Positions 1-64,000 of a stretch of DNA of 64,000 nt are shown in pieces (the stretch's first letter is position 1; each line of letters opens with the position of its first letter). Position numbers and translations under genes: made by a program. The notes beneath the pieces were generated by a model. The model was not told where the DNA came from and made no database searches. It saw only the letters and a program-made list of their open reading frames with translations. This stretch comes from Synechococcus sp. ROS8604 (GTDB taxonomy: Bacteria; Cyanobacteriota; Cyanobacteriia; PCC-6307; Cyanobiaceae): the NCBI RefSeq assembly GCF_014279655.1, contig NZ_CP047946.1, forward strand, positions 1,798,001 through 1,862,000, given 5' to 3'.

Positions 1-67
1 GCCTGTGCCTCGCTCGCTGACAGCTACCAACGGGAGTACAAGGATCAGCCCACGTCCGATCCCGACT

Positions 68-616
68 TCAGCGCTGACCGGGCTCTGATCGGTGGGGCTT
101 GAGATACCCCCAGGCTGACCACAGAGCCAACAGCAACGAGGGCCAAAACAAACCCACACCAACCAGTTTTAAACCCTGAACCAGGGATGGATCCCCCCAA
201 AGGGGGGGCCAAAGCATGAGCGCAAGGCTGAGGAATTGAAGGATTGTTTTGGCTTTCCCCGCCATGGATGCGGGGGCCCCATCACGGCTGTCACCGCGCC
301 ACCCCGAGATCAGCAATTCACGGGCCAGCAAAAGCCAGACCGCCCAAACAGGAAGGATTCCCTCTGACGCCAACCAGATCAGAGGGGCACTGATCAACAA
401 CTTGTCAGCAAGCGGGTCCAAGCGAGCTCCCCAGGTGCTGCCTCCATCGGCTCGTCTTGCCAACCAGCCATCCGCTGCATCACTCCAACCTCCAATCAGC
501 AATAACCACCAGGCCAAAGCGTCGTAATCCGTCGCCAGCGCGAGAAGCAGCGGGAGTCCCAACAGGGCTCGAGCCAAGGTGAGTCGATCAGCCCAGAGGC
601 GCCAGGGAGAGATCAA
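68..616 (-). CDS. CDP-alcohol phosphatidyltransferase (PgsA-like)
   Basis: A 182-residue membrane protein that should transfer a phosphatidyl group from CDP-diacylglycerol to an alcohol such as glycerol-3-phosphate, making membrane phospholipid. The family signature D-G-x2-A-R-x8-G-x3-D-x3-D is complete at about residues 48-70 (DAADGWLAR, then GARLDPLAD). Four or so hydrophobic segments surround it. The start is TTG; there is no in-frame ATG upstream. It is divergent from the CBS-domain gene, about 30 bp away. Phosphatidylglycerol synthesis is the likeliest role because cyanobacteria depend on it, but the alcohol acceptor cannot be read from the motif. Confidence 0.85.
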   Translation of the reverse strand: MISPWRLWADRLTLARALLGLPLLLALATDYDALAWWLLLIGGWSDAADGWLARRADGGSTWGARLDPLADKLLISAPLIWLASEGILPVWAVWLLLARELLISGWRGDSRDGAPASMAGKAKTILQFLSLALMLWPPLWGDPSLVQGLKLVGVGLFWPSLLLALWSAWGYLKPHRSEPGQR

Positions 617-647
617 GGCTCAGAATGCATTGAGATGCGTGGATTCC

Positions 648-1118
648 ATGGTGCTTCAGCAGACGGTTAAGGAGGTGATGTCATCGCCCGTATTGACTGT
701 GACACCAGAAACGGCATTAAAAGATGCCGTGAGTCTGCTGAGCGATCACCACATCAGTGGCCTGCCAGTGGTGGATCAGAGCGGAGTCTTAATTGGGGAG
801 CTCACCGAGCAAGACCTGATGGTGCGCGAAAGCGGAGTTGATGCCGGCCCCTACGTGATGCTGTTGGACAGCGTGATCTATCTGAAGAATCCACTCAATT
901 GGGACAAGCAGGTTCATCAAGTGCTGGGCACCACGGTGAGCGATCTGATGGGACGTGATCTTCACAGTTGCGCAGAGAGTCTTCCTCTGCGCAAAGCAGC
1001 ATCCCTGCTGCATGAACGCAGCACCCAGCGCCTGATTGTGGTGGACGACAACAAACGCCCCGTGGGTGTTTTGACACGGGGGGACATCGTCCGAGCCTTG
1101 GCCTCAGGGCAGCCTTAA
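648..1118 (+). CDS. Two-CBS-domain protein
   Basis: A 156-residue soluble protein made of two CBS repeats, the first beginning VMSSPVLTVTPETALKDAV and the second around DLMGRDLHSCAESLPLRKAA. Such pairs form a Bateman module that binds adenine nucleotides or NAD and usually senses energy state. No effector domain is attached, so it is a stand-alone module with an unknown partner. The chosen ATG begins MVLQQTVKEVM; an in-frame extension upstream would overlap the divergent phosphatidyltransferase and looks non-coding. It converges with the next gene, overlapping by 4 bp. Confidence 0.88.
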   Translation: MVLQQTVKEVMSSPVLTVTPETALKDAVSLLSDHHISGLPVVDQSGVLIGELTEQDLMVRESGVDAGPYVMLLDSVIYLKNPLNWDKQVHQVLGTTVSDLMGRDLHSCAESLPLRKAASLLHERSTQRLIVVDDNKRPVGVLTRGDIVRALASGQP

Positions 1119-2302
1119 CGAGACGCGAGTGGCGTGATTCGAATCGCCACTGGCTTGATGAAACGGAACTCCACAAAATCGCCGAGCGCTAGCTCGTCAA
1201 AAGCCTTTCCAGGCATTCGCTTGCTGACGTCGAGATTGTGAACCTTCCCGAATGGCCCGCGGAGACTCAAGGTGCGATCGGACCGCGAAATCCTCACCAC
1301 TTCAGCGCTGCCTGTGGCCATCGCCACGCGCGTGCCCTTCGGAACGGGACCAAAGTCTCCAGCGATCTCCACATCCTGGCGCTCAAAACTCAGGGCTTTG
1401 ATGGTGGAAGGGCGTAGTTCCACCACTAAGCCATCGAGAAGATCCACGGATATGTTGCTTCCAGGACGCAACCTCAACGTGTTGAGATCCACGGCTGACG
1501 TCACAAGAATGTTGTGCCCTTCGGGGCCTTCAATTTCCAGCACCTGCTGGTCTGGAAGAAGGCGGGTCACAGTGGCGTGGAGGTGGGTGATTTCAAACGA
1601 CTCAAGAAGTTCCGCCTTCAGAGTGGTTCCAGACCGAAGCAAATCGGCGGCCAAGGGGGGCGTGAAAACAGAAGGGCCGCGCGCAGGAGTAGGGAGTTTG
1701 CGAACGTCTACGGCGACGGGCTGAACCAGGCGGAAATCAACGAACTCGCCAACCTTCAAATCCTCAAGCGGATCATTCTCTGGCGTCACTAAGACGTCGA
1801 GATTGTTGATGCCGCCAAACGGACCCATCAGGCTCAGACTTCCATCTTGACGATCAAGCTTGACCACCCTTCCCGTTCCTGAGGCAAGCGCGACACGCGT
1901 TCCTTTTTTCAACTTCCCCATATCAGTGGGAAGGATGATGTCTTCACGACTAAAGCTCAGCTCTTGATCTTGACTCGCCTCAAGGTCCACTAACAAACCA
2001 TCGAGAACGGAGAGGCTCACCTCATCCCCAGGTTGTAAGCCGAGGGGCGCTAAATCCAGGCCAACCGTGTAGATCTCGGTGTGCCCCTCAGGATCCACAA
2101 TTTCGATCACCTTCTCTTTGGACAGAGCTTCACTCACGGTGCCTGTGAGCTCCGTCACCTCAAAACCAGCCAGTTGCTTTTCAGTGAACCCAGCAAGAGC
2201 ACGCTGAGGGGGAGTCAGCAAAGCTGACGCCAGCAAAGAACAGATCAGCAGCACTCGGCCATGGAGTTGGTGACGGGACTTCTGGCGCGATGGGCGGATC
2301 AT
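1115..2302 (-). CDS. Secreted protein with two copies of an unknown beta-rich domain
   Basis: A 395-residue protein with an N-terminal signal peptide (arginine-rich start, hydrophobic residues about 16-30, ALAG cleavage region). The mature part is an internal duplication: residues about 47-200 and 236-390 align along their length. In both copies the order is F-E-[VI]-T, E-I-x-x-P-E-G-H, L-D-G-L-[LV]-V-[DE]-L, L-S-F-x-R, K-G-T-R-V-A-[LM]-A, L-S-L-x-G-P-F-G and N-L-D-V. I do not recognise the family. The repeated short beta motifs suggest paired barrel-like domains in the periplasm or at the cell surface. It is divergent from the L,D-transpeptidase gene with 78 bp between them. Confidence 0.85.
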   Translation of the reverse strand: MIRPSRQKSRHQLHGRVLLICSLLASALLTPPQRALAGFTEKQLAGFEVTELTGTVSEALSKEKVIEIVDPEGHTEIYTVGLDLAPLGLQPGDEVSLSVLDGLLVDLEASQDQELSFSREDIILPTDMGKLKKGTRVALASGTGRVVKLDRQDGSLSLMGPFGGINNLDVLVTPENDPLEDLKVGEFVDFRLVQPVAVDVRKLPTPARGPSVFTPPLAADLLRSGTTLKAELLESFEITHLHATVTRLLPDQQVLEIEGPEGHNILVTSAVDLNTLRLRPGSNISVDLLDGLVVELRPSTIKALSFERQDVEIAGDFGPVPKGTRVAMATGSAEVVRISRSDRTLSLRGPFGKVHNLDVSKRMPGKAFDELALGDFVEFRFIKPVAIRITPLASR

Positions 2303-2380
2303 TGGTTGAACATCTGTCGTGCAGAGACGGTAGCTCCCTATTTTGATGAGTCAAAATACGCAGAGTTTTACGAGCGCCGC

Positions 2381-2854
2381 ATGTCAAGTTCTTGGGTGCG
2401 CCAAATGGCGCTTTGCATCGGTCTCGCTGTTGTCGCTTCAGCGACACAGCTTCCAGCACGCGCTGAGAAGACGATTGAGATCAGCTTGAAGGATCGCTAC
2501 TTGAAGCTGCTGGATTCCGGGGTTGTGGTGGCTCGCTATCCCGTTGCGATTGGTGCGCCGGAATCACCGACGCCAGCAGGGAGCTACGAGATCACCCGCA
2601 TGGAAGATGCGCCGGTCTATCACAAGAAAGGGAAAGTGATCGCTCCAGGTCCAAAGAATCCTGTTGGGGTCCGTTACATGGCTTACTTCCAGCTTGGGAC
2701 TGGTGAATACGCCATTCATGGAACAGCCTGGCCCAACTGGGTCAATCTCAGAGCGGCTGTCAGCCTTGGCTGCATTCGCATGCTCAACAAAGATGTAATC
2801 AACCTGTTCAATCAAGTCGACGTCGGGACGCCCGTCGTTGTGACATCCAAATAA
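2381..2854 (+). CDS. L,D-transpeptidase (YkuD domain)
   Basis: A 157-residue exported enzyme expected to cross-link or modify peptidoglycan in the periplasm. An N-terminal signal peptide ends near ALPARA at about residue 28. The YkuD domain follows, and its active site is visible as IHGTA (His113) and SLGCIRM (Ser129, Cys131, Arg133), with Cys131 the nucleophile. The length is typical of a minimal YkuD protein with no LysM domain. The start chosen puts the signal peptide at the N terminus; the open frame continues upstream but without signal-like sequence. A small secreted protein follows 15 bp downstream and may share the transcript. Confidence 0.9.
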   Translation: MSSSWVRQMALCIGLAVVASATQLPARAEKTIEISLKDRYLKLLDSGVVVARYPVAIGAPESPTPAGSYEITRMEDAPVYHKKGKVIAPGPKNPVGVRYMAYFQLGTGEYAIHGTAWPNWVNLRAAVSLGCIRMLNKDVINLFNQVDVGTPVVVTSK

Positions 2855-2869
2855 CCACTCCATCAAGCC

Positions 2870-3148
2870 ATGCATTTAAATCCACTTCTTCTGGTTGCGA
2901 TTTCAGCCTGCATCGCCGCCCCCCTTTCAGCTCAGGGCTCATCAAGCCAAGAGTTGCCGGAGCAAACGTTTTTAGATCAAGTTGAAGCCCCTGGCCATGT
3001 GCTGATTACAGCCCGTGGTGCTGATGCGGTGAACGCTGAAGCCCGCCGTAAAGGCCTGAAATTTCCTGCCGTGGGCTATTGGTCTCCAGACAATGTGTGT
3101 TTCAGCAATCCCCCCAAAGGTGATTGCAATGGATTGTTCACCCGTTGA
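2870..3148 (+). CDS. Small secreted protein, unknown function
   Basis: A 92-residue protein with a clear signal peptide (MHLNPLLLVAISACIAAPLSAQG) followed by a soluble domain containing two cysteines near the C terminus (NVCFSNPPKGDCNG) that could form a disulfide. I do not recognise the family. It lies 15 bp after the L,D-transpeptidase gene in the same direction, which suggests an envelope role, but nothing in the sequence shows one. Confidence 0.75.
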   Translation: MHLNPLLLVAISACIAAPLSAQGSSSQELPEQTFLDQVEAPGHVLITARGADAVNAEARRKGLKFPAVGYWSPDNVCFSNPPKGDCNGLFTR

Positions 3149-3461
3149 TTCCCTCAGCAGCAGCTGAGAGCCTCAAAAGGTTGTACGAAGGGCAATCAGT
3201 GCTGAAGGTCCTTGGCTGCGCTCAGTTCGTCTCCCACGATTACCGCTAAAAACAGAGAGCACAACAAGCAATCAATATTCATCCAAAAAATAGACTCAAC
3301 TAAAAACAAATGACTGCTGAAACGAATGCCAGCTGCAAGGTCTAATCCCAGCTTTGCCACTCCTTAATCTGCAAAAAAAGACTCCGCCATCACAAGCGAA
3401 GTCTTTATCGGCGTTCTTCTTACAAAGCTCGGAAGTGATGATCACCCACAACAAAACTTCC
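3149..3461. other. Intergenic stretch with one hairpin terminator
   Basis: No convincing gene is seen here. The stretch holds a minus-strand terminator hairpin near its right end, described separately, and a short CTCAGC/GCTGAG hairpin just after the upstream gene. Confidence 0.5.
3373..3406 (-). terminator. Minus-strand Rho-independent terminator
   Basis: Read on the minus strand it is AAGACTTCGC, an 8-base loop, then GCGGAGTCTT followed by a run of T. The 10-bp stem has one G-T wobble. It implies a leftward transcript from upstream, which favours the minus-strand reading of the neighbouring small ORF. Confidence 0.7.
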
Positions 3462-3647
3462 TTATATCTCCACCTTGTGCCCACTGAAAACATCTTCACC
3501 ACCTAATGGCGCGAGGATGACGTCCTTTACAGATGGGGGCACTTTGCATTCAATGCCGCTTTTAATGCCATCTGGTTTTGCAAAACACCTCCACCAGCGA
3601 TGTTTTGAAGTTGTTGTGGAGGTAATTCCCGCCGATGCACATACCAT
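3462..3647 (-). CDS. Possible small protein (minus reading)
   Basis: A 61-residue ORF of no recognised family, ending 56 bp before a strong minus-strand terminator. It overlaps an equally long plus-strand ORF; only one is likely to be real. The terminator favours this strand, but codon content alone does not decide. Confidence 0.35.
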   Translation of the reverse strand: MVCASAGITSTTTSKHRWWRCFAKPDGIKSGIECKVPPSVKDVILAPLGGEDVFSGHKVEI

Positions 3648-3696
3648 CTCGCAAATGCTTGGAGCAGACGATGACCAGCCTCAAGCCGATCTGTGA
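3517..3696 (+). CDS. Possible small protein (plus reading)
   Basis: A 59-residue ORF whose second half (HQRCFEVVVEVIPADAHTI) looks protein-like and which ends in an acidic tail. It has no good ribosome binding site and no T-rich terminator after it. It is mutually exclusive with the minus-strand ORF over the same bases. Confidence 0.35.
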   Translation: MTSFTDGGTLHSMPLLMPSGFAKHLHQRCFEVVVEVIPADAHTISQMLGADDDQPQADL

Positions 3697-3722
3697 TCTA
3701 GCTCACAGACGCTTAAGGCAAT

Positions 3723-3749
3723 AAAAAACCCCCACCGATTCGGTGAGGG
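3723..3749 (-). terminator. Terminator of the DUF4278 gene
   Basis: On the minus strand it reads CCCTCACCG, AAT, CGGTGGGGG, then six T. It lies just after the stop of the small DUF4278 gene. Confidence 0.8.
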
Positions 3750-3772
3750 AAGCTTGAAGTGAACTCAATCAA

Positions 3773-3880
3773 TCACTTGGCGTAAACAACGCCCCTGTAA
3801 ATAAGATGGATTTTATTAGAAGCGATGCTCGATGCACTCTTAGCGGGTGCATACTGCTTGCCACGATAGGTCAAGGTCAT
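3773..3880 (-). CDS. DUF4278 microprotein
   Basis: A 35-residue protein that begins MTLTYRGKQY and ends LIYRGVVYAK, so it carries the Y-R-G motif twice, as in the cyanobacterial DUF4278 family. The function of the family is unknown. The ATG follows GAGGAAC at good spacing, and a strong terminator lies 24 bp after the stop. The gene is far below usual annotation length limits, but the family motif, ribosome site and terminator together make it convincing. Confidence 0.75.
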   Translation of the reverse strand: MTLTYRGKQYAPAKSASSIASNKIHLIYRGVVYAK

Positions 3881-4312
3881 GAGAGGTTCCTCAGAAAGAC
3901 AGGCCCCCGTTCCTTGGCCTGGATTGTCTGCGCCTCGCAGATGGGGATACGAGGTGAACGTCAGGAGTAGATGAGCTACCACTCTTTTGTACCGATCAAG
4001 TCAACACAAATAGCGTTCAGAATGATACAAAGAAGGCGATTTTATGTGCCTTCTGAATACGAAACAAAACTGAAAGCTACACAGTCATTGTTCAAATCAC
4101 TACAGAGTTTTCGTTCAAACCACGATTGTGTGCTTCAACGATACAAAACAAACAAAGGCCTCCACCCACAAGGGCGGAGGCTTAAGGCTCGCACCCAAAC
4201 GCCAGCCCGGACTCATCGGGCTTTCTAACGCTTGGTTTAAGTCAAATCACTCAACTTGGTTGTCGTCTCAAGGAAGGCAACGAGAATTCAGTGTTAGAGA
4301 GCGAGCTGAGCA
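3881..4312. other. Gene-poor stretch
   Basis: An 85-residue ORF on the plus strand runs through a terminator hairpin and has no protein-like pattern, so I leave it out. Apart from that hairpin I see nothing here. Confidence 0.4.
4147..4181 (-). terminator. Minus-strand terminator
   Basis: On the minus strand GCCTCCGCCC, a TTGT loop and GGGTGGAGGC precede CTTTGTTTGTTTTG. It is the likely end of the leftward transcript that carries the small minus-strand gene to its right. Confidence 0.65.
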
Positions 4313-4516
4313 ATGGCTTTGATTTGCTGCATCCATTGCGGACATTTCCATTCGGGGCTGAGGCATGCCTGCCCTGAATGCGGCATCAAGCCTCAAGAAA
4401 GATCAGGTCAAACAATCGCCGATCAAGGCATGGCAGATCAAGGCATGGCAGCAGCTCCCTCAGAGCAAGGAGGGGGCGGTCTTGGTCAATCCAACGAGAT
4501 TGTCCAGATCCACTGA
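4313..4516 (+). CDS. Small zinc-ribbon protein
   Basis: A 67-residue protein beginning MALICCIHCGHFHSGLRH followed by CPEC. The CxxC pairs form a likely zinc ribbon. A short repeat (ADQGMADQGMA) sits in the C-terminal half. It overlaps the convergent minus-strand gene by 57 bp. Function unknown. Confidence 0.5.
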   Translation: MALICCIHCGHFHSGLRHACPECGIKPQERSGQTIADQGMADQGMAAAPSEQGGGGLGQSNEIVQIH

Positions 4517-4660
4517 TCGAAGAACGGCCTTCTCAGCCTGGGGGGAGAGGACCGCATGCACGACACCACCAGAGGCTTTCTCATAGCTGCAGACGTCAAA
4601 CGCAGCTGGGTCTGATTCCACAGTGACGCGGGAGCCATCGCGGAGGAGGAATTGAGGCAT
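4460..4660 (-). CDS. Small conserved-looking protein
   Basis: A 66-residue soluble protein beginning MPQFLLRDGSRVTVESDP, which looks like a small beta domain. The ATG is chosen because the upstream extension is not protein-like. A minus-strand terminator lies about 280 bp downstream. I do not recognise the family. Confidence 0.6.
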   Translation of the reverse strand: MPQFLLRDGSRVTVESDPAAFDVCSYEKASGGVVHAVLSPQAEKAVLRSVDLDNLVGLTKTAPSLL

Positions 4661-4749
4661 TGATCTGATGAAGATCCCCAAGTTATCTCGTGCTGTCGGC
4701 CCAAAAGCCAGAGATGTCAGAGGATCCATTCCACGCGGTATCAGCAGCC

Positions 4750-6255
4750 TCAGGGCAAAGGCGGAGGAGGAAGCACTGGAGGAGGTGGTGCTCCATAGAT
4801 GATGCTCTCCTGTTCATCAGCTGAAGACACCGGTTCCTGTTCCTTAAGCGCAGGGGCCGGAGGAATGGGCTGAGGCCACGCTTCCGGATCCTCTGGAAGG
4901 ATCTGGTCCTCCTGAAGCAACACAGGTGGAGGTAAATCCGGAGGCAGATCGAAATCCCATGGCTGGGTCTCAGCATCTGATGGGAACGACTCGTCCTGAT
5001 CGGCCTCCGCATCAGGCCGTTCTCGGAGCACAAGTGGGTCAGCAGTAATCGGTGGTTCCCGGAGCGGTTGCCTGGTAGGAAGCGTTTCGGTGACAGGCGT
5101 GGTCTGGTTGTGATCGAGGCGTGGTGAGGGCTTAGGTGCCCAGATCATGCGCGCAATCGGCTCAACACCTTGCTCCATGACACGGTTCAAACCAGCCAAG
5201 GCGCGGTCCATCAGCTGCCCTCCATAGAAAGAGGCGCAGTCCGATGGGCCTTCACAGCGCTTGCTGCTTTCGATCCGTCTGGTCAAGTCAGCCATCAGCC
5301 CACCTTTCAACGGGACGCGACGCTCACTCAATCGGAGCAAGTAAGGAACATGCACAAAACTGGTGGCGCCACCGCTAATCCAGTTGGCATCCTCCTCCGT
5401 GAAACCTTTCACCCCCGGAATAATCAGACGACTTTTGGATGCATGGTCGGGCATGTAGGCCGCCACAAGACCCCGCCTGCGGGCCAGATCCTTCGTCTGC
5501 TCCAGCGTGAGGCCATCCTTACTCATCAGCATTTCGATTCGGCCATCAGATTTCAAGCCGTAGACCATGCGAATGCGTGGCAGGTAGTAACGAATCCGTT
5601 GCCCCATGCTGATGCTGTAAGCCCCCTTGTAGCTCTCAGGTGGCTCCTCCAGGTCGTTGTAAATGCTGTGCAAACCGCCCACAAACATGTCGTAGGTCTT
5701 CGCCCGGGCGGGGGTTAATTCTCCGTATCCAAAGTCAACGCTTCCATCCTTGAGGATGCCAATGAAGGCCCGTTGCCTTGAGGCCGTTCTATTGCGTCCA
5801 CGCCAGACCCTGCTCCCAAGTTTCAAGTCACCGAGTGGAACGGTGATTTCCTGCCCAAACTCATCGATATGCCGCTCGTACATCGGTCCAGAGACGTAGG
5901 CCAGAGCGGCGGTATCTTCAAAGGCATCCTGTTCGCGATCCCAGCCCTCAAGCAGGCCTAGGCGCACATCGCGAGGATCGAAATCAAGGGCATACACCTC
6001 ATCGTCTGGTTGGTATGCAAAAGGCCCTGCTAAGGCATTAGACGTTTCAACAGGCTCGAGCTCAGGGGAGGTCTGCTTTTTTTCGGGAGTTCCGGGCGCA
6101 AGAGCAATCAGGCCCGCGAACACCGTGACTGGAATCACGACAATCAACCAGCGCTTGCGCCATAGGCGTGAACGCTGGGGCTGGTGCTTGCGCTTACGTT
6201 TCTTTTTCTGAGAGGAGGTGTCTGCAGAAGAAACTGACGTCCGATGTCGAATCAC
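4750..6255 (-). CDS. Membrane-anchored protein with proline-rich tail
   Basis: About 501 residues. A very basic N terminus is followed by one membrane segment (WLIVVIPVTVFAGLIALA) and a large outer domain. The last 130 residues are acidic and rich in proline, ending in PPPPVLPPPPLP. The middle region (VYGLKSDGRIEMLMSKDGLTL onward) weakly recalls NAGPA-type phosphodiester glycosidase domains, but the usual Asp-Gly-Gly motif is absent, so this is only a suggestion. I place the start at a GTG that overlaps the upstream stop as GTGA and follows AGGAAGG by 8 bases. An ATG 45 bases upstream is the alternative. It is translationally coupled to the PdeM-like gene. Confidence 0.8.
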   Translation of the reverse strand: MIRHRTSVSSADTSSQKKKRKRKHQPQRSRLWRKRWLIVVIPVTVFAGLIALAPGTPEKKQTSPELEPVETSNALAGPFAYQPDDEVYALDFDPRDVRLGLLEGWDREQDAFEDTAALAYVSGPMYERHIDEFGQEITVPLGDLKLGSRVWRGRNRTASRQRAFIGILKDGSVDFGYGELTPARAKTYDMFVGGLHSIYNDLEEPPESYKGAYSISMGQRIRYYLPRIRMVYGLKSDGRIEMLMSKDGLTLEQTKDLARRRGLVAAYMPDHASKSRLIIPGVKGFTEEDANWISGGATSFVHVPYLLRLSERRVPLKGGLMADLTRRIESSKRCEGPSDCASFYGGQLMDRALAGLNRVMEQGVEPIARMIWAPKPSPRLDHNQTTPVTETLPTRQPLREPPITADPLVLRERPDAEADQDESFPSDAETQPWDFDLPPDLPPPVLLQEDQILPEDPEAWPQPIPPAPALKEQEPVSSADEQESIIYGAPPPPVLPPPPLP

Positions 6256-6992
6256 CGGACCAGCCTTCCTTTTCGAGCTCGGGATTCGGGGTTCTGCCAA
6301 GGAACGATGGTGCCCTCAGCCACCAGCCACTTGCGATCAAGCTGACCGCATTCATATCCTCCCGTCAACTCACCAAAGGATGGAATCAACATTCTTTCCT
6401 CAGTGGCGTCGTAGGCAAAGCAGGGAAGTCGAAGGCGATCACCCCCATAACTGAGGGTCGCAACAGGATGAATGTGCCCGCAGATATTAAGCAAACAAGC
6501 TTTTTGGCTGGAATGATCCGGTGGATGCTCAGGCTCATGGCTCAACCAAAGCTGTCCGAGTTGATAGCTCGGATGCTGAGGCATCCCCACGAGTTGACAG
6601 GGTCGATCGTGGTTCCCCCCCACCAGGTTGATGGCACAACCGGTGAGCTCAGGCAATGCCTTCAACGTCTCGCGAAGCGAGTGGGTCAAGCCAAGCGGAC
6701 CATGAACCAAATCACCAAGGATGATCAGGGTCTTGGGCTTCACGCGTGCGCAGAGATCCAACAGTGGATTGAGCGTGCCGCGATCGCCATCACTGGGAAG
6801 GGGGATGCCGTGGGCTTGAAACACCTCGGCCTTACCCAAATGCAAATCGGCAATCAGCAGTTCACGCCCTTCAGGACGCCAGAGAGCTTTCTCAGGGAGC
6901 AACTCAAGCCGCTCCTGCTCCCAGGTCCAGGACGTGCCATACCCTTCTCGCGAAGGGACACCATTTCGTAATCGGCTCAACTCTGCACTCAA
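6252..6992 (-). CDS. pdeM: PdeM-like metallophosphoesterase
   Basis: A 246-residue calcineurin-type phosphoesterase. The metal-binding motifs appear in order: ADLHLGK, LGDLVHG, GGNHD, SHEP and GHIHP. The arrangement and length match the PdeM family, which in other bacteria is linked with a helicase and DNA ligase in DNA repair, although no such partner is next to it here. The best start is TTG preceded by AAGGGG. The following gene starts inside its stop codon, so the pair is probably co-translated. Enzyme class is certain; the substrate is not. Confidence 0.85.
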   Translation of the reverse strand: MSAELSRLRNGVPSREGYGTSWTWEQERLELLPEKALWRPEGRELLIADLHLGKAEVFQAHGIPLPSDGDRGTLNPLLDLCARVKPKTLIILGDLVHGPLGLTHSLRETLKALPELTGCAINLVGGNHDRPCQLVGMPQHPSYQLGQLWLSHEPEHPPDHSSQKACLLNICGHIHPVATLSYGGDRLRLPCFAYDATEERMLIPSFGELTGGYECGQLDRKWLVAEGTIVPWQNPESRARKGRLVR

Positions 6993-7162
6993 AAGGTGAC
7001 CCCTTCACACCATCCTGACGTCTTCAGCAGGCCGGTCAAAGCCAGGAAAGCAGAAAGGATTTCTGCCAAGACCCTCCAATCCCACAGCACGGGTTTCCAA
7101 CAGCCATTTGATTGCGGATATCACACATCCCTTGCTTGGGGAGTTCCCTGAAGACAGCTGTG

Positions 7163-7276
7163 ATGAGAGTCTTTGGAGTAAGACGCATTGGATTGATGAC
7201 CCTGGCATTGATACTGGCCCTCCTTGGATCGTTGATGGCCATGGGTTTGATTATTCGACGCCTTGAAAGGGGCTAA
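7163..7276 (+). CDS. Single-pass membrane microprotein
   Basis: A 37-residue ORF beginning MRVFGVRRIGLMTLALIL, with one long hydrophobic segment flanked by Arg/Lys. It lies 15 bp before the GluR0-like channel gene on the same strand. No family is recognised; the pattern of a basic N terminus, one membrane helix and a basic C terminus supports it. Confidence 0.45.
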   Translation: MRVFGVRRIGLMTLALILALLGSLMAMGLIIRRLERG

Positions 7277-7291
7277 CCAGACGAGGACACA

Positions 7292-8356
7292 GTGATCCGT
7301 ACTCTTCTCTTAACAGGAATCGTCCTGATTTCGCTTCCCATTCAGGGATTCGCCAAAGAGTTGCGGGTGGGAGTTAGCGGATCCCCTCCCTTTGTGATGG
7401 AACAGGATGGTGTGCTGAGTGGAATCAGTATTGAAATCTGGAAAGACGTCGCCAAGCGTCTCGATCACCAGTACAAATTTGTTGTTCAGCCGAACACGAA
7501 TGCAAATGTGCAGGCTGTCGCAGAGGGCAGCATTGATCTAGCCATTGGCCCCATCAGCATTACTCCAAAGCGATTAGCCAATCCAAAGATCGATTTCACC
7601 CAACCCTATTTCCATGGCTACGAAGGATTACTCATCCCCCAAAAGGCGCCAGGACTGATTGCACGCCTACGACCTTTTATTGGCTGGGCAGCATTGTCAT
7701 CGGTTGGCATCTTGGTTTCTCTTCTATTCATTTTTGGAAATCTCATATGGGTGGCTGAGCGACGTAAAAACACGGAACAGTTTCCTCGTGAATACCTGCA
7801 TGGCGTTGGGAACGGAATGTGGTTTGGGCTCGTCACGCTTACCACGGTCGGATACGGCGATCGGGCACCACTTTCAAAAAGTGGGCGCACAATTGCCGGT
7901 GTTTGGATGGTAATGTCTCTGGTAGCAGTTTCATCAATCACCGCAGGTCTTGCATCAGCATTTACATTGTCACTAGCGGAACTGGCACCTGCATCCATTC
8001 GAAACAAAGGTGATTTAAGGGGAAAACGAATAGCCATCGTAGAAGGAACAACAAGCTTAAAATGGGGGAGATTGTATGAAATCAATCCATTCCCAACCAA
8101 AAACCTAGACGAAGCAATCGAAACCTTAAAGGAGAGAAAGGTGGAAGGAATTATCTTCGACGAAGCCCCCCTACGACACTATCTCAAAGAAAACAAAGAG
8201 AGCCATTTGAAATTAGCCAACTTTCCACTAGCCGTCCAAACCTACGGATTCGTCCTACCAACGGGAAGCCCATTAAGGAATCCATTAAATATTGAGCTGC
8301 TAGGAATGGAGCGGAGTGGAGAAACAGAACAAATTGAAAACAGATTATTGGACTAG
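7292..8356 (+). CDS. GluR0-type ligand-gated potassium channel
   Basis: A 354-residue prokaryotic ionotropic glutamate receptor homologue. A signal peptide (residues about 1-21) is followed by the first half of a periplasmic amino-acid-binding domain (ELRVGVSGSPPFV onward). A pore module then comes at about residues 128-230 with TM1, the potassium selectivity filter TTVGYGD (185-190) and TM2, followed by the second half of the binding domain. This split layout, binding lobe - pore - binding lobe, is that of GluR0 from Synechocystis. It should open a K+ pore on binding an amino acid outside the cell. The start is GTG after GAGGA. Confidence 0.92.
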   Translation: MIRTLLLTGIVLISLPIQGFAKELRVGVSGSPPFVMEQDGVLSGISIEIWKDVAKRLDHQYKFVVQPNTNANVQAVAEGSIDLAIGPISITPKRLANPKIDFTQPYFHGYEGLLIPQKAPGLIARLRPFIGWAALSSVGILVSLLFIFGNLIWVAERRKNTEQFPREYLHGVGNGMWFGLVTLTTVGYGDRAPLSKSGRTIAGVWMVMSLVAVSSITAGLASAFTLSLAELAPASIRNKGDLRGKRIAIVEGTTSLKWGRLYEINPFPTKNLDEAIETLKERKVEGIIFDEAPLRHYLKENKESHLKLANFPLAVQTYGFVLPTGSPLRNPLNIELLGMERSGETEQIENRLLD

Positions 8357-8364
8357 GAATTCTC

Positions 8365-8646
8365 TTATTGAATAACCGTGTGCCGTCTTAAACCATCTTC
8401 GATCAAAAATGTTGCCAAGCTGCTGCAGCTCCTCCCCTCCTTGAGAGCCTGCTGCTTGAGCCGATTCATAATGCCAGCCGGAAGCGTCACGTTAAGCCGC
8501 TCGGACGTGGCCGCCTCGGCCACTTGACCTGCGCTGATTGCAGAATCCCCAGGAAGGAGCTGATCCTGCAACTCATGCAGAAGACTTTCGAGGAATGACA
8601 CAATTACGTTACGCAGACGATACCAAAGCGTACCGTAATAAGGCAT
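8365..8646 (-). CDS. Ribbon-helix-helix type DNA-binding protein
   Basis: A 93-residue protein whose C-terminal half (ERLNVTLPAGIMNRLKQQA onward) has the beta strand then two helices of a CopG/Arc ribbon-helix-helix domain. The N-terminal half is a predicted helix. The chosen ATG follows GGAG; a GTG 45 bases downstream is possible. No toxin gene is adjacent, so this is more likely a stand-alone regulator than an antitoxin. It converges with the channel gene. Confidence 0.75.
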   Translation of the reverse strand: MPYYGTLWYRLRNVIVSFLESLLHELQDQLLPGDSAISAGQVAEAATSERLNVTLPAGIMNRLKQQALKEGRSCSSLATFLIEDGLRRHTVIQ

Positions 8647-8695
8647 CTGGCTCCGGCTAGTCTCTTTGTTATCAAAGGGAAGAGCAACTCGACGA

Positions 8696-9292
8696 ATGGA
8701 TACGCTGACGCTTCATCTTGAGCCAGGCCAAGACCTGCTGCTATCGCTCTCGGCGATAGCCCAAGAGAAACGAATCAGCGGATATTTACTCGGTGTTGTT
8801 GGAAATTTATCAAAAGCATCTTTTCAGTGTCCAGGACGCGACAAACCAACCGTTCTAGAAGGTGAACTAGAGATCATCACCTTAAATGGCACCTTTGATG
8901 CCGATGGGGTTCATCTCCACCTAAGCCTTTCCGATGGAGCGTGTCAGGTTTGGGGCGGGCATCTCGAACAGGACTCGCTGATCATGAAAGGCGCCGATCT
9001 ACTTCTAGGCATTCTCAAACAGGGTCAAGAAGCGCAAAGGGCCCACAAAACACGCTTAGAGATCGCCGTCCTTCCTGGATGTCCATGGTGCGACAGTGCC
9101 CTACGTCTATTAGAGGCTTACAACATTCCACACCGAGTCATCACTGTTGACAACGACCTCACCTTTCAACAATGCAAACAACGCAGTGGGATGAATACGT
9201 TCCCACAAATTTTTATTGACGGAACAACAATTGGTGGCTTCGACAGTCTTGAACAGCTACAGCGATCAGGCGAATTGATCGCACTCAAATAA
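8696..9292 (+). CDS. DUF296 (PPC-type) domain fused to glutaredoxin
   Basis: A 198-residue two-domain protein. Residues 1-110 match the DUF296/PPC fold, with the hallmark GVHLHLSLSDGACQVWGGHL at about 71-90. Residues 120-198 are a glutaredoxin with active site CPWC (129-132), the cis-proline TFP (168-170) and the GG loop (180-181), which are the glutathione-binding features. Stand-alone versions of both domains are common; this fusion is less so. It probably couples a small-molecule or protein-binding domain to thiol exchange. The start chosen removes ten weakly supported upstream residues. Confidence 0.88.
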   Translation: MDTLTLHLEPGQDLLLSLSAIAQEKRISGYLLGVVGNLSKASFQCPGRDKPTVLEGELEIITLNGTFDADGVHLHLSLSDGACQVWGGHLEQDSLIMKGADLLLGILKQGQEAQRAHKTRLEIAVLPGCPWCDSALRLLEAYNIPHRVITVDNDLTFQQCKQRSGMNTFPQIFIDGTTIGGFDSLEQLQRSGELIALK

Positions 9293-9406
9293 GAAAAACG
9301 ATCTTCAAAGTTAAGGCTTTAAACAACACTTAGACAAGAAACATTCCCTGATTGACCCGAAAAAACAAAATTCTTTTACAGTGGATGGTTGTTTCAAGGT
9401 GAACAA

Positions 9407-9703
9407 TTACTTTTCTCTAAACTGCTGTTTCTCGTGAAGCAACTCAGTTTCTAGTTGTTGAATCAACTTCGTAACAAGCGCCTGAAACTCAGGCTGGCAA
9501 CCGCGGAACGCAGCTTTATGGCGAATCGGCTCGTTTCGCGTTCTGAGATCCGTCAGCATCAGCTGCAAGGCATCAATTTTTGCTGTGAAATTCATAGCCG
9601 AGTGTGTCTCACAAAAAGAGACTATGACACCATTGGGATCTTGAGAAGCATTTGTAACCGAAGCAGTGGTACTGAGAGAGCCAAGGCAGACCACCAAAGG
9701 CAA
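9407..9703 (-). CDS. Small possibly secreted protein
   Basis: Up to 98 residues, with a short hydrophobic N terminus (MPLVVCLGSLSTTASVTNA) and a helical C terminus rich in Gln, Glu and Lys. The start is TTG or a GTG just after it; a stop lies three codons upstream, so no longer form exists. There is no clear ribosome site. Family unknown. Confidence 0.45.
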   Translation of the reverse strand: MPLVVCLGSLSTTASVTNASQDPNGVIVSFCETHSAMNFTAKIDALQLMLTDLRTRNEPIRHKAAFRGCQPEFQALVTKLIQQLETELLHEKQQFREK

Positions 9704-9909
9704 AAAAGCTATTCAAGCGTGGACTAAAAATGCATTTATCACAGACAACATGAACGCAGCAAGGGTTTAACCACAAAAAGCCTGAGTAAAACAGACGAGA
9801 TTAATCACTGCACCCCATTCCTGATGGGAGAAGGCGCGATTAAAACGAGTATAATTTTGATGCAAAGGATGTACCCTGCAGGGCTAATAACCCCAGGAGA
9901 AAACAGTCA

Positions 9910-10128
9910 ATGTCCAATCGATCCTGCCCGCGCTGTGGATCAAACTCTCTCCGGGCCGATCGCTCCCTTGGTGGACGCATCGTTTGCACAAATTGTGGTG
10001 CGCCAGTTGGTCAAGGACAAACCTACAGAGCCAATCAACAATCATTCCGCACAAATAATCGGCCCTGGATTTGGTGGGCCATCGGACTCGGAACCCTGCT
10101 CATTATTATCATGATTCAGTCCGGTTAA
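9910..10128 (+). CDS. Zinc-ribbon protein with C-terminal membrane helix
   Basis: A 72-residue tail-anchored protein. Two CxxC pairs (CPRC near residue 6 and CTNC near residue 26) make a zinc ribbon of the TFIIB-like type, and the last 20 residues (WIWWAIGLGTLLIIIMIQSG) form a membrane segment. The ATG follows AGGAG at good spacing. The target of the zinc ribbon is unknown. Confidence 0.82.
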   Translation: MSNRSCPRCGSNSLRADRSLGGRIVCTNCGAPVGQGQTYRANQQSFRTNNRPWIWWAIGLGTLLIIIMIQSG

Positions 10129-10181
10129 TATTACCTAACAAGAATCCGCCAGGAAGCCAAATAAACATCAACAAATTAAAT

Positions 10182-10694
10182 TCACAAGGTAGTAAAATAT
10201 CTCCAAGGAATACCAAATGTCGCTAGTGCATGACCATTGTCACCAGTCTCAGCAGGAAAGACCGCTGCAATGGCCAACTCATCATCTTCAAAGCAAGTGC
10301 GTGATTTAACAACAAAACCAGCGAAATCATCTGCTCCCCACATCAATGTGCCAGCTTTTTTCTCTTCTTGATATTCATCAAAAACTTCAGCAAACTCTTT
10401 TCCATGCTGACCGTTTAGCATTTCATCGATAGCAGCATCAGAGCCACGATCCGGGTAAATATCAAATAGCTTACGAATTAAGGGATGGTCAATCTTGGTT
10501 GAGACGCGCAATACATTTCCCAAACTCCCAACCGACGATTGCATCAACACAGGTGGTTCTTGTCGCGCATCAATGACAGCCACTGGAAGGTTGAAATCCC
10601 ATACCAGGCGCTTTCTCACGTCAGCGGCAACGACAGCCAAAGGCCCAGACAACTGCTCCACCAATCGCTTGACACGGTCTTCTGAAATAGTCAT
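10182..10694 (-). CDS. Conserved-looking soluble protein, unknown
   Basis: A 170-residue protein with mixed alpha/beta composition and no signal peptide or membrane segment. I see no catalytic motif. Residues about 35-75 form beta-rich segments and residues 85-115 a charged helix (EMLNGQHGKEFAEVFDEYQEEKK). It stands alone between small genes. Confidence 0.78.
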   Translation of the reverse strand: MTISEDRVKRLVEQLSGPLAVVAADVRKRLVWDFNLPVAVIDARQEPPVLMQSSVGSLGNVLRVSTKIDHPLIRKLFDIYPDRGSDAAIDEMLNGQHGKEFAEVFDEYQEEKKAGTLMWGADDFAGFVVKSRTCFEDDELAIAAVFPAETGDNGHALATFGIPWRYFTTL

Positions 10695-10903
10695 GCATAC
10701 AAAATAACGGTTAGAAACGAAAGCCGTAATGGCTCCATCATGGTGTCAACAACAAAGTGCTGGATACCAATGGGTCATACGGTCGCTCCACCACCATTCA
10801 AATAACAATCATGGACTATCAAAAGCAATCATATCAACAATTTCATCTAAAGAAGATTTTGCAGAGAACTACAGAACCAAGCCTGAGATCCATAGGCCAG
10901 AAG

Positions 10904-11020
10904 TCAAACGAGTCCATCCGCATACATCCACATCGCAGTCATCACTCCCACTGCAATAGTAATCATCAGCACACTCATGCTGATGGTGTTAAAGCGAATC
11001 CGCCTTTGAATTTCGGCCAT
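10904..11020 (-). CDS. Single-pass membrane microprotein
   Basis: A 38-residue ORF beginning MAEIQRRIRFNTISMSVLMI with one membrane segment. AAGGAT lies 9 bases upstream of the ATG. It is divergent from the next small gene with about 20 bp between. Family unknown. Confidence 0.55.
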   Translation of the reverse strand: MAEIQRRIRFNTISMSVLMITIAVGVMTAMWMYADGLV

Positions 11021-11042
11021 AACTTTTATCCTTAGAGCTGCC

Positions 11043-11225
11043 ATGACAATACGACAAATAAAAGATCGTGACGAATTCTTATTATTCCTTCGTGAAAGAT
11101 ATCTCAATTCCGCATCTCAATCCAAGAAATCCAGTAAGGCCAATGGATCTCAAGGAGTGCATGCAAGGCCGGATCAGGCGAAAACGAGAAAAATCAAGAT
11201 CGCTCAAAGCCATGAGCTGACATAA
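11043..11225 (+). CDS. Small basic protein
   Basis: A 60-residue ORF beginning MTIRQIKDRDEFLLFLRERY, a charged helix, followed by a Lys/Ser-rich tail. No family is recognised. The helical N terminus is more protein-like than the ORFs on the opposite strand. Confidence 0.4.
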   Translation: MTIRQIKDRDEFLLFLRERYLNSASQSKKSSKANGSQGVHARPDQAKTRKIKIAQSHELT

Positions 11226-11293
11226 AGACTGTTGCCTGAAGACAGGAGCATGCAGGCATCGTGTTCGACGCAAACAAAGATCTAAAAAAAGTC

Positions 11294-11329
11294 CAATATT
11301 TCTGAATACATGTCTATTCAGAAATATTG
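11294..11329. repeat. 15-bp perfect inverted repeat
   Basis: CAATATTTCTGAATA, a 6-base spacer (CATGTC), then its exact reverse complement. There is no flanking T run, so it does not look like a terminator. The core AATATTTCTGAATA recurs once elsewhere in this window. Confidence 0.8.
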
Positions 11330-11470
11330 AATGAATCAACAAAAGCTCAAAAGCGTTCTAACGAATGCTCGCAGCTTGCAATCAACAACATCTCCATGAA
11401 AAGCCAAAGAAGCCAAGGTCAATACAATATAATCAAGAGTCTGTAGAATTTGCCGAGTAAGGACAATGAA

Positions 11471-11848
11471 ATGCAAATTTTCATCCCTAAAAGGCAAGCC
11501 TTTATTAATTTTCTATTGGTAGCAATCTCAATCCCAAACCCAGTCTCTGCAGACAACAAAAAAAATGAAGAATGGGTTGATATTGGAATATCAGAAGAAC
11601 GCGAAAAGATCTCTATCAAAAAAACAAGAGAATTAGGGGATAACGAGTTTTCCTATCAAAATTCAGACAACAACATCATTCTTGTAAAATGCAAAGACGA
11701 CAAAATCTTGATGAGATATTGGTACATCACCCAAATCGACACCTACAACAAAGAAGAGGTTACGAGCAAGATGCGATGGCATAGGGCAACTCCCCAATCA
11801 CAAGCACAACAAGAAAGCGAATTTATATGCAACAATCATAACAATTAA
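11471..11848 (+). CDS. Secreted AT-rich protein, unknown
   Basis: A 125-residue protein with a signal peptide (MQIFIPKRQAFINFLLVAI, cleavage near VSAD) and a hydrophilic mature part rich in Lys, Glu and Asn. The ATG follows AAGGA by 7 bases. Codon use is clearly more AT-rich than its neighbours, which suggests an accessory gene. Two cysteines (KCKDD and FICNN) could pair. Confidence 0.68.
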   Translation: MQIFIPKRQAFINFLLVAISIPNPVSADNKKNEEWVDIGISEEREKISIKKTRELGDNEFSYQNSDNNIILVKCKDDKILMRYWYITQIDTYNKEEVTSKMRWHRATPQSQAQQESEFICNNHNN

Positions 11849-12192
11849 AGAGATTGATCTGAATCAAGACATGATCTCAAAATCAAAAGTAAAGATCAAG
11901 ACACACCAACACAAATCCCGCGAATCAACCTCGGTAAAAATAGATTCCTTAGCCTTTAGAGCTACATCGGCAGACAAAAGCAAATTAAGAATAGAATGCA
12001 TAAGTACATGGAACGTCAAAAGAGGCATTCATCGCAGACAAGCGCATCTTCCGGCTCTCGAAAGTCTCCAAAGCATTGGAAATCATCTAAAGCACGACGT
12101 TATGCACTCGCCGTGAAAGAGCTTCATTTTTGTTTTGTAAAGTCAAGACCAAAATCGAACAGACTGACTATGGACCCTTGATCAACTGAGCC
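11849..12192. other. Stretch with only doubtful small ORFs
   Basis: Two overlapping plus-strand ORFs of 81 and 61 codons exist here. Both are very basic with no hydrophobic core, signal or family motif. I cannot support either. Confidence 0.4.
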
Positions 12193-12678
12193 ATGATTCG
12201 AACTGTGCACTCTGCACTTTTCGCCTTCGCACTGGTGGCCTGCTTCGTCATCTATCCGTCCACTGCCATCGCTTGTGTTGAAGGATTGGCTTGGGGAATG
12301 CCCCAATCAGAGATCAACGACCACCTCCACGGTGCCATCAAACAGGAAGACCTCAACTCTCAACGCTTGATCGCTCGTAACGTCCATCTCGATCAATTAC
12401 CTGTTCCACAGCTCACGTTAGACATGAACGAGCAAGGTGGACTGGAGTCACTGGCTTACGAATTCAGCATGGATGACATGACAGAAGTCCTTGCTGGTTT
12501 AAGTGCTCGGCACGGCAAGCCAATCAGCACATCAATCAAAGAAGACAGCTATGAGGATCAGCTCTGGGTCTGGAACACAGGTGAGGACCTGATCACAGCC
12601 GTAAAACGAACGAACGGACATGTGCAGAAATTTCTGATTGCCTACCGACCAAGCCGACTCAACCCCGAAATGCTCTAA
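12193..12678 (+). CDS. Secreted protein, unknown
   Basis: A 161-residue protein with a signal peptide (about residues 1-27, ending STAIAC). The mature domain begins VEGLAWGMPQSEINDHL, a G-x-x-W-G-M-x-x-x-E pattern seen at the start of small periplasmic domains that measure or bind, but I cannot name the family. The stop is followed by a short spacer and another small gene on the same strand. Confidence 0.82.
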   Translation: MIRTVHSALFAFALVACFVIYPSTAIACVEGLAWGMPQSEINDHLHGAIKQEDLNSQRLIARNVHLDQLPVPQLTLDMNEQGGLESLAYEFSMDDMTEVLAGLSARHGKPISTSIKEDSYEDQLWVWNTGEDLITAVKRTNGHVQKFLIAYRPSRLNPEML

Positions 12679-12737
12679 GCATTTCATCCCCTGAAAAGCT
12701 TGCTATCACTGCAAAGAGAACCCAATACCATCAGCAG

Positions 12738-12932
12738 ATGAGCGATTTTTTTTACTCTCTAGCAAGCTGGAGATGGCCGATCGCACTCGTTCTTTCCTTC
12801 TTTTTTGTGAGTCGTGCCCTCATTGTGATTGCAAGAATGGGGATCCGAGTTGAAATTTTCACGCGTCTCCCCATTCTTGTAGGGACAGGAAGGGAACCGA
12901 TCAAAGCGGAGGTTGGCAAAGTGCGGATCTAA
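12738..12932 (+). CDS. Small membrane protein
   Basis: A 64-residue protein with a single membrane segment (WPIALVLSFFFVSRALIVIA) followed by a short hydrophilic tail. It lies 59 bp after the secreted protein gene. Family unknown. Confidence 0.65.
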   Translation: MSDFFYSLASWRWPIALVLSFFFVSRALIVIARMGIRVEIFTRLPILVGTGREPIKAEVGKVRI

Positions 12933-12959
12933 GAGACACGCACCCAACACCGATTGAAT

Positions 12960-13223
12960 TCAGATTCTCTCGATCTCTCGATTGATCTCCTCTTCACTGA
13001 ACGCGTGACGATGAGGATGGGTGATTTTCCATCCTTGAATCAAAAGAGCGCCCCCCCAACCGATTAGTGGATAGATCGGCCAAAAAAAGCCAAACCCAGA
13101 GAAAGCCCACACCACAATCAAGAGACCATTCACCCAGAAGTAATTGATCACTTGATGGCGATAGGCCCTCTTGCGGCTAAGACGGCTGATGGCTAAGCGG
13201 CGAATATCATCTGCATAATTCAT
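12960..13223 (-). CDS. 2TM-domain protein
   Basis: An 87-residue protein with a basic N terminus, two membrane segments separated by a short turn (VINYFWVNGLLIVVWAF and FFWPIYPLIGWGGALLIQG) and a charged tail. This matches the 2TM domain family (F-x-x-H-x-x-x-Y-x-x-V-N), which occurs alone or fused to kinases. Its role is unknown. Confidence 0.8.
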   Translation of the reverse strand: MNYADDIRRLAISRLSRKRAYRHQVINYFWVNGLLIVVWAFSGFGFFWPIYPLIGWGGALLIQGWKITHPHRHAFSEEEINREIERI

Positions 13224-13262
13224 AAGTGTTAGGAGATCAGATCATAAAAATGCTAGCAATCA

Positions 13263-14201
13263 TCAAAAACTAAAGCTAACACCCGTACCAATATGATGCT
13301 GCCAACCTATGCCCCATCCCCCTCCTTTGCGTTCATCGGTGCTATAGATAGGCTCCCAATGAGCAAATAAAACGACTTGGTCGTTAATCGGGTATTCAAG
13401 AGCAATTTCACCACCCCAGTCAGTTCGTTGAGATAGTCCTGAGTAGTTTCCTGGTGTATAAAAACGTGGTCCTCCCGTAAGAGTAACATTTAACAAATCA
13501 ACGTTGAAACCGAAACCAAGCCACGTATCAGTGTAATTCCCTAAATAAGTTCCGTCACTTTCCCATCCACTCCGATTTTCAGCTGAAACAAAGATGCCGT
13601 CTGCAATTGACTCAAGCCCATCACCAAGTGCAAAATTCAGATCACCGTCTCCGAATGCATAGGCGAGTTTAGCTCCGACTTCATGTTTAAGGCCCTTTGT
13701 GTCTTCGGCGATGCTAGAAGTTACATAGTAGGGCTTCCAATCAACTGAAACAGAGAAACGATCATTGGGCTGATATCTAGCTGCTAAATAAGCTTTTGCA
13801 TCAACTCTTCGAAAGGGTGCCCCAGATTCTTCCTCTTCTTCCTCTTCACCTTCTTCCTCGATTTCAACTCTGCCATAAAAGTGCTCCGCTTCACCGTAGA
13901 CAGCAGCTGGACCGATCAATGCTTCAATTGCAAAAGCACCATCGTTTTCGAGCCCCCACTCAAAAACACCTCCAAACTGGAGATCAATGGCGTAATGCCT
14001 TGGTTGACCTTCGAGATTATCTTCTAATCCTGCATGACCTTCTATGGTCAGGACTGGCGAAGCTTTAAATTCTCCAGCTTCTAATGATTCGCCCCCTGCA
14101 GCGCCATGAGCTCTTACTGATGTAAAAGATGAAGTTGAAATTACAAGAAAAGCTGCTGAAGCGCCAGCACGAATGAGTTGTCGACTGAATGATGAAAACA
14201 T
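13263..14201 (-). CDS. Outer-membrane barrel with acidic loop, zinc cluster
   Basis: A 312-residue protein with a signal peptide and repeated amphipathic beta strands ending in a C-terminal phenylalanine (GTGVSFSF), as expected for an outer-membrane beta barrel. A run of about 12 Glu in a 14-residue stretch (residues 113-126) forms an acidic loop that could bind cations. The mature N terminus has His-containing segments (RAHGAAGG). It starts 39 bp after the znuA stop with no promoter seen between, so it is probably co-transcribed with znuA and under the same zinc control. I infer a role in zinc passage through the outer membrane. Confidence 0.8.
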   Translation of the reverse strand: MFSSFSRQLIRAGASAAFLVISTSSFTSVRAHGAAGGESLEAGEFKASPVLTIEGHAGLEDNLEGQPRHYAIDLQFGGVFEWGLENDGAFAIEALIGPAAVYGEAEHFYGRVEIEEEGEEEEEEESGAPFRRVDAKAYLAARYQPNDRFSVSVDWKPYYVTSSIAEDTKGLKHEVGAKLAYAFGDGDLNFALGDGLESIADGIFVSAENRSGWESDGTYLGNYTDTWLGFGFNVDLLNVTLTGGPRFYTPGNYSGLSQRTDWGGEIALEYPINDQVVLFAHWEPIYSTDERKGGGWGIGWQHHIGTGVSFSF

Positions 14202-14239
14202 GAAATTAGTGAAATAGAATGAAGTGGAATTAAAGCTAA

Positions 14240-15157
14240 TTATTTAATAGAATTCCATTGATTTTGAAGCTTGCTAGCAGCGGCTTCATTACAACTACCT
14301 CCTTGAGCATTTACAAAAATGCAAATATTGCTCGTTGCCGTTTGAACCAAACTTTTCCCTGGTGCTTGACCATCACCAAAAAGCACTTGCTTGGCAATCG
14401 GAACTCCGCTACTACGACTAATCCGTCGCATTGTTTTAGAGGGAGGAAGTGACTCGGGGAAGATGGCCTTACTGCCAGAGGCTTTGATCGACTTGCTGAT
14501 CGCAGACAAGCTCGAAGGACGCAATGTTCCACCCGTGGTGTAATCATCCAAAACGGGAAGTTCACGAAAGCCATAACGCTTCGCCAAGAAGTCATAAGTG
14601 CGGTGACCGGTCACAACCACACGCTGCTTTTCAGGAACAGTTGCTATTTGTTGACCAATCCAACCTCCAAGAGAGACAAGAACGCGATCAGCTTGTGCCC
14701 GGCGTTGATCAATTTGAGCATCACCATTGGCATCAAACAGAGGCTTCAGGCTCGATGCAACGGTGTTGGCCATTGCAATCACATTGGCTGGATCGTGCCA
14801 GATATGAGGATCATTCTTCGGGTTGTTAGGGACAGCAATATTTCCAACTTTTACGACGGTGCCAGGGGTTCTGATCTTGTTGAGCGCTGGCGTGAGGTCA
14901 TATCCATTCAGCAACACAAGTTGGGCTTTCGCGAGATTGCCTCGATCAGCTGGGCGCAAGGCCATGGAGTGCGGATCTGTACCCGGCTTGATCAAGCAGA
15001 TCACTTTTGCTTGATTTCCCACCAAAGTGCGCGTGAGATCACAAAGAATCCCATCGGCAGCAACCACGGTGGGAGTTGCCGTATTAGCTGCCGCCAGCAA
15101 GACACTGGCAAACGGTAAAGAAGCGGGCAGGGGCACTTGAGAAAAGAGAATGTCCAA
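14240..15157 (-). CDS. znuA: Zinc ABC transporter, substrate-binding protein
   Basis: A 305-residue cluster A-I metal-binding protein. Expected metal ligands are visible: His63 (DPHSM), His118 (DPHIWHDP) and the His of VVTGHRTYDFL, with a C-terminal acidic site near FPESLPPS. The long His-rich loop of some ZnuA proteins is missing. The N terminus is a signal peptide. The start is uncertain: TTG as given, or a GTG 21 bases downstream beginning MPLPASLPFASV; no ATG is in frame. A Zur-like palindrome sits immediately upstream. The permease and ATPase genes lie just upstream on the same strand, which supports zinc rather than manganese. Confidence 0.9.
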   Translation of the reverse strand: MDILFSQVPLPASLPFASVLLAAANTATPTVVAADGILCDLTRTLVGNQAKVICLIKPGTDPHSMALRPADRGNLAKAQLVLLNGYDLTPALNKIRTPGTVVKVGNIAVPNNPKNDPHIWHDPANVIAMANTVASSLKPLFDANGDAQIDQRRAQADRVLVSLGGWIGQQIATVPEKQRVVVTGHRTYDFLAKRYGFRELPVLDDYTTGGTLRPSSLSAISKSIKASGSKAIFPESLPPSKTMRRISRSSGVPIAKQVLFGDGQAPGKSLVQTATSNICIFVNAQGGSCNEAAASKLQNQWNSIK

Positions 15158-15160
15158 AAA

Positions 15161-15175
15161 TGATAATCATTCTCA
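15161..15175 (-). promoter_or_regulatory. Zur-like operator before znuA
   Basis: TGATAATCATTCTCA differs at one base from the palindrome TGATAATnATTATCA described for cyanobacterial Zur sites. It lies in the 27-bp gap between znuB and znuA. Binding of zinc-loaded Zur here would repress znuA and the barrel gene. It is so close to the TTG that it favours the later GTG start. Confidence 0.65.
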
Positions 15176-15184
15176 AAAGTTTGT

Positions 15185-15967
15185 CTAGGTACTTCTGCTT
15201 GCCAATGGGCAAAGCAACACAACACATGCCACCCCGATCAAAGGACCTGGGGGGAGATTGAGAGGCAAGGCCAAAAGGAAACCACCGCCACTCAGGGCCA
15301 AACCCACAACAGCTGCCTGAACCATTGCGGCACGAAGACTTTTTACCCGGCGTAGCCCTGGAAGAACCGGTGCGCATAGCAAGCCAATCACCAGAATCAC
15401 TCCCACTGCTGCCATTGCACTGACAATCACCGCAGCCGTAACCGCAGACATGGCAAGCCGTAGACCTCGCACCGGCAGCCCCGCCGCCGCTGCACCCTCT
15501 GGATCAACACCCACATAGACAAGCTGCCTATAGCGAGTGCCAAGAAGCAAGGCCACAGCCAGGCAAGCACACAACACCCGGCCTATATCAAGCCAACCCA
15601 CCGTGAGCAAATCACCAAACAGCAAGGCTTCAAGATCCAGGCGCAAACCCAGCAAAGGGATCAGCAAAACGCCGAGCCCAAGAAAACCGGCAAGCACGGT
15701 ATTGATTACAGCTTCCTCATTCAGCTTCGAGCTGCGCTGCAATCGTTCCGCCAGCAGGGAACCAAGAATGCCGCTGATGACGCCCCCCACTGCTGGGTCA
15801 AAACCAAACGCAACGGATACCGCCAGTCCTGGAAGAACGGCATGGGAAATGAGGTTGGCCTGAAGCACCCGGCGCTGGGTCACTAACAGAGTTCCCATGA
15901 CAGGACACAAAATTCCCACCAAAAGTGCCATCAACAGAGGCAACAACCAAAAAACGATCTCATCCAC
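15185..15967 (-). CDS. znuB: Zinc ABC transporter, permease
   Basis: A 260-residue ABC-3 family permease with about eight hydrophobic segments. The conserved first cytoplasmic part (GTLLVTQRRVLQANLISHAVLPGLA) carries the S-H-[AS]-x-L-P-G motif typical of ZnuB/MntB proteins. The GTG start overlaps the end of the ATPase gene by 8 bp, so they are translationally coupled. It forms the membrane channel of the zinc importer. Confidence 0.92.
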   Translation of the reverse strand: MDEIVFWLLPLLMALLVGILCPVMGTLLVTQRRVLQANLISHAVLPGLAVSVAFGFDPAVGGVISGILGSLLAERLQRSSKLNEEAVINTVLAGFLGLGVLLIPLLGLRLDLEALLFGDLLTVGWLDIGRVLCACLAVALLLGTRYRQLVYVGVDPEGAAAAGLPVRGLRLAMSAVTAAVIVSAMAAVGVILVIGLLCAPVLPGLRRVKSLRAAMVQAAVVGLALSGGGFLLALPLNLPPGPLIGVACVVLLCPLASRST

Positions 15968-16676
15968 AGTGATGATTCCCCGGATTAACCAAACCTTTAA
16001 GAGAGCTCCTCACCTCTGCAGGAGGGCCATCAGCAAGAACACGCCGATCAACCACGATCACGCGGTCATAGGAATCGAGCGCCTCACCCCAGTCATGACT
16101 ACTCACCAGCAAGGTATGACCAGCATCAGCTAATTGGCGCATCAGGACTAACAACTGATCACGAGAGGGCGGATCAATCGCAGCACAGGGTTCATCGAGA
16201 AGAAGCATGCGAGAGGGTTGTACCAAAGCGCGGGCCAGCAAAGCGCGTTGCTGCTGCCCACCTGAGAGTGCATCAAGGCGTCGGTTTCCAAGGTCTGCCA
16301 GCCCAACCCGTTGCATCGCAGCCTCCCGATCGCAGCACCCAAAGGCTTGACCGTTCATGGCGCCAAGATCCACGAGATCACGAACACTGATTGGGAACGA
16401 CCAATCAATCCGACTGCGCTGAGGCATCAACACCACCCGTTCACGGCAAGTTTCGATCGGATCCCCATCGCAGTAAACCGAGCCACTTGACGGACGTAAT
16501 TGCCCCTTAAGCACATGCAACAGAGTGGATTTACCGGCTCCATTTGCACCAACTAGAGCTGTCAATGTCCCTGATTGCAGCGACAGCGAGACGTTTTCCA
16601 ACACAACGTTATCGCCATATTGAACATTCACATCCCTTGCTCTGAGAACTGGCTCTTCCAAAAATTGAAACGTCAA
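15960..16676 (-). CDS. znuC: Zinc ABC transporter, ATPase
   Basis: A 238-residue ABC ATPase. Walker A is GANGAGKST, the Q-loop MPQRSRIDW, the signature LSGGQQQR, Walker B MLLLDEP and the H-loop SSHDW. The sequence between Walker A and the signature matches zinc/manganese transporters. The TTG start is 12 bp after the upstream propeller-like gene. It powers the import of metal by ZnuB. Confidence 0.93.
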   Translation of the reverse strand: MTFQFLEEPVLRARDVNVQYGDNVVLENVSLSLQSGTLTALVGANGAGKSTLLHVLKGQLRPSSGSVYCDGDPIETCRERVVLMPQRSRIDWSFPISVRDLVDLGAMNGQAFGCCDREAAMQRVGLADLGNRRLDALSGGQQQRALLARALVQPSRMLLLDEPCAAIDPPSRDQLLVLMRQLADAGHTLLVSSHDWGEALDSYDRVIVVDRRVLADGPPAEVRSSLKGLVNPGNHHCG

Positions 16677-16687
16677 GTTGGCTCAAC

Positions 16688-18076
16688 CTATCGACGGACC
16701 TTGGAGAATTCACCCAATTCGCCACCTGCTGGTAACCATCGCGCCAACACAACCTGAGGCTTAAGAAGTTCAAACTCAAGGCTGCTGCCATCAATGAGGG
16801 CAGCTCGGCGTTGCATACCATCCCCATCTGTCATCACCGTAAGAAGACGATTCGTGGCGGGATCAACATCAAGAATCGCGCCTGAAGCCAAATACCATCC
16901 AGGCAAAGACCTTCGCTTGAGCACTGTTCCAGAGCTGTTCAGAAGCAGTAATTCATCGCGAAGAGTCGGAGATGCATCACGCAGAACAATCCAAATCTTT
17001 TCTCCCCGGTTATCGCAAGCTGTGGCCATCACTCCCGCCTCTCCCAACCAAACCTGTCGTGGGGGCTGTCCTGGAATAACGAGCTCTATCGACCGTCGAT
17101 AATCAGGCCAATTCCTTAACAACACCGCGCGACCAGAGCCAGTGCAAAACGACTTGAGCTCCCTGCTTCCAGGCAGGCTCTGCGAAGCATTCCTATTTCG
17201 ATCAGGGTGCATTGGTAAAAGATCAAGCCCGTCGTAAGAGGGAACAACCATTCCGCTTCCATCAGGAAGAAGACGAATTGCGCCTGCAACCTCGAGGTTG
17301 AGATCCCGTCGCTTGGCGTTAACTGAACGAATCCAGGTGCGATCGCTACCAGCTTCAATACCACCAACTTGCACGAGTAATTCCCCGCGCTGATTGCTAC
17401 TTAAGTGGGCAAACAAAAGTGACCCAGATGCCAAGGATTGGATGGCACCTGGGCGGGGATCTGCCAATCCTTCCGCTTGATGGCTAATGGCCCGCGGAGT
17501 GAGCTGGCGAAGCAACACCTCAAGCTTGGAAGCATCGTTATCGGTCACGAAGGCAACGCCCTCTCCATTGCCAAGCGGCTCAAGCTGAAGAATGCGCTGC
17601 TCAATAGACGACAACGGCAACCAACTGCCATCCTTACGACGCAGTTTTAACTGCTCTCCCTCCTCCTCGACCACCACTGCAACGAGAGTGGAACGAGGGT
17701 CCCACCAAAGCGAGTGGTTAGGCAGAGCAAGCCCCCGTTGATCATCACCAGCAAGAACAAGCCTCTGAGGCGAACGAATGAGGGCGCCAGGATCCAGAAG
17801 CAAGCGGAACTGATCCTGATGACCAAACCACTGATGGGGCTGATCGGGGAACAGACCACTGTTTTCAGCCACCGACTTGCGGTTCATCGTTCGGCTGAAA
17901 CGCACGTCAAGGGCTGCAGCACCTGAACGCATGGATTGAATCGCAACGGATCGCAAACGCGGCGGACGACGCAACAAAATCTGCTGCTGGACCAAAGCAA
18001 CCAGGCCCAAGCCCATCAATGCGACGCTTAAAAGTCGAATTTTTGCGCTCGATGAGCCAAACCCCTTAGAGCTCAT
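16688..18076 (-). CDS. Propeller-like protein of unknown role in the zinc cluster
   Basis: A 462-residue protein with an N-terminal membrane anchor or uncleaved signal (LLSVALMGLGLVALVQQQI) and a long, beta-rich outer domain. Repeats of the form strand - short turn - strand with L-L-P-D-G-S-G-like turns (for example RLLPDGSGMVVPSYDG) suggest a beta propeller. No enzyme motif is visible. It overlaps the TIGR03943 gene by 4 bp (ATGA) and is followed 12 bp later by znuC, so it is embedded in the zinc operon. The position suggests a periplasmic accessory in zinc handling; this is inference only. Confidence 0.82.
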   Translation of the reverse strand: MSSKGFGSSSAKIRLLSVALMGLGLVALVQQQILLRRPPRLRSVAIQSMRSGAAALDVRFSRTMNRKSVAENSGLFPDQPHQWFGHQDQFRLLLDPGALIRSPQRLVLAGDDQRGLALPNHSLWWDPRSTLVAVVVEEEGEQLKLRRKDGSWLPLSSIEQRILQLEPLGNGEGVAFVTDNDASKLEVLLRQLTPRAISHQAEGLADPRPGAIQSLASGSLLFAHLSSNQRGELLVQVGGIEAGSDRTWIRSVNAKRRDLNLEVAGAIRLLPDGSGMVVPSYDGLDLLPMHPDRNRNASQSLPGSRELKSFCTGSGRAVLLRNWPDYRRSIELVIPGQPPRQVWLGEAGVMATACDNRGEKIWIVLRDASPTLRDELLLLNSSGTVLKRRSLPGWYLASGAILDVDPATNRLLTVMTDGDGMQRRAALIDGSSLEFELLKPQVVLARWLPAGGELGEFSKVRR

Positions 18077-18762
18077 GGTTCCAGAGGCCGTTCAGGCCTA
18101 GGGATGGATTGAATTGTGGTGGGCTTCACCATGTTGATTAGCAGTCCATCCATGGTCTTTGTTGTCATCGTTCCCTCGATAGCCAGCCATTCATCCGGCT
18201 TCGGATCCGCGTTTGCAGGCCATTCAATGGGGAGGCCAGCAGGGGTGGCATCAGCCAGACAGCACCGAACCGTGAGACGGGCGAGCTGGGGCTGCATCCC
18301 AGGGCGTTGAAGCACAAAACCACTAATTCGCACAGGATCACCTGCATGCAAATTGGGATCGGGCTGACTGCGCAGCAGCCGCACCCATTCCGTCAACGTG
18401 CGTTGTTCCGGCGGAAGGAAAAAACTCAATCGCGGCGCCTCAGGCAAGGTTTCGCTGCGATTCGCAGCCAAATCACTGAAAGAAGGTTCAGGGGGAAACA
18501 GCAAAACCAACAAGGCCACCGCAACCGAAACCAACCAACTCAAAGGAGTTAGAGGAGTTTTCAAGCGTGGAGCAGAGCGAAGCTGTATGGCTCCGAGCAC
18601 CATCAGCACAACTCCTGCAATCGCAACCACCGGATGGAAAACCGCATTCAGCAGTAGATCCAAACGAGCCGACACACTGCTCCAAACCAACAACCATCCC
18701 CAAAGCAGCAAAACAAGGGGAGGTACGTATCGCGCTTGTCGAATCCGGTTCAGACGTGGCAT
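18073..18762 (-). CDS. TIGR03943 family protein, partner of COG0701 permease
   Basis: A 229-residue protein with two or three N-terminal membrane segments and a C-terminal OB-like soluble domain containing RISGFVLQRPG, VRCCLADATP and EGTM. This matches the TIGR03943 (DUF1980) family, which is almost always encoded next to a COG0701 permease, as here. The ATG is placed just after the permease stop. The double cysteine (RCC) is a candidate metal ligand. Confidence 0.87.
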   Translation of the reverse strand: MPRLNRIRQARYVPPLVLLLWGWLLVWSSVSARLDLLLNAVFHPVVAIAGVVLMVLGAIQLRSAPRLKTPLTPLSWLVSVAVALLVLLFPPEPSFSDLAANRSETLPEAPRLSFFLPPEQRTLTEWVRLLRSQPDPNLHAGDPVRISGFVLQRPGMQPQLARLTVRCCLADATPAGLPIEWPANADPKPDEWLAIEGTMTTKTMDGLLINMVKPTTIQSIPRPERPLEP

Positions 18763-18766
18763 TGCG

Positions 18767-19726
18767 TTAAAGCAGCACAAGATTGACCCATTGCCCGATC
18801 AAGAGAACGAGCAACGATGCCGCAACTGCGGTGATGGCAATGGCTCGCGTTGAAAGAAGCACAGTGAACAAGCCAGCAAGCTTGAGATCCACCACTGGAC
18901 CAAGCAGCAGAAAGGCCAACAAGGCACCGGGCGTGACCTGGGCGGCAAAGCCAAGCGCAAGAAAGGCATCAACGCTGGAACAAACCGAAACCACGAGTGC
19001 CAAGAGCATCAGAGCTAGCACCGAAACGGTGGGGCCTGAGCCCAAAGCCAGCAGCCAACTGCGCGGCAACCAGGTTTGCACCGCAGCGGCAAGGGCACAG
19101 CCAAAGACGAGCAGGGTGAGCAGGCTCAAGAATTCACGCGTGCTGTGTTGAAGCAGCTCTGCAGGTCGCAGCGGCACCTCCTCCAGCCGACGTTCCGAAG
19201 CATTGAAGTCCACACCCACCAGCCCACTACGACGTTCAAGCAGTCCCACCCGAGAAAGGGGTTGACTCAGTCTTCGCTCTTCGAGCAAGGCAGACGCCAA
19301 CAAACGTGATTCAGGCAGCAAGCCGAGAAGAGCGCTGAGCCCGATCGCAATCAGGAAAGCACCAATGGGTCGTCCCCAAAGCAACCAGGTCTGACCTGGA
19401 AAGGCTGCCCAAGTGCTCGCTAACACGATCGGATTGAGAACTGGCGCTGCAAACAAAAAACCAAAACCAGTGCCCAGCGGTGCTCCGCTTGCAAGCAAAC
19501 GTCGTGCAACGGGAACATTTCCGCATTCACAGGCAGGCAAAGCAAATCCGAGCAAAGCCCCAACAACTGGGGCCAGAAGCGGGTGGCGTGGCAATCGCTT
19601 GATCCATGATGACTGGGGGACCAGCCATCTCGCCAAACCAGCAATCGCAACGCCCAGAAGCAAGAAGGGGAGCGCTTCGATTAACAGACCTTGAAAAATG
19701 GCCCAGCCAGTGGCGAAACGTGTCAT
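18767..19726 (-). CDS. COG0701 permease (DUF318 family)
   Basis: A 319-residue membrane protein of about eight to ten segments. It contains the family motif PACECGNVPVARRL at about residues 64-77, with two cysteines, and a mirrored second half (VCSSVDAFLALGF). Members pair with TIGR03943 proteins and are often found with zinc uptake genes. The transported substance is not established. The first gene of this leftward cluster after cytochrome c6. Confidence 0.87.
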   Translation of the reverse strand: MTRFATGWAIFQGLLIEALPFLLLGVAIAGLARWLVPQSSWIKRLPRHPLLAPVVGALLGFALPACECGNVPVARRLLASGAPLGTGFGFLFAAPVLNPIVLASTWAAFPGQTWLLWGRPIGAFLIAIGLSALLGLLPESRLLASALLEERRLSQPLSRVGLLERRSGLVGVDFNASERRLEEVPLRPAELLQHSTREFLSLLTLLVFGCALAAAVQTWLPRSWLLALGSGPTVSVLALMLLALVVSVCSSVDAFLALGFAAQVTPGALLAFLLLGPVVDLKLAGLFTVLLSTRAIAITAVAASLLVLLIGQWVNLVLL

Positions 19727-19741
19727 CAACCCTTGAAGTGG

Positions 19742-20083
19742 CTAACTCCAGCCATGACTGGCTTGATCTTCAACGTAAGCCGCAACATCGGCAATTTCAT
19801 TTTCACTGAGGACATCCAAAAATGCTGGCATTGCGTTACGCCCGTAGGTGACCTGAGCCACGATTCCGGTCTCATGCCCAGTCACGTAGTTGGGGAGAAA
19901 AGCTTCAAGGTCGGCCTGCCGCAATGTCCGCTCACTCTTCACAATATTTCCACCGCCGGCATGGCATGCGGCGCAATTGGTATTAAAAATCTGACCACCC
20001 CTCACGGTGTCAGAAGCCATCGCACGAATTGGCAGGCTTAAGACCAGCAGCAAAGCAAAAGCAGCAGATAGCAAAAAACGCAT
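19742..20083 (-). CDS. petJ: Cytochrome c6
   Basis: A 113-residue lumenal class I cytochrome c. A signal peptide (to about residue 23, AMAS) is followed by the haem site CAACH at 37-41 and the axial methionine in GRNAMPAF near residue 87. It carries electrons from cytochrome b6f to photosystem I, replacing plastocyanin. The ATG chosen gives a normal signal peptide; a start 15 bases upstream is possible. It is on the same strand and 15 bp from the permease gene. Confidence 0.93.
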   Translation of the reverse strand: MRFLLSAAFALLLVLSLPIRAMASDTVRGGQIFNTNCAACHAGGGNIVKSERTLRQADLEAFLPNYVTGHETGIVAQVTYGRNAMPAFLDVLSENEIADVAAYVEDQASHGWS

Positions 20084-20395
20084 GGTTCCCAATATCAATC
20101 CTCACCATTCTCAGGAGATCTGAAGCAGCGGTGCTGACGTTGCTGCAGAACGTTATGGAATGAATCTGAGAGTGGTAAGGCCAGCCGAGAAGCCCAACCA
20201 CTCGCGTGTTCTGAGCACCAAGGGCATCCAGCAATCGCATCGATTGAACAAATCGGCGAGCGTTCTGACGTCTGCTGATGAAATTCAGCAGTTCACAGCT
20301 GCCGGACAGCAAAAGATTTTCAGAGCTCTTTCCCCGTTTTCTCAAGTGTCTGAACCCCAAGAGAACCAAAAAGACGGATCGAATTCAGTTCAAAG
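20084..20395. other. Upstream region of cytochrome c6
   Basis: No supported gene. ORFs of 80 to 119 codons on both strands look like chance readings with no hydrophobic or catalytic pattern. The promoter of petJ should lie at the left end. Confidence 0.4.
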
Positions 20396-20644
20396 TCAGT
20401 GATCTGCATGAGGGCCATGGTTATGGGAATTGCAAGGCATCCATTTCGCCCCCATCTGATGGGCGCCTTTGCAGTTGAACAAGGTTGCGGCCTCCTCTGC
20501 CTCTGCCTTGGTGTCATACATCGCTTTGATGGGCGCAGTGCCGAGTTTCGATGGGGAGGGCTCTTCCCCCATCGCTAGAGCCATGGACGGAGTTGTCAAA
20601 ACCAGCAAGCTCATGAGCAGTTGAGCTGATCGAAATAGACGCAT
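20396..20644 (-). CDS. DUF3721 secreted protein with His-rich tail
   Basis: An 82-residue protein with a signal peptide and the DUF3721 motif KAMYDTKAEAEEAATLFNC followed by GAHQMGAKWMPC. The C terminus HNHGPHADH is rich in histidine. The cysteine pair and the His tail suggest metal binding in the periplasm, which fits its position between the zinc and manganese operons. The family function is unknown. Confidence 0.85.
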   Translation of the reverse strand: MRLFRSAQLLMSLLVLTTPSMALAMGEEPSPSKLGTAPIKAMYDTKAEAEEAATLFNCKGAHQMGAKWMPCNSHNHGPHADH

Positions 20645-20698
20645 CTCAGAATGAGTGGCAACAAATTGAGTTTGCTGCATCAAGCCCGCTGGACGAAT

Positions 20699-20896
20699 TC
20701 ACGGCTTAACAAAGAGCAAAGAAAGCGATACCCCCTTTTGCACCACGCCATCATCACAGTTCCAATTGGGTTGGGAAACAACCCAATGATCCTTAAAACA
20801 CTTTTCTTCTTCAGCAATCTTCTTCAGCAAATCCTCAAAGATTAGACACTGTTCAAATTGACATTGAGGATGCGAATCGATGGCGCAAAATTCCAT
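20699..20896 (-). CDS. Small cysteine-containing protein
   Basis: A possible 65-residue protein with N-terminal CAIDSHPQCQFEQC, a helix (FEDLLKKIAEEEKC) and a hydrophobic end. It overlaps the end of mntB by 44 bp, which is unusual but possible. The helix and cysteine pattern looks protein-like. The opposite strand also has an ORF. I cannot name a family. Confidence 0.35.
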   Translation of the reverse strand: MEFCAIDSHPQCQFEQCLIFEDLLKKIAEEEKCFKDHWVVSQPNWNCDDGVVQKGVSLSLLFVKP

Positions 20897-21701
20897 GCTT
20901 AGGAGCAAAGAGGAACGCAATCAAGAACAAACCGGTCTGTACAAGAACGATGCAACCAGCGGTGGAACTATCCGTCCAATAGCTTGTATAAACCCCAAGA
21001 ATGCTTGAAAGGATGCTGCTTCCTATCGCCAACCAACTCATTCGATCAAAGCGATCGGTGAGTAAATAAGCGGTAGCTCCAGGAGTCACCAACATGGCAA
21101 CGACCAAAATAATGCCTACGGTTTGCAAGCCAGCAACCGCCGCTAGAGAAAGAACAGAGAGAAGCAAATAGTGGAGAACGCCGGTATTAATGCCAATCGA
21201 GCGTGCATGCGTAGGGTCAAAACAAAACAGAAGCAGATCACGACGAAACAACAAAAGAACAGCCGTTACAAGGGCTGAAATCAGCATGGTTTGTTGGATA
21301 TCTGCAATAGAGATGCCAAGCACATTGCCAAAAAGAATATGTGTGAGGTCAATATTGCTACGAGTCTTCGAGACCAACACCAGCCCCAGAGCGAAAAAGC
21401 CTGTAAACACGAGGCCAATCACGGTGTCTTCCTTGATTCGAGATTTCTGCTTAACGAAACCAATCGTGGCCACTGATCCCACACCAAAGACAAAGGCCCC
21501 AACCGAAAAAGGTAGCCCTAATGCATAGGCCAAGATCACCCCTGGCAAGACAGAATGCGAAACAGCATCACCCATCAAAGCCCAACCCTTCAGGGTCATA
21601 TAGCAAGAGAGGAGACCACAGACGCCACCGACGGTGGCACTGATCAGCAAAGCCCGCACCATGAAGGCGTGCTGAAGAGGCTCAAGCAGAAATGTGATCA
21701 A
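20853..21701 (-). CDS. mntB: Manganese ABC transporter, permease
   Basis: A 282-residue ABC-3 permease with eight or more membrane segments. The motif GWALMGDAVSHSVLPGV is typical of MntB, as is the last-third segment AGLQTVGIILVVAMLVTPGATAYLL. The ATG overlaps the ATPase stop by 4 bp. With mntC and mntA it forms a complete importer. Confidence 0.92.
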   Translation of the reverse strand: MITFLLEPLQHAFMVRALLISATVGGVCGLLSCYMTLKGWALMGDAVSHSVLPGVILAYALGLPFSVGAFVFGVGSVATIGFVKQKSRIKEDTVIGLVFTGFFALGLVLVSKTRSNIDLTHILFGNVLGISIADIQQTMLISALVTAVLLLFRRDLLLFCFDPTHARSIGINTGVLHYLLLSVLSLAAVAGLQTVGIILVVAMLVTPGATAYLLTDRFDRMSWLAIGSSILSSILGVYTSYWTDSSTAGCIVLVQTGLFLIAFLFAPKHGILRHRFASSMSI

Positions 21702-22468
21702 GCGTCCTCCGAGGAACTATGGCCGGTCAATAAATCTGGAGGAAGGCCCCCGAAGGCCAAGGAAAGATTTTCCGGAGTGAACACCTCAGAGGTTTCACCG
21801 TAAGCCAAGACCGTTTTATTGATCAGAACTGTGAGATCGCAGAAGTCTCTGACATGACTGAGATCGTGGGTGGAAATCAAAATGGTGCGTCCTTCCGTAC
21901 GCAACTGAAAAAACAATTCGGCCATCAACTTTTCCGTACGTATATCCACGCCATTGAAGGGTTCGTCCAACAACAACACCGATGCACGCTGGGCAATAGC
22001 TCTTGCCAAAAATGTCCGCTTCCTTTGACCTCCAGAGAGAGCAGCGATCGGACGATCCCTCAGGTCAAGAAGCTCAACCCGCTCCAGGGCATCGCGAACG
22101 GCCACCCTGTCTGACTGTCGTGGAATCCGGAGCACATTCATGGCTCCATAGCGACCCATCATCACCACATCCCAAACAGAGACGGGGAAATCACAATCGA
22201 TGCCTTCACTCTGAGGCACATAGGCAACGGCTTGATCGCGCTGAGCCCGGGCAACACTGCGGCCATTGATTCTGATGTGGCCGCGAGAGGGGCGGATAAA
22301 GCCAGTTAACGCCTTGAAGAGGGTCGATTTGCCGGACCCATTCATGCCCACCAATCCACAGATGCATCCCGAAGGCAAATGAAGAGAAGCGTCGTAGAGA
22401 GCCACTGTGCCGTTGTAGTCAACACAGATCTGATCGGCTTCAATCCGCATCAATTCACTCTGAGTCAT
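21698..22468 (-). CDS. mntA: Manganese ABC transporter, ATPase
   Basis: A 256-residue ABC ATPase with Walker A GMNGSGKST, Q-loop VPQSEGIDCDFP, signature LSGGQRKR, Walker B VLLLDEP and H-loop STHDLSHV. It overlaps mntC and mntB by 4 bp on either side, so the three are tightly coupled. It drives import of manganese, needed for the oxygen-evolving complex. Confidence 0.93.
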   Translation of the reverse strand: MTQSELMRIEADQICVDYNGTVALYDASLHLPSGCICGLVGMNGSGKSTLFKALTGFIRPSRGHIRINGRSVARAQRDQAVAYVPQSEGIDCDFPVSVWDVVMMGRYGAMNVLRIPRQSDRVAVRDALERVELLDLRDRPIAALSGGQRKRTFLARAIAQRASVLLLDEPFNGVDIRTEKLMAELFFQLRTEGRTILISTHDLSHVRDFCDLTVLINKTVLAYGETSEVFTPENLSLAFGGLPPDLLTGHSSSEDA

Positions 22469-23415
22469 GAGGACTTTTCGGCGGACGCAGCCAACCCCTG
22501 CCTAAGAAGTTTCACATTGTGGCGTTGAAGGTCGAGCAGCGTTGGCGCAGGACCGTTGCGTTTTGATAAAGAGTCCACATAAAAGCTGCCACCAAATCGA
22601 GCACCCGAAGCTCGAGCAACCTCCCGTTGGGCCTTATCACTCACTGTGGTTTCACAAAACACGGCGGGAACCTGATCGTTCTTGACACGCTCGATCAGAC
22701 GGGCCATGCGTTTTGGAGTGATCTGACTTTCAGCGTTCACCGGCCACAAATACGCCTCATCAAATCCATAGTCTTGGGCGAGGTAAGAAAATGCCCCTTC
22801 ACAGCTGACAAGGACACGTTGTTGCTTGGGAATGACAGCGAGCAGATCGCGTAACTCAGCATCCAATTGTTCCAACTGGAGCTTGTAGCGGTTGCCATTG
22901 TTTCGATACAACTCGGCCCCACCTGGATCAAGTTGAGAAAAGGCATCCACAAGTCGATCCACGTACCCTTGAGCCCGATGAGGTGACATCCAGGCATGGG
23001 GATTGGGCTTACCGGCATAGGCATCCCCCTCAATGAGCAAGGGCTCCATCCCCTCGGTGAGAGTGACCGTGGGTACATCACCAGCCGATTGAACAAAACG
23101 ACGAGCCCAAAGTTCCAATCCCAACCCATTTTCTACAATTAAATCTGCTCTTGATGCTTGCTCTAAATCCTTTGGAGAAGGCTCATAACCATGAATTTCT
23201 GCTCCTGGTTTCGTAATGGATTTAACTTGTAAGCGATCACCAGCAACCTGACGGGCCATATCAGCGAGGATTGTAAATGTTGTCAAAACAATCGGACGAT
23301 CATCAGAATGATTACTTCGTTTCCCAGGCAAGTAATCCTGCTTTGTGCAAGCAACAGCAAGGGGTAAAGCGATAGCAAGTGCAGTAAAGCGTCGCAAAAA
23401 ACGACGTCCAAACAT
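22465..23415 (-). CDS. mntC: Manganese ABC transporter, binding lipoprotein
   Basis: About 316 residues. A basic, hydrophobic leader ends in a lipobox (AVACTKQ), so it is a lipoprotein. Metal ligands of the MntC/PsaA type appear as HGYEPSP, NPHAWMSP, VSCEGAFSYLA and a late Asp (FYVDSL). The glutamate in the third site, rather than histidine, favours manganese over zinc. The start may be the ATG given or a TTG 30 bases upstream. It captures Mn2+ for MntB. Confidence 0.92.
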   Translation of the reverse strand: MFGRRFLRRFTALAIALPLAVACTKQDYLPGKRSNHSDDRPIVLTTFTILADMARQVAGDRLQVKSITKPGAEIHGYEPSPKDLEQASRADLIVENGLGLELWARRFVQSAGDVPTVTLTEGMEPLLIEGDAYAGKPNPHAWMSPHRAQGYVDRLVDAFSQLDPGGAELYRNNGNRYKLQLEQLDAELRDLLAVIPKQQRVLVSCEGAFSYLAQDYGFDEAYLWPVNAESQITPKRMARLIERVKNDQVPAVFCETTVSDKAQREVARASGARFGGSFYVDSLSKRNGPAPTLLDLQRHNVKLLRQGLAASAEKSS

Positions 23416-23478
23416 CCTTGCTAGGTAGATGCTGATGATCTTCAAAACAGCTGAATCCGTGACGGAAAGATCATTGGT

Positions 23479-23637
23479 TCATGAGGGACGTTGTGCTGAA
23501 GTTTTCCCACGCCGGCGTCTGCAGCGCTCAGAGCAATAACGCACCTCTTCCCAAACATCTTTCCATTTGCGCCGCCATTGGAATGAGCGACCGCAGACGG
23601 CACAGATTTTTGTGGGGCGATCCAGCGATGGCGCCAT
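23479..23637 (-). CDS. DUF2256 zinc-binding microprotein
   Basis: A 52-residue protein with the DUF2256 pattern: [17 protein letters not shown], then [12 protein letters not shown]. The four cysteines form a zinc site. The basic C terminus is typical. It is often encoded near cryptochrome or photolyase genes, none of which is seen here. It lies 63 bp before mntC on the same strand and could be co-transcribed. Function unknown. Confidence 0.85.
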
Positions 23638-23985
23638 CAGATGAGAACACCCTAAGGAACGGCTAATCAGGCTTAGAAAACCTCGATCCTGTCCATTTTA
23701 AAGGCTGATGATGCTGAGTTGAGCCTCATTGAATGGTGAAGCAGAGGAGGAGACCACTTTGGTTTTGCTTCAAGCTGACGGCAACGTCTCTTAAGCACCA
23801 ATTGTTTATTTGCTGCTTTCATTCCTGCCAACGACTGGCAAGTCAATCAACAGAAAATTATGACTAGATCATTCCAAGAATGAATCCCATACACACTCCA
23901 ATCAAGGATTTCAAACAGAGGTGCTCGCTTCTTCTTGATCAAGCGACAGATACGTGACGTTTTCACGAGCCACAATTTTCAAAGC
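23638..23985. other. Non-coding stretch upstream of the manganese operon
   Basis: No supported gene. The sequence becomes AT-rich and has no clear hairpin terminator. The promoter for the leftward DUF2256-mntCAB unit should be at the left end. Confidence 0.4.
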
Positions 23986-24168
23986 TCAGGAATCGAAATC
24001 TGCTGGATCTGTCCAGCGTCGCTCAACTTGAACAAACAGAAACCAAGCCAACGACGCTCCTGCTCCCGCCACCCAATCAGAGCGGAGCAACTCAACCAAG
24101 GCCACCGTGCTTGCCGCGATGCGCAACGCTCTCAAACCAAAACGGCTGTATTGACGCAAGCGATGGTC
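23986..24168 (-). CDS. Small membrane-associated protein
   Basis: A 60-residue ORF with an N-terminal basic helix, a hydrophobic stretch (WVAGAGASLAWFLFVQV) and a charged end. A TTG start 18 bases earlier is possible. Upstream the other minus frame also shows a hydrophobic run, so a longer gene broken by a frameshift cannot be excluded. Confidence 0.45.
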   Translation of the reverse strand, partial: DHRLRQYSRFGLRALRIAASTVALVELLRSDWVAGAGASLAWFLFVQVERRWTDPADFDS

Positions 24169-24363
24169 CATAAGCGAAAGCAACAATCATCGGAGTCCAA
24201 GCAGGGTGCAGAGAGGGAGGAGCCAAGCAAAACCTGCACAACGACCGCCAAACACAGCAGCGTCCAGCTACTGCCATCCCTGAGCGGTGGAGAACCGAAC
24301 GAAAAATTGCACGCAGTTGCCGATTCAGGAGCATAGCTTTACATAACTTCTCATCTACACGTC

Positions 24364-24522
24364 ATGGTCGAGCTTTACCTGGACGCCACCTTGCACAACC
24401 AGATCAGTGTTGAGCACTATCGCGAGGTTTTACTGAACCGCGGAATGGATGAACAAGATCAAAAACTGAGAAGCAATCTCTTAAAACGCATTGAAGCAGG
24501 AACGATTCAGCTGTCATCCTGA
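24364..24522 (+). CDS. Small soluble protein
   Basis: A 52-residue ORF beginning MVELYLDATLHNQISVEHYR, helical and charged throughout. No family is recognised. The balanced composition supports it; the ribosome site is weak. Confidence 0.6.
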   Translation: MVELYLDATLHNQISVEHYREVLLNRGMDEQDQKLRSNLLKRIEAGTIQLSS

Positions 24523-24544
24523 ATGATCTGTTGAGTGTTTCTCC

Positions 24545-24643
24545 ATGTATCAAACAAATGACCCCCGTTTCTGGAGAGCGCTTGCTGGAATCATTTCATT
24601 GGTCGTAAGCTGCTCACTCGCTTGGCTGATGCTTAAAATTTAA
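24545..24643 (+). CDS. Single-pass membrane microprotein
   Basis: A 32-residue ORF, MYQTNDPRFWRALAGIISLV onward, with one membrane segment. It starts 22 bp after the previous small gene on the same strand and may be coupled to it. Confidence 0.5.
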   Translation: MYQTNDPRFWRALAGIISLVVSCSLAWLMLKI

Positions 24644-24773
24644 ACCTTGCATGCAATTTCTTCTCAAATTTATCATTAGAGCTTAATATTCAAATTCTTG
24701 CAGTCTCGCTTGAGCCAACGATTAGTGGTCGCGACACAAAATCAAATTAATTTAAATTCAAACAAGCTAAAAT

Positions 24774-25127
24774 TCATAACAGCAAACTAGCAATTGTTAT
24801 TAGCAAGAATCCAAACACTAGAGCTGATAACACGGCAAGAACAATCAGGCCACCACTAGCAATCAAAGCGAGCCGTTTTGCCGTCTCTGGAAACAGCAAA
24901 TAAAAACTGAGACCTGCGGCAATGCCCCAAAGAGGAGGAATCAGCACACAAACACCTGTCAAAACGATCAAACGCACACGTCTGTGACGTTGCTGTTCGA
25001 TCACCCTCAACGCTTTGGTCTCCTCCTCTTCCAGGGCCAAACGCTCTTCATCGCTCAGCCAGCGTCCAAACTGTTGTGCCTGCTTGAGCTCTTGTTCAAG
25101 TTTGTCCGTAGTGAAAGAAGGTTCCAT
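24774..25127 (-). CDS. Membrane protein with charged N-terminal helix
   Basis: A 117-residue protein. Residues 1-50 form a highly charged helix (EQELKQAQQFGRWLSDEERL) and residues 51-117 hold two or three membrane segments. It follows the small membrane gene to its right by about 21 bp. No family recognised. Confidence 0.8.
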   Translation of the reverse strand: MEPSFTTDKLEQELKQAQQFGRWLSDEERLALEEEETKALRVIEQQRHRRVRLIVLTGVCVLIPPLWGIAAGLSFYLLFPETAKRLALIASGGLIVLAVLSALVFGFLLITIASLLL

Positions 25128-25148
25128 ACCCCAAATTTATCGCCGTTT

Positions 25149-25319
25149 TCAGCGCGGACTGCGCTCCCATGCCCGTTCGAGGGCCTCTCTCATCGCTTTG
25201 CTAGAGGGCTCAGCCAATCCATTGTTTCGACGAAAGGCTGCTGTGATCCGCCAGAAACGGGTTGCGCAGGCAATCGCGACGACGAACCAAGCCAACAAGA
25301 TCCAAGCAGAACCGTGCAC
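25149..25319 (-). CDS. Small membrane protein, GTG start
   Basis: A 56-residue ORF beginning MHGSAWILLAWFVVAIACAT, one membrane segment followed by an amphipathic basic helix. It lies just upstream of the membrane gene on the same strand. A GGAGG site upstream is better spaced for an ATG in another frame, which gives a less protein-like product; I prefer this frame. Confidence 0.5.
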   Translation of the reverse strand: MHGSAWILLAWFVVAIACATRFWRITAAFRRNNGLAEPSSKAMREALERAWERSPR

Positions 25320-25367
25320 GACAACATTGTGAATACCTCCATGATGGTGTCTGTGAGGATTTCTGCG

Positions 25368-25466
25368 ATGAACGGCAAGCTCGTGGTTGGAGCCATTGGA
25401 CTGTTAGTAAGCGCCGTCGCGATTTATGAATTCTTGTTGTTGAGAGGGTTAGCACCCTCCACCTGA
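25368..25466 (+). CDS. Single-pass membrane microprotein
   Basis: A 32-residue ORF, MNGKLVVGAIGLLVSAVAIY onward, with one membrane segment. GAGGA lies 9 bases before the ATG. It overlaps the convergent secreted-protein gene by 43 bp. Confidence 0.55.
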   Translation: MNGKLVVGAIGLLVSAVAIYEFLLLRGLAPST

Positions 25467-25834
25467 GCCTCACAGGCATAGGTTTCAATCGAGGCTTTCC
25501 TCTGGCGGAATTCAGGATGATCCGCATCTTCCACCCGCCACCACCAACGGCCATCGGTGTAGCTGGGTGGACCTGCATTGTTGGTGCGTGGCAGTTGCAG
25601 GCTGAGGTCTCGCCAATGGATCAAGATCCCATCGCCAGGCACTGTTCCATCGGCACTGTTAGGGATCGGTTCCACCACAGCGCCGATCGCCTCCCGACCC
25701 AAATTGGTTCGCTCCGCCGTCAGCAAGTCTCCTTCACACCAATAGCTGTCTGCAAACACAGGCGCACAGGGCACGAGCCAACACAAAGCCACAAAACACA
25801 ACGAAAACAGAGAGCGCAAGGCAGGCGAAGTCAT
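25424..25834 (-). CDS. Secreted protein, unknown
   Basis: A 136-residue protein with a clear signal peptide (MTSPALRSLFSLCFVALCWL, cleavage near VFAD). The mature part starts SYWCEGDLLTAERT and has two cysteines that may pair (YWCEG and YACEA), and a Trp-rich stretch GRWWWRVED. No family recognised. Confidence 0.8.
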   Translation of the reverse strand: MTSPALRSLFSLCFVALCWLVPCAPVFADSYWCEGDLLTAERTNLGREAIGAVVEPIPNSADGTVPGDGILIHWRDLSLQLPRTNNAGPPSYTDGRWWWRVEDADHPEFRQRKASIETYACEAQVEGANPLNNKNS

Positions 25835-25888
25835 TCACCCCACCCAAGCACTGAACACGACAGAGTGTCCTGAAGACAAAGCGTTTTG

Positions 25889-26185
25889 ATGACTCCAACA
25901 AGAGAACAGGTGCTCGCCGCATCCGCTGGCTGGGTGGCTGTTGTGCTCAACGTGGTGCCCGGTCTTGGGGCTGGTTATTTGTACCAACGACGCTGGAAGG
26001 CTTACTGGATCACCTCGCTCCTGGCCACAACCTGGTTTGTGGTGGGTGCCGTCTTGGCTCAAAACTCCGCGACTGCAGCTGAACCGCAAAACCAACTCGT
26101 TGGACTGATCGGTTTGATTGTTCTCGCCGCTGTGACGAGCGCGGAAGCAGGCTTGGCGGTGAAGGCAGTGCGTCAAGACAACTGA
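25889..26185 (+). CDS. Small membrane protein, conserved-looking
   Basis: A 98-residue protein with three membrane segments and the motif NVVPGLGAGYLYQRRWKAYW, in which small residues and an aromatic-basic turn recall small membrane proteins of the TM2 type. It overlaps the DUF924 gene by one base (TGATG), so the two are probably coupled. Confidence 0.8.
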   Translation: MTPTREQVLAASAGWVAVVLNVVPGLGAGYLYQRRWKAYWITSLLATTWFVVGAVLAQNSATAAEPQNQLVGLIGLIVLAAVTSAEAGLAVKAVRQDN

Positions 26186-26964
26186 TGGAGACCAGCCCGA
26201 AAGCGGTGCTCCACTTCTGGTTTCAAGACTGTCGCCCGCACCAATGGTTTCGCAGCAATGCGGAGTTTGATCAGGTGGTGTTGGACCGCTTCGGCAAGAT
26301 CACGTCATCAGCATTGAAAGGTGAACTAACCCACTGGGAGAAGGACGCGACCAGTGCTTTGGCACTGGTTTTGATGATGGATCAGTTCACCCGGCAGATA
26401 TGGAGGCACGAACTCCGTGCGTTTGCTGGCGATGCTTATGCCCTAAGGCTTACCCGCAAAGCGATCGCGGAGGGATGGATCGCCGAAGAACCAAAACGGG
26501 TGCGTCGCCAATTTTGGTTGATGCCAATGCTGCACAGTGAGGACTTGGCAGTGATTGAGGAAGCAATCACCTACCTGGAGCGCTGGAGCGACCCAGCCAC
26601 CGTTGCAGTCGCCTCACGCCACAAGAATCTGATCCAGCGTTTCGGACGTTATCCCCAACGCAATGCCGCCCTGGGAAGGGCTTCCAGCGACGAGGAACTG
26701 AAGTTTTTAAAGGATTGGCAATCCCGTGGCAAACGCAAACGCTCCCAATCGCATGCTTGTGATCAATGCTCCAGTCATGGGCCCATTCATTACAGGGTGA
26801 AAACTGCAGCCCAACCTCACTGGCAATTGGCATGCCCCAGCTGCTGGAACAAGCTGCAAAACCATCCCGGTTATCAATATGGGGGAACGCGAAAAGCAAA
26901 CCGACGCGACCGACAACGCCGATCAACAACGAATCCATCTGAGCTAAGAAAAAAATCCCCATGA
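26185..26964 (+). CDS. DUF924 protein with C-terminal zinc ribbon
   Basis: A 259-residue protein. Residues 1-180 match DUF924: VLHFWFQDC, LVLMMDQFTRQIWR, FWLMPMLHSED, HKNLIQRFGRYPQRNAALGR. This is a helical fold of unknown role. The remaining 80 residues are an extra domain with CDQC (192-195) and CPSC (217-220) and a very basic end, a likely zinc ribbon that could bind nucleic acid. The next gene also encodes a zinc ribbon. Confidence 0.88.
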   Translation: METSPKAVLHFWFQDCRPHQWFRSNAEFDQVVLDRFGKITSSALKGELTHWEKDATSALALVLMMDQFTRQIWRHELRAFAGDAYALRLTRKAIAEGWIAEEPKRVRRQFWLMPMLHSEDLAVIEEAITYLERWSDPATVAVASRHKNLIQRFGRYPQRNAALGRASSDEELKFLKDWQSRGKRKRSQSHACDQCSSHGPIHYRVKTAAQPHWQLACPSCWNKLQNHPGYQYGGTRKANRRDRQRRSTTNPSELRKKSP

Positions 26965-27019
26965 ACAAAACGTGTTTGGGGCCCGTGGGATAAGGGGTAG
27001 ATGTGCTGGCATTTCAACC

Positions 27020-27178
27020 ATGAGCCCCATGTTTCAGTGTTTGCTCTGCAAGCAGACAATCGAACGTTCGACCCGCACCTATTGGAAACACAAGGGTCAT
27101 CTGCTTTGCTCAACCTGCAAAGACAACATCGAGGCCGAAGTTGGTCAAAGTAGGCAGCAGAAGCGGCCCAGCTCTTGA
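27020..27178 (+). CDS. Small zinc-ribbon protein
   Basis: A 52-residue protein beginning MSPMFQCLLCKQTIERSTRT, followed by LLCSTCKDN. The two CxxC pairs, 23 residues apart, form a zinc ribbon. It overlaps the glycosyltransferase start by 4 bp, so it may be coupled to it. Confidence 0.75.
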   Translation: MSPMFQCLLCKQTIERSTRTYWKHKGHLLCSTCKDNIEAEVGQSRQQKRPSS

Positions 27179-28398
27179 CCCTGTTCCAGATGGTGGCTTG
27201 CGTTGTAGGAGTGACAGCCCTAGCGGCTGCGCTTGGACTGAGCATCCTTCTTCTCGGCCTACAACGCGTGTTTGCATCAGCTCCAACGCTCTGGCACCAG
27301 AACGATCAGGACATCAGCAAGACCAGTCTCACCGTTGTGATCCCAGCCTTCAACGAAGCGCTCAATATTGAAGGTTGTCTGACGCACGTACTGGAGTCTG
27401 ATAAGCCTTGCTCTCACTTGGAGGTGATTGTTGTCGACGATCAGTCGAGCGACAACACGGTCAACATTGCGGAACAGACCATCCGTGCTTTCGCCGGTTC
27501 TGATCAACCCAATGCAGCCGTTCTCCAAGCTGGCCCACGCCCCAAGGGAGAGCGTTGGGTAGGAAAGAACTGGGGTTGCAGCCAAGCCATGGAGCAGGTC
27601 CAAAGCACATGGGTGCTGTTCATCGACGCCGATGTCAGCCTGGCACCCGATGCCATCCGTCGAGCACTCCACCAGAGCATCCAGGAGAAGGCCGATCTCT
27701 TCAGCCTTGCTCCACGCTTGACCTGTGGATGTCTCAGCGAATGGATGGTTCAGCCCATCATGGCGAGCTTGCTAGGGCTTGGGTTTCCGATCCTCGAAGC
27801 CAACGATCCTGATTCAACGGTGGCCTTTGCGGCAGGACCCTTCATGTTGTTCCGAAGGGACAGCTACAACGCCATCGGCGGCCACAGGGCCCTCGCGGGG
27901 GAAGTTGTCGAAGATCTGGCTTTGGCGCGGCTGATTAAGGAGGGGGGGTTTCGCCTTCGATACGTGCTCGGAATTGATGCCGTCGACCTACAGATGTACG
28001 CCAATTTCGAGGCTCTTTGGGAAGGCTGGAGCAAAAACTGGTTCCTTGGTCTGGATCGCAGCATCAGCAAATCCTTAGGAGCTGGCGGCGTGGTGCTGTT
28101 GATGTTCACGCTGCCATGGCTACTCCTGCCGACCAGCCTGACGATGGCGTGTCTGAGCAGTCATGATCAAAGTCTTTGGCTCGGTGATGCTGGTCTCGGA
28201 TTGATCGCAATCCTGATGCAACTCAGCGTTCGCCTCTGGACACGAGCCCGATTTTCGGTGCCCTTACGCCATTGGTGGCTCATGGGCATTGGCGGCCTCA
28301 TCATCGGGCTGATCGCACCCACATCCGTTTGGAAGAGCCTGACGGGAAAGGGCTGGACCTGGAAAGGCCGCTCCCTTGCCGAGGCTCAGGCGCACTAA
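27175..28398 (+). CDS. Family 2 glycosyltransferase (CruG/HpnB type)
   Basis: A 407-residue membrane glycosyltransferase. A first membrane segment is followed by the GT2 core: VVIPAFNEALNIEGC, VVDDQSSDNT, FIDADVSL, GPFMLFRRDSY and a late VEDLALARLIKEGG with YANFEALWEGWSKN. Three or four membrane segments end the protein. The layout is that of CruG-like enzymes, which attach sugar to carotenoids in cyanobacteria, and of HpnB in hopanoid clusters. No hopanoid genes are here, so carotenoid glycosylation is likelier. The start is TTG, or an ATG 15 bases later. Confidence 0.85.
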   Translation: MTLFQMVACVVGVTALAAALGLSILLLGLQRVFASAPTLWHQNDQDISKTSLTVVIPAFNEALNIEGCLTHVLESDKPCSHLEVIVVDDQSSDNTVNIAEQTIRAFAGSDQPNAAVLQAGPRPKGERWVGKNWGCSQAMEQVQSTWVLFIDADVSLAPDAIRRALHQSIQEKADLFSLAPRLTCGCLSEWMVQPIMASLLGLGFPILEANDPDSTVAFAAGPFMLFRRDSYNAIGGHRALAGEVVEDLALARLIKEGGFRLRYVLGIDAVDLQMYANFEALWEGWSKNWFLGLDRSISKSLGAGGVVLLMFTLPWLLLPTSLTMACLSSHDQSLWLGDAGLGLIAILMQLSVRLWTRARFSVPLRHWWLMGIGGLIIGLIAPTSVWKSLTGKGWTWKGRSLAEAQAH

Positions 28399-28446
28399 CA
28401 GTTAGAGCCGTCGTCCAGACAAAATGAATGCATCTGTAAACACCCC

Positions 28447-28974
28447 ATGTACCGACTTGGTGCACTCCTGGCTCTGTGTTTGGCATTGCTGATGCCTGCA
28501 ACCGTGCAAGCCAGCGCGATTGAAATCACGATCAACAGCATCACCAGTGAGGGAATCGGCGAATCCATCGGCACGATTAGTGCACGAGACACGGATCAAG
28601 GATTGGTGATTATTCCTGAACTCAGTGGACTGAGTGAGGGCGAGCATGGGTTCCACTTGCATGCTGGCGATGAGTGCGCTGCACAAACCAACGCAGAAGG
28701 AGACTCCGTCGCAGGCCTTGCAGCGCTGGGACATTGGGATCCAGATCAAACCGACACCCATCTCGGACCTTTCGGGAATGGCCATCGCGGTGACCTCAGC
28801 CGATTAGTGGTGGACCGAGATGGCAACACCTCCACAAGCGTGGTGGCACCACGGCTCAAGGCCTCCGACCTGCGCGGACGGGCTCTGGTGGTCCATGCAG
28901 GGGGAGACACCTATACGGATACGCCTCCCCTAGGTGGAGGTGGTGCTCGTATTGCCTGCGGTGTGGGGTCTTGA
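28447..28974 (+). CDS. sodC: Cu/Zn superoxide dismutase
   Basis: A 175-residue secreted enzyme that disproportionates superoxide in the periplasm. Signal peptide to about residue 23 (VQAS). Copper and zinc ligands are seen as GFHLHAGDEC, LGHWDP, GNGHRGDLS and VVHAGGDTYTD; the disulfide cysteines are in GDEC and RIACG. All are present, so the protein should be active. It overlaps the hydrolase start by 4 bp. Copper and zinc demand links it to the metal genes in this window. Confidence 0.95.
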   Translation: MYRLGALLALCLALLMPATVQASAIEITINSITSEGIGESIGTISARDTDQGLVIIPELSGLSEGEHGFHLHAGDECAAQTNAEGDSVAGLAALGHWDPDQTDTHLGPFGNGHRGDLSRLVVDRDGNTSTSVVAPRLKASDLRGRALVVHAGGDTYTDTPPLGGGGARIACGVGS

Positions 28975-29819
28975 GCTCATCACGCTTGCTTCTCATTCAT
29001 CCCATTGGGGTTGGTTTATCCAGTCGCTTTTGGGATCGTTTCATCAGGTGTTGGCAAGCCTCTGACGACACGACGACCTTGCTGGCTCCAGACCTACTCG
29101 GATGCGGTGACAACGAGCATCCAAATCAACAGCTTGCCCCCGAAGATTGGGCGGCCCCACTGGTCGATCTTCTAAGAGACCAAACCAACACACCAACGGT
29201 CCTGGTCTCACAAGGAGCCTCTCTTCCCATTGCCTTGGCTGTAGCCAAGTCCGCACCGGAACTCGTCGCCGGCCTGGTTGCAATCAGCCCACCGAGTTGG
29301 CGCATTCTTGAGGAACCCTTTCCGCAAACACAATCTCAATGGATCTGGAGATTGCTGTTTCAGGGCCCCATCGGCTTTTTGTTTTTTCGCTATGCACGCC
29401 GTCGAGCCTTTTTAAAATCGTTTTCTGTCAATAATTTATTTGCCAACAACAAAGACGTTGACGACGAATGGCTCGACACGTTGGAGCAAGAAGCAGCCAA
29501 CATGAGCACGCGTTGGGCAACATTTTCTTTTTTGGCTGGTTTTTGGAGACGCAAATGGATCAGTCAATGGCAAAAAATCAACCAACCTGTGTGGCTGTTG
29601 TTCGGGCAAGAGGCCACCGGAATCGGCCGTTCCAAGCAATGGGATGACGCACGAGAACGCATCCAAACCTATGAGCAGCAGATGCCAACTGCTGTGAGCG
29701 CAAGCATTCATGGACGCAACGTTCTTCCCTATGAATCAACATCCGAGTGTGTGAGCCAACTCCAAAGCTGGTTATTACACCCATCAAACCCTTCAAACAA
29801 TCAAGCCATCAGTCATTAG
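28971..29819 (+). CDS. Alpha/beta hydrolase
   Basis: A 282-residue alpha/beta hydrolase. The oxyanion-loop region is LIHPIGVGLSSRFWDRF, the nucleophile elbow is VSQGASLPIAL (Ser in G-A-S-L-P rather than G-x-S-x-G) and a late Asp/His region follows (HGRNVLPYES). The TTG start overlaps the sodC stop. Substrate unknown; one glycine of the elbow is replaced by proline, so activity is not certain. Confidence 0.83.
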   Translation: MSSSRLLLIHPIGVGLSSRFWDRFIRCWQASDDTTTLLAPDLLGCGDNEHPNQQLAPEDWAAPLVDLLRDQTNTPTVLVSQGASLPIALAVAKSAPELVAGLVAISPPSWRILEEPFPQTQSQWIWRLLFQGPIGFLFFRYARRRAFLKSFSVNNLFANNKDVDDEWLDTLEQEAANMSTRWATFSFLAGFWRRKWISQWQKINQPVWLLFGQEATGIGRSKQWDDARERIQTYEQQMPTAVSASIHGRNVLPYESTSECVSQLQSWLLHPSNPSNNQAISH

Positions 29820-30060
29820 AAAGGCGTCGAGCATTCCCTTCCGCCGAGGGATGTCGTCTGTGGGCAGAGACATCACGCATCGCCTCAGATGGATTCAAAG
29901 AGCGCGCCAGCGCTAACAAGCCTGCAGCAAGAGCCGTTTCACCCTCAAGCTGCATCATTCGGTGGAGGGTGATGACCTCGCTGTAATCGGCGGCAGCCGT
30001 TCCATTGATCAGACCGCGAGCGGTGCATCGAGCAACGGCAAGCTGAAGGGAGATCGTCAT
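29809..30060 (-). CDS. Small helical protein
   Basis: An 83-residue soluble protein beginning MTISLQLAVARCTARGLING, helical, ending in a basic tail. It overlaps the convergent hydrolase by 11 bp. No family recognised. Confidence 0.62.
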   Translation of the reverse strand: MTISLQLAVARCTARGLINGTAAADYSEVITLHRMMQLEGETALAAGLLALARSLNPSEAMRDVSAHRRHPSAEGNARRLSND

Positions 30061-30166
30061 GACCCAAAGCTGGCCCAAGGCACGAGCAAAACCAACGAAG
30101 CTTCCGGTTTCCAGCTGATTCAGAAACGCGGATCAACGACAAACTCATTAATATTTCTTAATAAGA

Positions 30167-30427
30167 GTGATTCGTTACATGCTTTCTGCACTTTTTCCCT
30201 TGGTTTATGGAAGCGTCTTCGTCTTCCTGTTGGTCCAAGCCTTTCGAATGATGCGCTTGAGCTCTAGCTCTACGCCCCCTACCAATTCAAGACGCCGGAC
30301 AGACCGGACAGGGTTGTTAACCACCCATCCCGAACTCCTAGACGCCAACGGTTCCATCACCGGCGAAGATCTTCTAGTCGTGCACTTCCCGGGCCAGGAT
30401 CGACCCGAAGCGTCCATCACTGATTGA
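30167..30427 (+). CDS. DUF2973 membrane protein
   Basis: An 86-residue cyanobacterial protein with one N-terminal membrane segment (MLSALFPLVYGSVFVFLLVQAF) and the conserved end RTGLLTTHPELLDANGSIT followed by GEDLLVVHF. The family is common in cyanobacteria with unknown function. A second small membrane gene follows 46 bp later. Confidence 0.85.
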   Translation: MIRYMLSALFPLVYGSVFVFLLVQAFRMMRLSSSSTPPTNSRRRTDRTGLLTTHPELLDANGSITGEDLLVVHFPGQDRPEASITD

Positions 30428-30473
30428 AGAGGGACTAAGTCCCATTCAGAATGGAATTCCATACCTGTGGCCC

Positions 30474-30605
30474 ATGACCCTTAATCAATTTTTGATCTTC
30501 TTGGTCATAGGGATTGCCATTGCCATCGTTACGAGTTCAACCTGGCTGTGGTGGATCCTCGCCATCTGCACAGCTTTCGTTGTGTTGAAACTGCTTAGAA
30601 AATAA
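30474..30605 (+). CDS. Small membrane protein
   Basis: A 43-residue ORF, MTLNQFLIFLVIGIAIAIVT onward, with two close hydrophobic stretches and a basic end. It lies between the DUF2973 gene and the interrupted methyltransferase-like gene on the same strand. Confidence 0.62.
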   Translation: MTLNQFLIFLVIGIAIAIVTSSTWLWWILAICTAFVVLKLLRK

Positions 30606-30618
30606 CAATGCATCAACA

Positions 30619-31248
30619 ATGACATCACAATTAACTGCAATCAATTGGGCAAAAGCGGTCACGATCCTTTTGATTCTTGGCTTAATAGGACTATTTGGTA
30701 TCGAGAGTCAGCGGCAAATCCTATACGCATGTATACACATTAGCTATTGCTTATGGTGGCTTATAGAGCAAAGGATTTATCCAGAGCGTCGGAAGCAGAT
30801 TTTCACAGAAAAAGTTGATTTCTCTGGATTTATTGGTGCAATTGTGACTGTTGGAGTATTTTATTCACTACCAGCATTTTTAGCCTTTACAAATTCAACA
30901 GAGCTTTCCATCGCAGCTACGGCAACGGCAATTCCACTTTTTTACTTCGGAAGCCTGATCAACACAGCTGCAGACATTCAAAAAACAACAGCCAAAGAAA
31001 GCGGAACGGGCTTGGTTCGTACCGGCATCTGAAGTAGTGTACGCCATGTTAATTACACAGGCGATTTGATGCGCTACCTAAGTTTTAGCGTGATAGCAGG
31101 TTCCCTGTGGGCATTCTTGGTGCCACTCTCAGTTTTTCTTTTGTACTTACAACGCATACGCGAAAAAGATGCATCAATGAGAATCAAATATCAGGATTTT
31201 TCGAATTACAAATCTACAAGTTTTCGCTTAATTCCTGGGATTTGGTAA
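30619..31248 (+). pseudogene. Isoprenylcysteine methyltransferase/reductase-like gene with in-frame TGA
   Basis: One reading frame of about 209 codons encodes a multi-span membrane protein of the ICMT/DUF1295 type. A single TGA at 31030-31032 interrupts it, and the reading resumes in the same frame. The C-terminal part has the family pattern: RHVNYTGDLMRYLSF, YLQRIREKDASM and FRLIPGIW. The stop falls between RTGI and SSVRH, where family members often have tryptophan, so TGG to TGA is the simple explanation. The 137-residue upstream part lacks the binding site for the methyl donor. Read-through or a sequencing error are alternatives. Confidence 0.75.
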
Positions 31249-31258
31249 GAATACGTGC

Positions 31259-31669
31259 ATGGTCAAATCAATTCTCAATATTGTTTGGGTCATTCTTGGT
31301 GGCCTGCCCATGGCCTTGGGCTGGTGGCTGGCGGGTCTCCTCTCTGCCATCAGCATCGTGGGCCTGCCTTGGAGTCGCTCGTGTTTTGTGATTGGTAAAT
31401 TTGCTCTATGGCCCTTTGGGTTTGAAGCCATCAATCGACGAGAGCTCAATGGACGCGTTGATTTAGGCACCGGACGGATGGGTCTCATCGGAAATATGAT
31501 TTGGTTTTTAGTGGCTGGCTGGTGGCTGGCCATAGGTCATCTCACCTCAGCACTGGCCTGCTTCGTCTCCATCATTGGGATCCCCTTCGGGATTCAGCAC
31601 ATCAAACTCGCTTTGATTGCGATAGCTCCCATCGGAATGACCATCGTTCCAGCCAATCAAAACAACTAA
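31259..31669 (+). CDS. yccF: YccF family membrane protein
   Basis: A 136-residue inner-membrane protein with two copies of the YccF domain: ILNIVWVILGGLPMALGWWL and later MIWFLVAGWWLAIGHL, each followed by IVGLPW or IIGIPFG and a basic loop. Function is unknown. It begins 10 bp after the interrupted methyltransferase-like gene. Confidence 0.9.
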   Translation: MVKSILNIVWVILGGLPMALGWWLAGLLSAISIVGLPWSRSCFVIGKFALWPFGFEAINRRELNGRVDLGTGRMGLIGNMIWFLVAGWWLAIGHLTSALACFVSIIGIPFGIQHIKLALIAIAPIGMTIVPANQNN

Positions 31670-31701
31670 AAGCGAGGCACTCATCACAAAGAGCGGACAC
31701 C

Positions 31702-31815
31702 ATGGATCCAGAGGTACGACAATTGGTGGTCGCTCAGCTCCTCGTGATCGTGATCCCCGTTGGAACGCTGTTCGCGATCTGGATCAGCATGCTGCGATGG
31801 AAAGGCAATCGCTAA
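31702..31815 (+). CDS. Single-pass membrane microprotein
   Basis: A 37-residue ORF, MDPEVRQLVVAQLLVIVIPV onward, with one membrane segment and a basic tail. It follows yccF by 32 bp. Family unknown. Confidence 0.62.
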   Translation: MDPEVRQLVVAQLLVIVIPVGTLFAIWISMLRWKGNR

Positions 31816-31887
31816 GGAAAGCGTGAAGACAGCTTGCAACGGATGTGGTTCTTCTAGACATCCGTTGCCAAGCTACAAACGACGAGC

Positions 31888-32136
31888 ATGCCAATAATCA
31901 AAATCGCAATGAACATTCCCAGCGAGTTTCAAGCCTTCTCCAACGTCCACGCCATTAGAGATGGCAGTGCATTTATTAATGTTCTCGGTTGGATGTGGAG
32001 CGAAGACAAGGGGATTCAGTATCTGGCTTGGGATGGAAGCATCTATTCAGCGAGTTCCATTGACGGAATCAGCCCACAGGCATCACACCAGTTGTATCGA
32101 ACGGCTAATTCCCTTGAAAAGCTGGCTGATCAGTAG
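31888..32136 (+). CDS. Small soluble protein
   Basis: An 82-residue ORF with a beta-rich middle (FINVLGWMWSEDKGIQYLAW) and a C-terminal helix. A second ATG lies 21 bases in. No family recognised. Confidence 0.55.
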   Translation: MPIIKIAMNIPSEFQAFSNVHAIRDGSAFINVLGWMWSEDKGIQYLAWDGSIYSASSIDGISPQASHQLYRTANSLEKLADQ

Positions 32137-32165
32137 GACAAAGCCTTGCAAAGTCGACGCAAGAC

Positions 32166-32441
32166 GTGCCAGAACAAGAGAACACATGCCTTTGGCAGAT
32201 GACCAGCACAGCTCAACGCACAGTTCAAGCCACAACAGGCGAAGACATGCTGATTGATGCCTTACGAGGAATCAAAACAAAACGAGAGCTGATGCTCTTG
32301 CAAGACCGACTAACTGCAAACCCAGCCAACCTCCCCCTTTTTACTTGGGTTTGCAACCTGTTGATTGAACGAAGGATCTCAAGGGGACTGGCCGCACGCG
32401 TATTGTCCCAATTGCATGATCTTGATCCTTCGGCAAGCTGA
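32166..32441 (+). CDS. Small helical protein
   Basis: Up to 91 residues; the second half (ALRGIKTKRELMLLQDRLT onward) is clearly helical. The true start may be the ATG at codon 12. No family recognised. Confidence 0.52.
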   Translation: MPEQENTCLWQMTSTAQRTVQATTGEDMLIDALRGIKTKRELMLLQDRLTANPANLPLFTWVCNLLIERRISRGLAARVLSQLHDLDPSAS

Positions 32442-32708
32442 GACCAGGACCAGGTGGAGGCCTCCAGGTCCGCCGACCACCTAACCGTTACCACACAAAT
32501 CCTGAAGCAAGCGCACAGAGGTCGAAGAAGCGAAGCAATAACATCGACAGGAAAAGTCAAACCTAGAGAACGAGAAGGTACAAAAGACTTCTGGATCGAA
32601 ATGACAAGCCACAGGTCTCAAATACACAAAGAAAAATCAAATCAATCCAAAGAGTTGACTTAGATGAGGATGCGCTGTTAATAATAGTTTGTTGAGGCTT
32701 ATTCCCAA

Positions 32709-33074
32709 ATGCTTACTGGTGCAGACCTGCTCGCTAAGGTCAAAGATCTTGGCGATGTATCAAAGACCGATTTAGCCACTCAGTGTGGCTACGTCTCGAA
32801 GAAGAAAGACGGAGGTGATCGTGTAAATTTCACTGCATTTTATGAAGCTCTTCTGAACGCCAAAGGCATTGATCTCGGAGGCGGAGCAGGAGAAATTGGC
32901 AAAGGCGGACGCAAGCTCAGCTACATCGCCAGAGTTCAAGGCAATGGAAATCTATTAATCGGTAAAGCTTATACAGCAATGCTTGATCTAAGCCCTGGCG
33001 ACAATTTCACCATCAAGCTAGGTCGAAAGCAAATCCGTCTCATCCCCGAAGGCAGTGAAGATAGCGAGGATTGA
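32709..33074 (+). CDS. Cyanobacterial AbrB-type transcription regulator
   Basis: A 121-residue cyAbrB protein. The N-terminal half (MLTGADLLAKVKDLGDVSKT, then LATQCGYVS) is the cyanobacteria-specific region and the C-terminal half carries the AbrB-like DNA-binding fold (GNLLIGKAYTAMLDLSPGDNF, then KLGRKQIRLIP). Relatives regulate carbon and nitrogen balance and stress genes. It stands alone with its own terminator. Confidence 0.93.
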   Translation: MLTGADLLAKVKDLGDVSKTDLATQCGYVSKKKDGGDRVNFTAFYEALLNAKGIDLGGGAGEIGKGGRKLSYIARVQGNGNLLIGKAYTAMLDLSPGDNFTIKLGRKQIRLIPEGSEDSED

Positions 33075-33091
33075 TTAGTCGAAGCAATCTA

Positions 33092-33117
33092 AAAGAGGCT
33101 TTATGCACCTCTTTTTG
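33092..33117 (+). terminator. Terminator of the AbrB-type gene
   Basis: AAAGAGG, a 9-base loop, CCTCTTT and further T. It lies 17 bp after the stop codon. Confidence 0.75.
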
Positions 33118-33185
33118 ATTGCAAACCAAATTAAAAACTATTAAAAAAACAGAACAACTAGGAATTAAACGATAGAAAGCAAGAA

Positions 33186-33380
33186 TCAAGCATTATCCCA
33201 TTTAATTTTTCCATCAAGGAGCTCCATCAACTCCTCAAGCTTCTGATTGGTCACACGAACATCAGCGGCATCTGGCATGGTGCCCTCTTCAATCAAAACG
33301 TTGTAGTGTTCGCGACACATATTGCGGAGTTCCTGAAGGCGCTTCTTCGTAATGGTGCGTTTCTCTTCTGCTGTTGCCAT
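33186..33380 (-). CDS. Small helical protein
   Basis: A 64-residue soluble protein beginning MATAEEKRTITKKRLQELRN and ending ELLDGKIKWDNA, with two charged helices. It has a picocyanobacterial look but no family I can name. Confidence 0.75.
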   Translation of the reverse strand: MATAEEKRTITKKRLQELRNMCREHYNVLIEEGTMPDAADVRVTNQKLEELMELLDGKIKWDNA

Positions 33381-34133
33381 GCTTGGATCCTAGACCTAGA
33401 TACAGTCTGCCTTATCGAGTGAACTGATAGGGCACATTGGAAGGCAAGCATCGAAGCTTGCATCATCAACACGTCTAACCATTAAATCCTTGCAGGTGCA
33501 AGACTTCTACCCATCAATAAGCATCATTCAGAGAATGTTGCACCAAAGCCTCCATACACAGCCAATCACCCCCATCACAAAGCCTCGATAGCTGCTGAAT
33601 GCATCGTGCAAGAGACGCGTCAAAGCCAACAAGGCCTAGCCGTGATCGGATGTCGGCGGTCATTGGCCATGACGGGCCGCCCACTTCGCGTGACGGTTCC
33701 GACTCTCAATGTCCCAACGTCGCCATTCCGAGGAAGAGGCTGGGAGTGCCGATGGCATCAAAGCTGGATCAGTCCAATAGTCGGGTGAATCAAGGGTGGA
33801 TTGATGGAGGGGGCAACAGGGTCCGTGAGCCACGAGAGATAACTACAGATTTTCTTTATCATGCTCCCTTGAGCTCCCGTAGCGCAATAGACAGATCAGC
33901 GCACCTTTACGCCACAACCGCCACAGCCCCGGCAAGCCGTCAGAGTCACACAGAAAAAATCCACGAAAAACCATGGGATCAAGGGAAAGCCCATCAGGCA
34001 AACAATGAATTACAGAATTTCTGAAGGGCAGAAGAGAGATTGAGCCCGTTTGAATTTCAAGATCCAACGTAAGCTCAATTAATTATTGGACTGGTCGGTG
34101 CCCTCACCTCTTCAAAAATACGAATTGTCATCG
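33381..34133. other. Gene-poor stretch
   Basis: Several short ORFs exist on both strands, including a 141-codon plus-strand ORF, but none has a signal, membrane segment or family motif. I see no hairpin terminator or RNA gene that I can support. Confidence 0.4.
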
Positions 34134-34259
34134 ATGAAGTGGGCATCGAATGGAGAGCTTTCTGCCCATGACATCCATAAGCTGCTCAACAAGATGAGTC
34201 AGGCACAAGCCTTTGAGCGACAAACTCGGTGCCTGGAGCCAACAGAAAGTACAAGATGA
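34134..34259 (+). CDS. Possible microprotein
   Basis: A 41-residue ORF, MKWASNGELSAHDIHKLLNK onward, with a helical core. No ribosome site is obvious. Confidence 0.33.
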   Translation: MKWASNGELSAHDIHKLLNKMSQAQAFERQTRCLEPTESTR

Positions 34260-34449
34260 ATCCATCACCAGATCCAGGCCACCACTTCAAGCTGTTCGCA
34301 CAAGACAGCGGCGATACAAGTGAAATTAAATAAAAAATACAGAAATGCATTTGATTAATTCATAATTTATTTCTGATCCCAAGGTTAATCGGTAGATCGC
34401 ACGCTTTTGTCCCACGAGAGGCCAACATATCGATAATGGTTAGACCTAG

Positions 34450-34647
34450 ATGTACACGATTGAGCACCTGTCTGATGAAAGCTGGACAGCAGAAGTAACC
34501 AGAGAAACTGAGTTCAAAGCATTTGTTGATGCTCGGACAAAATGTATGGCCACCGGCAAAATTTATAGAGTTGTGGACGACAAGCACAACGTAAGATATA
34601 CAATCACACTCGATGCATGCAAAAAACAGCTGTTTTCGAATCACTAG
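34450..34647 (+). CDS. Small soluble protein
   Basis: A 65-residue protein with an alternating beta pattern (MYTIEHLSDESWTAEVTRE, KIYRVVDDKHNVRYTITLD). It is short and compact, like a small beta-sheet domain. Preferred over the opposite-strand ORF because of its regular pattern. Confidence 0.68.
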   Translation: MYTIEHLSDESWTAEVTRETEFKAFVDARTKCMATGKIYRVVDDKHNVRYTITLDACKKQLFSNH

Positions 34648-34663
34648 CGCGTGAATCGACGCA

Positions 34664-34807
34664 TTATTGTTGAAGAGCAGGCATAGCCTCTTGCAGCTCA
34701 TTAGAAGAATCAGAATCGTTCAATCCACTCGTGAGTTGGAACGCCAAAATAGCTAATCCGAGAGAAGCAACAATAACGATTACACGCAAAACTTTGGTGG
34801 GATTCAC
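34664..34807 (-). CDS. Single-pass membrane microprotein
   Basis: A 47-residue ORF with GTG start, MNPTKVLRVIVIVASLGLAI onward, and an acidic tail. One membrane segment. No clear ribosome site; the hydrophobic pattern supports it. Confidence 0.5.
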   Translation of the reverse strand: MNPTKVLRVIVIVASLGLAILAFQLTSGLNDSDSSNELQEAMPALQQ

Positions 34808-35261
34808 AAAAATAAAAACAATGAAACAAACTATAGCGAGTACAGAAAAGAAAAGCCAGTTGAATTCACGTCAAACTCCTGTTCATTCATACACAGGAGA
34901 CAACATTGAAGCTCTATAAAATGGCTCAAAGCATTGAACGAGGGCAAGAGAGATACGTGACACCACAAAAAAACCGCTCAACACATGAGCGGCCTGAAAC
35001 CAAGCAATCCCCATCACCCAGCCTTTTGCATCACATTGAGTTGTGATGCGAGAAGCATAGGGACAAGACACCCTAAGAGTGCATGAGTTTCGATTTACTC
35101 AAGATTGTGACTACATTGTGTAAAGCTTTAAAAGCAAAAAACACGCCAAACAGATTTTCGAAGATCTACAACCAGCCGTCACAATAAAATGTGACAGCGA
35201 TCTAGCGCATCAAACCAAGACAATGAAGAAGCCAAAGCTCACACGAGGCAAAAAGATCAGG
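34808..35261. other. Stretch with an orphan terminator
   Basis: No gene is supported. The only solid feature is a strong minus-strand terminator. A GTCACA/TGTGAC hairpin sits at about 35178-35195. Confidence 0.45.
34967..34993 (-). terminator. Minus-strand terminator without an adjacent gene
   Basis: On the minus strand it reads CCGCTCA, a TGTGT loop, TGAGCGG and seven T: a perfect 7-bp stem. The nearest minus-strand gene upstream ends about 270 bp away, so a short RNA or microgene may end here. Confidence 0.75.
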
Positions 35262-35501
35262 TCAGATCGAAACGATTAAGTATTCAACCCGCTCATCAGA
35301 GCAACAAAGATCTCCATAAAAACATTCTAATTCATCATAGGCGTCATCGTAATTAGCAAATCTCAACTTCGTGATCGAATCTTCTTGAAGATCATCGCGA
35401 ACAATACGATACGAAGGAGATTTAGCATCTAAGCCGTCAGAGATTGACCGCAAAGCTTCAGATGATTCATCTACCATGTACTTAAAATCATCCATATTCA
35501 A
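35262..35501 (-). CDS. Small acidic protein
   Basis: A 79-residue acidic soluble protein, MNMDDFKYMVDESSEALRSI onward, with a CC pair near the end (GDLCCSDERVEY). A start two codons later is possible. No family recognised. Confidence 0.68.
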   Translation of the reverse strand: MNMDDFKYMVDESSEALRSISDGLDAKSPSYRIVRDDLQEDSITKLRFANYDDAYDELECFYGDLCCSDERVEYLIVSI

Positions 35502-35630
35502 TCATACGCTATCAACAGAAAGCCGACAAAGATTGAAAATGCAAAGAAAACTAAATCTATTTAATTGCTATTAGCGATGAATAGTAATCAGCCGTTCATT
35601 CTTAGAGAGCTAGAGGATATTTTAGATGAT

Positions 35631-35915
35631 TTATGAAACAATGATGTCCTTGCCGGAATAAAAAGCAAATCTATAACGAATCGACTCAGCGTTAGGCTTT
35701 GGTGTTTCATAGCTCCAAGCCACATTAGTCATCACATGGTCGCCAACAATGAGGTCCCAGTAGCGTGCTTTCCCTTTCCATCCACACACCGTCGTGTGTC
35801 GAGAATCGCGAAAATATTCAGAATTCATAGCCTCACGAGGAAAATAAGGATTCCCATCCATATAAACAATATCGTCGCTTTCAGCAAGAACGCAACCATT
35901 GAAAACTGCTTTCAT
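35631..35915 (-). CDS. DUF427 protein
   Basis: A 94-residue protein with the DUF427 motifs: MKAVFNGCVLAESDD, VYMDGNPYFPREAM, TTVCGWKGKARYWDL and AWSYETPKP. This small beta-fold family has unknown function and is common in bacteria. The start chosen is the conserved MKA. Confidence 0.9.
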   Translation of the reverse strand: MKAVFNGCVLAESDDIVYMDGNPYFPREAMNSEYFRDSRHTTVCGWKGKARYWDLIVGDHVMTNVAWSYETPKPNAESIRYRFAFYSGKDIIVS

Positions 35916-36080
35916 TGAATTTGGCTTTTTCACCATAATAAGTAGGTATGGACTGTAGTGTGAGGCTTCAGATCATCAATTCAATGGATCAAGCAAAACA
36001 AATTCAAATGGAATAAGACAGAAAGCAGAAAATATTGACTTAAAACTATGTCCATCGAAGTTTTAGAGGACTAAATTCAA

Positions 36081-36221
36081 ATGCAACCAAACGGTCTGGA
36101 CATCTTGGGATGTGTTGCGCGCATCGACGCCATGCAGTCGGTCAACGCAGCAGTCTTTATTCTCCGCGAAAATCTATTTCGATCTGAAAAGGAACGGCTG
36201 AAAAACGTGCGCAATGCCTAG
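36081..36221 (+). CDS. Small protein
   Basis: A 46-residue ORF, MQPNGLDILGCVARIDAMQS onward, helical with a basic end. AGAGGA lies 11 bases upstream. Confidence 0.5.
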   Translation: MQPNGLDILGCVARIDAMQSVNAAVFILRENLFRSEKERLKNVRNA

Positions 36222-36257
36222 ATCCTGATCTAGACCAAAGGTAACTGAGTCATTCCA

Positions 36258-36422
36258 GTGACCTTTCTCAGCAGAATCTGCGCAACATCCAAAGGTTCAA
36301 CCATTGATGCCGTTGGGAATGGGAAATATCGAGTTTGTAACAAGGAATTGACCTGCTCAGAAGTGGATGGCTTGTGGAAAGCCTATGAAATGCTGAGAAC
36401 TCAGGAGCAACGAGTGAGCTAA
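36258..36422 (+). CDS. Small protein with GTG start
   Basis: A 54-residue ORF whose core NGKYRVCNKELTCSEVDGLW is protein-like, with two cysteines and a helical end. GTG is the only usable start after an in-frame stop. It follows the previous small gene on the same strand by 36 bp. Confidence 0.45.
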   Translation: MTFLSRICATSKGSTIDAVGNGKYRVCNKELTCSEVDGLWKAYEMLRTQEQRVS

Positions 36423-36531
36423 GCAATCCAACGCTTAGCGCAGCACGAATCACAAGAGAAACAGGCAGGCATGATCTTTCACTCAGGTCATCTGCGTATA
36501 GAAACATGCATAAAAACTATGGGAATGAAAA

Positions 36532-36912
36532 TCAGTAGCATGCATCCCCTTTCTTGAGCTTATAAGCAGCTTCAGGATATGCATTTTTCCAAATCACGCA
36601 ATTCTTCTCTTCCTGAGACAAACGACTGAATTCATCATTGGAAGCGGAGGGAGCAGCGAGTAGATTCTTACTTTGTGTATGGTTAATATCTTTTTCTTGC
36701 GGGTCTGTTGTATTAGGAGACTTACGACTAGGAGAAACTTCACTCACATAAGGCTTGGGAACAGGCTCACTCACTTCTTGGGGTGATTCCAGATTGATTT
36801 TATTATTTAACGTGCTTCTAATCAAAAGTGAGCCAACAAAAAATCCAATCAGGGTGAAACCAATTCCTATCGATAACTCAAGCCTATTCGCTAGACGAAA
36901 TTTACCGAGCAT
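36532..36912 (-). CDS. Membrane-anchored protein, unknown
   Basis: A 126-residue protein with one membrane segment (LSIGIGFTLIGFFVGSLLI), a Ser/Pro/Lys-rich linker and a C-terminal domain containing CVIWKNAYPEAA and KKGDACY, where the two cysteines may pair. No family recognised. Confidence 0.75.
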   Translation of the reverse strand: MLGKFRLANRLELSIGIGFTLIGFFVGSLLIRSTLNNKINLESPQEVSEPVPKPYVSEVSPSRKSPNTTDPQEKDINHTQSKNLLAAPSASNDEFSRLSQEEKNCVIWKNAYPEAAYKLKKGDACY

Positions 36913-37239
36913 ATTGTTCAGATCTCAGATAAAGGTATTTTAATTATAGAATCCAGCGAAGCCTTGATTGAGGCTTAAAAGTTAGCAAAAAGCTCATGGA
37001 ATAAGCAAAACGACCTAATCTAAAAAGATTTGCGGCCCTAATATTTCTGAATAACCATGCTTTAAAGCCCAAAAAAGCCTCAACAGCCAAAACCAATGCA
37101 AAAGAATTAAGAGTAACAGTCAAAGTTTATCTTGGAGCTTTGACAGACAGGCAATAAAAACAATCACTCAATTCAAGTCGGAGTGATCACTCTGTCTAGG
37201 TCTTCATGGACATGACACAGGAGTCTCTCAAAAGACCAG
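36913..37239. other. AT-rich intergenic stretch with a shared motif
   Basis: No gene seen. AATATTTCTGAATA at 37040-37053 is identical to the arm of the inverted repeat at 11294-11329. Confidence 0.5.
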
Positions 37240-37545
37240 TCAGCTGTGGCGTCCCAGAGGTTCGATCCAATCCACTAGGACCTCACGGTGATGCAGCCAG
37301 CGCTTGGAGACACGGCATCCGAGATTGACTTGTCCCTCATCCATAAGACGACCTAAACGAAGCGCAGCTGCTTCTTCAGGCCTTGAAAAGGTCTGAAGAT
37401 GATCAGTGAGCCAAGTGACCTCATCTTCCGTAATCACTCCGGTGGAAAGGGTTTCGAGCACGAGTTCGCCGACGGTCACGGGGTTTGTAACGATTTCGTT
37501 ACATCTTGGCGCCTCCGTCGGCCAACCGTGGCCCGCGGTCTTCAT
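37240..37545 (-). CDS. Small soluble protein, conserved-looking
   Basis: A 101-residue protein with helical pattern (VGELVLETLSTGVITEDEVT, then EEAAALRLGRLMDEGQV). It is divergent from a 52-residue gene 38 bp away. No family recognised. Confidence 0.75.
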   Translation of the reverse strand: MKTAGHGWPTEAPRCNEIVTNPVTVGELVLETLSTGVITEDEVTWLTDHLQTFSRPEEAAALRLGRLMDEGQVNLGCRVSKRWLHHREVLVDWIEPLGRHS

Positions 37546-37583
37546 GAAGAATTTTTAAGATAGTGTCATCTCTAGTCACTTCC

Positions 37584-37742
37584 ATGGAAGCCACTCTTTC
37601 CCAGCAGTTCGAAACCGAATCCATCAAGCGTCAAATTGACTCCACCACCGACGTGGCGGAACTGCAACAGCTTGCAAGGCACCTTGCGGATCTCTACTTA
37701 AAGCAACGGGTCGCCACTGCCTGGGTCATCGCCAATAAGTGA
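37584..37742 (+). CDS. Small helical protein
   Basis: A 52-residue ORF, MEATLSQQFETESIKRQIDS onward. The QQF-E start and helix-turn-helix size recall NblA proteins only weakly; I do not assign it. A startless ORF in another frame begins across its stop codon. Confidence 0.68.
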   Translation: MEATLSQQFETESIKRQIDSTTDVAELQQLARHLADLYLKQRVATAWVIANK

Positions 37743-38131
37743 TTCATCGCTTGTCCAAGCCTGTGTCCTCGAAAGATACGATCCACGAGACGACCAAGTT
37801 GGTTCCGTTGATATTCAAGGAGAAGGAGAGTGTGATTTCCAGTTAGGTGTGACTACTGACTGGTACTCCCTCCCTTAAAAGACTTTGTTTCAATTCTCAT
37901 CCTCTACTGATAGTAATTTCCATAAAGAAGCCTGGTAAAAGCAGCTTTCAAATCTTGTATTGAACTTTCAATTCACCATTTATTGATCGTTGTCCCAACT
38001 TTTTATTATTCGACAAGTTTTCAGAATCGGAGGATCCTAAAAGTCGTCATCAATCCGCATGCCAAGACGAATCGGCCCGAAGCAACAGCCAAGCATCGAG
38101 ACGCCTCAGTTCCAACAAGCTCCATGGGGCC
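37743..38131. other. Stretch with a startless ORF
   Basis: A frame ending at 37878 encodes LVQACVLERYDPRDDQVGSV and about 25 more protein-like residues but lacks ATG, GTG or TTG. The rest shows no supported gene. Confidence 0.4.
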
Positions 38132-38362
38132 TTGCGCCAAAAAGTCTCTAGGACGCACACCACTGAGCAAGTACTCATCGTGTGCGCATCATCTGTCAAA
38201 CAGCTCAGAGTTCAAATACCGTTCCAAGCACGCTGGCTGGATGCTCAAACTGCTCTGCAGTTCGACGCTCAAGCTGAACCATCATCACCAGATGAGCCGT
38301 GGTTCGAATCGCTGAGAGCAGCGCTAAGCCGATACAAAGAGGACAGTGAGTCAATGTCATGA
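38132..38362 (+). CDS. Possible small protein
   Basis: A 76-residue ORF with TTG start; the second half (ARWLDAQTALQFDAQAEPSS onward) is protein-like. The open frame continues far upstream without a start codon, so it may be the tail of a decayed gene. Confidence 0.4.
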   Translation: MRQKVSRTHTTEQVLIVCASSVKQLRVQIPFQARWLDAQTALQFDAQAEPSSPDEPWFESLRAALSRYKEDSESMS

Positions 38363-38443
38363 AGTCAATCTTGGAGCCAGTTCAAGCCTCTGACCCCATT
38401 CCTTGCGATTTCTTGACTTAATGGAAGATTCGGCAGTGAGTGA

Positions 38444-38632
38444 TCAGAAGCGGCAACCCACCTCATGGATCAGGTCAATGCTGTTAGGCCATCGCCGAAT
38501 GTGTTCGTAAAACTCCATGGCAAGGATGCGAGCTTCCCAAGCATCGGATGCATAGAAGCAAGCCTCCTGCTTGCTGCCATCAGACATCTTGTAGCGAATC
38601 GTGAAATGTTTGTAGTGACTGAAATAAGCCAT
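38444..38632 (-). CDS. Small soluble protein
   Basis: A 62-residue protein, MAYFSHYKHFTIRYKMSDGS onward, with a beta pattern then a helix. It starts 3 bp after the gene to its right, so the two are probably one transcript. Confidence 0.73.
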   Translation of the reverse strand: MAYFSHYKHFTIRYKMSDGSKQEACFYASDAWEARILAMEFYEHIRRWPNSIDLIHEVGCRF

Positions 38633-38635
38633 CGG

Positions 38636-38869
38636 TTAAGCCACCAACTCGTGATCAGTTTGAATCGCAGTCGAACCAGCTCGGTTCATGATGCAAACCA
38701 TCTCATCCAAGGGGTTGAGGACTCTCGCGGATTGTCCTTCCTGCTGACTGAGAGCATGCGCAGCCCTAAAAGCCTCTATTTCTGTTGTTCTGGATCCGTG
38801 ATCCATCCAACCGGAAGAGCTCAGCTCCTTAATTCTGTTCATCAATGAATTTTCATATGTACTCAACAT
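38636..38869 (-). CDS. Small helical protein
   Basis: A 77-residue protein, MLSTYENSLMNRIKELSSSG onward, mostly helical. A longer frame extends upstream but is not protein-like; an ATG 24 bases downstream is also possible. Pairs with the following 62-residue gene. Confidence 0.6.
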   Translation of the reverse strand: MLSTYENSLMNRIKELSSSGWMDHGSRTTEIEAFRAAHALSQQEGQSARVLNPLDEMVCIMNRAGSTAIQTDHELVA

Positions 38870-39183
38870 ATGCACCCAACCTGCAAAACATGGTGCAAAC
38901 CACTCACATTGATCAGAAGTCTTCGGGATCACGGATGATTCATGTGGTGATAGAGACAAACAACCGCCATTTTTCAAGATTTCAGCACATTCAAAGGAAA
39001 TTCTGACCAGGAATAAAACGCATCCATCAAAGAGGCAACAGACCAATGAAAAGGCCGTGACCCCCCGGCCACGGCCCACGAGACGCATTCATCAAGCTTG
39101 ATCTGAACCCTTCCCAATGGGCTCTTTCGTTATGGCGCATGCCATCTTCTCAACACATCGGTGTTTCTACTCAGAAGCTTGAC

Positions 39184-39402
39184 TCAGTAACGGTGTGGGT
39201 ATTCACCAGGATGATCAACACGAACCACCCGCATCCCTCTCAGAGACTTACCTGATAGCAAAAGCAGCTCACTTCCTGACACGGGATAGCCAAGCTCCTG
39301 AGCGATCATCGCAACCTCAGCAGCTGTCATTGCCGATTGAACACGGCTTTGCAAACGACCATCGCGTTGCAAGTGCTCCAAAAATGACTGGAGAGCGCTC
39401 AA
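39184..39402 (-). CDS. Nif11-like leader-type protein without core peptide
   Basis: A 72-residue protein with the Nif11 pattern: MSALQSFLEHLQRDGRLQSR, then AAEVAMIAQELGYPVSGSEL. In marine picocyanobacteria such leaders carry prochlorosin precursors, but here no Gly-Gly site or Cys-rich core follows; the tail is RVDHPGEYPHRY. No lanthipeptide synthetase is seen nearby. It may be a stand-alone Nif11 protein. Confidence 0.8.
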   Translation of the reverse strand: MSALQSFLEHLQRDGRLQSRVQSAMTAAEVAMIAQELGYPVSGSELLLLSGKSLRGMRVVRVDHPGEYPHRY

Positions 39403-39552
39403 AACAGATGTCCCATGCCCTTTTTCTCCGTTTACTGATACACGAAATCAATGCACAAAGGGATCGATTACCAGCGAATCCCAAGAACCTCAACAAGACA
39501 TGAAATCGGTCGTGAGCTGACGTCGAAGGCTTGATGGAGTACGAATCAAGTC

Positions 39553-41013
39553 ATGACCCATTACCAATCTCCAGCGATCGCCGGCCGCGAAGCCGATCTG
39601 CATTCCCTTTTGCAGAACCGCGAGCCCGTCTGGCTCCAAGACACCAATTTGAGACTTCCCAGGATCAGCTCAGCTTTTGCCTGTGCTCTGCACATGCATC
39701 AGCCAACGATTCCCGCCGGCAAAAGCGGAGAACTGGTTTCCCATTTGCAATACATGGTCGAGAACCAGGGAGAAGGAGACAACCACAACGCGGAACCCTT
39801 CGCGCAGTGCTACCGACGGATGGCTGATCTCATTCCGCAGCTGATCAGCGAGGGATGCAATCCAAGGATCATGCTCGATTATTCCGGAAACCTCCTTTGG
39901 GGAGTTCACCAGATGGGCCGTGAAGACATCACGGGGGCACTCCGCTATCTCGCCTGTGATCTGGAGATGCAACGCCACGTGGAATGGCTGGGTACGTTCT
40001 GGAGCCATGCGGTGGCTCCATCAACACCGATTCCGGATCTCAAGCTTCAGATCAGTGCCTGGCAACACCAGTTTGTTGATCTCTTTGGGGAAGAGGCACT
40101 CAAGAGGGTGAAAGGGTTTTCACCACCGGAAATGCATCTTCCCAATCACCCAGACACCCTTCATGCCTTCATTCAAGCCCTCAATGAATGCGGCTACAGC
40201 TGGTTAATGGTTCAAGAACACAGCGTCGAAAACCCGGATGGATCCCCTCTTTCCCATGCACAGAGATATCTCCCCAACCAACTGGTTGCACGCAGCTCAA
40301 CAGGAGACATTGCAAGGATCACAGTCTTAATCAAGACACAAGGCTCAGACACAAAGCTCGTGGGCCAAATGCAGCCGTATTACGAGGCTCTCACCCTTGA
40401 GAAACAACCGCTTGGAAACAGACACATTCCATCCTTGGTGACCCAAATCGCTGATGGCGAAAACGGGGGGGTGATGATGAATGAATTCCCTGAAGCATTC
40501 CTTCAAGCGCACCGCAAAGCATCCAATCGCAACCCATCCGACAACGAACAAGCCCAAACGGTGGCGATCAACGGAAGTGAATGGCTCGAACTTCTTGAAC
40601 AGGAAGGAGTTACGGCCTCCGATTTCCCCGAAGTACAAGCCGTGAAGCAGCACCAGCTATGGGAGAAGGTGGGCAGCTGTTCGACGCGTGAAAACGTAAA
40701 CGCAGCAATCGATGAACTCAAAGCCAATAACAGCGGCTTCTCGATGGAGGGGGCCTCTTGGACTAACAACCTCAGTTGGGTTGAGGGCTACGACAACGTC
40801 TTGGAACCGATGAATCAACTCAGCGCAGACTTTCATCAACGCTTCGACCAGCAAACAGCAAAAGATCCATCGATCACAACGGGGGGAAGTTACCGAAACG
40901 CGCTGCTTCATCTGCTTTTACTGGAAACAAGCTGCTTTCGTTACTGGGGACAAGGAGCATGGACGGAATACGCGCGCAGCATTCACAGCCGAGGCAAGGA
41001 CTTGCTGAACTAA
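39553..41013 (+). CDS. Glycoside hydrolase family 57 protein
   Basis: A 486-residue cytoplasmic protein with family 57 features: HMHQP at about 47-51, FSPPEMHLP at about 190-198 and IADGENGGVMMNEFPEAF at about 301-318. These correspond to metal- or substrate-binding and catalytic regions in GH57 amylases and branching enzymes. It likely acts on alpha-glucans such as glycogen; the exact reaction is not clear. A strong hairpin follows 21 bp after the stop. Confidence 0.9.
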   Translation: MTHYQSPAIAGREADLHSLLQNREPVWLQDTNLRLPRISSAFACALHMHQPTIPAGKSGELVSHLQYMVENQGEGDNHNAEPFAQCYRRMADLIPQLISEGCNPRIMLDYSGNLLWGVHQMGREDITGALRYLACDLEMQRHVEWLGTFWSHAVAPSTPIPDLKLQISAWQHQFVDLFGEEALKRVKGFSPPEMHLPNHPDTLHAFIQALNECGYSWLMVQEHSVENPDGSPLSHAQRYLPNQLVARSSTGDIARITVLIKTQGSDTKLVGQMQPYYEALTLEKQPLGNRHIPSLVTQIADGENGGVMMNEFPEAFLQAHRKASNRNPSDNEQAQTVAINGSEWLELLEQEGVTASDFPEVQAVKQHQLWEKVGSCSTRENVNAAIDELKANNSGFSMEGASWTNNLSWVEGYDNVLEPMNQLSADFHQRFDQQTAKDPSITTGGSYRNALLHLLLLETSCFRYWGQGAWTEYARSIHSRGKDLLN

Positions 41014-41034
41014 CCCATCCTGTGACCAAGGTGG

Positions 41035-41064
41035 AGACACGTCAGGACTCGTTCTGACGTGTCT
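41035..41064. terminator. Hairpin between convergent genes
   Basis: AGACACGTCAG, an 8-base loop, CTGACGTGTCT: a perfect 11-bp stem. It lacks a strong T run on either side but lies exactly between convergent genes. Confidence 0.6.
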
Positions 41065-41115
41065 TGGAGCTGATGAATCTCCCCGTCATGCAGGGAATCG
41101 AAATGTCCTAGCTGG

Positions 41116-41418
41116 TTACCCTGCTGCACGTGATCGACGACGCACGACGCGTCGACCATCGGGGGTCTGATCCACCTCGGATTCGCTATCAGCGCTGGTG
41201 GTGACATCTTTGCCCTCAGGTTCGTTTTCAGGCGGTTCTTGCTCTGCAATAAGACCCACAACCACCGCAGCCTGAAGCTGATCAGAAAGATCACCAATCA
41301 CCATCAAGGCCTTGAGGGTGAGCTCCAATCGAGACTCACGAGGCAAACCCGGGCGCAGCTTCTTGACAGAACCCCACAACTCCTGCCCGACTTCCTTGAG
41401 TAGCTCCTTGTCCGCCAT
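41116..41418 (-). CDS. Small soluble protein with basic tail
   Basis: A 100-residue protein, MADKELLKEVGQELWGSVKK onward. Residues 1-60 form amphipathic helices and the tail has an acidic linker and a basic end (RRVVRRRSRAAG). Likely nucleic-acid or protein binding. No family recognised. Confidence 0.82.
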   Translation of the reverse strand: MADKELLKEVGQELWGSVKKLRPGLPRESRLELTLKALMVIGDLSDQLQAAVVVGLIAEQEPPENEPEGKDVTTSADSESEVDQTPDGRRVVRRRSRAAG

Positions 41419-41470
41419 CTAAATTATTGTCAATGACATCAACTTACCGAACGAACGGCTGGAGGGGTTT

Positions 41471-41845
41471 CTGAAGACGCTCGTCTACGACGGTGGCTGT
41501 CCTTTCTGCAAAGCATTTGCATTGCGCAGCGAACTAAAAGGAGGCATTCCAGATCTGCTGATCCGGGACGGAAGGCTTGAACATGATCTCCGCAACGATT
41601 TACGTAGACGGGGATTCAATTTAAGTGAGGGAGCCGTTTTGATGGATGGAGATCAAATTTGGCACGGAAGCGAAGCCATTTCAATTCTCTGCAGCCAGCT
41701 CAAACCGAGCGATCCACTATTGACCTTGCTCAACGGCCTCTTTCAAAATAAAAAAAGAGCCAAATATTTGTATCCAGGGTTGCTTGCTGCCCGTCAATTC
41801 GCACTCACACTAAAAGGGCTGCCCGTGGATCCAGATCGTGCCTGA
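41471..41845 (+). CDS. DCC-family thiol oxidoreductase (DUF393), start unclear
   Basis: About 124 residues with the family hallmark VYDGGCPFCKAF at the N terminus, the CxxC of a thioredoxin-like active site. The rest (DGRLEHDLRNDLRRR, then GAVLMDGDQIWHGSEAI) matches the DUF393 family. No ATG, GTG or TTG lies between the upstream stop and the active site. I place a CTG start behind GGAGGGG. An ATG in another frame at 41433 would need a one-base frameshift. Confidence 0.75.
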   Translation: MKTLVYDGGCPFCKAFALRSELKGGIPDLLIRDGRLEHDLRNDLRRRGFNLSEGAVLMDGDQIWHGSEAISILCSQLKPSDPLLTLLNGLFQNKKRAKYLYPGLLAARQFALTLKGLPVDPDRA

Positions 41846-41967
41846 GCTTTTTGAAAGTGCTGTTCTTCAAGGTCCATTTGATAGGAAAACTCACGTATCT
41901 CAGCTTGCATTTCTAAGAGCATGACCACGAGTGAACGTGCCAGTTCCCTGCTAAAACTGTTCTGCAT
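41794..41967 (-). CDS. Small helical protein
   Basis: A 57-residue ORF, MQNSFSRELARSLVVMLLEM onward, with a long amphipathic helix and a short tail. It overlaps the end of the convergent DCC gene by 52 bp. The helix is convincing but no ribosome site is clear. Confidence 0.48.
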   Translation of the reverse strand: MQNSFSRELARSLVVMLLEMQAEIREFSYQMDLEEQHFQKAQARSGSTGSPFSVSAN

Positions 41968-42258
41968 GGACGATGCTCAATACAGGTCAAGACTCTTCTA
42001 AGTGACTTGAACGACCGTTCGTGGATAGGGTGAGCCTGCTGTCACACAGCTCAATGATTATGCGTGGAAAGATGATGTCCTGACAGGGAAACAGCTTGAA
42101 CATCGGATCAAAAGTTCATTGGGAAACAATCAGCGATTGAACAAATGCGCTGAAACACTCATTAAACGATGCTTCAGCTAGCAAAATTTCCGAATAGGCA
42201 GCATCAAATATTTCCTAACAGGAACAAACCTGGGTTCTAGCCACATCGATGACGGGAT

Positions 42259-42429
42259 TTAGAGCAGGAGGCCACGCGTGGAAGGTCTCTGTTTTGGAAG
42301 CTGATACAGCTCAGGCGAACCTTGAGGCACGACCCTGTAGCGAACGCGAACTTGGGTCTTGGATGCGCAGTGGGTAAGCACACCCAAAAGGAGCACAACC
42401 AAGAGCCCACGAACAACATGGTGATTCAC
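42259..42429 (-). CDS. Small lipoprotein
   Basis: A 56-residue protein with GTG start after GAGGAG at 6 bases. The leader MNHHVVRGLLVVLLLGVL ends in a lipobox (LTHC), so the mature protein of about 36 residues is lipid-anchored. It is basic, beginning CASKTQVRVRYRVV. A very good ribosome site and lipobox make this a confident microprotein. Confidence 0.78.
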   Translation of the reverse strand: MNHHVVRGLLVVLLLGVLTHCASKTQVRVRYRVVPQGSPELYQLPKQRPSTRGLLL

Positions 42430-42549
42430 GCTTTCTCCTCGTGGTCGCTGGTTGGAAGATCAGCAATGCAAGCCCAAAAATTCTGTCTGGGAACATTGAT
42501 AAAACCTTCACCATTTCATTGCTTTCATCGTACCCACTTTTCCATTGCC

Positions 42550-42717
42550 ATGAGTACTAAACTCAAGAACGCCAACTCTGAACAAAACCGGGAGAGCGTT
42601 CCTGCAGCAAAAAGAAACCACTACAACCATCAAGATAGGAGTGATTCAATCAAAGCAATTCGACTAAAAATGCCAAAAAAAGGTCAAAATTTAGCCGAAA
42701 AGCATCTTAAATCATAA
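42550..42717 (+). CDS. Possible small basic protein
   Basis: A 55-residue ORF, MSTKLKNANSEQNRESVPAA onward, very Lys/Asn-rich. It converges with the prohibitin-like gene and has no family or hydrophobic core. Confidence 0.35.
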   Translation: MSTKLKNANSEQNRESVPAAKRNHYNHQDRSDSIKAIRLKMPKKGQNLAEKHLKS

Positions 42718-42721
42718 CCAT

Positions 42722-43531
42722 TTACTTCTTCGATCCCACGATCACAGAAGGCATACCACCATTGGTACCTGGCAGACCAGGAACAACCTGAGTCATACCG
42801 TCCCACTTATCGAGGAATAATTTGTACAAAACACGGTCATCAAGACTTTTGTTCAGGGTGTCGTAGCGCAAAGCTTCCTGCTCAGCAATTTTCACCTCGG
42901 TTTGGGCCCTGAGAAGTTGCTGTTCAGCAATCTGTTTCTGCTCAATCGCGGCACGATATTCTTCGGCGATTTCCAGTCCAGTGAGGTCAAGACCCAGCAC
43001 CTTTACGTAATCAAATTGATCAAGTTCGTCGGCAACTGTCTCTGCAACGAGCGTTGAGATGTCATTCCATTCAGAAGCGATGGTGACCAACTCATACTGA
43101 GAAAACACAGACTTGAGTGCTTTCAACAAGGACGGCTGAATGATTCTTGGATACACATCCCGGTCACTGCTTGCAATCGTGCTGTAAGCACGACCAGCTT
43201 GATCAGCCCGCAACGCGTATTTGATGGTGGCCGTGGCCTCAATGACCTGCAAATCCTTCGTCAGAGTTGCAAAGTTTTCAGGCCGTACTTGCGTTCGGAT
43301 ACTGAAAGGCCATACCTGCTGAACGAGGGGAATTTTGGCATTCAAGCCAGGCTGACGTGGAGCACCACTGACTTTGCCAAGCGTTGTCACAACAGCAACT
43401 TCACCAGCTGGCACCACAAACAAGGCCTGAGCGAGCAACAACAAAGCGGCTAAGACGAGACCAAGGATCGCGACCAGCCCTCCTTCAGGCCCTCCTGGGG
43501 TCACCGAACGCATCTGAGATGGGGTCTGCAT
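42722..43531 (-). CDS. Prohibitin-family (SPFH) protein
   Basis: A 269-residue membrane-anchored SPFH protein. One membrane segment (about residues 17-40) is followed by the domain VPAGEVAVVTTLGKVSG onward and a long helix (AIEQKQIAEQQLLRAQTEVK) as in prohibitins. These form ring-shaped scaffolds in the membrane and are linked to protease control and stress in cyanobacteria. It stands alone. Confidence 0.92.
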   Translation of the reverse strand: MQTPSQMRSVTPGGPEGGLVAILGLVLAALLLLAQALFVVPAGEVAVVTTLGKVSGAPRQPGLNAKIPLVQQVWPFSIRTQVRPENFATLTKDLQVIEATATIKYALRADQAGRAYSTIASSDRDVYPRIIQPSLLKALKSVFSQYELVTIASEWNDISTLVAETVADELDQFDYVKVLGLDLTGLEIAEEYRAAIEQKQIAEQQLLRAQTEVKIAEQEALRYDTLNKSLDDRVLYKLFLDKWDGMTQVVPGLPGTNGGMPSVIVGSKK

Positions 43532-43644
43532 GGGGAATGTTGTCCGCTAGAGCTTTGATGCACCTTCTCTAGCGAAGATGACCGTGATTGAGGCGATGAT
43601 CGTGCTCAAAATGCCACAGTGATCTTGGTATCGACTGGAGAGCG

Positions 43645-43809
43645 ATGTCCCAGCGATTCACAGTTTTCTTCAAACTCACGGGTGAGAGTGTCAGCTCGAT
43701 CACCGTGTTTGCCTCGGACCACGCGGCAGCATGGGCCGCTGCACTTGACGAATTCGGAGCTCGCACCATCTCCGTGGTTCGTACTCCTGACGATGACAGC
43801 GACCTATGA
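43645..43809 (+). CDS. Small soluble protein
   Basis: A 54-residue ORF, MSQRFTVFFKLTGESVSSIT onward, with a beta-alpha-beta pattern. GGAG lies 6 bases before the ATG. It overlaps the next gene on the other strand by 6 bp. Confidence 0.73.
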   Translation: MSQRFTVFFKLTGESVSSITVFASDHAAAWAAALDEFGARTISVVRTPDDDSDL

Positions 43810-44103
43810 ACGTCGATTCAGCGACGCTTTCCATCTATCCCACAATTTTTGCTGCCAAGGGGTGACATCCATGGGGATGCGCTCAGACGACTTCTTCTGA
43901 ACCTGGTCAAGTTGCTCGAGTTCGTTGCGCAATTGACGGAAGATCGGGATCAGGGCGAGCCCGGCCAACAAGCCAGCAATCAAAAGAATCGGCAAGACGA
44001 CGGGTAGCAACGCCGCCATCAACACCAATCCCAAACCAAAAACAAGACCAGAAATAAGTTGTTGCTGCCATCGAGGACGCGATCGGCCTGGAAGCTGTTT
44101 CAT
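43804..44103 (-). CDS. Small membrane protein
   Basis: A 99-residue protein with one or two long hydrophobic segments (LISGLVFGLGLVLMAALLPV then LPILLIAGLLAGLALI) and a charged C-terminal helix. No family recognised. Confidence 0.8.
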   Translation of the reverse strand: MKQLPGRSRPRWQQQLISGLVFGLGLVLMAALLPVVLPILLIAGLLAGLALIPIFRQLRNELEQLDQVQKKSSERIPMDVTPWQQKLWDRWKASLNRRS

Positions 44104-44147
44104 GGCATCGTTGTCAGCCTAAGCGCACTCTTCCATATCAGCCCCGG

Positions 44148-44966
44148 ATGACCAAGCCACAACGCACTGTCTTGATCACTGGGGCCTCTAGCGGAATTGG
44201 CAAAGCCCACCGCTCAACGGCTCCTTCTTCAAGGCTGGAAGGTGATTGCTGCGGCACGAAAAACAGAAGCGTTGAATGATCTTCGTGAGTTAGGGGCCGA
44301 GTGCTGACTCTTGACATCACGGACATCCAATCAAGGCAAGCCGTTGTGACGCATATCCATCAACAATTTGGTGCTCTTGATGCCCTGGTGAACAACGCTG
44401 GATTTGGAGATGTTGGTCCCATCGAAACTATGCCAATTCAGACCGCTGAAAACCCGTTTCAGGTCAATGTCTTCGGTCTCATCGCACTCACTCAGTTGGT
44501 TTTACCGGAAATGAGAAAGCGTGGAAAAGGCACGGTCATCAATCTTTCCTCGATCGCGGGTCGATTTGTTACCCCTGGAGCCGGGTGGTAAGGAGCAAGC
44601 AAATTTGCTTTAGAGGCGCTCAGCGATGCCTTACGTCTCGAGCTTCACCAATTCGGAATCAACGTCGTCGTCATCGAACCCGGCTTAATTGCAACTCGCT
44701 TCGAAATTCTCACGAGGAACTCCATGGCCGAAGCCCAAAAAGACCTCGCTAGGGCTCCCATGATGAGGAAAGTGGAAGAAAATTGGCAGGAGGGGTTCAA
44801 AAGGGCATCTCCAGCAGACGTTGTGGCGGCAACCATCCAAAAGGCCTTGGATGCTCGCACTCCAAAAGCGCAATACCTCTGCGGACACCGAGCCGCGTCT
44901 GCAGTGATACAAAGACTGTTGCCCACTAATCAGTGGGACAGCATCGTTCGCTGGCAAATGACGTAG
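44148..44966 (+). pseudogene. Short-chain dehydrogenase gene with three lesions
   Basis: An SDR gene whose parts read in order: the cofactor motif TGASSGIGKA, then VNNAGFGDVGP, INLSSIAG and ASKFALEALSDALR. Three lesions break it. One extra C near 44205 shifts the frame after GIGKA. One missing G near 44302 (GAG-TGCTG) restores it. A TAA at 44589-44591 replaces the catalytic tyrosine of Y-G-A-S-K. No active enzyme can result. It ends about 80 bp before ocp. Function before decay unknown. Confidence 0.9.
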
Positions 44967-45047
44967 GAGCTACCAAATCAGCGCCCAAAGCGCGACGTTT
45001 TCGATACAGAGTGTTACAGTACAAACACCTTCAGGTGCGGTAATTCC

Positions 45048-46004
45048 ATGTTCACGATCGATAAGGCCGCGCAAATATTTCCAGATACACGCACAGCAGA
45101 CGCCGTTCCAGCGATTACTGCTCGCTATAAGCTGTTGAGTGCAGAAGATCAACTCGCTTTGATCTGGTTTGCCTACTTAGAGATGGGACGCACGATCACC
45201 GTGGCCGCTCCTGGCGCTGCTCGAATGGCAATCGCCCAGCCAACCTTGGATGAAATTACAGGGATGAGCTTCAGTGAGCAAAGTCGCGTGATGTGCGACT
45301 TAGCTGGAAAGGTTGATGCTCCAATTTCAAAGCGTTATGCCTTCTGGTCGATCAATGTGAAATTGGGATTCTGGTACGAACTTGGCGAACTGATGCGTCA
45401 AGGCAAAGTTGCACCAATTCCCGATGGTTATAAGTTGTCTTCCAATGCCAACGCCGTTCTTGAATCAGTCAAGAAAGTTGAACAAGGACAGCAAATCAGC
45501 ATTCTGCGTAATTTCGTTGTCGATATGGGTTTCGACCCTGACAACGATGATTCAGCCATTGTTTCTGAACCAATCGTCGATCCGACTCCTTCAGAGGCTC
45601 GCGAAAAGGTCTTTATCCCAGGGGTCCTGAACCAAACGGTTTTGGACTACATGGAACTGCTTAACTCCAATGATTTTGATGCACTGATTAAGCTGTTCTT
45701 GTCGGATGGAGCGCTCCAACCTCCCTTCCAAAGACCCATTGTGGGCACTGATGCGATTCTGAAATTCTTTAAGCGGGATTGTCAGAATCTAAAGCTGCTT
45801 CCTAAAGGTGGTTATGGAGAACCCACCGATGGCGGTTTCAATCAAATCAAGGTTACTGGACAAGTTCAAACGCCTTGGTTTGGAGGTGAAGTTGGCATGA
45901 ATGTTGCTTGGCGCTTCCTACTAGATGAGAACGACAAAATCTACTTTGTTGCCATCGACCTCTTGGCATCACCAGCTGAACTTCTGAAACTTGGTGGTAG
46001 CTGA
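45048..46004 (+). CDS. ocp: Orange carotenoid protein
   Basis: A 318-residue photoprotective protein that binds a ketocarotenoid and, when light-activated, quenches excited phycobilisomes. Residues 1-160 are the helical N-terminal domain with Tyr43, Trp100 and Trp109 matching known carotenoid contacts; residues about 195-318 are the NTF2-like C-terminal domain with Tyr201 and Trp289 matching the keto-group partners. Arg154 of the inter-domain salt bridge is present, but its usual Glu partner is Asp245 here (from memory of the Synechocystis protein). crtW and frp follow directly, so the module is complete. Confidence 0.96.
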   Translation: MFTIDKAAQIFPDTRTADAVPAITARYKLLSAEDQLALIWFAYLEMGRTITVAAPGAARMAIAQPTLDEITGMSFSEQSRVMCDLAGKVDAPISKRYAFWSINVKLGFWYELGELMRQGKVAPIPDGYKLSSNANAVLESVKKVEQGQQISILRNFVVDMGFDPDNDDSAIVSEPIVDPTPSEAREKVFIPGVLNQTVLDYMELLNSNDFDALIKLFLSDGALQPPFQRPIVGTDAILKFFKRDCQNLKLLPKGGYGEPTDGGFNQIKVTGQVQTPWFGGEVGMNVAWRFLLDENDKIYFVAIDLLASPAELLKLGGS

Positions 46005-46740
46005 ATCAGTTCAGCAGCGTGATCTCGGTTTAATTTTCGCCGCAATAATTGCGGCGATTTGGCTCATCACACTTGTGGTTTGCCTGTCATTAAATCTTGA
46101 ATCTTTGCCGCTTGCAACACTCATTCCACTGGTTTTGTTGAGAACTTTTGTTCAAACAGGTTTGTTCATTATTGGCCACGATGCCATGCATGGAATCCTT
46201 GCGCCCAAAAGATTAAAACTCAATCATTGCATTGGAGCTGTAGCACTCATTCTTTATGCGGGTCTCAGTTATCGACGATGCAAAAGTAATCATGCTCTCC
46301 ATCACTTAAAGGCGGAAACAGAGCGCGATCCTGATTACCAAAGCCACCCAGATCATTCCGTTTTGAGATGGTTTGGGGATTTCATGAGTCGGTATATGAA
46401 TGCCGGAGCCCTCACGATTTTGGCTTTGTTTTGGATGGCACTTACCATTCTCAACCCTTCAACGGATCAACAAGCCGTTTTATCCGTTGCTGTGTTCTGT
46501 GCCCTCCCTTTAATCCTGAGCGCCCTGCAACTCTTTTTCGTTGGAACCTGGTTTCCCCATCACCTCAATAAAAACAACCCCAACCGTCAGACACCAAGGA
46601 GTTTGACGATCCACCCATTGCTCTCGTTCGCAGCTTGCTATCACTTTGGATATCATCGCGAACATCACCTATCACCGTCCACCCCCTGGTTTGATCTTCC
46701 GCGTTTGCGTCAACGATCCCCATTGAGTCAGACGGCCTGA
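45991..46740 (+). CDS. crtW: Beta-carotene ketolase, CrtW type
   Basis: A 249-residue membrane di-iron enzyme. Histidine motifs are HDAMHG (63-67), HALHH (101-105), DPDYQ (113) and HREHH (222-226), as in CrtW. It adds a keto group to beta-carotene, giving echinenone-type pigments needed by OCP. The TTG or next GTG start overlaps the ocp stop by up to 14 bp, so translation is coupled. Four or more membrane segments are visible. Confidence 0.92.
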   Translation: MVVAESVQQRDLGLIFAAIIAAIWLITLVVCLSLNLESLPLATLIPLVLLRTFVQTGLFIIGHDAMHGILAPKRLKLNHCIGAVALILYAGLSYRRCKSNHALHHLKAETERDPDYQSHPDHSVLRWFGDFMSRYMNAGALTILALFWMALTILNPSTDQQAVLSVAVFCALPLILSALQLFFVGTWFPHHLNKNNPNRQTPRSLTIHPLLSFAACYHFGYHREHHLSPSTPWFDLPRLRQRSPLSQTA

Positions 46741-46775
46741 AACTCCGGCTAACACCATCCCTTTTGATTCACGTC

Positions 46776-47096
46776 ATGACGCAAGTTGACTGGCCTTCCA
46801 CAGAAACAGAAATCGCTCGTAAAGCTTTCCACAAAGGCAATGAGCGCGCGGTGACTGTTTTAATTGGTGTGATCCAAACCAAGAGTCAATCCCTGAACTC
46901 GCTGGAATCAGTTTGCTCACTTCACGATTATCTCAGCACTGAAAGGTACGAGATCGAAGGGAGAATGGAATTCAACTACGACACGATCCTTTTCTGTCTC
47001 GCAGAAATGATGAAAAGAAATCTCATTGAAGCAACAGACCTACAGGGTTTAGACCCCAAAAAGGTGTCAAAGATTAAAGCGATGTCCCTCTTTTGA
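46776..47096 (+). CDS. frp: Fluorescence recovery protein
   Basis: A 106-residue helical protein that detaches activated OCP from phycobilisomes and speeds its return to the orange form. Matching features are MTQVDWPSTETEIARKAFHK, the LHDYLSTERYEIEG segment and the end LDPKKVSKIKAMSLF. The ATG given matches family starts better than one 12 bases earlier. Third gene of the ocp operon, 35 bp after crtW. Confidence 0.93.
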   Translation: MTQVDWPSTETEIARKAFHKGNERAVTVLIGVIQTKSQSLNSLESVCSLHDYLSTERYEIEGRMEFNYDTILFCLAEMMKRNLIEATDLQGLDPKKVSKIKAMSLF

Positions 47097-47209
47097 ATAA
47101 AAACTAGACTTTTTACCAATACGAAAGCTCCTTATATCAATATTTTTAACTTAGAACAGTTGATGCAATTATTCATGGATATTACTTCGTTAAGCTTGAA
47201 ACAAATACG

Positions 47210-47377
47210 TCAACGAACTTCTGATTCAGTCTCATTTTCACTTGAAGGACCCTGCTCAAGTTTCCTCTGTGCCTTTGCAGCTTTCTTCAAGATTTTTTGT
47301 GCCTCCCCTCTTGTGAGGCACTCCTCTGCCCGAGATTGAAGCTTATGGAGCTTTCGATGCTGCTTAGCGGGGTTCAT
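47210..47377 (-). CDS. Small helical protein
   Basis: A 55-residue ORF, MNPAKQHRKLHKLQSRAEEC onward, a charged helix with an acidic end. It starts 3 bp after the upstream gene on the same strand, so the two likely form one transcript. Confidence 0.6.
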   Translation of the reverse strand: MNPAKQHRKLHKLQSRAEECLTRGEAQKILKKAAKAQRKLEQGPSSENETESEVR

Positions 47378-47380
47378 CCT

Positions 47381-47524
47381 TTACCTATCCATATACCTTT
47401 TTAACATTCTCTGAGCCGCAGTGGCAACTGTGTGGTTCATATCGGGATTAGCCAACAACATCAGTAACCATCTGAGCTCAGAAGCCACATTGCGACGGCC
47501 TTTCAAAGCATGCTGCAACAGCAA
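47381..47524 (-). CDS. Small helical protein, start uncertain
   Basis: A 47-residue reading from a TTG, containing ALKGRRNVASELRWLLMLLA and a basic helix. The open frame continues upstream but would overlap the TauE-type gene. No family recognised. Confidence 0.45.
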   Translation of the reverse strand: MLLQHALKGRRNVASELRWLLMLLANPDMNHTVATAAQRMLKRYMDR

Positions 47525-47537
47525 GTAAACAGATGCC

Positions 47538-48377
47538 GTGGTGCCTTGGTGGGATATTCCGCTCTTGATCAGCCTCGGACTCTTGGCAGGAGGGTTGGCT
47601 GGATTGTTAGGAATCGGCGGTGGTCTCATTTTTGCACCGGTTTTGCTCTGGCTCAACCTGCCTCCTCATCAAGCGCTCGCCACTAGCAGCTTTGCCATTG
47701 TCCCCACCGCTCTAGCAGGGACAATCGTCCATCTTCAAAGTGGAAGCCTGCCAACACGATCAGCCCTAGCCATCGGCTTAGCAGGATTCGGATCAGCATT
47801 TTTATTTGGAGGGCTTGGTGGCCTTGCCGCTGGATGGGTGCTGTTGGCAATGCAAACAGCGGTCTATGTGTTGTTGGCCTTTTCTATCAAAGAGCCGCCA
47901 CAAGCTGAGGAAGAGGCTGGAGAAGAAGAGAACCAGGAAAAAGAAGAGGAAAAAGAGCCACTTTGCTTGGAAACGGAAGAAACCTCCGCGCCCCTGCTGG
48001 CTGGTGTGGGCTGCATCGCCGGCTGGACAGCGGGCATGCTTGGTCTTGGTGGAGGACTCGTGCTCGTCCCACTGATGAGTGGGCCTTTTTCAGTCCCGAT
48101 CCATCAAGCCATTCGACTCAGCACCGTCGCAGTGTTGTGCTCAGCGAGTGCAGCATCCCTGCAATTTCTGCATGAGGGCCGAGGCATTCCTTGGATGGGA
48201 CTCACGCTGGGAAGTGTGGCAGCACTGGCGGCCCAATGGACAGCAAGGCGCCTCGATCTTTTTGATTCGGCTGTGTTGGTTCGTTGTCTACGAGGACTGG
48301 CCATTGTCTTGGCCGTCGATAGCAGCCGACGAGCCATTCAACTTGTCCTGAGTCAACCAAACATGTTCATGCACTAA
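47538..48377 (+). CDS. TauE/SafE family exporter with acidic loop
   Basis: A 279-residue membrane protein with two repeats of four segments. Each begins with the family glycine motif: GLLGIGGGLIFAPVLLWL and GMLGLGGGLVLVPLMSG. Members export sulfite, sulfoacetate or related anions. Between the repeats is a loop with about 17 Glu in 30 residues (about 118-148), unusual for the family. The start is one of two GTG codons. Confidence 0.88.
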   Translation: MVPWWDIPLLISLGLLAGGLAGLLGIGGGLIFAPVLLWLNLPPHQALATSSFAIVPTALAGTIVHLQSGSLPTRSALAIGLAGFGSAFLFGGLGGLAAGWVLLAMQTAVYVLLAFSIKEPPQAEEEAGEEENQEKEEEKEPLCLETEETSAPLLAGVGCIAGWTAGMLGLGGGLVLVPLMSGPFSVPIHQAIRLSTVAVLCSASAASLQFLHEGRGIPWMGLTLGSVAALAAQWTARRLDLFDSAVLVRCLRGLAIVLAVDSSRRAIQLVLSQPNMFMH

Positions 48378-48507
48378 GAGACAGACCAAAGGAGTGAGTG
48401 CAACTCCAGAAGTCTCAGGTTTCATTCATATTCAACTGATCCTTCAGAAAACTCTAAGAACAACAAGATTCGGCTTAATATTATTTCTAAAAGAACACAT
48501 CCGATGC

Positions 48508-48681
48508 ATGAAAAGCGCTCTTAAGGGGTTTCATTATGGCCATACTGAACACAATCAGCTTCGCCAGCTCATTGCATCCACTATTGTGATCGGAGTAATT
48601 GCACCAGTCCTGACGGCAGTTTCTCTTAGCCAAAAGCTGTCACCTTCACCGACAGAGACGAAGAATTTTCAACTGTGGTAG
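48508..48681 (+). CDS. Small membrane protein
   Basis: A 57-residue ORF, MKSALKGFHYGHTEHNQLRQ onward, with one membrane segment (LIASTIVIGVIAPVLTAV). An open frame upstream is not protein-like. Confidence 0.45.
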   Translation: MKSALKGFHYGHTEHNQLRQLIASTIVIGVIAPVLTAVSLSQKLSPSPTETKNFQLW

Positions 48682-48763
48682 TCGAATGGACTAAGGAAAC
48701 GGGGCAGCATCTTGCAAATTCCTCTAAATGAAGAGAGAATAGAAAGATAGCCGTCAAAGACAA

Positions 48764-48925
48764 ATGAGCAACGAGTCAGAAAAAAACAAAGAGTATTGGA
48801 TCGATGAAATCGCTTTCCTGGAAGCGAGACTGAATGGAAGCCAAGGGGATATCGATTCCGAAGATCGATCTGCTTGCGAAGAGGCGCTTAAAACAGCAAA
48901 AACAAATTTTTCCGCCTACAAGTAA
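48764..48925 (+). CDS. Small acidic protein
   Basis: A 53-residue ORF, MSNESEKNKEYWIDEIAFLE onward, with a helical, acidic composition. Family unknown. Confidence 0.58.
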   Translation: MSNESEKNKEYWIDEIAFLEARLNGSQGDIDSEDRSACEEALKTAKTNFSAYK

Positions 48926-49216
48926 TCATACGAAGGACAAAAGCCAAGCATACAATTCAGCAAGAAGCAATTACTAGGAATTCAAGCATCAACTTGGCAG
49001 CAAAAACAAAGTCATCAATAAAAGCAATTGCATTTTCATTGATTCACCTAGACATCAATACCAGGACACTTTGTTCCAACAAAAAATCACTCAACCTTCA
49101 CCAAAAAGCTCTTCTAACGGTGCCTCATACCACGACATTGACTGACAACCTCAAGAACAAAGGTTCAAAGAAGCACCTCACTGCGGCATGGTGAAGGTCT
49201 GCCCCCACTCCATGCC

Positions 49217-49720
49217 ATGCTTCGGCGCTCTTTGACTTCCATCCTGATCGCAGTGTGTTTGCTGATCGGGACGCCCGTGCTGGCCGCAGAGCTGCGGTTG
49301 ACTGACGTGGCCTTAGCTCCCTGCGATGCCAATGATCCAGGCGCACAACCAGGTCAGGCGCTTGGAAATACCCGCAACAACATCACAAGTCCAGAGGGCG
49401 CTAGCTGCTACGTCCTGAGCGGAACGGTCGTGAATCCCAGCAAACGCGCTGTCGTGGATACGGATGTTTATGCACGCATTCTTGATCGAAGCGGTGAGCC
49501 AGTGCTTCAAAACCGCACAAGGGTTGGGTCTATTGGAGATGTTGAGCCAGGGTCGCAAGCGTTTGCCCTCCGCCTCGCCGTTCCCAAAGGCACTCCAGGC
49601 CCCTTTGATGTCAAAAACCCAAGAGCACGCGGATTCAATGCTCCTGTCCGTAGTCGTGCGAACGACGACGATGAATTGCTACCACTCGAACAGACTGTGG
49701 TGACGGCTACGGTGGATTGA
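49217..49720 (+). CDS. Secreted protein, unknown
   Basis: A 167-residue protein with a signal peptide (residues 1-23, cleavage after VLAA) and a beta-rich domain. The middle (CYVLSGTVVNPSKRAVVDTD, then VLQNRTRVGSIGDVEPGSQ) has the pattern of a small immunoglobulin-like fold used in extracellular proteins. Two cysteines (APCDAN and ASCYVL) may pair. A small membrane gene follows 3 bp later. Confidence 0.8.
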   Translation: MLRRSLTSILIAVCLLIGTPVLAAELRLTDVALAPCDANDPGAQPGQALGNTRNNITSPEGASCYVLSGTVVNPSKRAVVDTDVYARILDRSGEPVLQNRTRVGSIGDVEPGSQAFALRLAVPKGTPGPFDVKNPRARGFNAPVRSRANDDDELLPLEQTVVTATVD

Positions 49721-49723
49721 AAA

Positions 49724-49900
49724 ATGCTCACACCGATCAGGTCTGGAATCACGTTGCTGGGCTTAATGGCATTGATGTTGCTCATCAGCTCGAACCCAAG
49801 AACCGTAAATCGAGACGCCCCTCTGCGTTCCCTGAGGGACAATCGAATGATGCCCCGCAACAGCATGCGACGCCTCAGGGAACAACGGATTCGAGACTGA
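49724..49900 (+). CDS. Small membrane protein with basic tail
   Basis: A 58-residue ORF, MLTPIRSGITLLGLMALMLL onward, with one membrane segment and a very Arg-rich tail. It starts 3 bp after the secreted-protein stop, so it is likely coupled. Confidence 0.6.
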   Translation: MLTPIRSGITLLGLMALMLLISSNPRTVNRDAPLRSLRDNRMMPRNSMRRLREQRIRD

Positions 49901-49960
49901 GTTGCAAATCATTGAAGGAAACTAGCCTTGATTGATAAGCATTAATTTGTTGATCCGAGT

Positions 49961-50620
49961 TCAGTTGATCTCAAAGAGCGAGCCCTGAATGGACGATGGA
50001 GAGGGCTCATTCCTGCGCCGTTGAATGGGGTCCACCTTCCAACCTTGAGGATCCCAACCCATCAGGAGTGGTTCTAAAGCCCTTAGGTCATGCCCATCAG
50101 CGACGGCTAACCACGCCTCTTCCAGACCATCCGGAATTAACACAGGCATTCGATCATGCAGGGGTTGAATGAGAGCATTCGGCGCAGTGGTGAGAATCGT
50201 GCAGGTATCAAGTTCACTCCCATCCGAACCAAGCCAGCGTTCCCACAATCCAGCGATCCAAAAGGAACGTTGATCAAGACGGCTTACAAAATAATTTTTC
50301 TCGAAAAATCCAGTGGCTGGGATTAAACATCGCCGATGGCGCCAAGCCGCTCTGAAGCTTGTTTTGTCAGCAACAGTCTCAGAGCGAGCATTAATGGGTC
50401 TAGGTCCAGTAGAGGGGTCTTTCGCCCAGGAAGGGATCAACCCCCAAAGCATGAGCGCAGCTTCGGTTTTGCACTCCTCTCGACGCAATCCCAACACCGG
50501 TTCAGAAGGGCGTATGAGCTGCCGGGGCGCGTAGCGCGCGAGATGCACATCAGACATCCGCTCCCGTAGAACCTGCGGGAGCTGAAGAGCATCGGCAGTA
50601 AGGGCAAAACGACCACACAT
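49961..50620 (-). CDS. SRAP (YedK/HMCES) DNA-protein crosslink protein
   Basis: A 219-residue protein that covalently traps abasic sites in single-stranded DNA. The start is fixed by the catalytic Cys2 after Met removal: MCGRFAL. Other active-site parts are WGLIPSWAKD, PINARSET, ATGFFEKN and LHDRMPVLI. All are present. The usual GFYEW is GFFEKN here. It is divergent from a small membrane gene. Confidence 0.93.
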   Translation of the reverse strand: MCGRFALTADALQLPQVLRERMSDVHLARYAPRQLIRPSEPVLGLRREECKTEAALMLWGLIPSWAKDPSTGPRPINARSETVADKTSFRAAWRHRRCLIPATGFFEKNYFVSRLDQRSFWIAGLWERWLGSDGSELDTCTILTTAPNALIQPLHDRMPVLIPDGLEEAWLAVADGHDLRALEPLLMGWDPQGWKVDPIQRRRNEPSPSSIQGSLFEIN

Positions 50621-50820
50621 AACACCCATCATCTAAGTCTGATGGCATGGGTGAGGGAAGACATCAATCAAAGATCTCACGGATGAGAGATCAAACTCGT
50701 CAGAATCGAAGTTCGTTTGTAACCGAGGGAATGCTGTTACTTAATCCGTTTTGCCTGATCCGTGCAGGCCAGGTAGCTGGTCTTAAAGCCACCATCGTGA
50801 TCTTGATGATGATGTTGATG

Positions 50821-50958
50821 AAGTCCAAGCTTCTGCGCGTGAAGATGTCGCTTCTTGGCTCCTTGATTGGTTTCACTCTGTTGGTTGGCTTCCTGCTCAC
50901 CACTGGCGTGCTGACGTTTGTTGCAGGTGGAGCCGTCGTCTACGCAGCAAAGAAATAA
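50821..50958 (+). CDS. Small membrane protein
   Basis: A 45-residue reading, MKSKLLRVKMSLLGSLIGFT onward, with one long membrane segment and a basic end. The open frame extends upstream with more hydrophobic sequence, so a longer form of 75 residues is possible. Start uncertain. Confidence 0.5.
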   Translation, partial: KSKLLRVKMSLLGSLIGFTLLVGFLLTTGVLTFVAGGAVVYAAKK

Positions 50959-50970
50959 CGATTGGATGAA

Positions 50971-50992
50971 GCCTGTTTGAAGATGAACAGGC
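50971..50992. terminator. Hairpin after small membrane gene
   Basis: GCCTGTT, 8-base loop, AACAGGC, lying between the small membrane gene and the convergent acetyltransferase. No T run, so only a possible terminator. Confidence 0.4.
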
Positions 50993-51008
50993 CAAAGTGC
51001 CGTACCAC

Positions 51009-51887
51009 TCAACCCAACTCCAAACAGGCAAGAGCAAACACATCATCTAAAGCCAGTTTCGGCAGATCACCTCGATACATCCGCATGGTTTCTGACTCAG
51101 TCTTAAAACCCAGACCTGCCATGAGCCCCTTTGCAGCAACGTTGAAACCAGGGGTATCGATCAACAGCACCCCTGGATGGCGTTGCTGAAGCTTTTGAAT
51201 CAGATACACGGCTAACCCAGGGGAATCGGCGAGCAGGGGACCGATGCGCCAGCCTTCATCGTCTTGCAAAAGGCATGGGCGAATGCGACCAAAACCATGA
51301 CAGTTTCCGTTCTCATCCAGGAGAGCAAGAACTTGACCCGACGGATGTCCAAGCCAATCAGCAAGGAAATGAGGCCTAGGACTGGGCTCTCGTTGGGCGT
51401 CGTACAGCTGAACAGCCTCTGAGGGAATATGGCTGCCCTCCAGCACATGCAAACCGGTTGGAAGTTCCCCCCTCAAGTCAATGGCGTGGCCCTCGTTGAA
51501 GCAACGCCAACGGGTGGTTAACGAAGATGATTCAAATCCCCATCCCGCATAGTCCAAGATTCGAGCAGGTGCTGCCTCCAATCCAATGCAGGTGAGATCG
51601 GAAAGGTGATCGAGAGCATGCTTCCAAAGCTGTCGGCCATACCCGTGACCTCTCTGATGGGGCACGACGAGATACAAGCCAATAAATCCGTAATCAGGGT
51701 TGTACCGGACGCCTGCAATGCATCCAATCGGCTCGTGATCAAGCCAGGCAATCCACAAGCCTTGACGATCCGTGTGCCGATAAATCTCTATACCTCCAAG
51801 ACCTGGAGCAAATCCCTCACGACGGGACCAGTCGGTCACGATTGGAATCTGATCTGACTCCAATTCGCGAATATCAAGACACCCCAT
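51009..51887 (-). CDS. GNAT acetyltransferase, two-domain
   Basis: A 292-residue protein. The N-terminal half is a GNAT domain with the acetyl-CoA loop VVPHQRGHGYGRQLW at about residues 75-90. The C-terminal half (VLEGSHIPSEAVQLYDAQRE onward) matches the second domain found in YitH-type acetyltransferases. Substrate unknown. The start chosen is MGCLDIRELE; an upstream ATG 30 bases away is possible. Confidence 0.87.
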   Translation of the reverse strand: MGCLDIRELESDQIPIVTDWSRREGFAPGLGGIEIYRHTDRQGLWIAWLDHEPIGCIAGVRYNPDYGFIGLYLVVPHQRGHGYGRQLWKHALDHLSDLTCIGLEAAPARILDYAGWGFESSSLTTRWRCFNEGHAIDLRGELPTGLHVLEGSHIPSEAVQLYDAQREPSPRPHFLADWLGHPSGQVLALLDENGNCHGFGRIRPCLLQDDEGWRIGPLLADSPGLAVYLIQKLQQRHPGVLLIDTPGFNVAAKGLMAGLGFKTESETMRMYRGDLPKLALDDVFALACLELG

Positions 51888-51943
51888 CAAACCAGCCAAA
51901 ACGAGGCACGCCCTCAATCATGGGGAACAACACGCCCAAGCAC

Positions 51944-52129
51944 TCAGAATTCATTCTTGAATATTCGCTCCAAGTCTTTTCGAAACTGTTGGGAGCTCAG
52001 GGGCAGAGCTTTTTGACGCGCTGAGTTTCTAAACAGCAAGGAGCGAATCCACCAGATTTGAAGAACTGCTAAGAAAAACCCCACAATCAGCAGGCTGACC
52101 GTGGGGGAATCGAGAGGAACGTATATCAA
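51944..52129 (-). CDS. Small membrane protein
   Basis: A 61-residue protein, MIYVPLDSPTVSLLIVGFFL onward, with one membrane segment and a basic tail. It is divergent from another small membrane gene only 20 bp away. Confidence 0.68.
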   Translation of the reverse strand: MIYVPLDSPTVSLLIVGFFLAVLQIWWIRSLLFRNSARQKALPLSSQQFRKDLERIFKNEF

Positions 52130-52149
52130 AGTGACACTGATCGAGCAGG

Positions 52150-52317
52150 ATGGAGTCTGATTGGGACAGAACCTTGCGCGAAATGAGTGTGGCCGAACTG
52201 TTACTCCGCAACGTCGGAAAGTTTGCAGCCGTGTCAGGGGTGATCGGCGTTGTGATCTGGTTGAGCTGGGTCATGCTCGATGTTAAACACCTTCAGTCGG
52301 GATTTACCCTTCCTTGA
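52150..52317 (+). CDS. Small membrane protein
   Basis: A 55-residue protein, MESDWDRTLREMSVAELLLR onward, with one membrane segment (AVSGVIGVVIWLSWVML). Family unknown. Confidence 0.64.
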   Translation: MESDWDRTLREMSVAELLLRNVGKFAAVSGVIGVVIWLSWVMLDVKHLQSGFTLP

Positions 52318-52328
52318 GCACCTAAAAT

Positions 52329-52808
52329 TTATGCGACACCGTCGGATATCACGGTATCGATTGGACCGGATTGCTCACGCTCTAGCTCTGGACTAAAGCG
52401 ACGAACAATCAATTCATCGATGGCTAAGCGTCCGGGGCCCATGGCCAGAATCGCCACAGCGGAAGCAAAGTAAAGACCTAATAATTCCAAAAGATAGATG
52501 TTGAAACCAGCAGTAATGATGGCGTGATAGATAGCGACCGAAATCGTGCCCATGATCGCAAGGGCACCAAAACGCGTCAGAAACCCCGTAATCAACAACC
52601 AGCTCCCAATAACCTCGGAAAACGCTGCGATGTAAGAAAGGAGAATGGGAAAAGGGAGATGGAGAGGCCGCACAAATGCATCAGCAAAATTTTCGATATT
52701 TGCCAACTTCTCATATCCGTGATGGATAAGAAGTGTTCCGGTGAAGACTCTCAGAATCAAAATTCCAAAATCGGAAAGGAACGGTTTTGTCGCGAGAGTT
52801 CTCAACAC
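52329..52808 (-). CDS. DoxX family membrane protein
   Basis: A 159-residue protein with four membrane segments and DoxX motifs: ILILRVFTGTLLIHHGYEKL and AAFSEVIGSWLLITGFLTRFG. The family is linked with quinone or sulfur redox chemistry in some bacteria; the role here is unknown. Stands alone. Confidence 0.9.
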   Translation of the reverse strand: MLRTLATKPFLSDFGILILRVFTGTLLIHHGYEKLANIENFADAFVRPLHLPFPILLSYIAAFSEVIGSWLLITGFLTRFGALAIMGTISVAIYHAIITAGFNIYLLELLGLYFASAVAILAMGPGRLAIDELIVRRFSPELEREQSGPIDTVISDGVA

Positions 52809-52954
52809 TGGAATTTACGTTTCTCAACATACCTTAATGAAAAACAGGGTCTCTCGCGAAAAGCAGCCCAAAAACGGCCCGATTTAGGAATAAATACTCA
52901 CTTGCAGGTCAACGAGCGAATGCGCCATGATGAGATTGATATCAGTCTATTGAC

Positions 52955-53068
52955 ATGTCAAACGAAGCTTTGATCACCCTCTTCCTTGGTTTTGGCGCCG
53001 CCGTCACAAGTCTCACCTTTTGGAAGCTGAGCCAAGCCCAGACTTCCGATAATTCCTCTACTCTCTGA
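52955..53068 (+). CDS. Single-pass membrane microprotein
   Basis: A 37-residue ORF, MSNEALITLFLGFGAAVTSL onward, with one membrane segment and a Ser/Thr tail. Family unknown. Confidence 0.58.
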   Translation: MSNEALITLFLGFGAAVTSLTFWKLSQAQTSDNSSTL

Positions 53069-53109
53069 AGCAGTGTTGATCAAGCTCTCTTCCTTACCGT
53101 TCTGAGTAG

Positions 53110-53529
53110 TTAGTCCACAAATCTCTTGTAAAGCCAGCGTACAAACCCTCCAAGTACTGGAACAGGACCAAAGGTGGGGCCAACGAAATCAAAGTAATCT
53201 CTATGACTTACAACTTTTCCGTCCGCGTTGAGTTCTAATCGAGAAGCACCGGGATAAATAAACTCAATTCCCTTAATTTTCAATCCCATTTCCCACTCAA
53301 TAAAAGCAATATTTTCATTGATGGCGATTGCTCCAGGCACAAGATAGATGTCATCGCAACGCTTCATTAACCTATCTTGTGCTGCGATATAGGCATCAAT
53401 GCCATGACGCTCTTGCGTTGGATCTTGAAAACAAACTTGTTCGTCATACAACTCTCTCCATTGAGACTCCGTTGGGGCTGGTTTTCCATATGGTTTCGTA
53501 AACAGTGCTTTTAAACGGTCGGAATCCAT
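53110..53529 (-). CDS. NTF2-like (SnoaL-type) protein
   Basis: A 139-residue protein with the cone-shaped NTF2-like pattern: an N-terminal helix (WRELYDEQVCFQDPTQERHG), a helix around AYIAAQDRLMKRC and strands IAFIEWEMGLKIKGIEFIYP and VSHRDYFDFVG. These folds bind small hydrophobic molecules or act as isomerases. No catalytic residue can be assigned. Confidence 0.85.
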   Translation of the reverse strand: MDSDRLKALFTKPYGKPAPTESQWRELYDEQVCFQDPTQERHGIDAYIAAQDRLMKRCDDIYLVPGAIAINENIAFIEWEMGLKIKGIEFIYPGASRLELNADGKVVSHRDYFDFVGPTFGPVPVLGGFVRWLYKRFVD

Positions 53530-53612
53530 GGGTTCGGGCTTAAGGGTGTCCTAAGCCTATGAAACGAAGCTGAATCTCTGCATAAAATCAATTTTGAATT
53601 GATAGAGCCCCT

Positions 53613-53831
53613 TTGTCACGCCAAAATTTCCAGTACGAACCGTTGGAAGCTTTCGGCGAGGGTCTGACCACGAAACGCCCATGGAATCAAGGATCTCTGG
53701 GTTTTGTTGAGCGTCTCAACGGGCGTGTGGCGATGTTGGGTTTTATGGCTGCCATCATCGGGGAGCTGATTAGTGGTCATGGACCTGCAGGCCAAGTCGT
53801 AGGCATGATTCGCTGGTATCTGTCTTTGTAG
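53613..53831 (+). CDS. hli: High-light-inducible protein
   Basis: A 72-residue single-helix thylakoid protein. The chlorophyll-binding motif E-x-x-N-G-R-x-A-M-x-G-F is complete at about residues 33-44, followed by the membrane helix AAIIGELISG. Such proteins bind chlorophyll and carotenoid and protect photosystems under stress. The start is TTG. It marks the host-like edge before the AT-rich island. Confidence 0.93.
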   Translation: MSRQNFQYEPLEAFGEGLTTKRPWNQGSLGFVERLNGRVAMLGFMAAIIGELISGHGPAGQVVGMIRWYLSL

Positions 53832-54654
53832 GCTGAGTAGCAAGAAGATCATTATTGGAATAAAATATTCTTGAACGACATCCAATAAAATATTCAAATT
53901 TAAAGAAATCGCTAAATCAAAAGCTTTCAATCACTTTAGGGAACCTCCAGCAATCCACCGCCACGGGATCAAACAGGCTCAGCAGAGTTTGTCTGTATTC
54001 CCATGCCTAACAAAACTCTGCCTCTGGACTGGGTGTAAACAATTCGTAATCGACTATGGAGTCAAGCGGTAGAGGAATACCGCCAAATTCCAGAGGAAAT
54101 GGGATCGTTGGATCACGCCACCGAGGAGGAGAGAGTAGCTATTGCTAAACGGAACAACAATCAGCAGCAAATCGACCCTTAGGAGTCAACTATCGAGGCG
54201 ATTCTTGATATTTCAAGACGAGCGGGCAATCTTGCATTGGCGTTGAATTTCATTCTCAATCACTTGAAGATTCCACAACCGAAGCAAAATAATGGAATCG
54301 CTTACCGTATTCGAAGCATCAACGAAAATCGAATGCACTGGCAAAAAGCACGACGCCGCCCAAGCCATGGATTTACAACAGTCTCTCATTTTTACCACCT
54401 GAATAACGGATAACTCTGTTATACACACCGAAACCGTTATTCTTTTCCTACTTATAGACCTACAACAGCAAATGATAATAAAATATCTAACTTTTCAGAA
54501 ACTTTGGTCATTTCGATGTGTACGGCATGAAAAACGGATTAGATTTATTGGCATCATTGGATATATCTATAAACACCGCGGTGTTTATACGGGGTGTAGA
54601 GTCTGTACAAAGCTTTGCTCTCAAAATCCTCAGCCGATGGGGAATCAAAACGTT
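53832..54654. other. Left part of an AT-rich island
   Basis: No complete gene is supported. A frame at about 54037-54183 reads WSQAVEEYRQIPEEMGSLDH and 27 more residues but lacks a start, so it is probably a remnant. A GCAGAGTTT/AAACTCTGC stem-loop with a 22-base loop is at 53982-54021. Two copies of AATAAAATATTC lie near 53860-53900. Confidence 0.5.
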
Positions 54655-55719
54655 TTACTTAGTTGTCTCTCCCAATAATTTCGCAACTTCCAAGCCCTCC
54701 TTAACCGCATCGACTGAAATTCTCTCATCTACCTCTAAATCCTGGCATTTATCTAGAAATTGAACTAACCGCTTAAGGTTAGGTTTTAAAAACTTATTCC
54801 AAGCTAATTTTGCTTGGAGCGGACCAAGTATCTGATCACGCTCTAAACGGTCATAATGGATGGAAGGTGGTAAAAAGTTATTATTGGTCAAGCTTGATGT
54901 AAATCTGCCATTAGCGGCTTTACATGCTGCGTAAATTTCAGGCCTATAGATACGTTGAAAAGTTTCCATAACAGCAACCAGTGCCACCAAGTCCCGGCCA
55001 GGGCGATTCAGTAGATCTCCCAGCTTGTAGTAAAAAGCTAGGGGTGCTTGAGTACCAGGTGGTTGAAAGTAGCTTACTTCCAGCCCCATACAACCAAAGT
55101 ATCTGTCTGTGAGAGAGGATGGACCAAGCTTTTGATATTGTTGTCCTAGTATTCGATGAGTAAACTCCTGCGCATCATAGGTATTGTTTGTTGATACGCT
55201 TAGTGCAAATATACAGGGTATATCGAGTATGCCACCTTCGGCCCAAAAGTCACGGAACATCATCCGAAATAAAAGCCCGTGGAGCTGACCAAAGGTATTC
55301 ATCTTGCTTTTTAATCCCCTCACTTTTAGAAGAGAGGGGAGAAGAATATTGAAATCGTAATCTCGAATATAAGAAGAAAAGTTAAATCCAATTGGGCCGG
55401 CACACCTCTCTCCTGTTCGCCTGTGTTCAAAGGCAGAGGATAGAAATTCGGCGATTGGGAACGGAGGAGATGAAGCATCATCGAAGTATGCGAATACCGT
55501 CACAATATCCAAGCGCAGGAGATATTCATTGCTGCCAATCATGCCTGAGCGATACAGCGATTCATATCGTCGATCTATCTCTGCAAGAAGACAACCTAGA
55601 TTCTGTTTACGTGTAAACTCATTCTTTGCAAGATTGACGTAATTAGTGGTACAGCGCGAATAAGATGCGGGAACATAACTAAGATTAAACGGGGTTGTGC
55701 AAATTTTAAAGCGCAACAT
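54655..55719 (-). CDS. DUF1852 (MesX-type) protein
   Basis: A 354-residue soluble protein matching DUF1852 along its length. Typical segments are TRKQNLGCLLAEIDRRYESL, NFSSYIRDYDFNILLPSL, QLHGLLFRMMFRDFW, LSVSTNNTYDAQEF, YFQPPGTQAPLAFYYKLGDL and METFQRIYRPEIYAA. In proteobacteria this family (MesX) is needed with MesD for a folate-independent methionine synthase. No MesD is in this window. The composition is more AT-rich than the host, suggesting transfer. Start: ATG, or TTG 15 bases upstream. Confidence 0.88.
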   Translation of the reverse strand: MLRFKICTTPFNLSYVPASYSRCTTNYVNLAKNEFTRKQNLGCLLAEIDRRYESLYRSGMIGSNEYLLRLDIVTVFAYFDDASSPPFPIAEFLSSAFEHRRTGERCAGPIGFNFSSYIRDYDFNILLPSLLKVRGLKSKMNTFGQLHGLLFRMMFRDFWAEGGILDIPCIFALSVSTNNTYDAQEFTHRILGQQYQKLGPSSLTDRYFGCMGLEVSYFQPPGTQAPLAFYYKLGDLLNRPGRDLVALVAVMETFQRIYRPEIYAACKAANGRFTSSLTNNNFLPPSIHYDRLERDQILGPLQAKLAWNKFLKPNLKRLVQFLDKCQDLEVDERISVDAVKEGLEVAKLLGETTK

Positions 55720-56283
55720 CTTAGAAGGTATCAATTTTTAAAGAACAATGCTTAAGGATTCTGGTGGGGAAGACCTTTTTGTATTCGATAATCTGTTAAA
55801 CATTAGCTAGCATAGCTAGAATTCATCGAATACTGGCGGCATAGGAAGAAGAGTTGATTATTTCTTGATCGTCCTTGGTTGCAAGATGACGCAGTTATGA
55901 GTTTTGCAAATAATGCTAATAGATAATAGACTGCAGAGAATAGAAGTGTTCGTAAGATCAGCAGGGTAGATTTTTAATGTGGACAGCGACACTGTAAACA
56001 AAGGCATGAGAGTCACGAAGACTTATTGATGAACAATGTTCTACGAGCTATTTATGTATTTTAAAAATAAAATATTTTACTGCCTCAGCTGCTGTGTATT
56101 TGTATTTGTGTGTGTGGGAGGGGGCACACTAAGAGAATTCTGAATTGCTTTAAGGGGGCTGCGGAAGAGATGCCAGAATCGAAGACGTATATTCCCAAAT
56201 ATTTAGCGACTCTCATCTAGAGCTAAAGATTACACTGCTACAATTACGACTGACCAAAAAGGTCTCATGGCTCATGATTTTTC
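55720..56283. other. AT-rich intergenic stretch
   Basis: No gene seen. It separates the divergent DUF1852 and transporter genes and may hold both promoters. Confidence 0.45.
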
Positions 56284-57216
56284 ATGTCATCAAAGCGACA
56301 ACTTAAATTGCAAGGGCAAACTTCTAAAACATATAGACAAAAGCTAACCCTCAGGTGCCGATACGCTTTTTACCTCCTCAACATTCTGAGTTATGTCTGC
56401 GTTCTAGCTTTTAATAAGCTAGCACTCGAAGAAGTTGATCTTATTTCCCACAACGTCATAGTAATAAGTAGCTCTGCATTAATCTGCATCGTCTATCTCG
56501 TTTTCAATGGCAAATCAGTTTGCCATGAGGTCTTCAGCGCATCCACCAAGGTTAAATGGCTGTTTTTTTTATATGCACCGGTAGCGACAATATTTCCAAT
56601 CTACTGTTTAGCCTACTCTCAGCAGCGCATACCTCTGGGTGTTTTGAGCTTCCTATCCGTTGGCTATTTTGCTTTTACTCATATTTGGTCTCATTTACTT
56701 GGTGTTAACACGCTTTACCGGCATGAGGTGCTCAAAATTGCCTGCGTCTTTGCAGCAGCGGCAATGTTTTTTAGAATAAGCTTCAAACCCGAAATAGATT
56801 TTCTTTTAGGCCTTCTGTCTGCGCTAATGTTTGCCATTTTAGTCGGATTGTCTCATGCACTGGCTGGAGTTATCCGTAAGGAAAGCCCGCTGGTAACAGG
56901 TTCAACAATTGCGGTACTCAGATTGTTTCCAGCAGGAATCTATACGGTCATCTCTGCCATCATTCTTGGCATTGCAACACAATACTCTGCCTACTCCGCC
57001 GCTGCAGGGGTCGCGCTAGGAATTTTTTCATTCAGCCTTTATATCAGCGTAGCTTTAAATGGTGCTAATGAGACATCTACAACACTTGCGGCCTACCCCA
57101 TTCCCACCTTCATTATCGCGGTCATCTTTTTCAACAATACTTGGTCTACCGGACAGATTGCGGCGGGAGGCCTGATGTTGCTATCAATATTGCTCTTACA
57201 ACTAACTCAGGAATAG
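56284..57216 (+). CDS. EamA/DMT-type transporter
   Basis: A 310-residue membrane protein with about ten segments in two halves, as in the drug/metabolite transporter superfamily. The first half contains APVATIFPIYCLAYSQQRIP and the second AALNGANETSTTLAAY-like small-residue helices. Substrate unknown. Low GC and position next to the DUF1852 gene suggest they arrived together. Confidence 0.8.
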   Translation: MSSKRQLKLQGQTSKTYRQKLTLRCRYAFYLLNILSYVCVLAFNKLALEEVDLISHNVIVISSSALICIVYLVFNGKSVCHEVFSASTKVKWLFFLYAPVATIFPIYCLAYSQQRIPLGVLSFLSVGYFAFTHIWSHLLGVNTLYRHEVLKIACVFAAAAMFFRISFKPEIDFLLGLLSALMFAILVGLSHALAGVIRKESPLVTGSTIAVLRLFPAGIYTVISAIILGIATQYSAYSAAAGVALGIFSFSLYISVALNGANETSTTLAAYPIPTFIIAVIFFNNTWSTGQIAAGGLMLLSILLLQLTQE

Positions 57217-57496
57217 ATATAGGTTGACAACCTTAATACGAATGTTTATCTCCTTCATCTCTGATATTTGAATTGTAGAAATTTTTCAAAAAGAAGCGTA
57301 TCAAGACGTCCTTTGACTTACGGTCACCACAAAACATCAATACAAGTCACACTCTGCTTGAAATCAGTGGCCAAGTTTGGACAAGATCAGTATTTCTGAA
57401 TGGAACAATTTGGATTCTGAGATGAACATCAGAGAACCCAAAAGATTCATGATACAAAAACCTGTATTGATGACCCTCTCCGAGTCAATTCCATGA

Positions 57497-58405
57497 GAGA
57501 GAATTCGATCACTGCTTGAACAGAGATATAGAGATAAGCGAAAAAGCAATGCAGGCCGGAAAATGATTGATCCACTTATCTTCTTCAAAATGCTGGTTTT
57601 GCAACAGCTTTTTTAACCACAGTGATGCTGAGCTTGAATTCCCAGTCAGCGACAGGCGGTCCTTCGAGCAATTCATCGGACTTGGAGTGATGAACGCGAT
57701 TCCAGATGCAACAACCATCGCATTTTTTCGTGAACAGCTTCGTAAACCCGGCGTTATTGAAGAACTTTTCGATTGTTTTGAACAGCAACTGCGAGCTCAG
57801 GGCTTGGAAGCCCGCGATGGTCAGATTATTGATGCCACTCATATACCTGTTCCCTCGTAAAGAAATACTCGGTCTGACAATAAAATCATCAAGGAAGGGA
57901 ATCTGCCCAAGCAATTGGAGGCCAACCCAAGCCGCCTGCAACAAGGGATCTTGATGCTCGTTGGGTGAAAAAAATGGTGTCCATCATTACGGATATAAGA
58001 ACAGTCTCTGAAATGATTTAGATCACAGTTTCATACGCAGATACGTCGTTACCCCCGCCAATATTCACGACAGTCAGATGCTGATCCAAATTCTAGATCC
58101 GGAGAATAGAAATGACTTTGTCTAGGCTGATTTATGTTATACAGGAGAAAAGTTTGAGGGGTTATTGAAATTGGCTGAGTATTGATTTAATATCCATGAA
58201 AAAGTGACGAGGAATCATCCTCTCAGCGAAGAAGCTGCTATATGGAACAGGCTACGCTCAAAAGCAAGAGCTAGAGTCAAACATCTATTTGGAGTAATGA
58301 CAGTTTGTATGGGTAGAAAGATGACAAGAAGAATTGGATTGGCATGAAATCGGGCATGGTGGGGGCAGGAATTTGACATACAATTCTCTCCGATATCTGC
58401 TCTGT
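57497..58405 (+). pseudogene. IS5-family transposase remnant
   Basis: A degraded DDE transposase. Recognisable pieces, in different frames, are FNHSDAELEFPVSDRRSFEQ, FIGLGVMNAIPDATTIAFFR, EARDGQIIDATHIPVP, then DARWVKK, RRYVVTPANIHDSQ, RVKHLFGVMT and RRIGLA. At least five stops or frameshifts break it. The order and motifs match IS5-type elements. Terminal repeats are not clearly visible, so the element is dead and its ends are unknown. Confidence 0.85.
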
Positions 58406-58805
58406 ACTGGAAAGAAAATGTTTACTGTCTGATAGGATAATTCAACAGATGATGGAGTTCATTTTCCATTCGAACTTCTACTCCCGTACCGATGTAGGTT
58501 CAGAGAGCAGATGGGTCGTTACCTTGCTATTTACGAAGAGAATGGCAATATCAACATTCTTTTAATTTTTCCAGCGCAAGCAAGAATAAAACTTTGCTCA
58601 ATCAATTATATCTGAAGGTGCTACCATCAAGACAAAACAAGAGATTAAGACGCTTAGCATTGCAAAGCATTGACAATTTTTCATCTAAAAATCAATATTT
58701 ACCCCGATATTTTCCTTGCTTTCTGGATTAATTGCTCACTCAAGTCAAATTGTGATTTTCAGGATCACATCAAAGGGCTAATTATTTTGCAATCCAACCC
58801 CTCGG
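58406..58805. other. Right edge of the AT-rich island
   Basis: No supported gene. A 34-codon ORF at 58512-58616 (MGRYLAIYEENGNINILLIF onward) is possible but weak. GC rises again at the J-domain gene. Confidence 0.4.
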
Positions 58806-59150
58806 TCACGTCGCCAAAATGTCTGACATCTCAGGCTGAAGCAAAACGTCTCGAGCATTGTTTAGACGCGTCATTACATCTGGATCGCCACCCTTATCAG
58901 GGTGATGCTGCACGGCCAACGCTTTATGCACCCGCTTAACGGCCTGTTCCGTTAACCGACCGGAGAGAGCCAATCCCAGGGTCTGCCTTGCACAAATCGC
59001 TTCAAAATCTGGATCGCGACCCAGGGGCTGACGCTCACGACCGTGGTTGAAGTGACCTGGTTTGCGCTTGCTATTTCGGTTGCGCTTGCTCTCGCCAGCG
59101 TTACCAGTTCCGAAACCTGAGCCCCCTGGGGCCTCTTGAGCGCTTGACAT
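58806..59150 (-). CDS. J-domain-like protein
   Basis: A 114-residue protein whose C-terminal 50 residues form a J-like domain: VKRVHKALAVQHHPDKGGDP, then VMTRLNNARDVLL. The HPD tripeptide needed to stimulate Hsp70 ATPase is present. The N-terminal half is Gly/Arg/Lys-rich and disordered. The ATG is chosen because upstream residues are not protein-like. It is 63 bp after the GST gene on the same strand. Confidence 0.85.
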   Translation of the reverse strand: MSSAQEAPGGSGFGTGNAGESKRNRNSKRKPGHFNHGRERQPLGRDPDFEAICARQTLGLALSGRLTEQAVKRVHKALAVQHHPDKGGDPDVMTRLNNARDVLLQPEMSDILAT

Positions 59151-59213
59151 GGTGATGATCTCCCTTGACGTGCCAGCCTGCCGGATCGCGATCACCAAAG
59201 GCCAAGCAAGTCC

Positions 59214-60464
59214 TCACGGATTCAAAAATGGCCTGGGGTCTTGATCGAAACGATGCTCAAAAGGTGGCGGGGCTGGCTGCGCCTCGCCATCCAGAGCGGC
59301 AGTTGCTTCAAGGGCCTTCCTGAACAAGCGAGCACTCTGCAAAGGCATATCTCTCGGCACCGAAATGCGATCTCTCAAATAGCGCAGCCCGATTGCAGTA
59401 TCAGCATTTGGCTGGCAAAGCTTGCCGGCGATCAAATGGGTCAGTGCAGCCCGCAGGGGCTGATCAAAGGCAGCACCGAGGGGGTTCCTTGCTATCAGCG
59501 CTGCACGATGGCGCAACACTCTCTCCAGTGCCCTGTCTGAAGCCCGCACATCGTCGTCGCCTATCTGATCATTCCAGCTGGTTTCGAGTGCAGCAAGACC
59601 AGCACCTTGATCCACCGCCCGCGCCATCGCTTGCTGTTCTGGACGTCCATTGCTCCAACAACCACCCATTTGTGGAGGTAAGTCGTGGGCATGGGTATGA
59701 ACATCACTCTGGGTACCGCGATACGTCGCAAGCTGCTCCAGTGCGTTGAACCATCGATCGATTCCTGGATGCTCGTCACGTAAGGCAAAGCCCTTGAAGT
59801 AAGCCAAGGAGGCATTCATCCGCTCGACGTAAGGAACGAACACCAGATCTGCCGTTCCTGGATGAGCTCCACCCGGATGATCAGGATCAAGCCATTGGCC
59901 ACCGCCTTCTGCTAGTGCAGCCTCCATTTGACGGGCCACCGCCTGAAACTGTTCACGCGCTTGATCCTCCTGCCGATTGTTCAGCCTCGGTGTGCAGAGC
60001 CAAAGACACCAAGCGCGAAACAAAAGGCGTTCAAGCTCGCGCAACCGGCGCACACGTTTGTCGTGCATCCCTGCGCCAAAGGAGCCAAAGGCATGCTCCA
60101 ACGCTTCCAGGATGCGATCACTTTCTGTGATGAGTTGTCCATCCAACTCAAGGGCCGGAAGCATGCCTGAAGGCACCTTGGCGGTAAACCAGGGCTCTTT
60201 TGCCCCGTAGCAGCGCATGGTGACCTTACGAATCCGATAGGGAACTCGACGAAACTCAAGCCATAGCCATACTTTCTGGCAATAGGGGCACCAAGCGTGA
60301 TGATCACGAAACAACGTGACCCGCACATCTGACTCCGGCTGTCCAAACAAGCGCAATGTGGATTGGGCATTCGCAGGGCCTTCACATCGCTCCGCAGGGG
60401 CGGGAGCCAAAGCTTCCAACTGCTCCCAGTTCAGAGCGACAGCGTCAGCGAGCAGGTCGGCCAT
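59214..60464 (-). CDS. Glutathione S-transferase family protein
   Basis: A 416-residue protein with an N-terminal thioredoxin-like domain containing WCPYC at about residues 58-62, the proline VPSGMLPALELDG and the TESDRILEALE segment, followed by a helical GST C-terminal domain and an extra 150-residue region. The CxxC instead of a single Ser or Cys suggests a glutaredoxin-like redox role. Longer than common GSTs. Confidence 0.87.
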   Translation of the reverse strand: MADLLADAVALNWEQLEALAPAPAERCEGPANAQSTLRLFGQPESDVRVTLFRDHHAWCPYCQKVWLWLEFRRVPYRIRKVTMRCYGAKEPWFTAKVPSGMLPALELDGQLITESDRILEALEHAFGSFGAGMHDKRVRRLRELERLLFRAWCLWLCTPRLNNRQEDQAREQFQAVARQMEAALAEGGGQWLDPDHPGGAHPGTADLVFVPYVERMNASLAYFKGFALRDEHPGIDRWFNALEQLATYRGTQSDVHTHAHDLPPQMGGCWSNGRPEQQAMARAVDQGAGLAALETSWNDQIGDDDVRASDRALERVLRHRAALIARNPLGAAFDQPLRAALTHLIAGKLCQPNADTAIGLRYLRDRISVPRDMPLQSARLFRKALEATAALDGEAQPAPPPFEHRFDQDPRPFLNP

Positions 60465-60489
60465 AGCCCATGTTCAGATTGATTCATGA

Positions 60490-60726
60490 TCAAGGATCAA
60501 CCAGCCTGCGGTGGCTGAGCAAGGCATAATCCCGAGCCTCGGCTGTGATGTGCAGCATTGGCTCGCCGCCATTCAGCAACCAGATTTCAAGGCGAGCCTC
60601 ATCTGGGGCCTCAAAAAAGTAAACCTCAGACGGCATCAAAACTTTTTCACAAAAAAATTGATTCTCGCCAATACATTTGAGGATTACCATTTTTGATGAA
60701 TCGTTCCGATAACAACACTCACCCAT
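60490..60726 (-). CDS. DUF1830 protein
   Basis: A 78-residue protein with DUF1830 features: ILKCIGENQFFCEKVLMPSE, then YFFEAPDEARLEIWL. This cyanobacterial family forms a small beta domain of unknown role. It lies 26 bp upstream of the GST gene on the same strand. Confidence 0.85.
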   Translation of the reverse strand: MGECCYRNDSSKMVILKCIGENQFFCEKVLMPSEVYFFEAPDEARLEIWLLNGGEPMLHITAEARDYALLSHRRLVDP

Positions 60727-60862
60727 CGAAGAATTCCATCAGCTGATGCAGGAACATCCCCTGGAAATCCAATAAAAATTGTCTAGCTCAACACAAAACC
60801 AGATGCATCTTTAGATTCTTTTTATTTCCAATGCGACGATTGTCTTGCCCCAGCTTGCTTTC

Positions 60863-61336
60863 ATGAATTTCGCCATTCTCAGCGCGAAGGAGAGGGCTGT
60901 CCGCCTGAAAGGCACTGGCCTCGAAGGCGCTGATCTCCTGGGCTGTTGGCATCTGCAAACGGTTTGGGCCAAGGGAGCACAAACATCAAATCCATTCAGC
61001 AGCTGGATGCTGCGAAGCCTGGGTGCTCGCCTGGAGATCGAAACAGGTTTAAAGAACGACGGCAAAGAGTTGCGTCTCTCTAATGCCGTCAACTTGGGAC
61101 CTATTGAACTCAAATTTCAAGGTCTAGGGTCGTTGATAGGGAAACGCCCGCTGCTGAGCTTTCATTTCAACTCCCTCACCCTGCGAATGGGTGCCCTTGT
61201 CTTGCTCAAAAAAACACTACCCACTCCAGACCAAAGACGCACGCCATTTTTCGCTCTGATCGAACGCAACCCTGAAGGGTGGATGGCAGCTCGTGGACGG
61301 GGTGGCGGACTCGCGCTCTGGACCCTCAAGGATTGA
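60863..61336 (+). CDS. Fibrillin-like (PAP) family candidate
   Basis: A 157-residue soluble protein with a lipocalin-like beta pattern: LLGCWHLQTVWAKG, LGARLEIETG, ELRLSNAVNLGPIELKFQG and the end GWMAARGRGGGLALWTL. The order recalls plastid lipid-associated (PAP/fibrillin) proteins, but I hold this weakly. Convergent with the flavoprotein gene, overlapping by 11 bp. Confidence 0.72.
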   Translation: MNFAILSAKERAVRLKGTGLEGADLLGCWHLQTVWAKGAQTSNPFSSWMLRSLGARLEIETGLKNDGKELRLSNAVNLGPIELKFQGLGSLIGKRPLLSFHFNSLTLRMGALVLLKKTLPTPDQRRTPFFALIERNPEGWMAARGRGGGLALWTLKD

Positions 61337-61898
61337 TCCTTTGTTCTTGCCAATCGGTGGCCGATGTCCACACGCGTCGCAGGTGGGGGTGTGGCTTGAG
61401 ATCGAGCTGCTCAACCTGATGCAACGAAATCCGCAGCAGGCGCAAATGCTCTGGCATCGCTGAGTCATCTGACACCTCCTGAGGCCATGGCCCTTGAACA
61501 TCGAAAGGATCACCGGGAGGAGGCCAGGCCCAGACCGATCGCCCAGAGGGTGAGAGCTGCCTCCAAGACTGATCCAGTACCACAGGAGCCTCTCCGGGAG
61601 CGATCAGTCTTGCCGTACCACGAAGGCGAAACTGCTCGCGGGCCTTACGAAACAGCCAGCACAACTCCACCTCAGGCGTTCTTTGAATTTCGAGGGTCTT
61701 GTCGCTGCGGGCATCCGTGAGCAGATCCAGCGTCGCCGACGCACTCCAATCGCGAAAAACAAGCGTTCGTACCCGCGGGCAGCCATCCATAGCAAGAGTG
61801 GCAAGCTGCACCCAGCGACCACCCGGTGAGCGGCCTTCCCGCTTGCGCGCCGCAGACAACAGGGATCTCCAAGGAGGAAGCGACTGAGCTGCTTCCAT
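61326..61898 (-). CDS. PPOX-type FMN-binding flavoprotein
   Basis: A 190-residue protein of the pyridoxamine-phosphate oxidase-like fold. Features are WVQLATLAMDGCPRVRTLVF, DLLTDARSDKTLEIQRTP and LCWLFRKAREQFRLRGTARL, matching cyanobacterial FMN-dependent PPOX proteins. Substrate unknown. It is one base away from the peroxiredoxin-like gene upstream, so they form an operon. Confidence 0.88.
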   Translation of the reverse strand: MEAAQSLPPWRSLLSAARKREGRSPGGRWVQLATLAMDGCPRVRTLVFRDWSASATLDLLTDARSDKTLEIQRTPEVELCWLFRKAREQFRLRGTARLIAPGEAPVVLDQSWRQLSPSGRSVWAWPPPGDPFDVQGPWPQEVSDDSAMPEHLRLLRISLHQVEQLDLKPHPHLRRVWTSATDWQEQRINP

Positions 61899-61899
61899 T

Positions 61900-62595
61900 T
61901 CAGTGCTCGCTTTTCAACCAAGGGTCAAGAAAAGCGAGCGGATGGTTCATGGTTTCCGAGAAGCCCAAAATGCCCTGGTCTCGGTGGACATAAAGAACGG
62001 AATCATCCTCGTCCAACAGAAAGGTGCCGCCTCGCTGCGTGATGTGGGCGTTATTGGGTACGTAGGTACTCCACTTCGTCAGCACTTCGTTCATATTGCG
62101 AAGACGAACCGTGGCCAGCTCGAACGGACGCTGGAATCCGCTTCCCCCAGCCAGGCGAAACAGGGAAGAATCATCAAAGCGGGCGGGTGCGCTGCGATCC
62201 CCTGTGTATCCCCTTAGAACTTCAGCAAGCGTGCCCGGAGAGCCAATCCCCGCACACATCAACAACAGAGATGGCCAAGGGCCGCCAGCAGCCTGAAGAC
62301 CGGGTGAGAGACCAACACTGCGATGCAGCTCCGCATCAGGAACCACCCGAAGCTGAGACCTTGGGAATCCAGTGAAAACGCAGAAACGATCAGCACCTGC
62401 TTGATCACCGATTGCGATGGCCAAGGTCTTGATACCTCCCTGCTCCAAACGAGAGAGCGCAGGCACCAGGGCTTGGGCATATTCCATCGAGTCGAAATCA
62501 CCAAGCTGAGTGAACAGCAGCACCAAACGCTTGGCGCCTGATTCCATACCAGGGATCTGCTGGAGGTAGGCGAGTAAAGCTTCTGGTGCTTTCAT
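61900..62595 (-). CDS. Peroxiredoxin-like (AhpC/TSA) protein
   Basis: A 231-residue protein of the thioredoxin-fold AhpC/TSA-like family (KRLVLLFTQLGDFDSMEYAQ, then AGIGSPGTLAEVLRGYTGD). The usual peroxidatic TxxC is not visible, so catalytic activity is doubtful. Its operon partner is an FMN protein, suggesting a redox role. Confidence 0.83.
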   Translation of the reverse strand: MKAPEALLAYLQQIPGMESGAKRLVLLFTQLGDFDSMEYAQALVPALSRLEQGGIKTLAIAIGDQAGADRFCVFTGFPRSQLRVVPDAELHRSVGLSPGLQAAGGPWPSLLLMCAGIGSPGTLAEVLRGYTGDRSAPARFDDSSLFRLAGGSGFQRPFELATVRLRNMNEVLTKWSTYVPNNAHITQRGGTFLLDEDDSVLYVHRDQGILGFSETMNHPLAFLDPWLKSEH

Positions 62596-62975
62596 GTGGG
62601 ATTGAGCCTTAACAGAGCAGTTCGCAACTGAGGATCTAGACCCTAATCAAAATCTAGGCTTAACTTCAGATTTTAAAATTTCATGCGCGGGGTAAAGGGA
62701 GAGAAAGCCCTTAGCAAAATCCCTTCCATTCATTGTTGCAACATCAACAACAACCCAACAAAATCCGATTCCACACCAATAGAATCCAGCGCAATTCTAA
62801 GAGAATTCCAAGGAAATTGATTCCAGTGCAATCGAGTGGAGATCGACCAATCAGCGTCTGATCTCCCTAAGTTCATCCATCGAATAGTTCACAGAACTAT
62901 CGCTTCATTTCAGCTGACTTTGCTTTTTCCAATCCCTTCACCCCTGCCGCATCAGCACCCATCAAGGGAACGACA
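62596..62975. other. Intergenic stretch
   Basis: No gene seen. It contains several short imperfect repeats of ATTCCA and AATTC but nothing I can interpret. The promoter of the peroxiredoxin-like operon should lie at the left end. Confidence 0.4.
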
Positions 62976-63137
62976 TTAGGTCTCATCACTGCGACCACCA
63001 AAATCCGAGATCATCGACCGGATGGCTTCTTCAATGTCTAATTCTTCTAATCTCCACTGCTTGGAGGATGCGTTGGGGATGTCAATACGTTTGTAAATGT
63101 GACCATCAGTCACAAGGTACTGGCTGGGATCAACCAT
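62976..63137 (-). CDS. Small acidic protein
   Basis: A 53-residue ORF, MVDPSQYLVTDGHIYKRIDI onward, with a short beta pattern and an acidic helix. Family unknown. Confidence 0.62.
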   Translation of the reverse strand: MVDPSQYLVTDGHIYKRIDIPNASSKQWRLEELDIEEAIRSMISDFGGRSDET

Positions 63138-63346
63138 TTTCAGAGGTGACGATCAACGAAAGGTCTCCATTTTAATTTGATCGGACCATGCAGGAAGTCA
63201 CAAGGGTTTGTCTTGGGGAGCACATCAAAAGACGCTGGCCTCTCCAGCCCCCACGCACGATCACAAGCCTTAGCGAGCAGCCATTGGGGACTGCGATTCG
63301 AGTGCCGCGGAGCGATGATGACCTCTTCATGAATGCAGCATTCGGC

Positions 63347-63697
63347 ATGAAAACCCAACATCTGTCCTTTCCGCTGCTGTTGCTTGCACTAGCAATACCC
63401 AGCTCTGTTCATGCCAATTGCGAGATCTTTTCAGCCAGCCTCAACAGGATCAATGCGGCAGAGCAAGAGTCCCTCAAAAAAGCTAGAAAGCAGCATGTCA
63501 GAAAGAAATGCGGATCTCAAAGCCAATCCTGGATAGGAGGAGCGGCAGGCTCCAGGCGATTTGAATATTTAAATTGCAAACTCAGTGCCCGTAATAGCGA
63601 AGAGTTCAAAAAAACATGGGCTGTCGAAGCGGCGACTTGGCAGGCCAAACGAGAGAAACTAACAACTGAACGCCTCTCTTCCGGTTGTACGGAATGA
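63347..63697 (+). CDS. Secreted small basic protein
   Basis: A 116-residue protein with a signal peptide (MKTQHLSFPLLLLALAIPSS, cleavage near VHAN). The mature part has four cysteines and is rich in Lys/Arg, which suggests a disulfide-linked periplasmic protein. A start 18 bases upstream is possible. Family unknown. Confidence 0.7.
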   Translation: MKTQHLSFPLLLLALAIPSSVHANCEIFSASLNRINAAEQESLKKARKQHVRKKCGSQSQSWIGGAAGSRRFEYLNCKLSARNSEEFKKTWAVEAATWQAKREKLTTERLSSGCTE

Positions 63698-64000
63698 TTG
63701 ATTTCGCCACACCTACCAGACAGCCAAGCGGTGGCCCACCCATCCCTTAGGGAGTCTTTGCGCAAACGGGTCTTGAGTTGTTCGCGGGATGCAGCCACTC
63801 TGCTTTCACCATGATTGGTCTGTAAGGGCTCCTTCTGGTGAATTTTGGCCCCATCCTCAGCGTTCTTGAGATCTTTTTTGAGGTTGAATCGTGCCGTTTA
63901 GGCACACCAAGCCCCTTGTCAGACTGACATGAGCAACTGGAGACGCGCTTGAAACAGGTTCGACAGCGCTGCCAAGACGTGGATCTTGCAGAGGTTCTAG
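63698..64000. other. Right end of window
   Basis: A minus-strand ORF beginning MAASREQLKTRLRKDSLRDG runs into the preceding gene and cannot be supported. Nothing else is clear. Confidence 0.35.

Follow-up and report, generated by a model that had tools for sequence, protein, structure and literature searches.

The gene at positions 54655 to 55719 of the window, by which we mean the whole 64,000-nucleotide stretch of Synechococcus sp. ROS8604 DNA that was analysed, is a real, acquired, and unpaired member of the MesX family; from sequence comparisons, it probably does something other than methionine synthesis in partnership with MesD. The features of the locus are as follows:

54655..55719, minus strand: MesX-family (PF08908) gene, intact, with no mesD partner; 354 codons plus stop; 250 bits; 85 of 117 conserved columns and 33 of 33 chosen core residues kept
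53820..58790, no strand assigned: AT-rich island of ~4.97 kb; none of the five genus relatives examined has it at this site
56284..57216, plus strand: EamA-type transporter gene (Pfam E value 2.6e-08), divergent from the MesX gene
57512..58365, plus strand: remains of a transposase, broken into three or more frame pieces, the middle one matching DUF772

When the window protein was compared with Pfam, the PF08908 profile (MesX, formerly DUF1852) matched it with an E value of 3.9e-74 at 250 bits (cut-off 25) and was covered from position 5 to position 320 of 323, that is, over nearly its full length. The motifs RDYDF, FGxLHG, QRIYRPEIY, and YDRxER were all present. A first-pass annotation made from the letters alone had called the product DUF1852 of the MesX type, and this profile match upholds the assignment; a search of NCBIfam with the same protein gave no match. 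The gene, with a GC content of 0.426, runs from an ATG at 55719 to a stop codon ending at 54655, and an in-frame TTG is also present 15 bases upstream of the ATG, at 55734.

The discoverers of MesX inferred that it supplies a methyl group to MesD by an oxygen-requiring step, perhaps with a flavin, and reported oxygen dependence for the MesD/MesX system (PMC7857596). In that naming paper, MesX is treated as the partner of MesD, its substrate and chemistry are left open, and MesX of S. koreensis by itself is described as failing to rescue E. coli deleted for metE or metF (PMC7857596). The DUF1852 gene of Acinetobacter baumannii is reported to be strongly repressed by B12, which fits a role for DUF1852 beside B12-dependent methionine synthesis in that organism (PMC12892962).

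In the loci sampled outside the cyanobacteria, the pairing is close to invariant. Among the best 80 of 125 related non-cyanobacterial loci, 79 had mesD within 500 bases of mesX, and in the sole exception (L086) the contig ended 12 bases after the match. These control loci came from proteobacteria, actinobacteria, and one metagenome-assembled genome labelled Bdellovibrionota, with two of them (L019 and L020) from a single genome; as they were collected with short peptide patterns taken from the window protein, they sample the families sharing such a peptide and not all MesX. In plasmid records, compared as totals and not matched record by record, we counted 208 with MesX and 247 with a MesD or MetE relative, 206 of the latter at 60% identity or more. 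Taking all 247, the two counts were equal in Pantoea, Acinetobacter, Agrobacterium, Rahnella, and Pseudoalteromonas, and the MesD/MetE count exceeded that of MesX by 1 to 4 in Acetobacter, Rhodococcus, Klebsiella, and Cupriavidus. The published count, made in the reverse direction, found MesX in 395 of 399 proteomes with MesD (PMC7857596). From the control, plasmid, and published pairing together we concluded that, at least within this sample, an unpaired MesX is a feature of the cyanobacterial group.

The pair was also seen in viral sequence. Querying viral contigs with the alignment returned two loci, both with mesD. These IMG/VR contigs (L122:4983-7019 and L123:4983-7015) carry adjacent mesX and mesD genes, the encoded MesD being 83% identical to that of Acinetobacter nectaris; tail sheath and tail tube genes lie nearby in L123, and in L122 there are frames with matches to large phage proteins. 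The window query also returned two records under the name Acinetobacter phage MD-2021a, which carry DUF1852. Phages may carry the mesX/mesD methionine pair as cargo. As for the window gene, a carrier of cyanobacterial or phage origin was considered and rejected: the window query found no relative among viral contigs, and the two contigs found with the alignment query both carry mesD.

We searched for MesD and MetE with PF01717, a profile of the catalytic domain common to both, which, when applied as a positive control to 14 bacterial and archaeal genomes, gave matches in 10. In the source genome of the window, a single contig of 2.88 Mb that is 99.97% complete, there was no match and not even a first-look candidate. 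The profile was likewise without a match in all eight MesX-bearing cyanobacteria (the window genome, six other members of its family, and G482) and in 11 genomes without MesX. Within the 17.5-kb window locus (L010), tblastn at an E value of 1e-3 detected no similarity to MesD. Thus, the window contains no MesD, as the first-pass annotation had stated, because the whole genome contains none, and the suggestion that a MesD might lie elsewhere in the genome is ruled out at the sensitivity of the profile. MetH-type proteins (PF02574), which that annotation had proposed looking for along with MetE, were found in all seven MesX cyanobacteria tested (all but G482), one per genome, in open frames of 1207 to 1279 amino acids; MetF (methylenetetrahydrofolate reductase) genes were found in all eight. 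With MetH-type and MetF genes both present, the usual methionine route appears to be complete, and MesX to be an extra. Candidates for another partner were considered as well. No conserved neighbor hinting at a new partner of MesX was found across the cyanobacterial MesX loci, and the EamA transporter had no similarity at an E value of 1e-4 in the other MesX loci compared, a set from which duplicates of stretches already present had been removed. A dedicated flavin reductase was rejected, since PF01613 matched in each of the 11 genomes searched, including three that lack MesX; every genome had three matches except G254, which had four, so nothing about them is MesX-specific.

The MesX gene lies in an AT-rich island, whose edges we placed where blastn similarity stops (counting only pieces longer than 60 bases) and which are therefore not mapped termini. 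The GC content of the island (53832-58788) is 0.411 versus 0.493 to its left (44000-53831) and 0.538 to its right (58789-64000), and the left flank stops at a short gene encoding a chlorophyll-binding domain. Five relatives, taken from 30 genomes of the genus (the source genome included) that have the right-hand flank gene, were compared at this site, and all five had both flanks at the same chromosomal position with the island missing. The closest of them, G231, matches the window flanks at 96.5% and 97.4% identity and has 1.1 kb unlike the island between them; in the other four the gap from flank to flank is about 0.24 to 1.4 kb. The presence of both flanks without the island, and with differing fillers, indicated that the insertion spot is variable. 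The stretch at the G231 site (L117:12835-13951) has a 181-amino-acid frame with no Pfam match. The island would most simply have been gained by the window lineage. Two modes of integration were considered and rejected: the window has no tRNA of any kind that could have borne the insertion, and only short, imperfect pairs of repeats were found bounding the island. G102, which belongs to a different genus, has an open DDE/DUF772 transposase frame ~1.9 kb away from its MesX gene; the transposase remnant in the window shares 61-76% identity with this frame, a relationship that suggests movement with insertion elements. In G102 (L011:7571-12856), the MesX gene is flanked to one side by an rve-type integrase frame and to the other by transposase frames of the IS66 and DDE/DUF772 types. 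The AT-rich island beside a transporter and a dead transposase, and the transfer that the first-pass annotation had supposed, are both borne out, by the base composition and gene pieces in the one case and by the island-free sites of the five relatives in the other. That the MesX gene itself arrived by horizontal transfer on this small, transposase-associated island is part of the explanation we favor.

MesX is rare in cyanobacteria. It was found in 1 of 31 genomes of the window genus, 7 of a sample of 400 from the family, 4 of 42 of genus g6 (G163, G262, G280, and G347), and 1 of 291 of the order of G482; a phylum sample of 386 genomes, which overlaps the family survey, contained two, one being the window genome. 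A wide vertical distribution in marine Synechococcus, which would have spoken against transfer, is excluded by the genus and family counts. Altogether there were eight distinct MesX-bearing cyanobacteria, six of which (the window genome, the four g6 genomes, and G102) have an intact gene. The gene of G482 (L104:8853-10771) is split by an insertion with IS630-type transposase domains, and that of G254 (L014:7269-7487) is a fragment of 73 positions with an in-frame TAG, corresponding to profile positions 2 to 74 only. As two of the eight copies are broken, the gene is easily lost. The four g6 genes share one gene neighborhood.

The closest relatives of the window protein are the MesD-less g6 proteins, at 49-52% identity, and it is 39% identical to the G102 protein. 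Its closest outside match among the best 80 of 125 loci was actinobacterial, at 45% identity, and its plasmid relatives were at most 43% identical among the matches listed. In an unrooted tree of 84 rows, the seven cyanobacterial rows fell on one side of a branch supported at 100/98 and recovered in 99% of bootstraps, and the sampled MesD-linked proteins formed a separate, compact group. The split was kept in reduced sets containing the window protein with two g6 proteins and G102 (100/100), two g6 proteins and G102 (100/99), or the window protein and G102 (92/94). Most branches within the MesD-linked group are far shorter than the cyanobacterial ones, and therefore the grouping of the latter could be due in part to long-branch attraction. 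The close proteobacterial relative that the first-pass annotation had envisaged was not found, and the idea of a transferred working pair is unsupported.

The residues of the cyanobacterial proteins also set them apart. As a reference we used the 117 columns conserved at 95% or more in 80 MesD-linked outside proteins (the best 80 of 125). The window protein keeps 85 of these columns and differs at 32; the six intact cyanobacterial proteins jointly keep 63, and all six differ at the same 18, for example (in window numbering) S124 to N, C172 to A, and N264 to A. Seven MesD-linked proteins held out of the reference kept 106-114 of 114-115 conserved columns, and at the 18 positions even the lowest-scoring outside protein of the best 80 of 125 matched 14. 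The broken G482 copy, aligned as fragments, departs from the MesD-linked residue at 16 of the 18 positions and agrees with it at 2, and it keeps 31 of 33 core residues. These 33 core residues, which we picked from the most conserved motifs, were identical in all six intact proteins; because the set was chosen by conservation, the result shows retention and is not a statistic. For conserved charged and histidine columns, the window protein keeps 17 of 27 and all six proteins keep 15 of 27, and the active site could therefore also have been altered. For the four g6 genes compared with one another, dN/dS was 0.23-0.32 over the core and 0.30-0.34 when the N-terminal extension was included; no value was obtained for the window gene relative to g6 or G102 because synonymous sites were saturated. 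A predicted model of the window protein, of high confidence (pLDDT 87.9, pTM 0.88), had no Foldseek match in the PDB, and none among viral models, at an E value of 0.001. In a second fold comparison the best Z score was 3.7, and ribosome-biogenesis, acetyltransferase-like, and MHC-like chains, with Z scores of at most 3.7, were rejected as noise. By sequence, solved structures included no relative at E values up to 1. The predicted fold does not name the chemistry of MesX; it is unmatched, and we do not claim it as a new fold.

The chief rival to the explanation that we favor is that MesX was acquired without its partner as useless cargo, owes its still-readable frame only to a recent arrival, and is heading for loss. 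The sister genome G231, so similar in both flanks and lacking MesX, the decayed transposase adjacent to the gene, the two broken copies among eight, and the sparse distribution in the family would all be expected of such cargo, and it fits the window copy taken alone. It does not fit the conserved g6 locus, where four genomes keep MesX in one neighborhood under purifying selection, nor does it account for a frame that is intact in six genomes with every chosen core residue in place. None of the eight genomes yielded a MesD, and the 18 changed positions are common to all six intact proteins; simple loss of the partner during this transfer therefore does not account for its absence. On balance we consider useless cargo rather unlikely. 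An oxygen-dependent, folate-independent side entry into methionine synthesis, in which the methyl product of MesX would pass to MetH or directly to homocysteine, has in its favor the kept core residues and the single MetH-type protein, bearing a homocysteine methyltransferase domain, in each of the seven genomes tested. Direct methylation of homocysteine is argued against by the reported failure of S. koreensis MesX alone to rescue E. coli (PMC7857596); that experiment hardly probes the route through MetH, because the medium as described contained no cobalamin (PMC7857596). MetF is present in all eight genomes, and 5-methyltetrahydrofolate is presumably made in the usual way, which also counts against a side entry, and we give it only a small chance. 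Profile searches can miss extreme divergence, and several of the other MesX genomes are drafts, so a MesD-like partner might be too diverged for PF01717 or might lie on a lost plasmid. Against this stand the performance of PF01717 in the control genomes, the lack of even a first-look candidate in the window genome, and the repetition of the absence in all eight genomes, two of them single contigs; such a partner is very improbable.

We propose instead, with confidence that is about evenly balanced, that the window gene belongs to a divergent and mobile MesX lineage without MesD, which would probably have oxygenase-type chemistry and deliver its product to something other than MesD. Of the three options that the first-pass annotation had left standing, namely an orphan remnant, a distant MesD, and another function, the last is the likeliest. 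MesX would keep an oxygen-dependent reaction, the oxidation of a small metabolite to yield a transferable methyl or one-carbon group, and the product would pass to an acceptor other than MesD or would itself be the end product; methionine would be made by MetH. Given how much of the core is retained, and that the searches turned up no partner, it seems likeliest that the reaction is of the same kind and either serves another acceptor or is an end in itself. The more specific proposal that the cyanobacterial branch is independent of MesD and carries out the same oxygen-dependent step as a free-standing reaction, with a different acceptor or pathway, is one that we hold tentatively and at somewhat less than an even chance. 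The window gene gives no evidence that a MesD/MesX methionine pathway was transferred.

In the literature searched, whose coverage excluded most subscription journals, we found no description of a MesD-less MesX branch. In a lineage that retains much of the MesX core and in which the searches found no MesD, the MesX reaction is set apart from the methionine synthase, and the lineage-specific changes point to positions that may serve only MesD. The intact cyanobacterial proteins allow the MesX reaction to be studied alone, and a free-standing reaction, if true, would provide a simpler system in which to find the MesX substrate. For genome annotation, a MesX match alone should not be taken as a B12-independent methionine pathway.

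Compared with the known MesD/MesX system, exemplified by ACIAD3524 of Acinetobacter baylyi (PMC7857596), the window protein belongs to the same Pfam family and shares its motifs; the Acinetobacter nectaris relative of ACIAD3524 (L079), which stands in for it here, is 41% identical to the window protein. Unlike that system, the window gene has no mesD adjacent to it or anywhere in the genome, and unlike the MesD-linked proteins, to which it is at most 45% identical among the best 80 of 125 loci, its product has 18 conserved positions replaced and lies on the opposite side of a supported branch. Like the MesX genes of g6 and G102, it is MesD-less, intact in frame, and on the same side of that branch, whereas its gene neighborhood differs from theirs, with no EamA relative beside those genes. 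The related transposase near MesX in G102 is the sole element common to the window and G102 loci.
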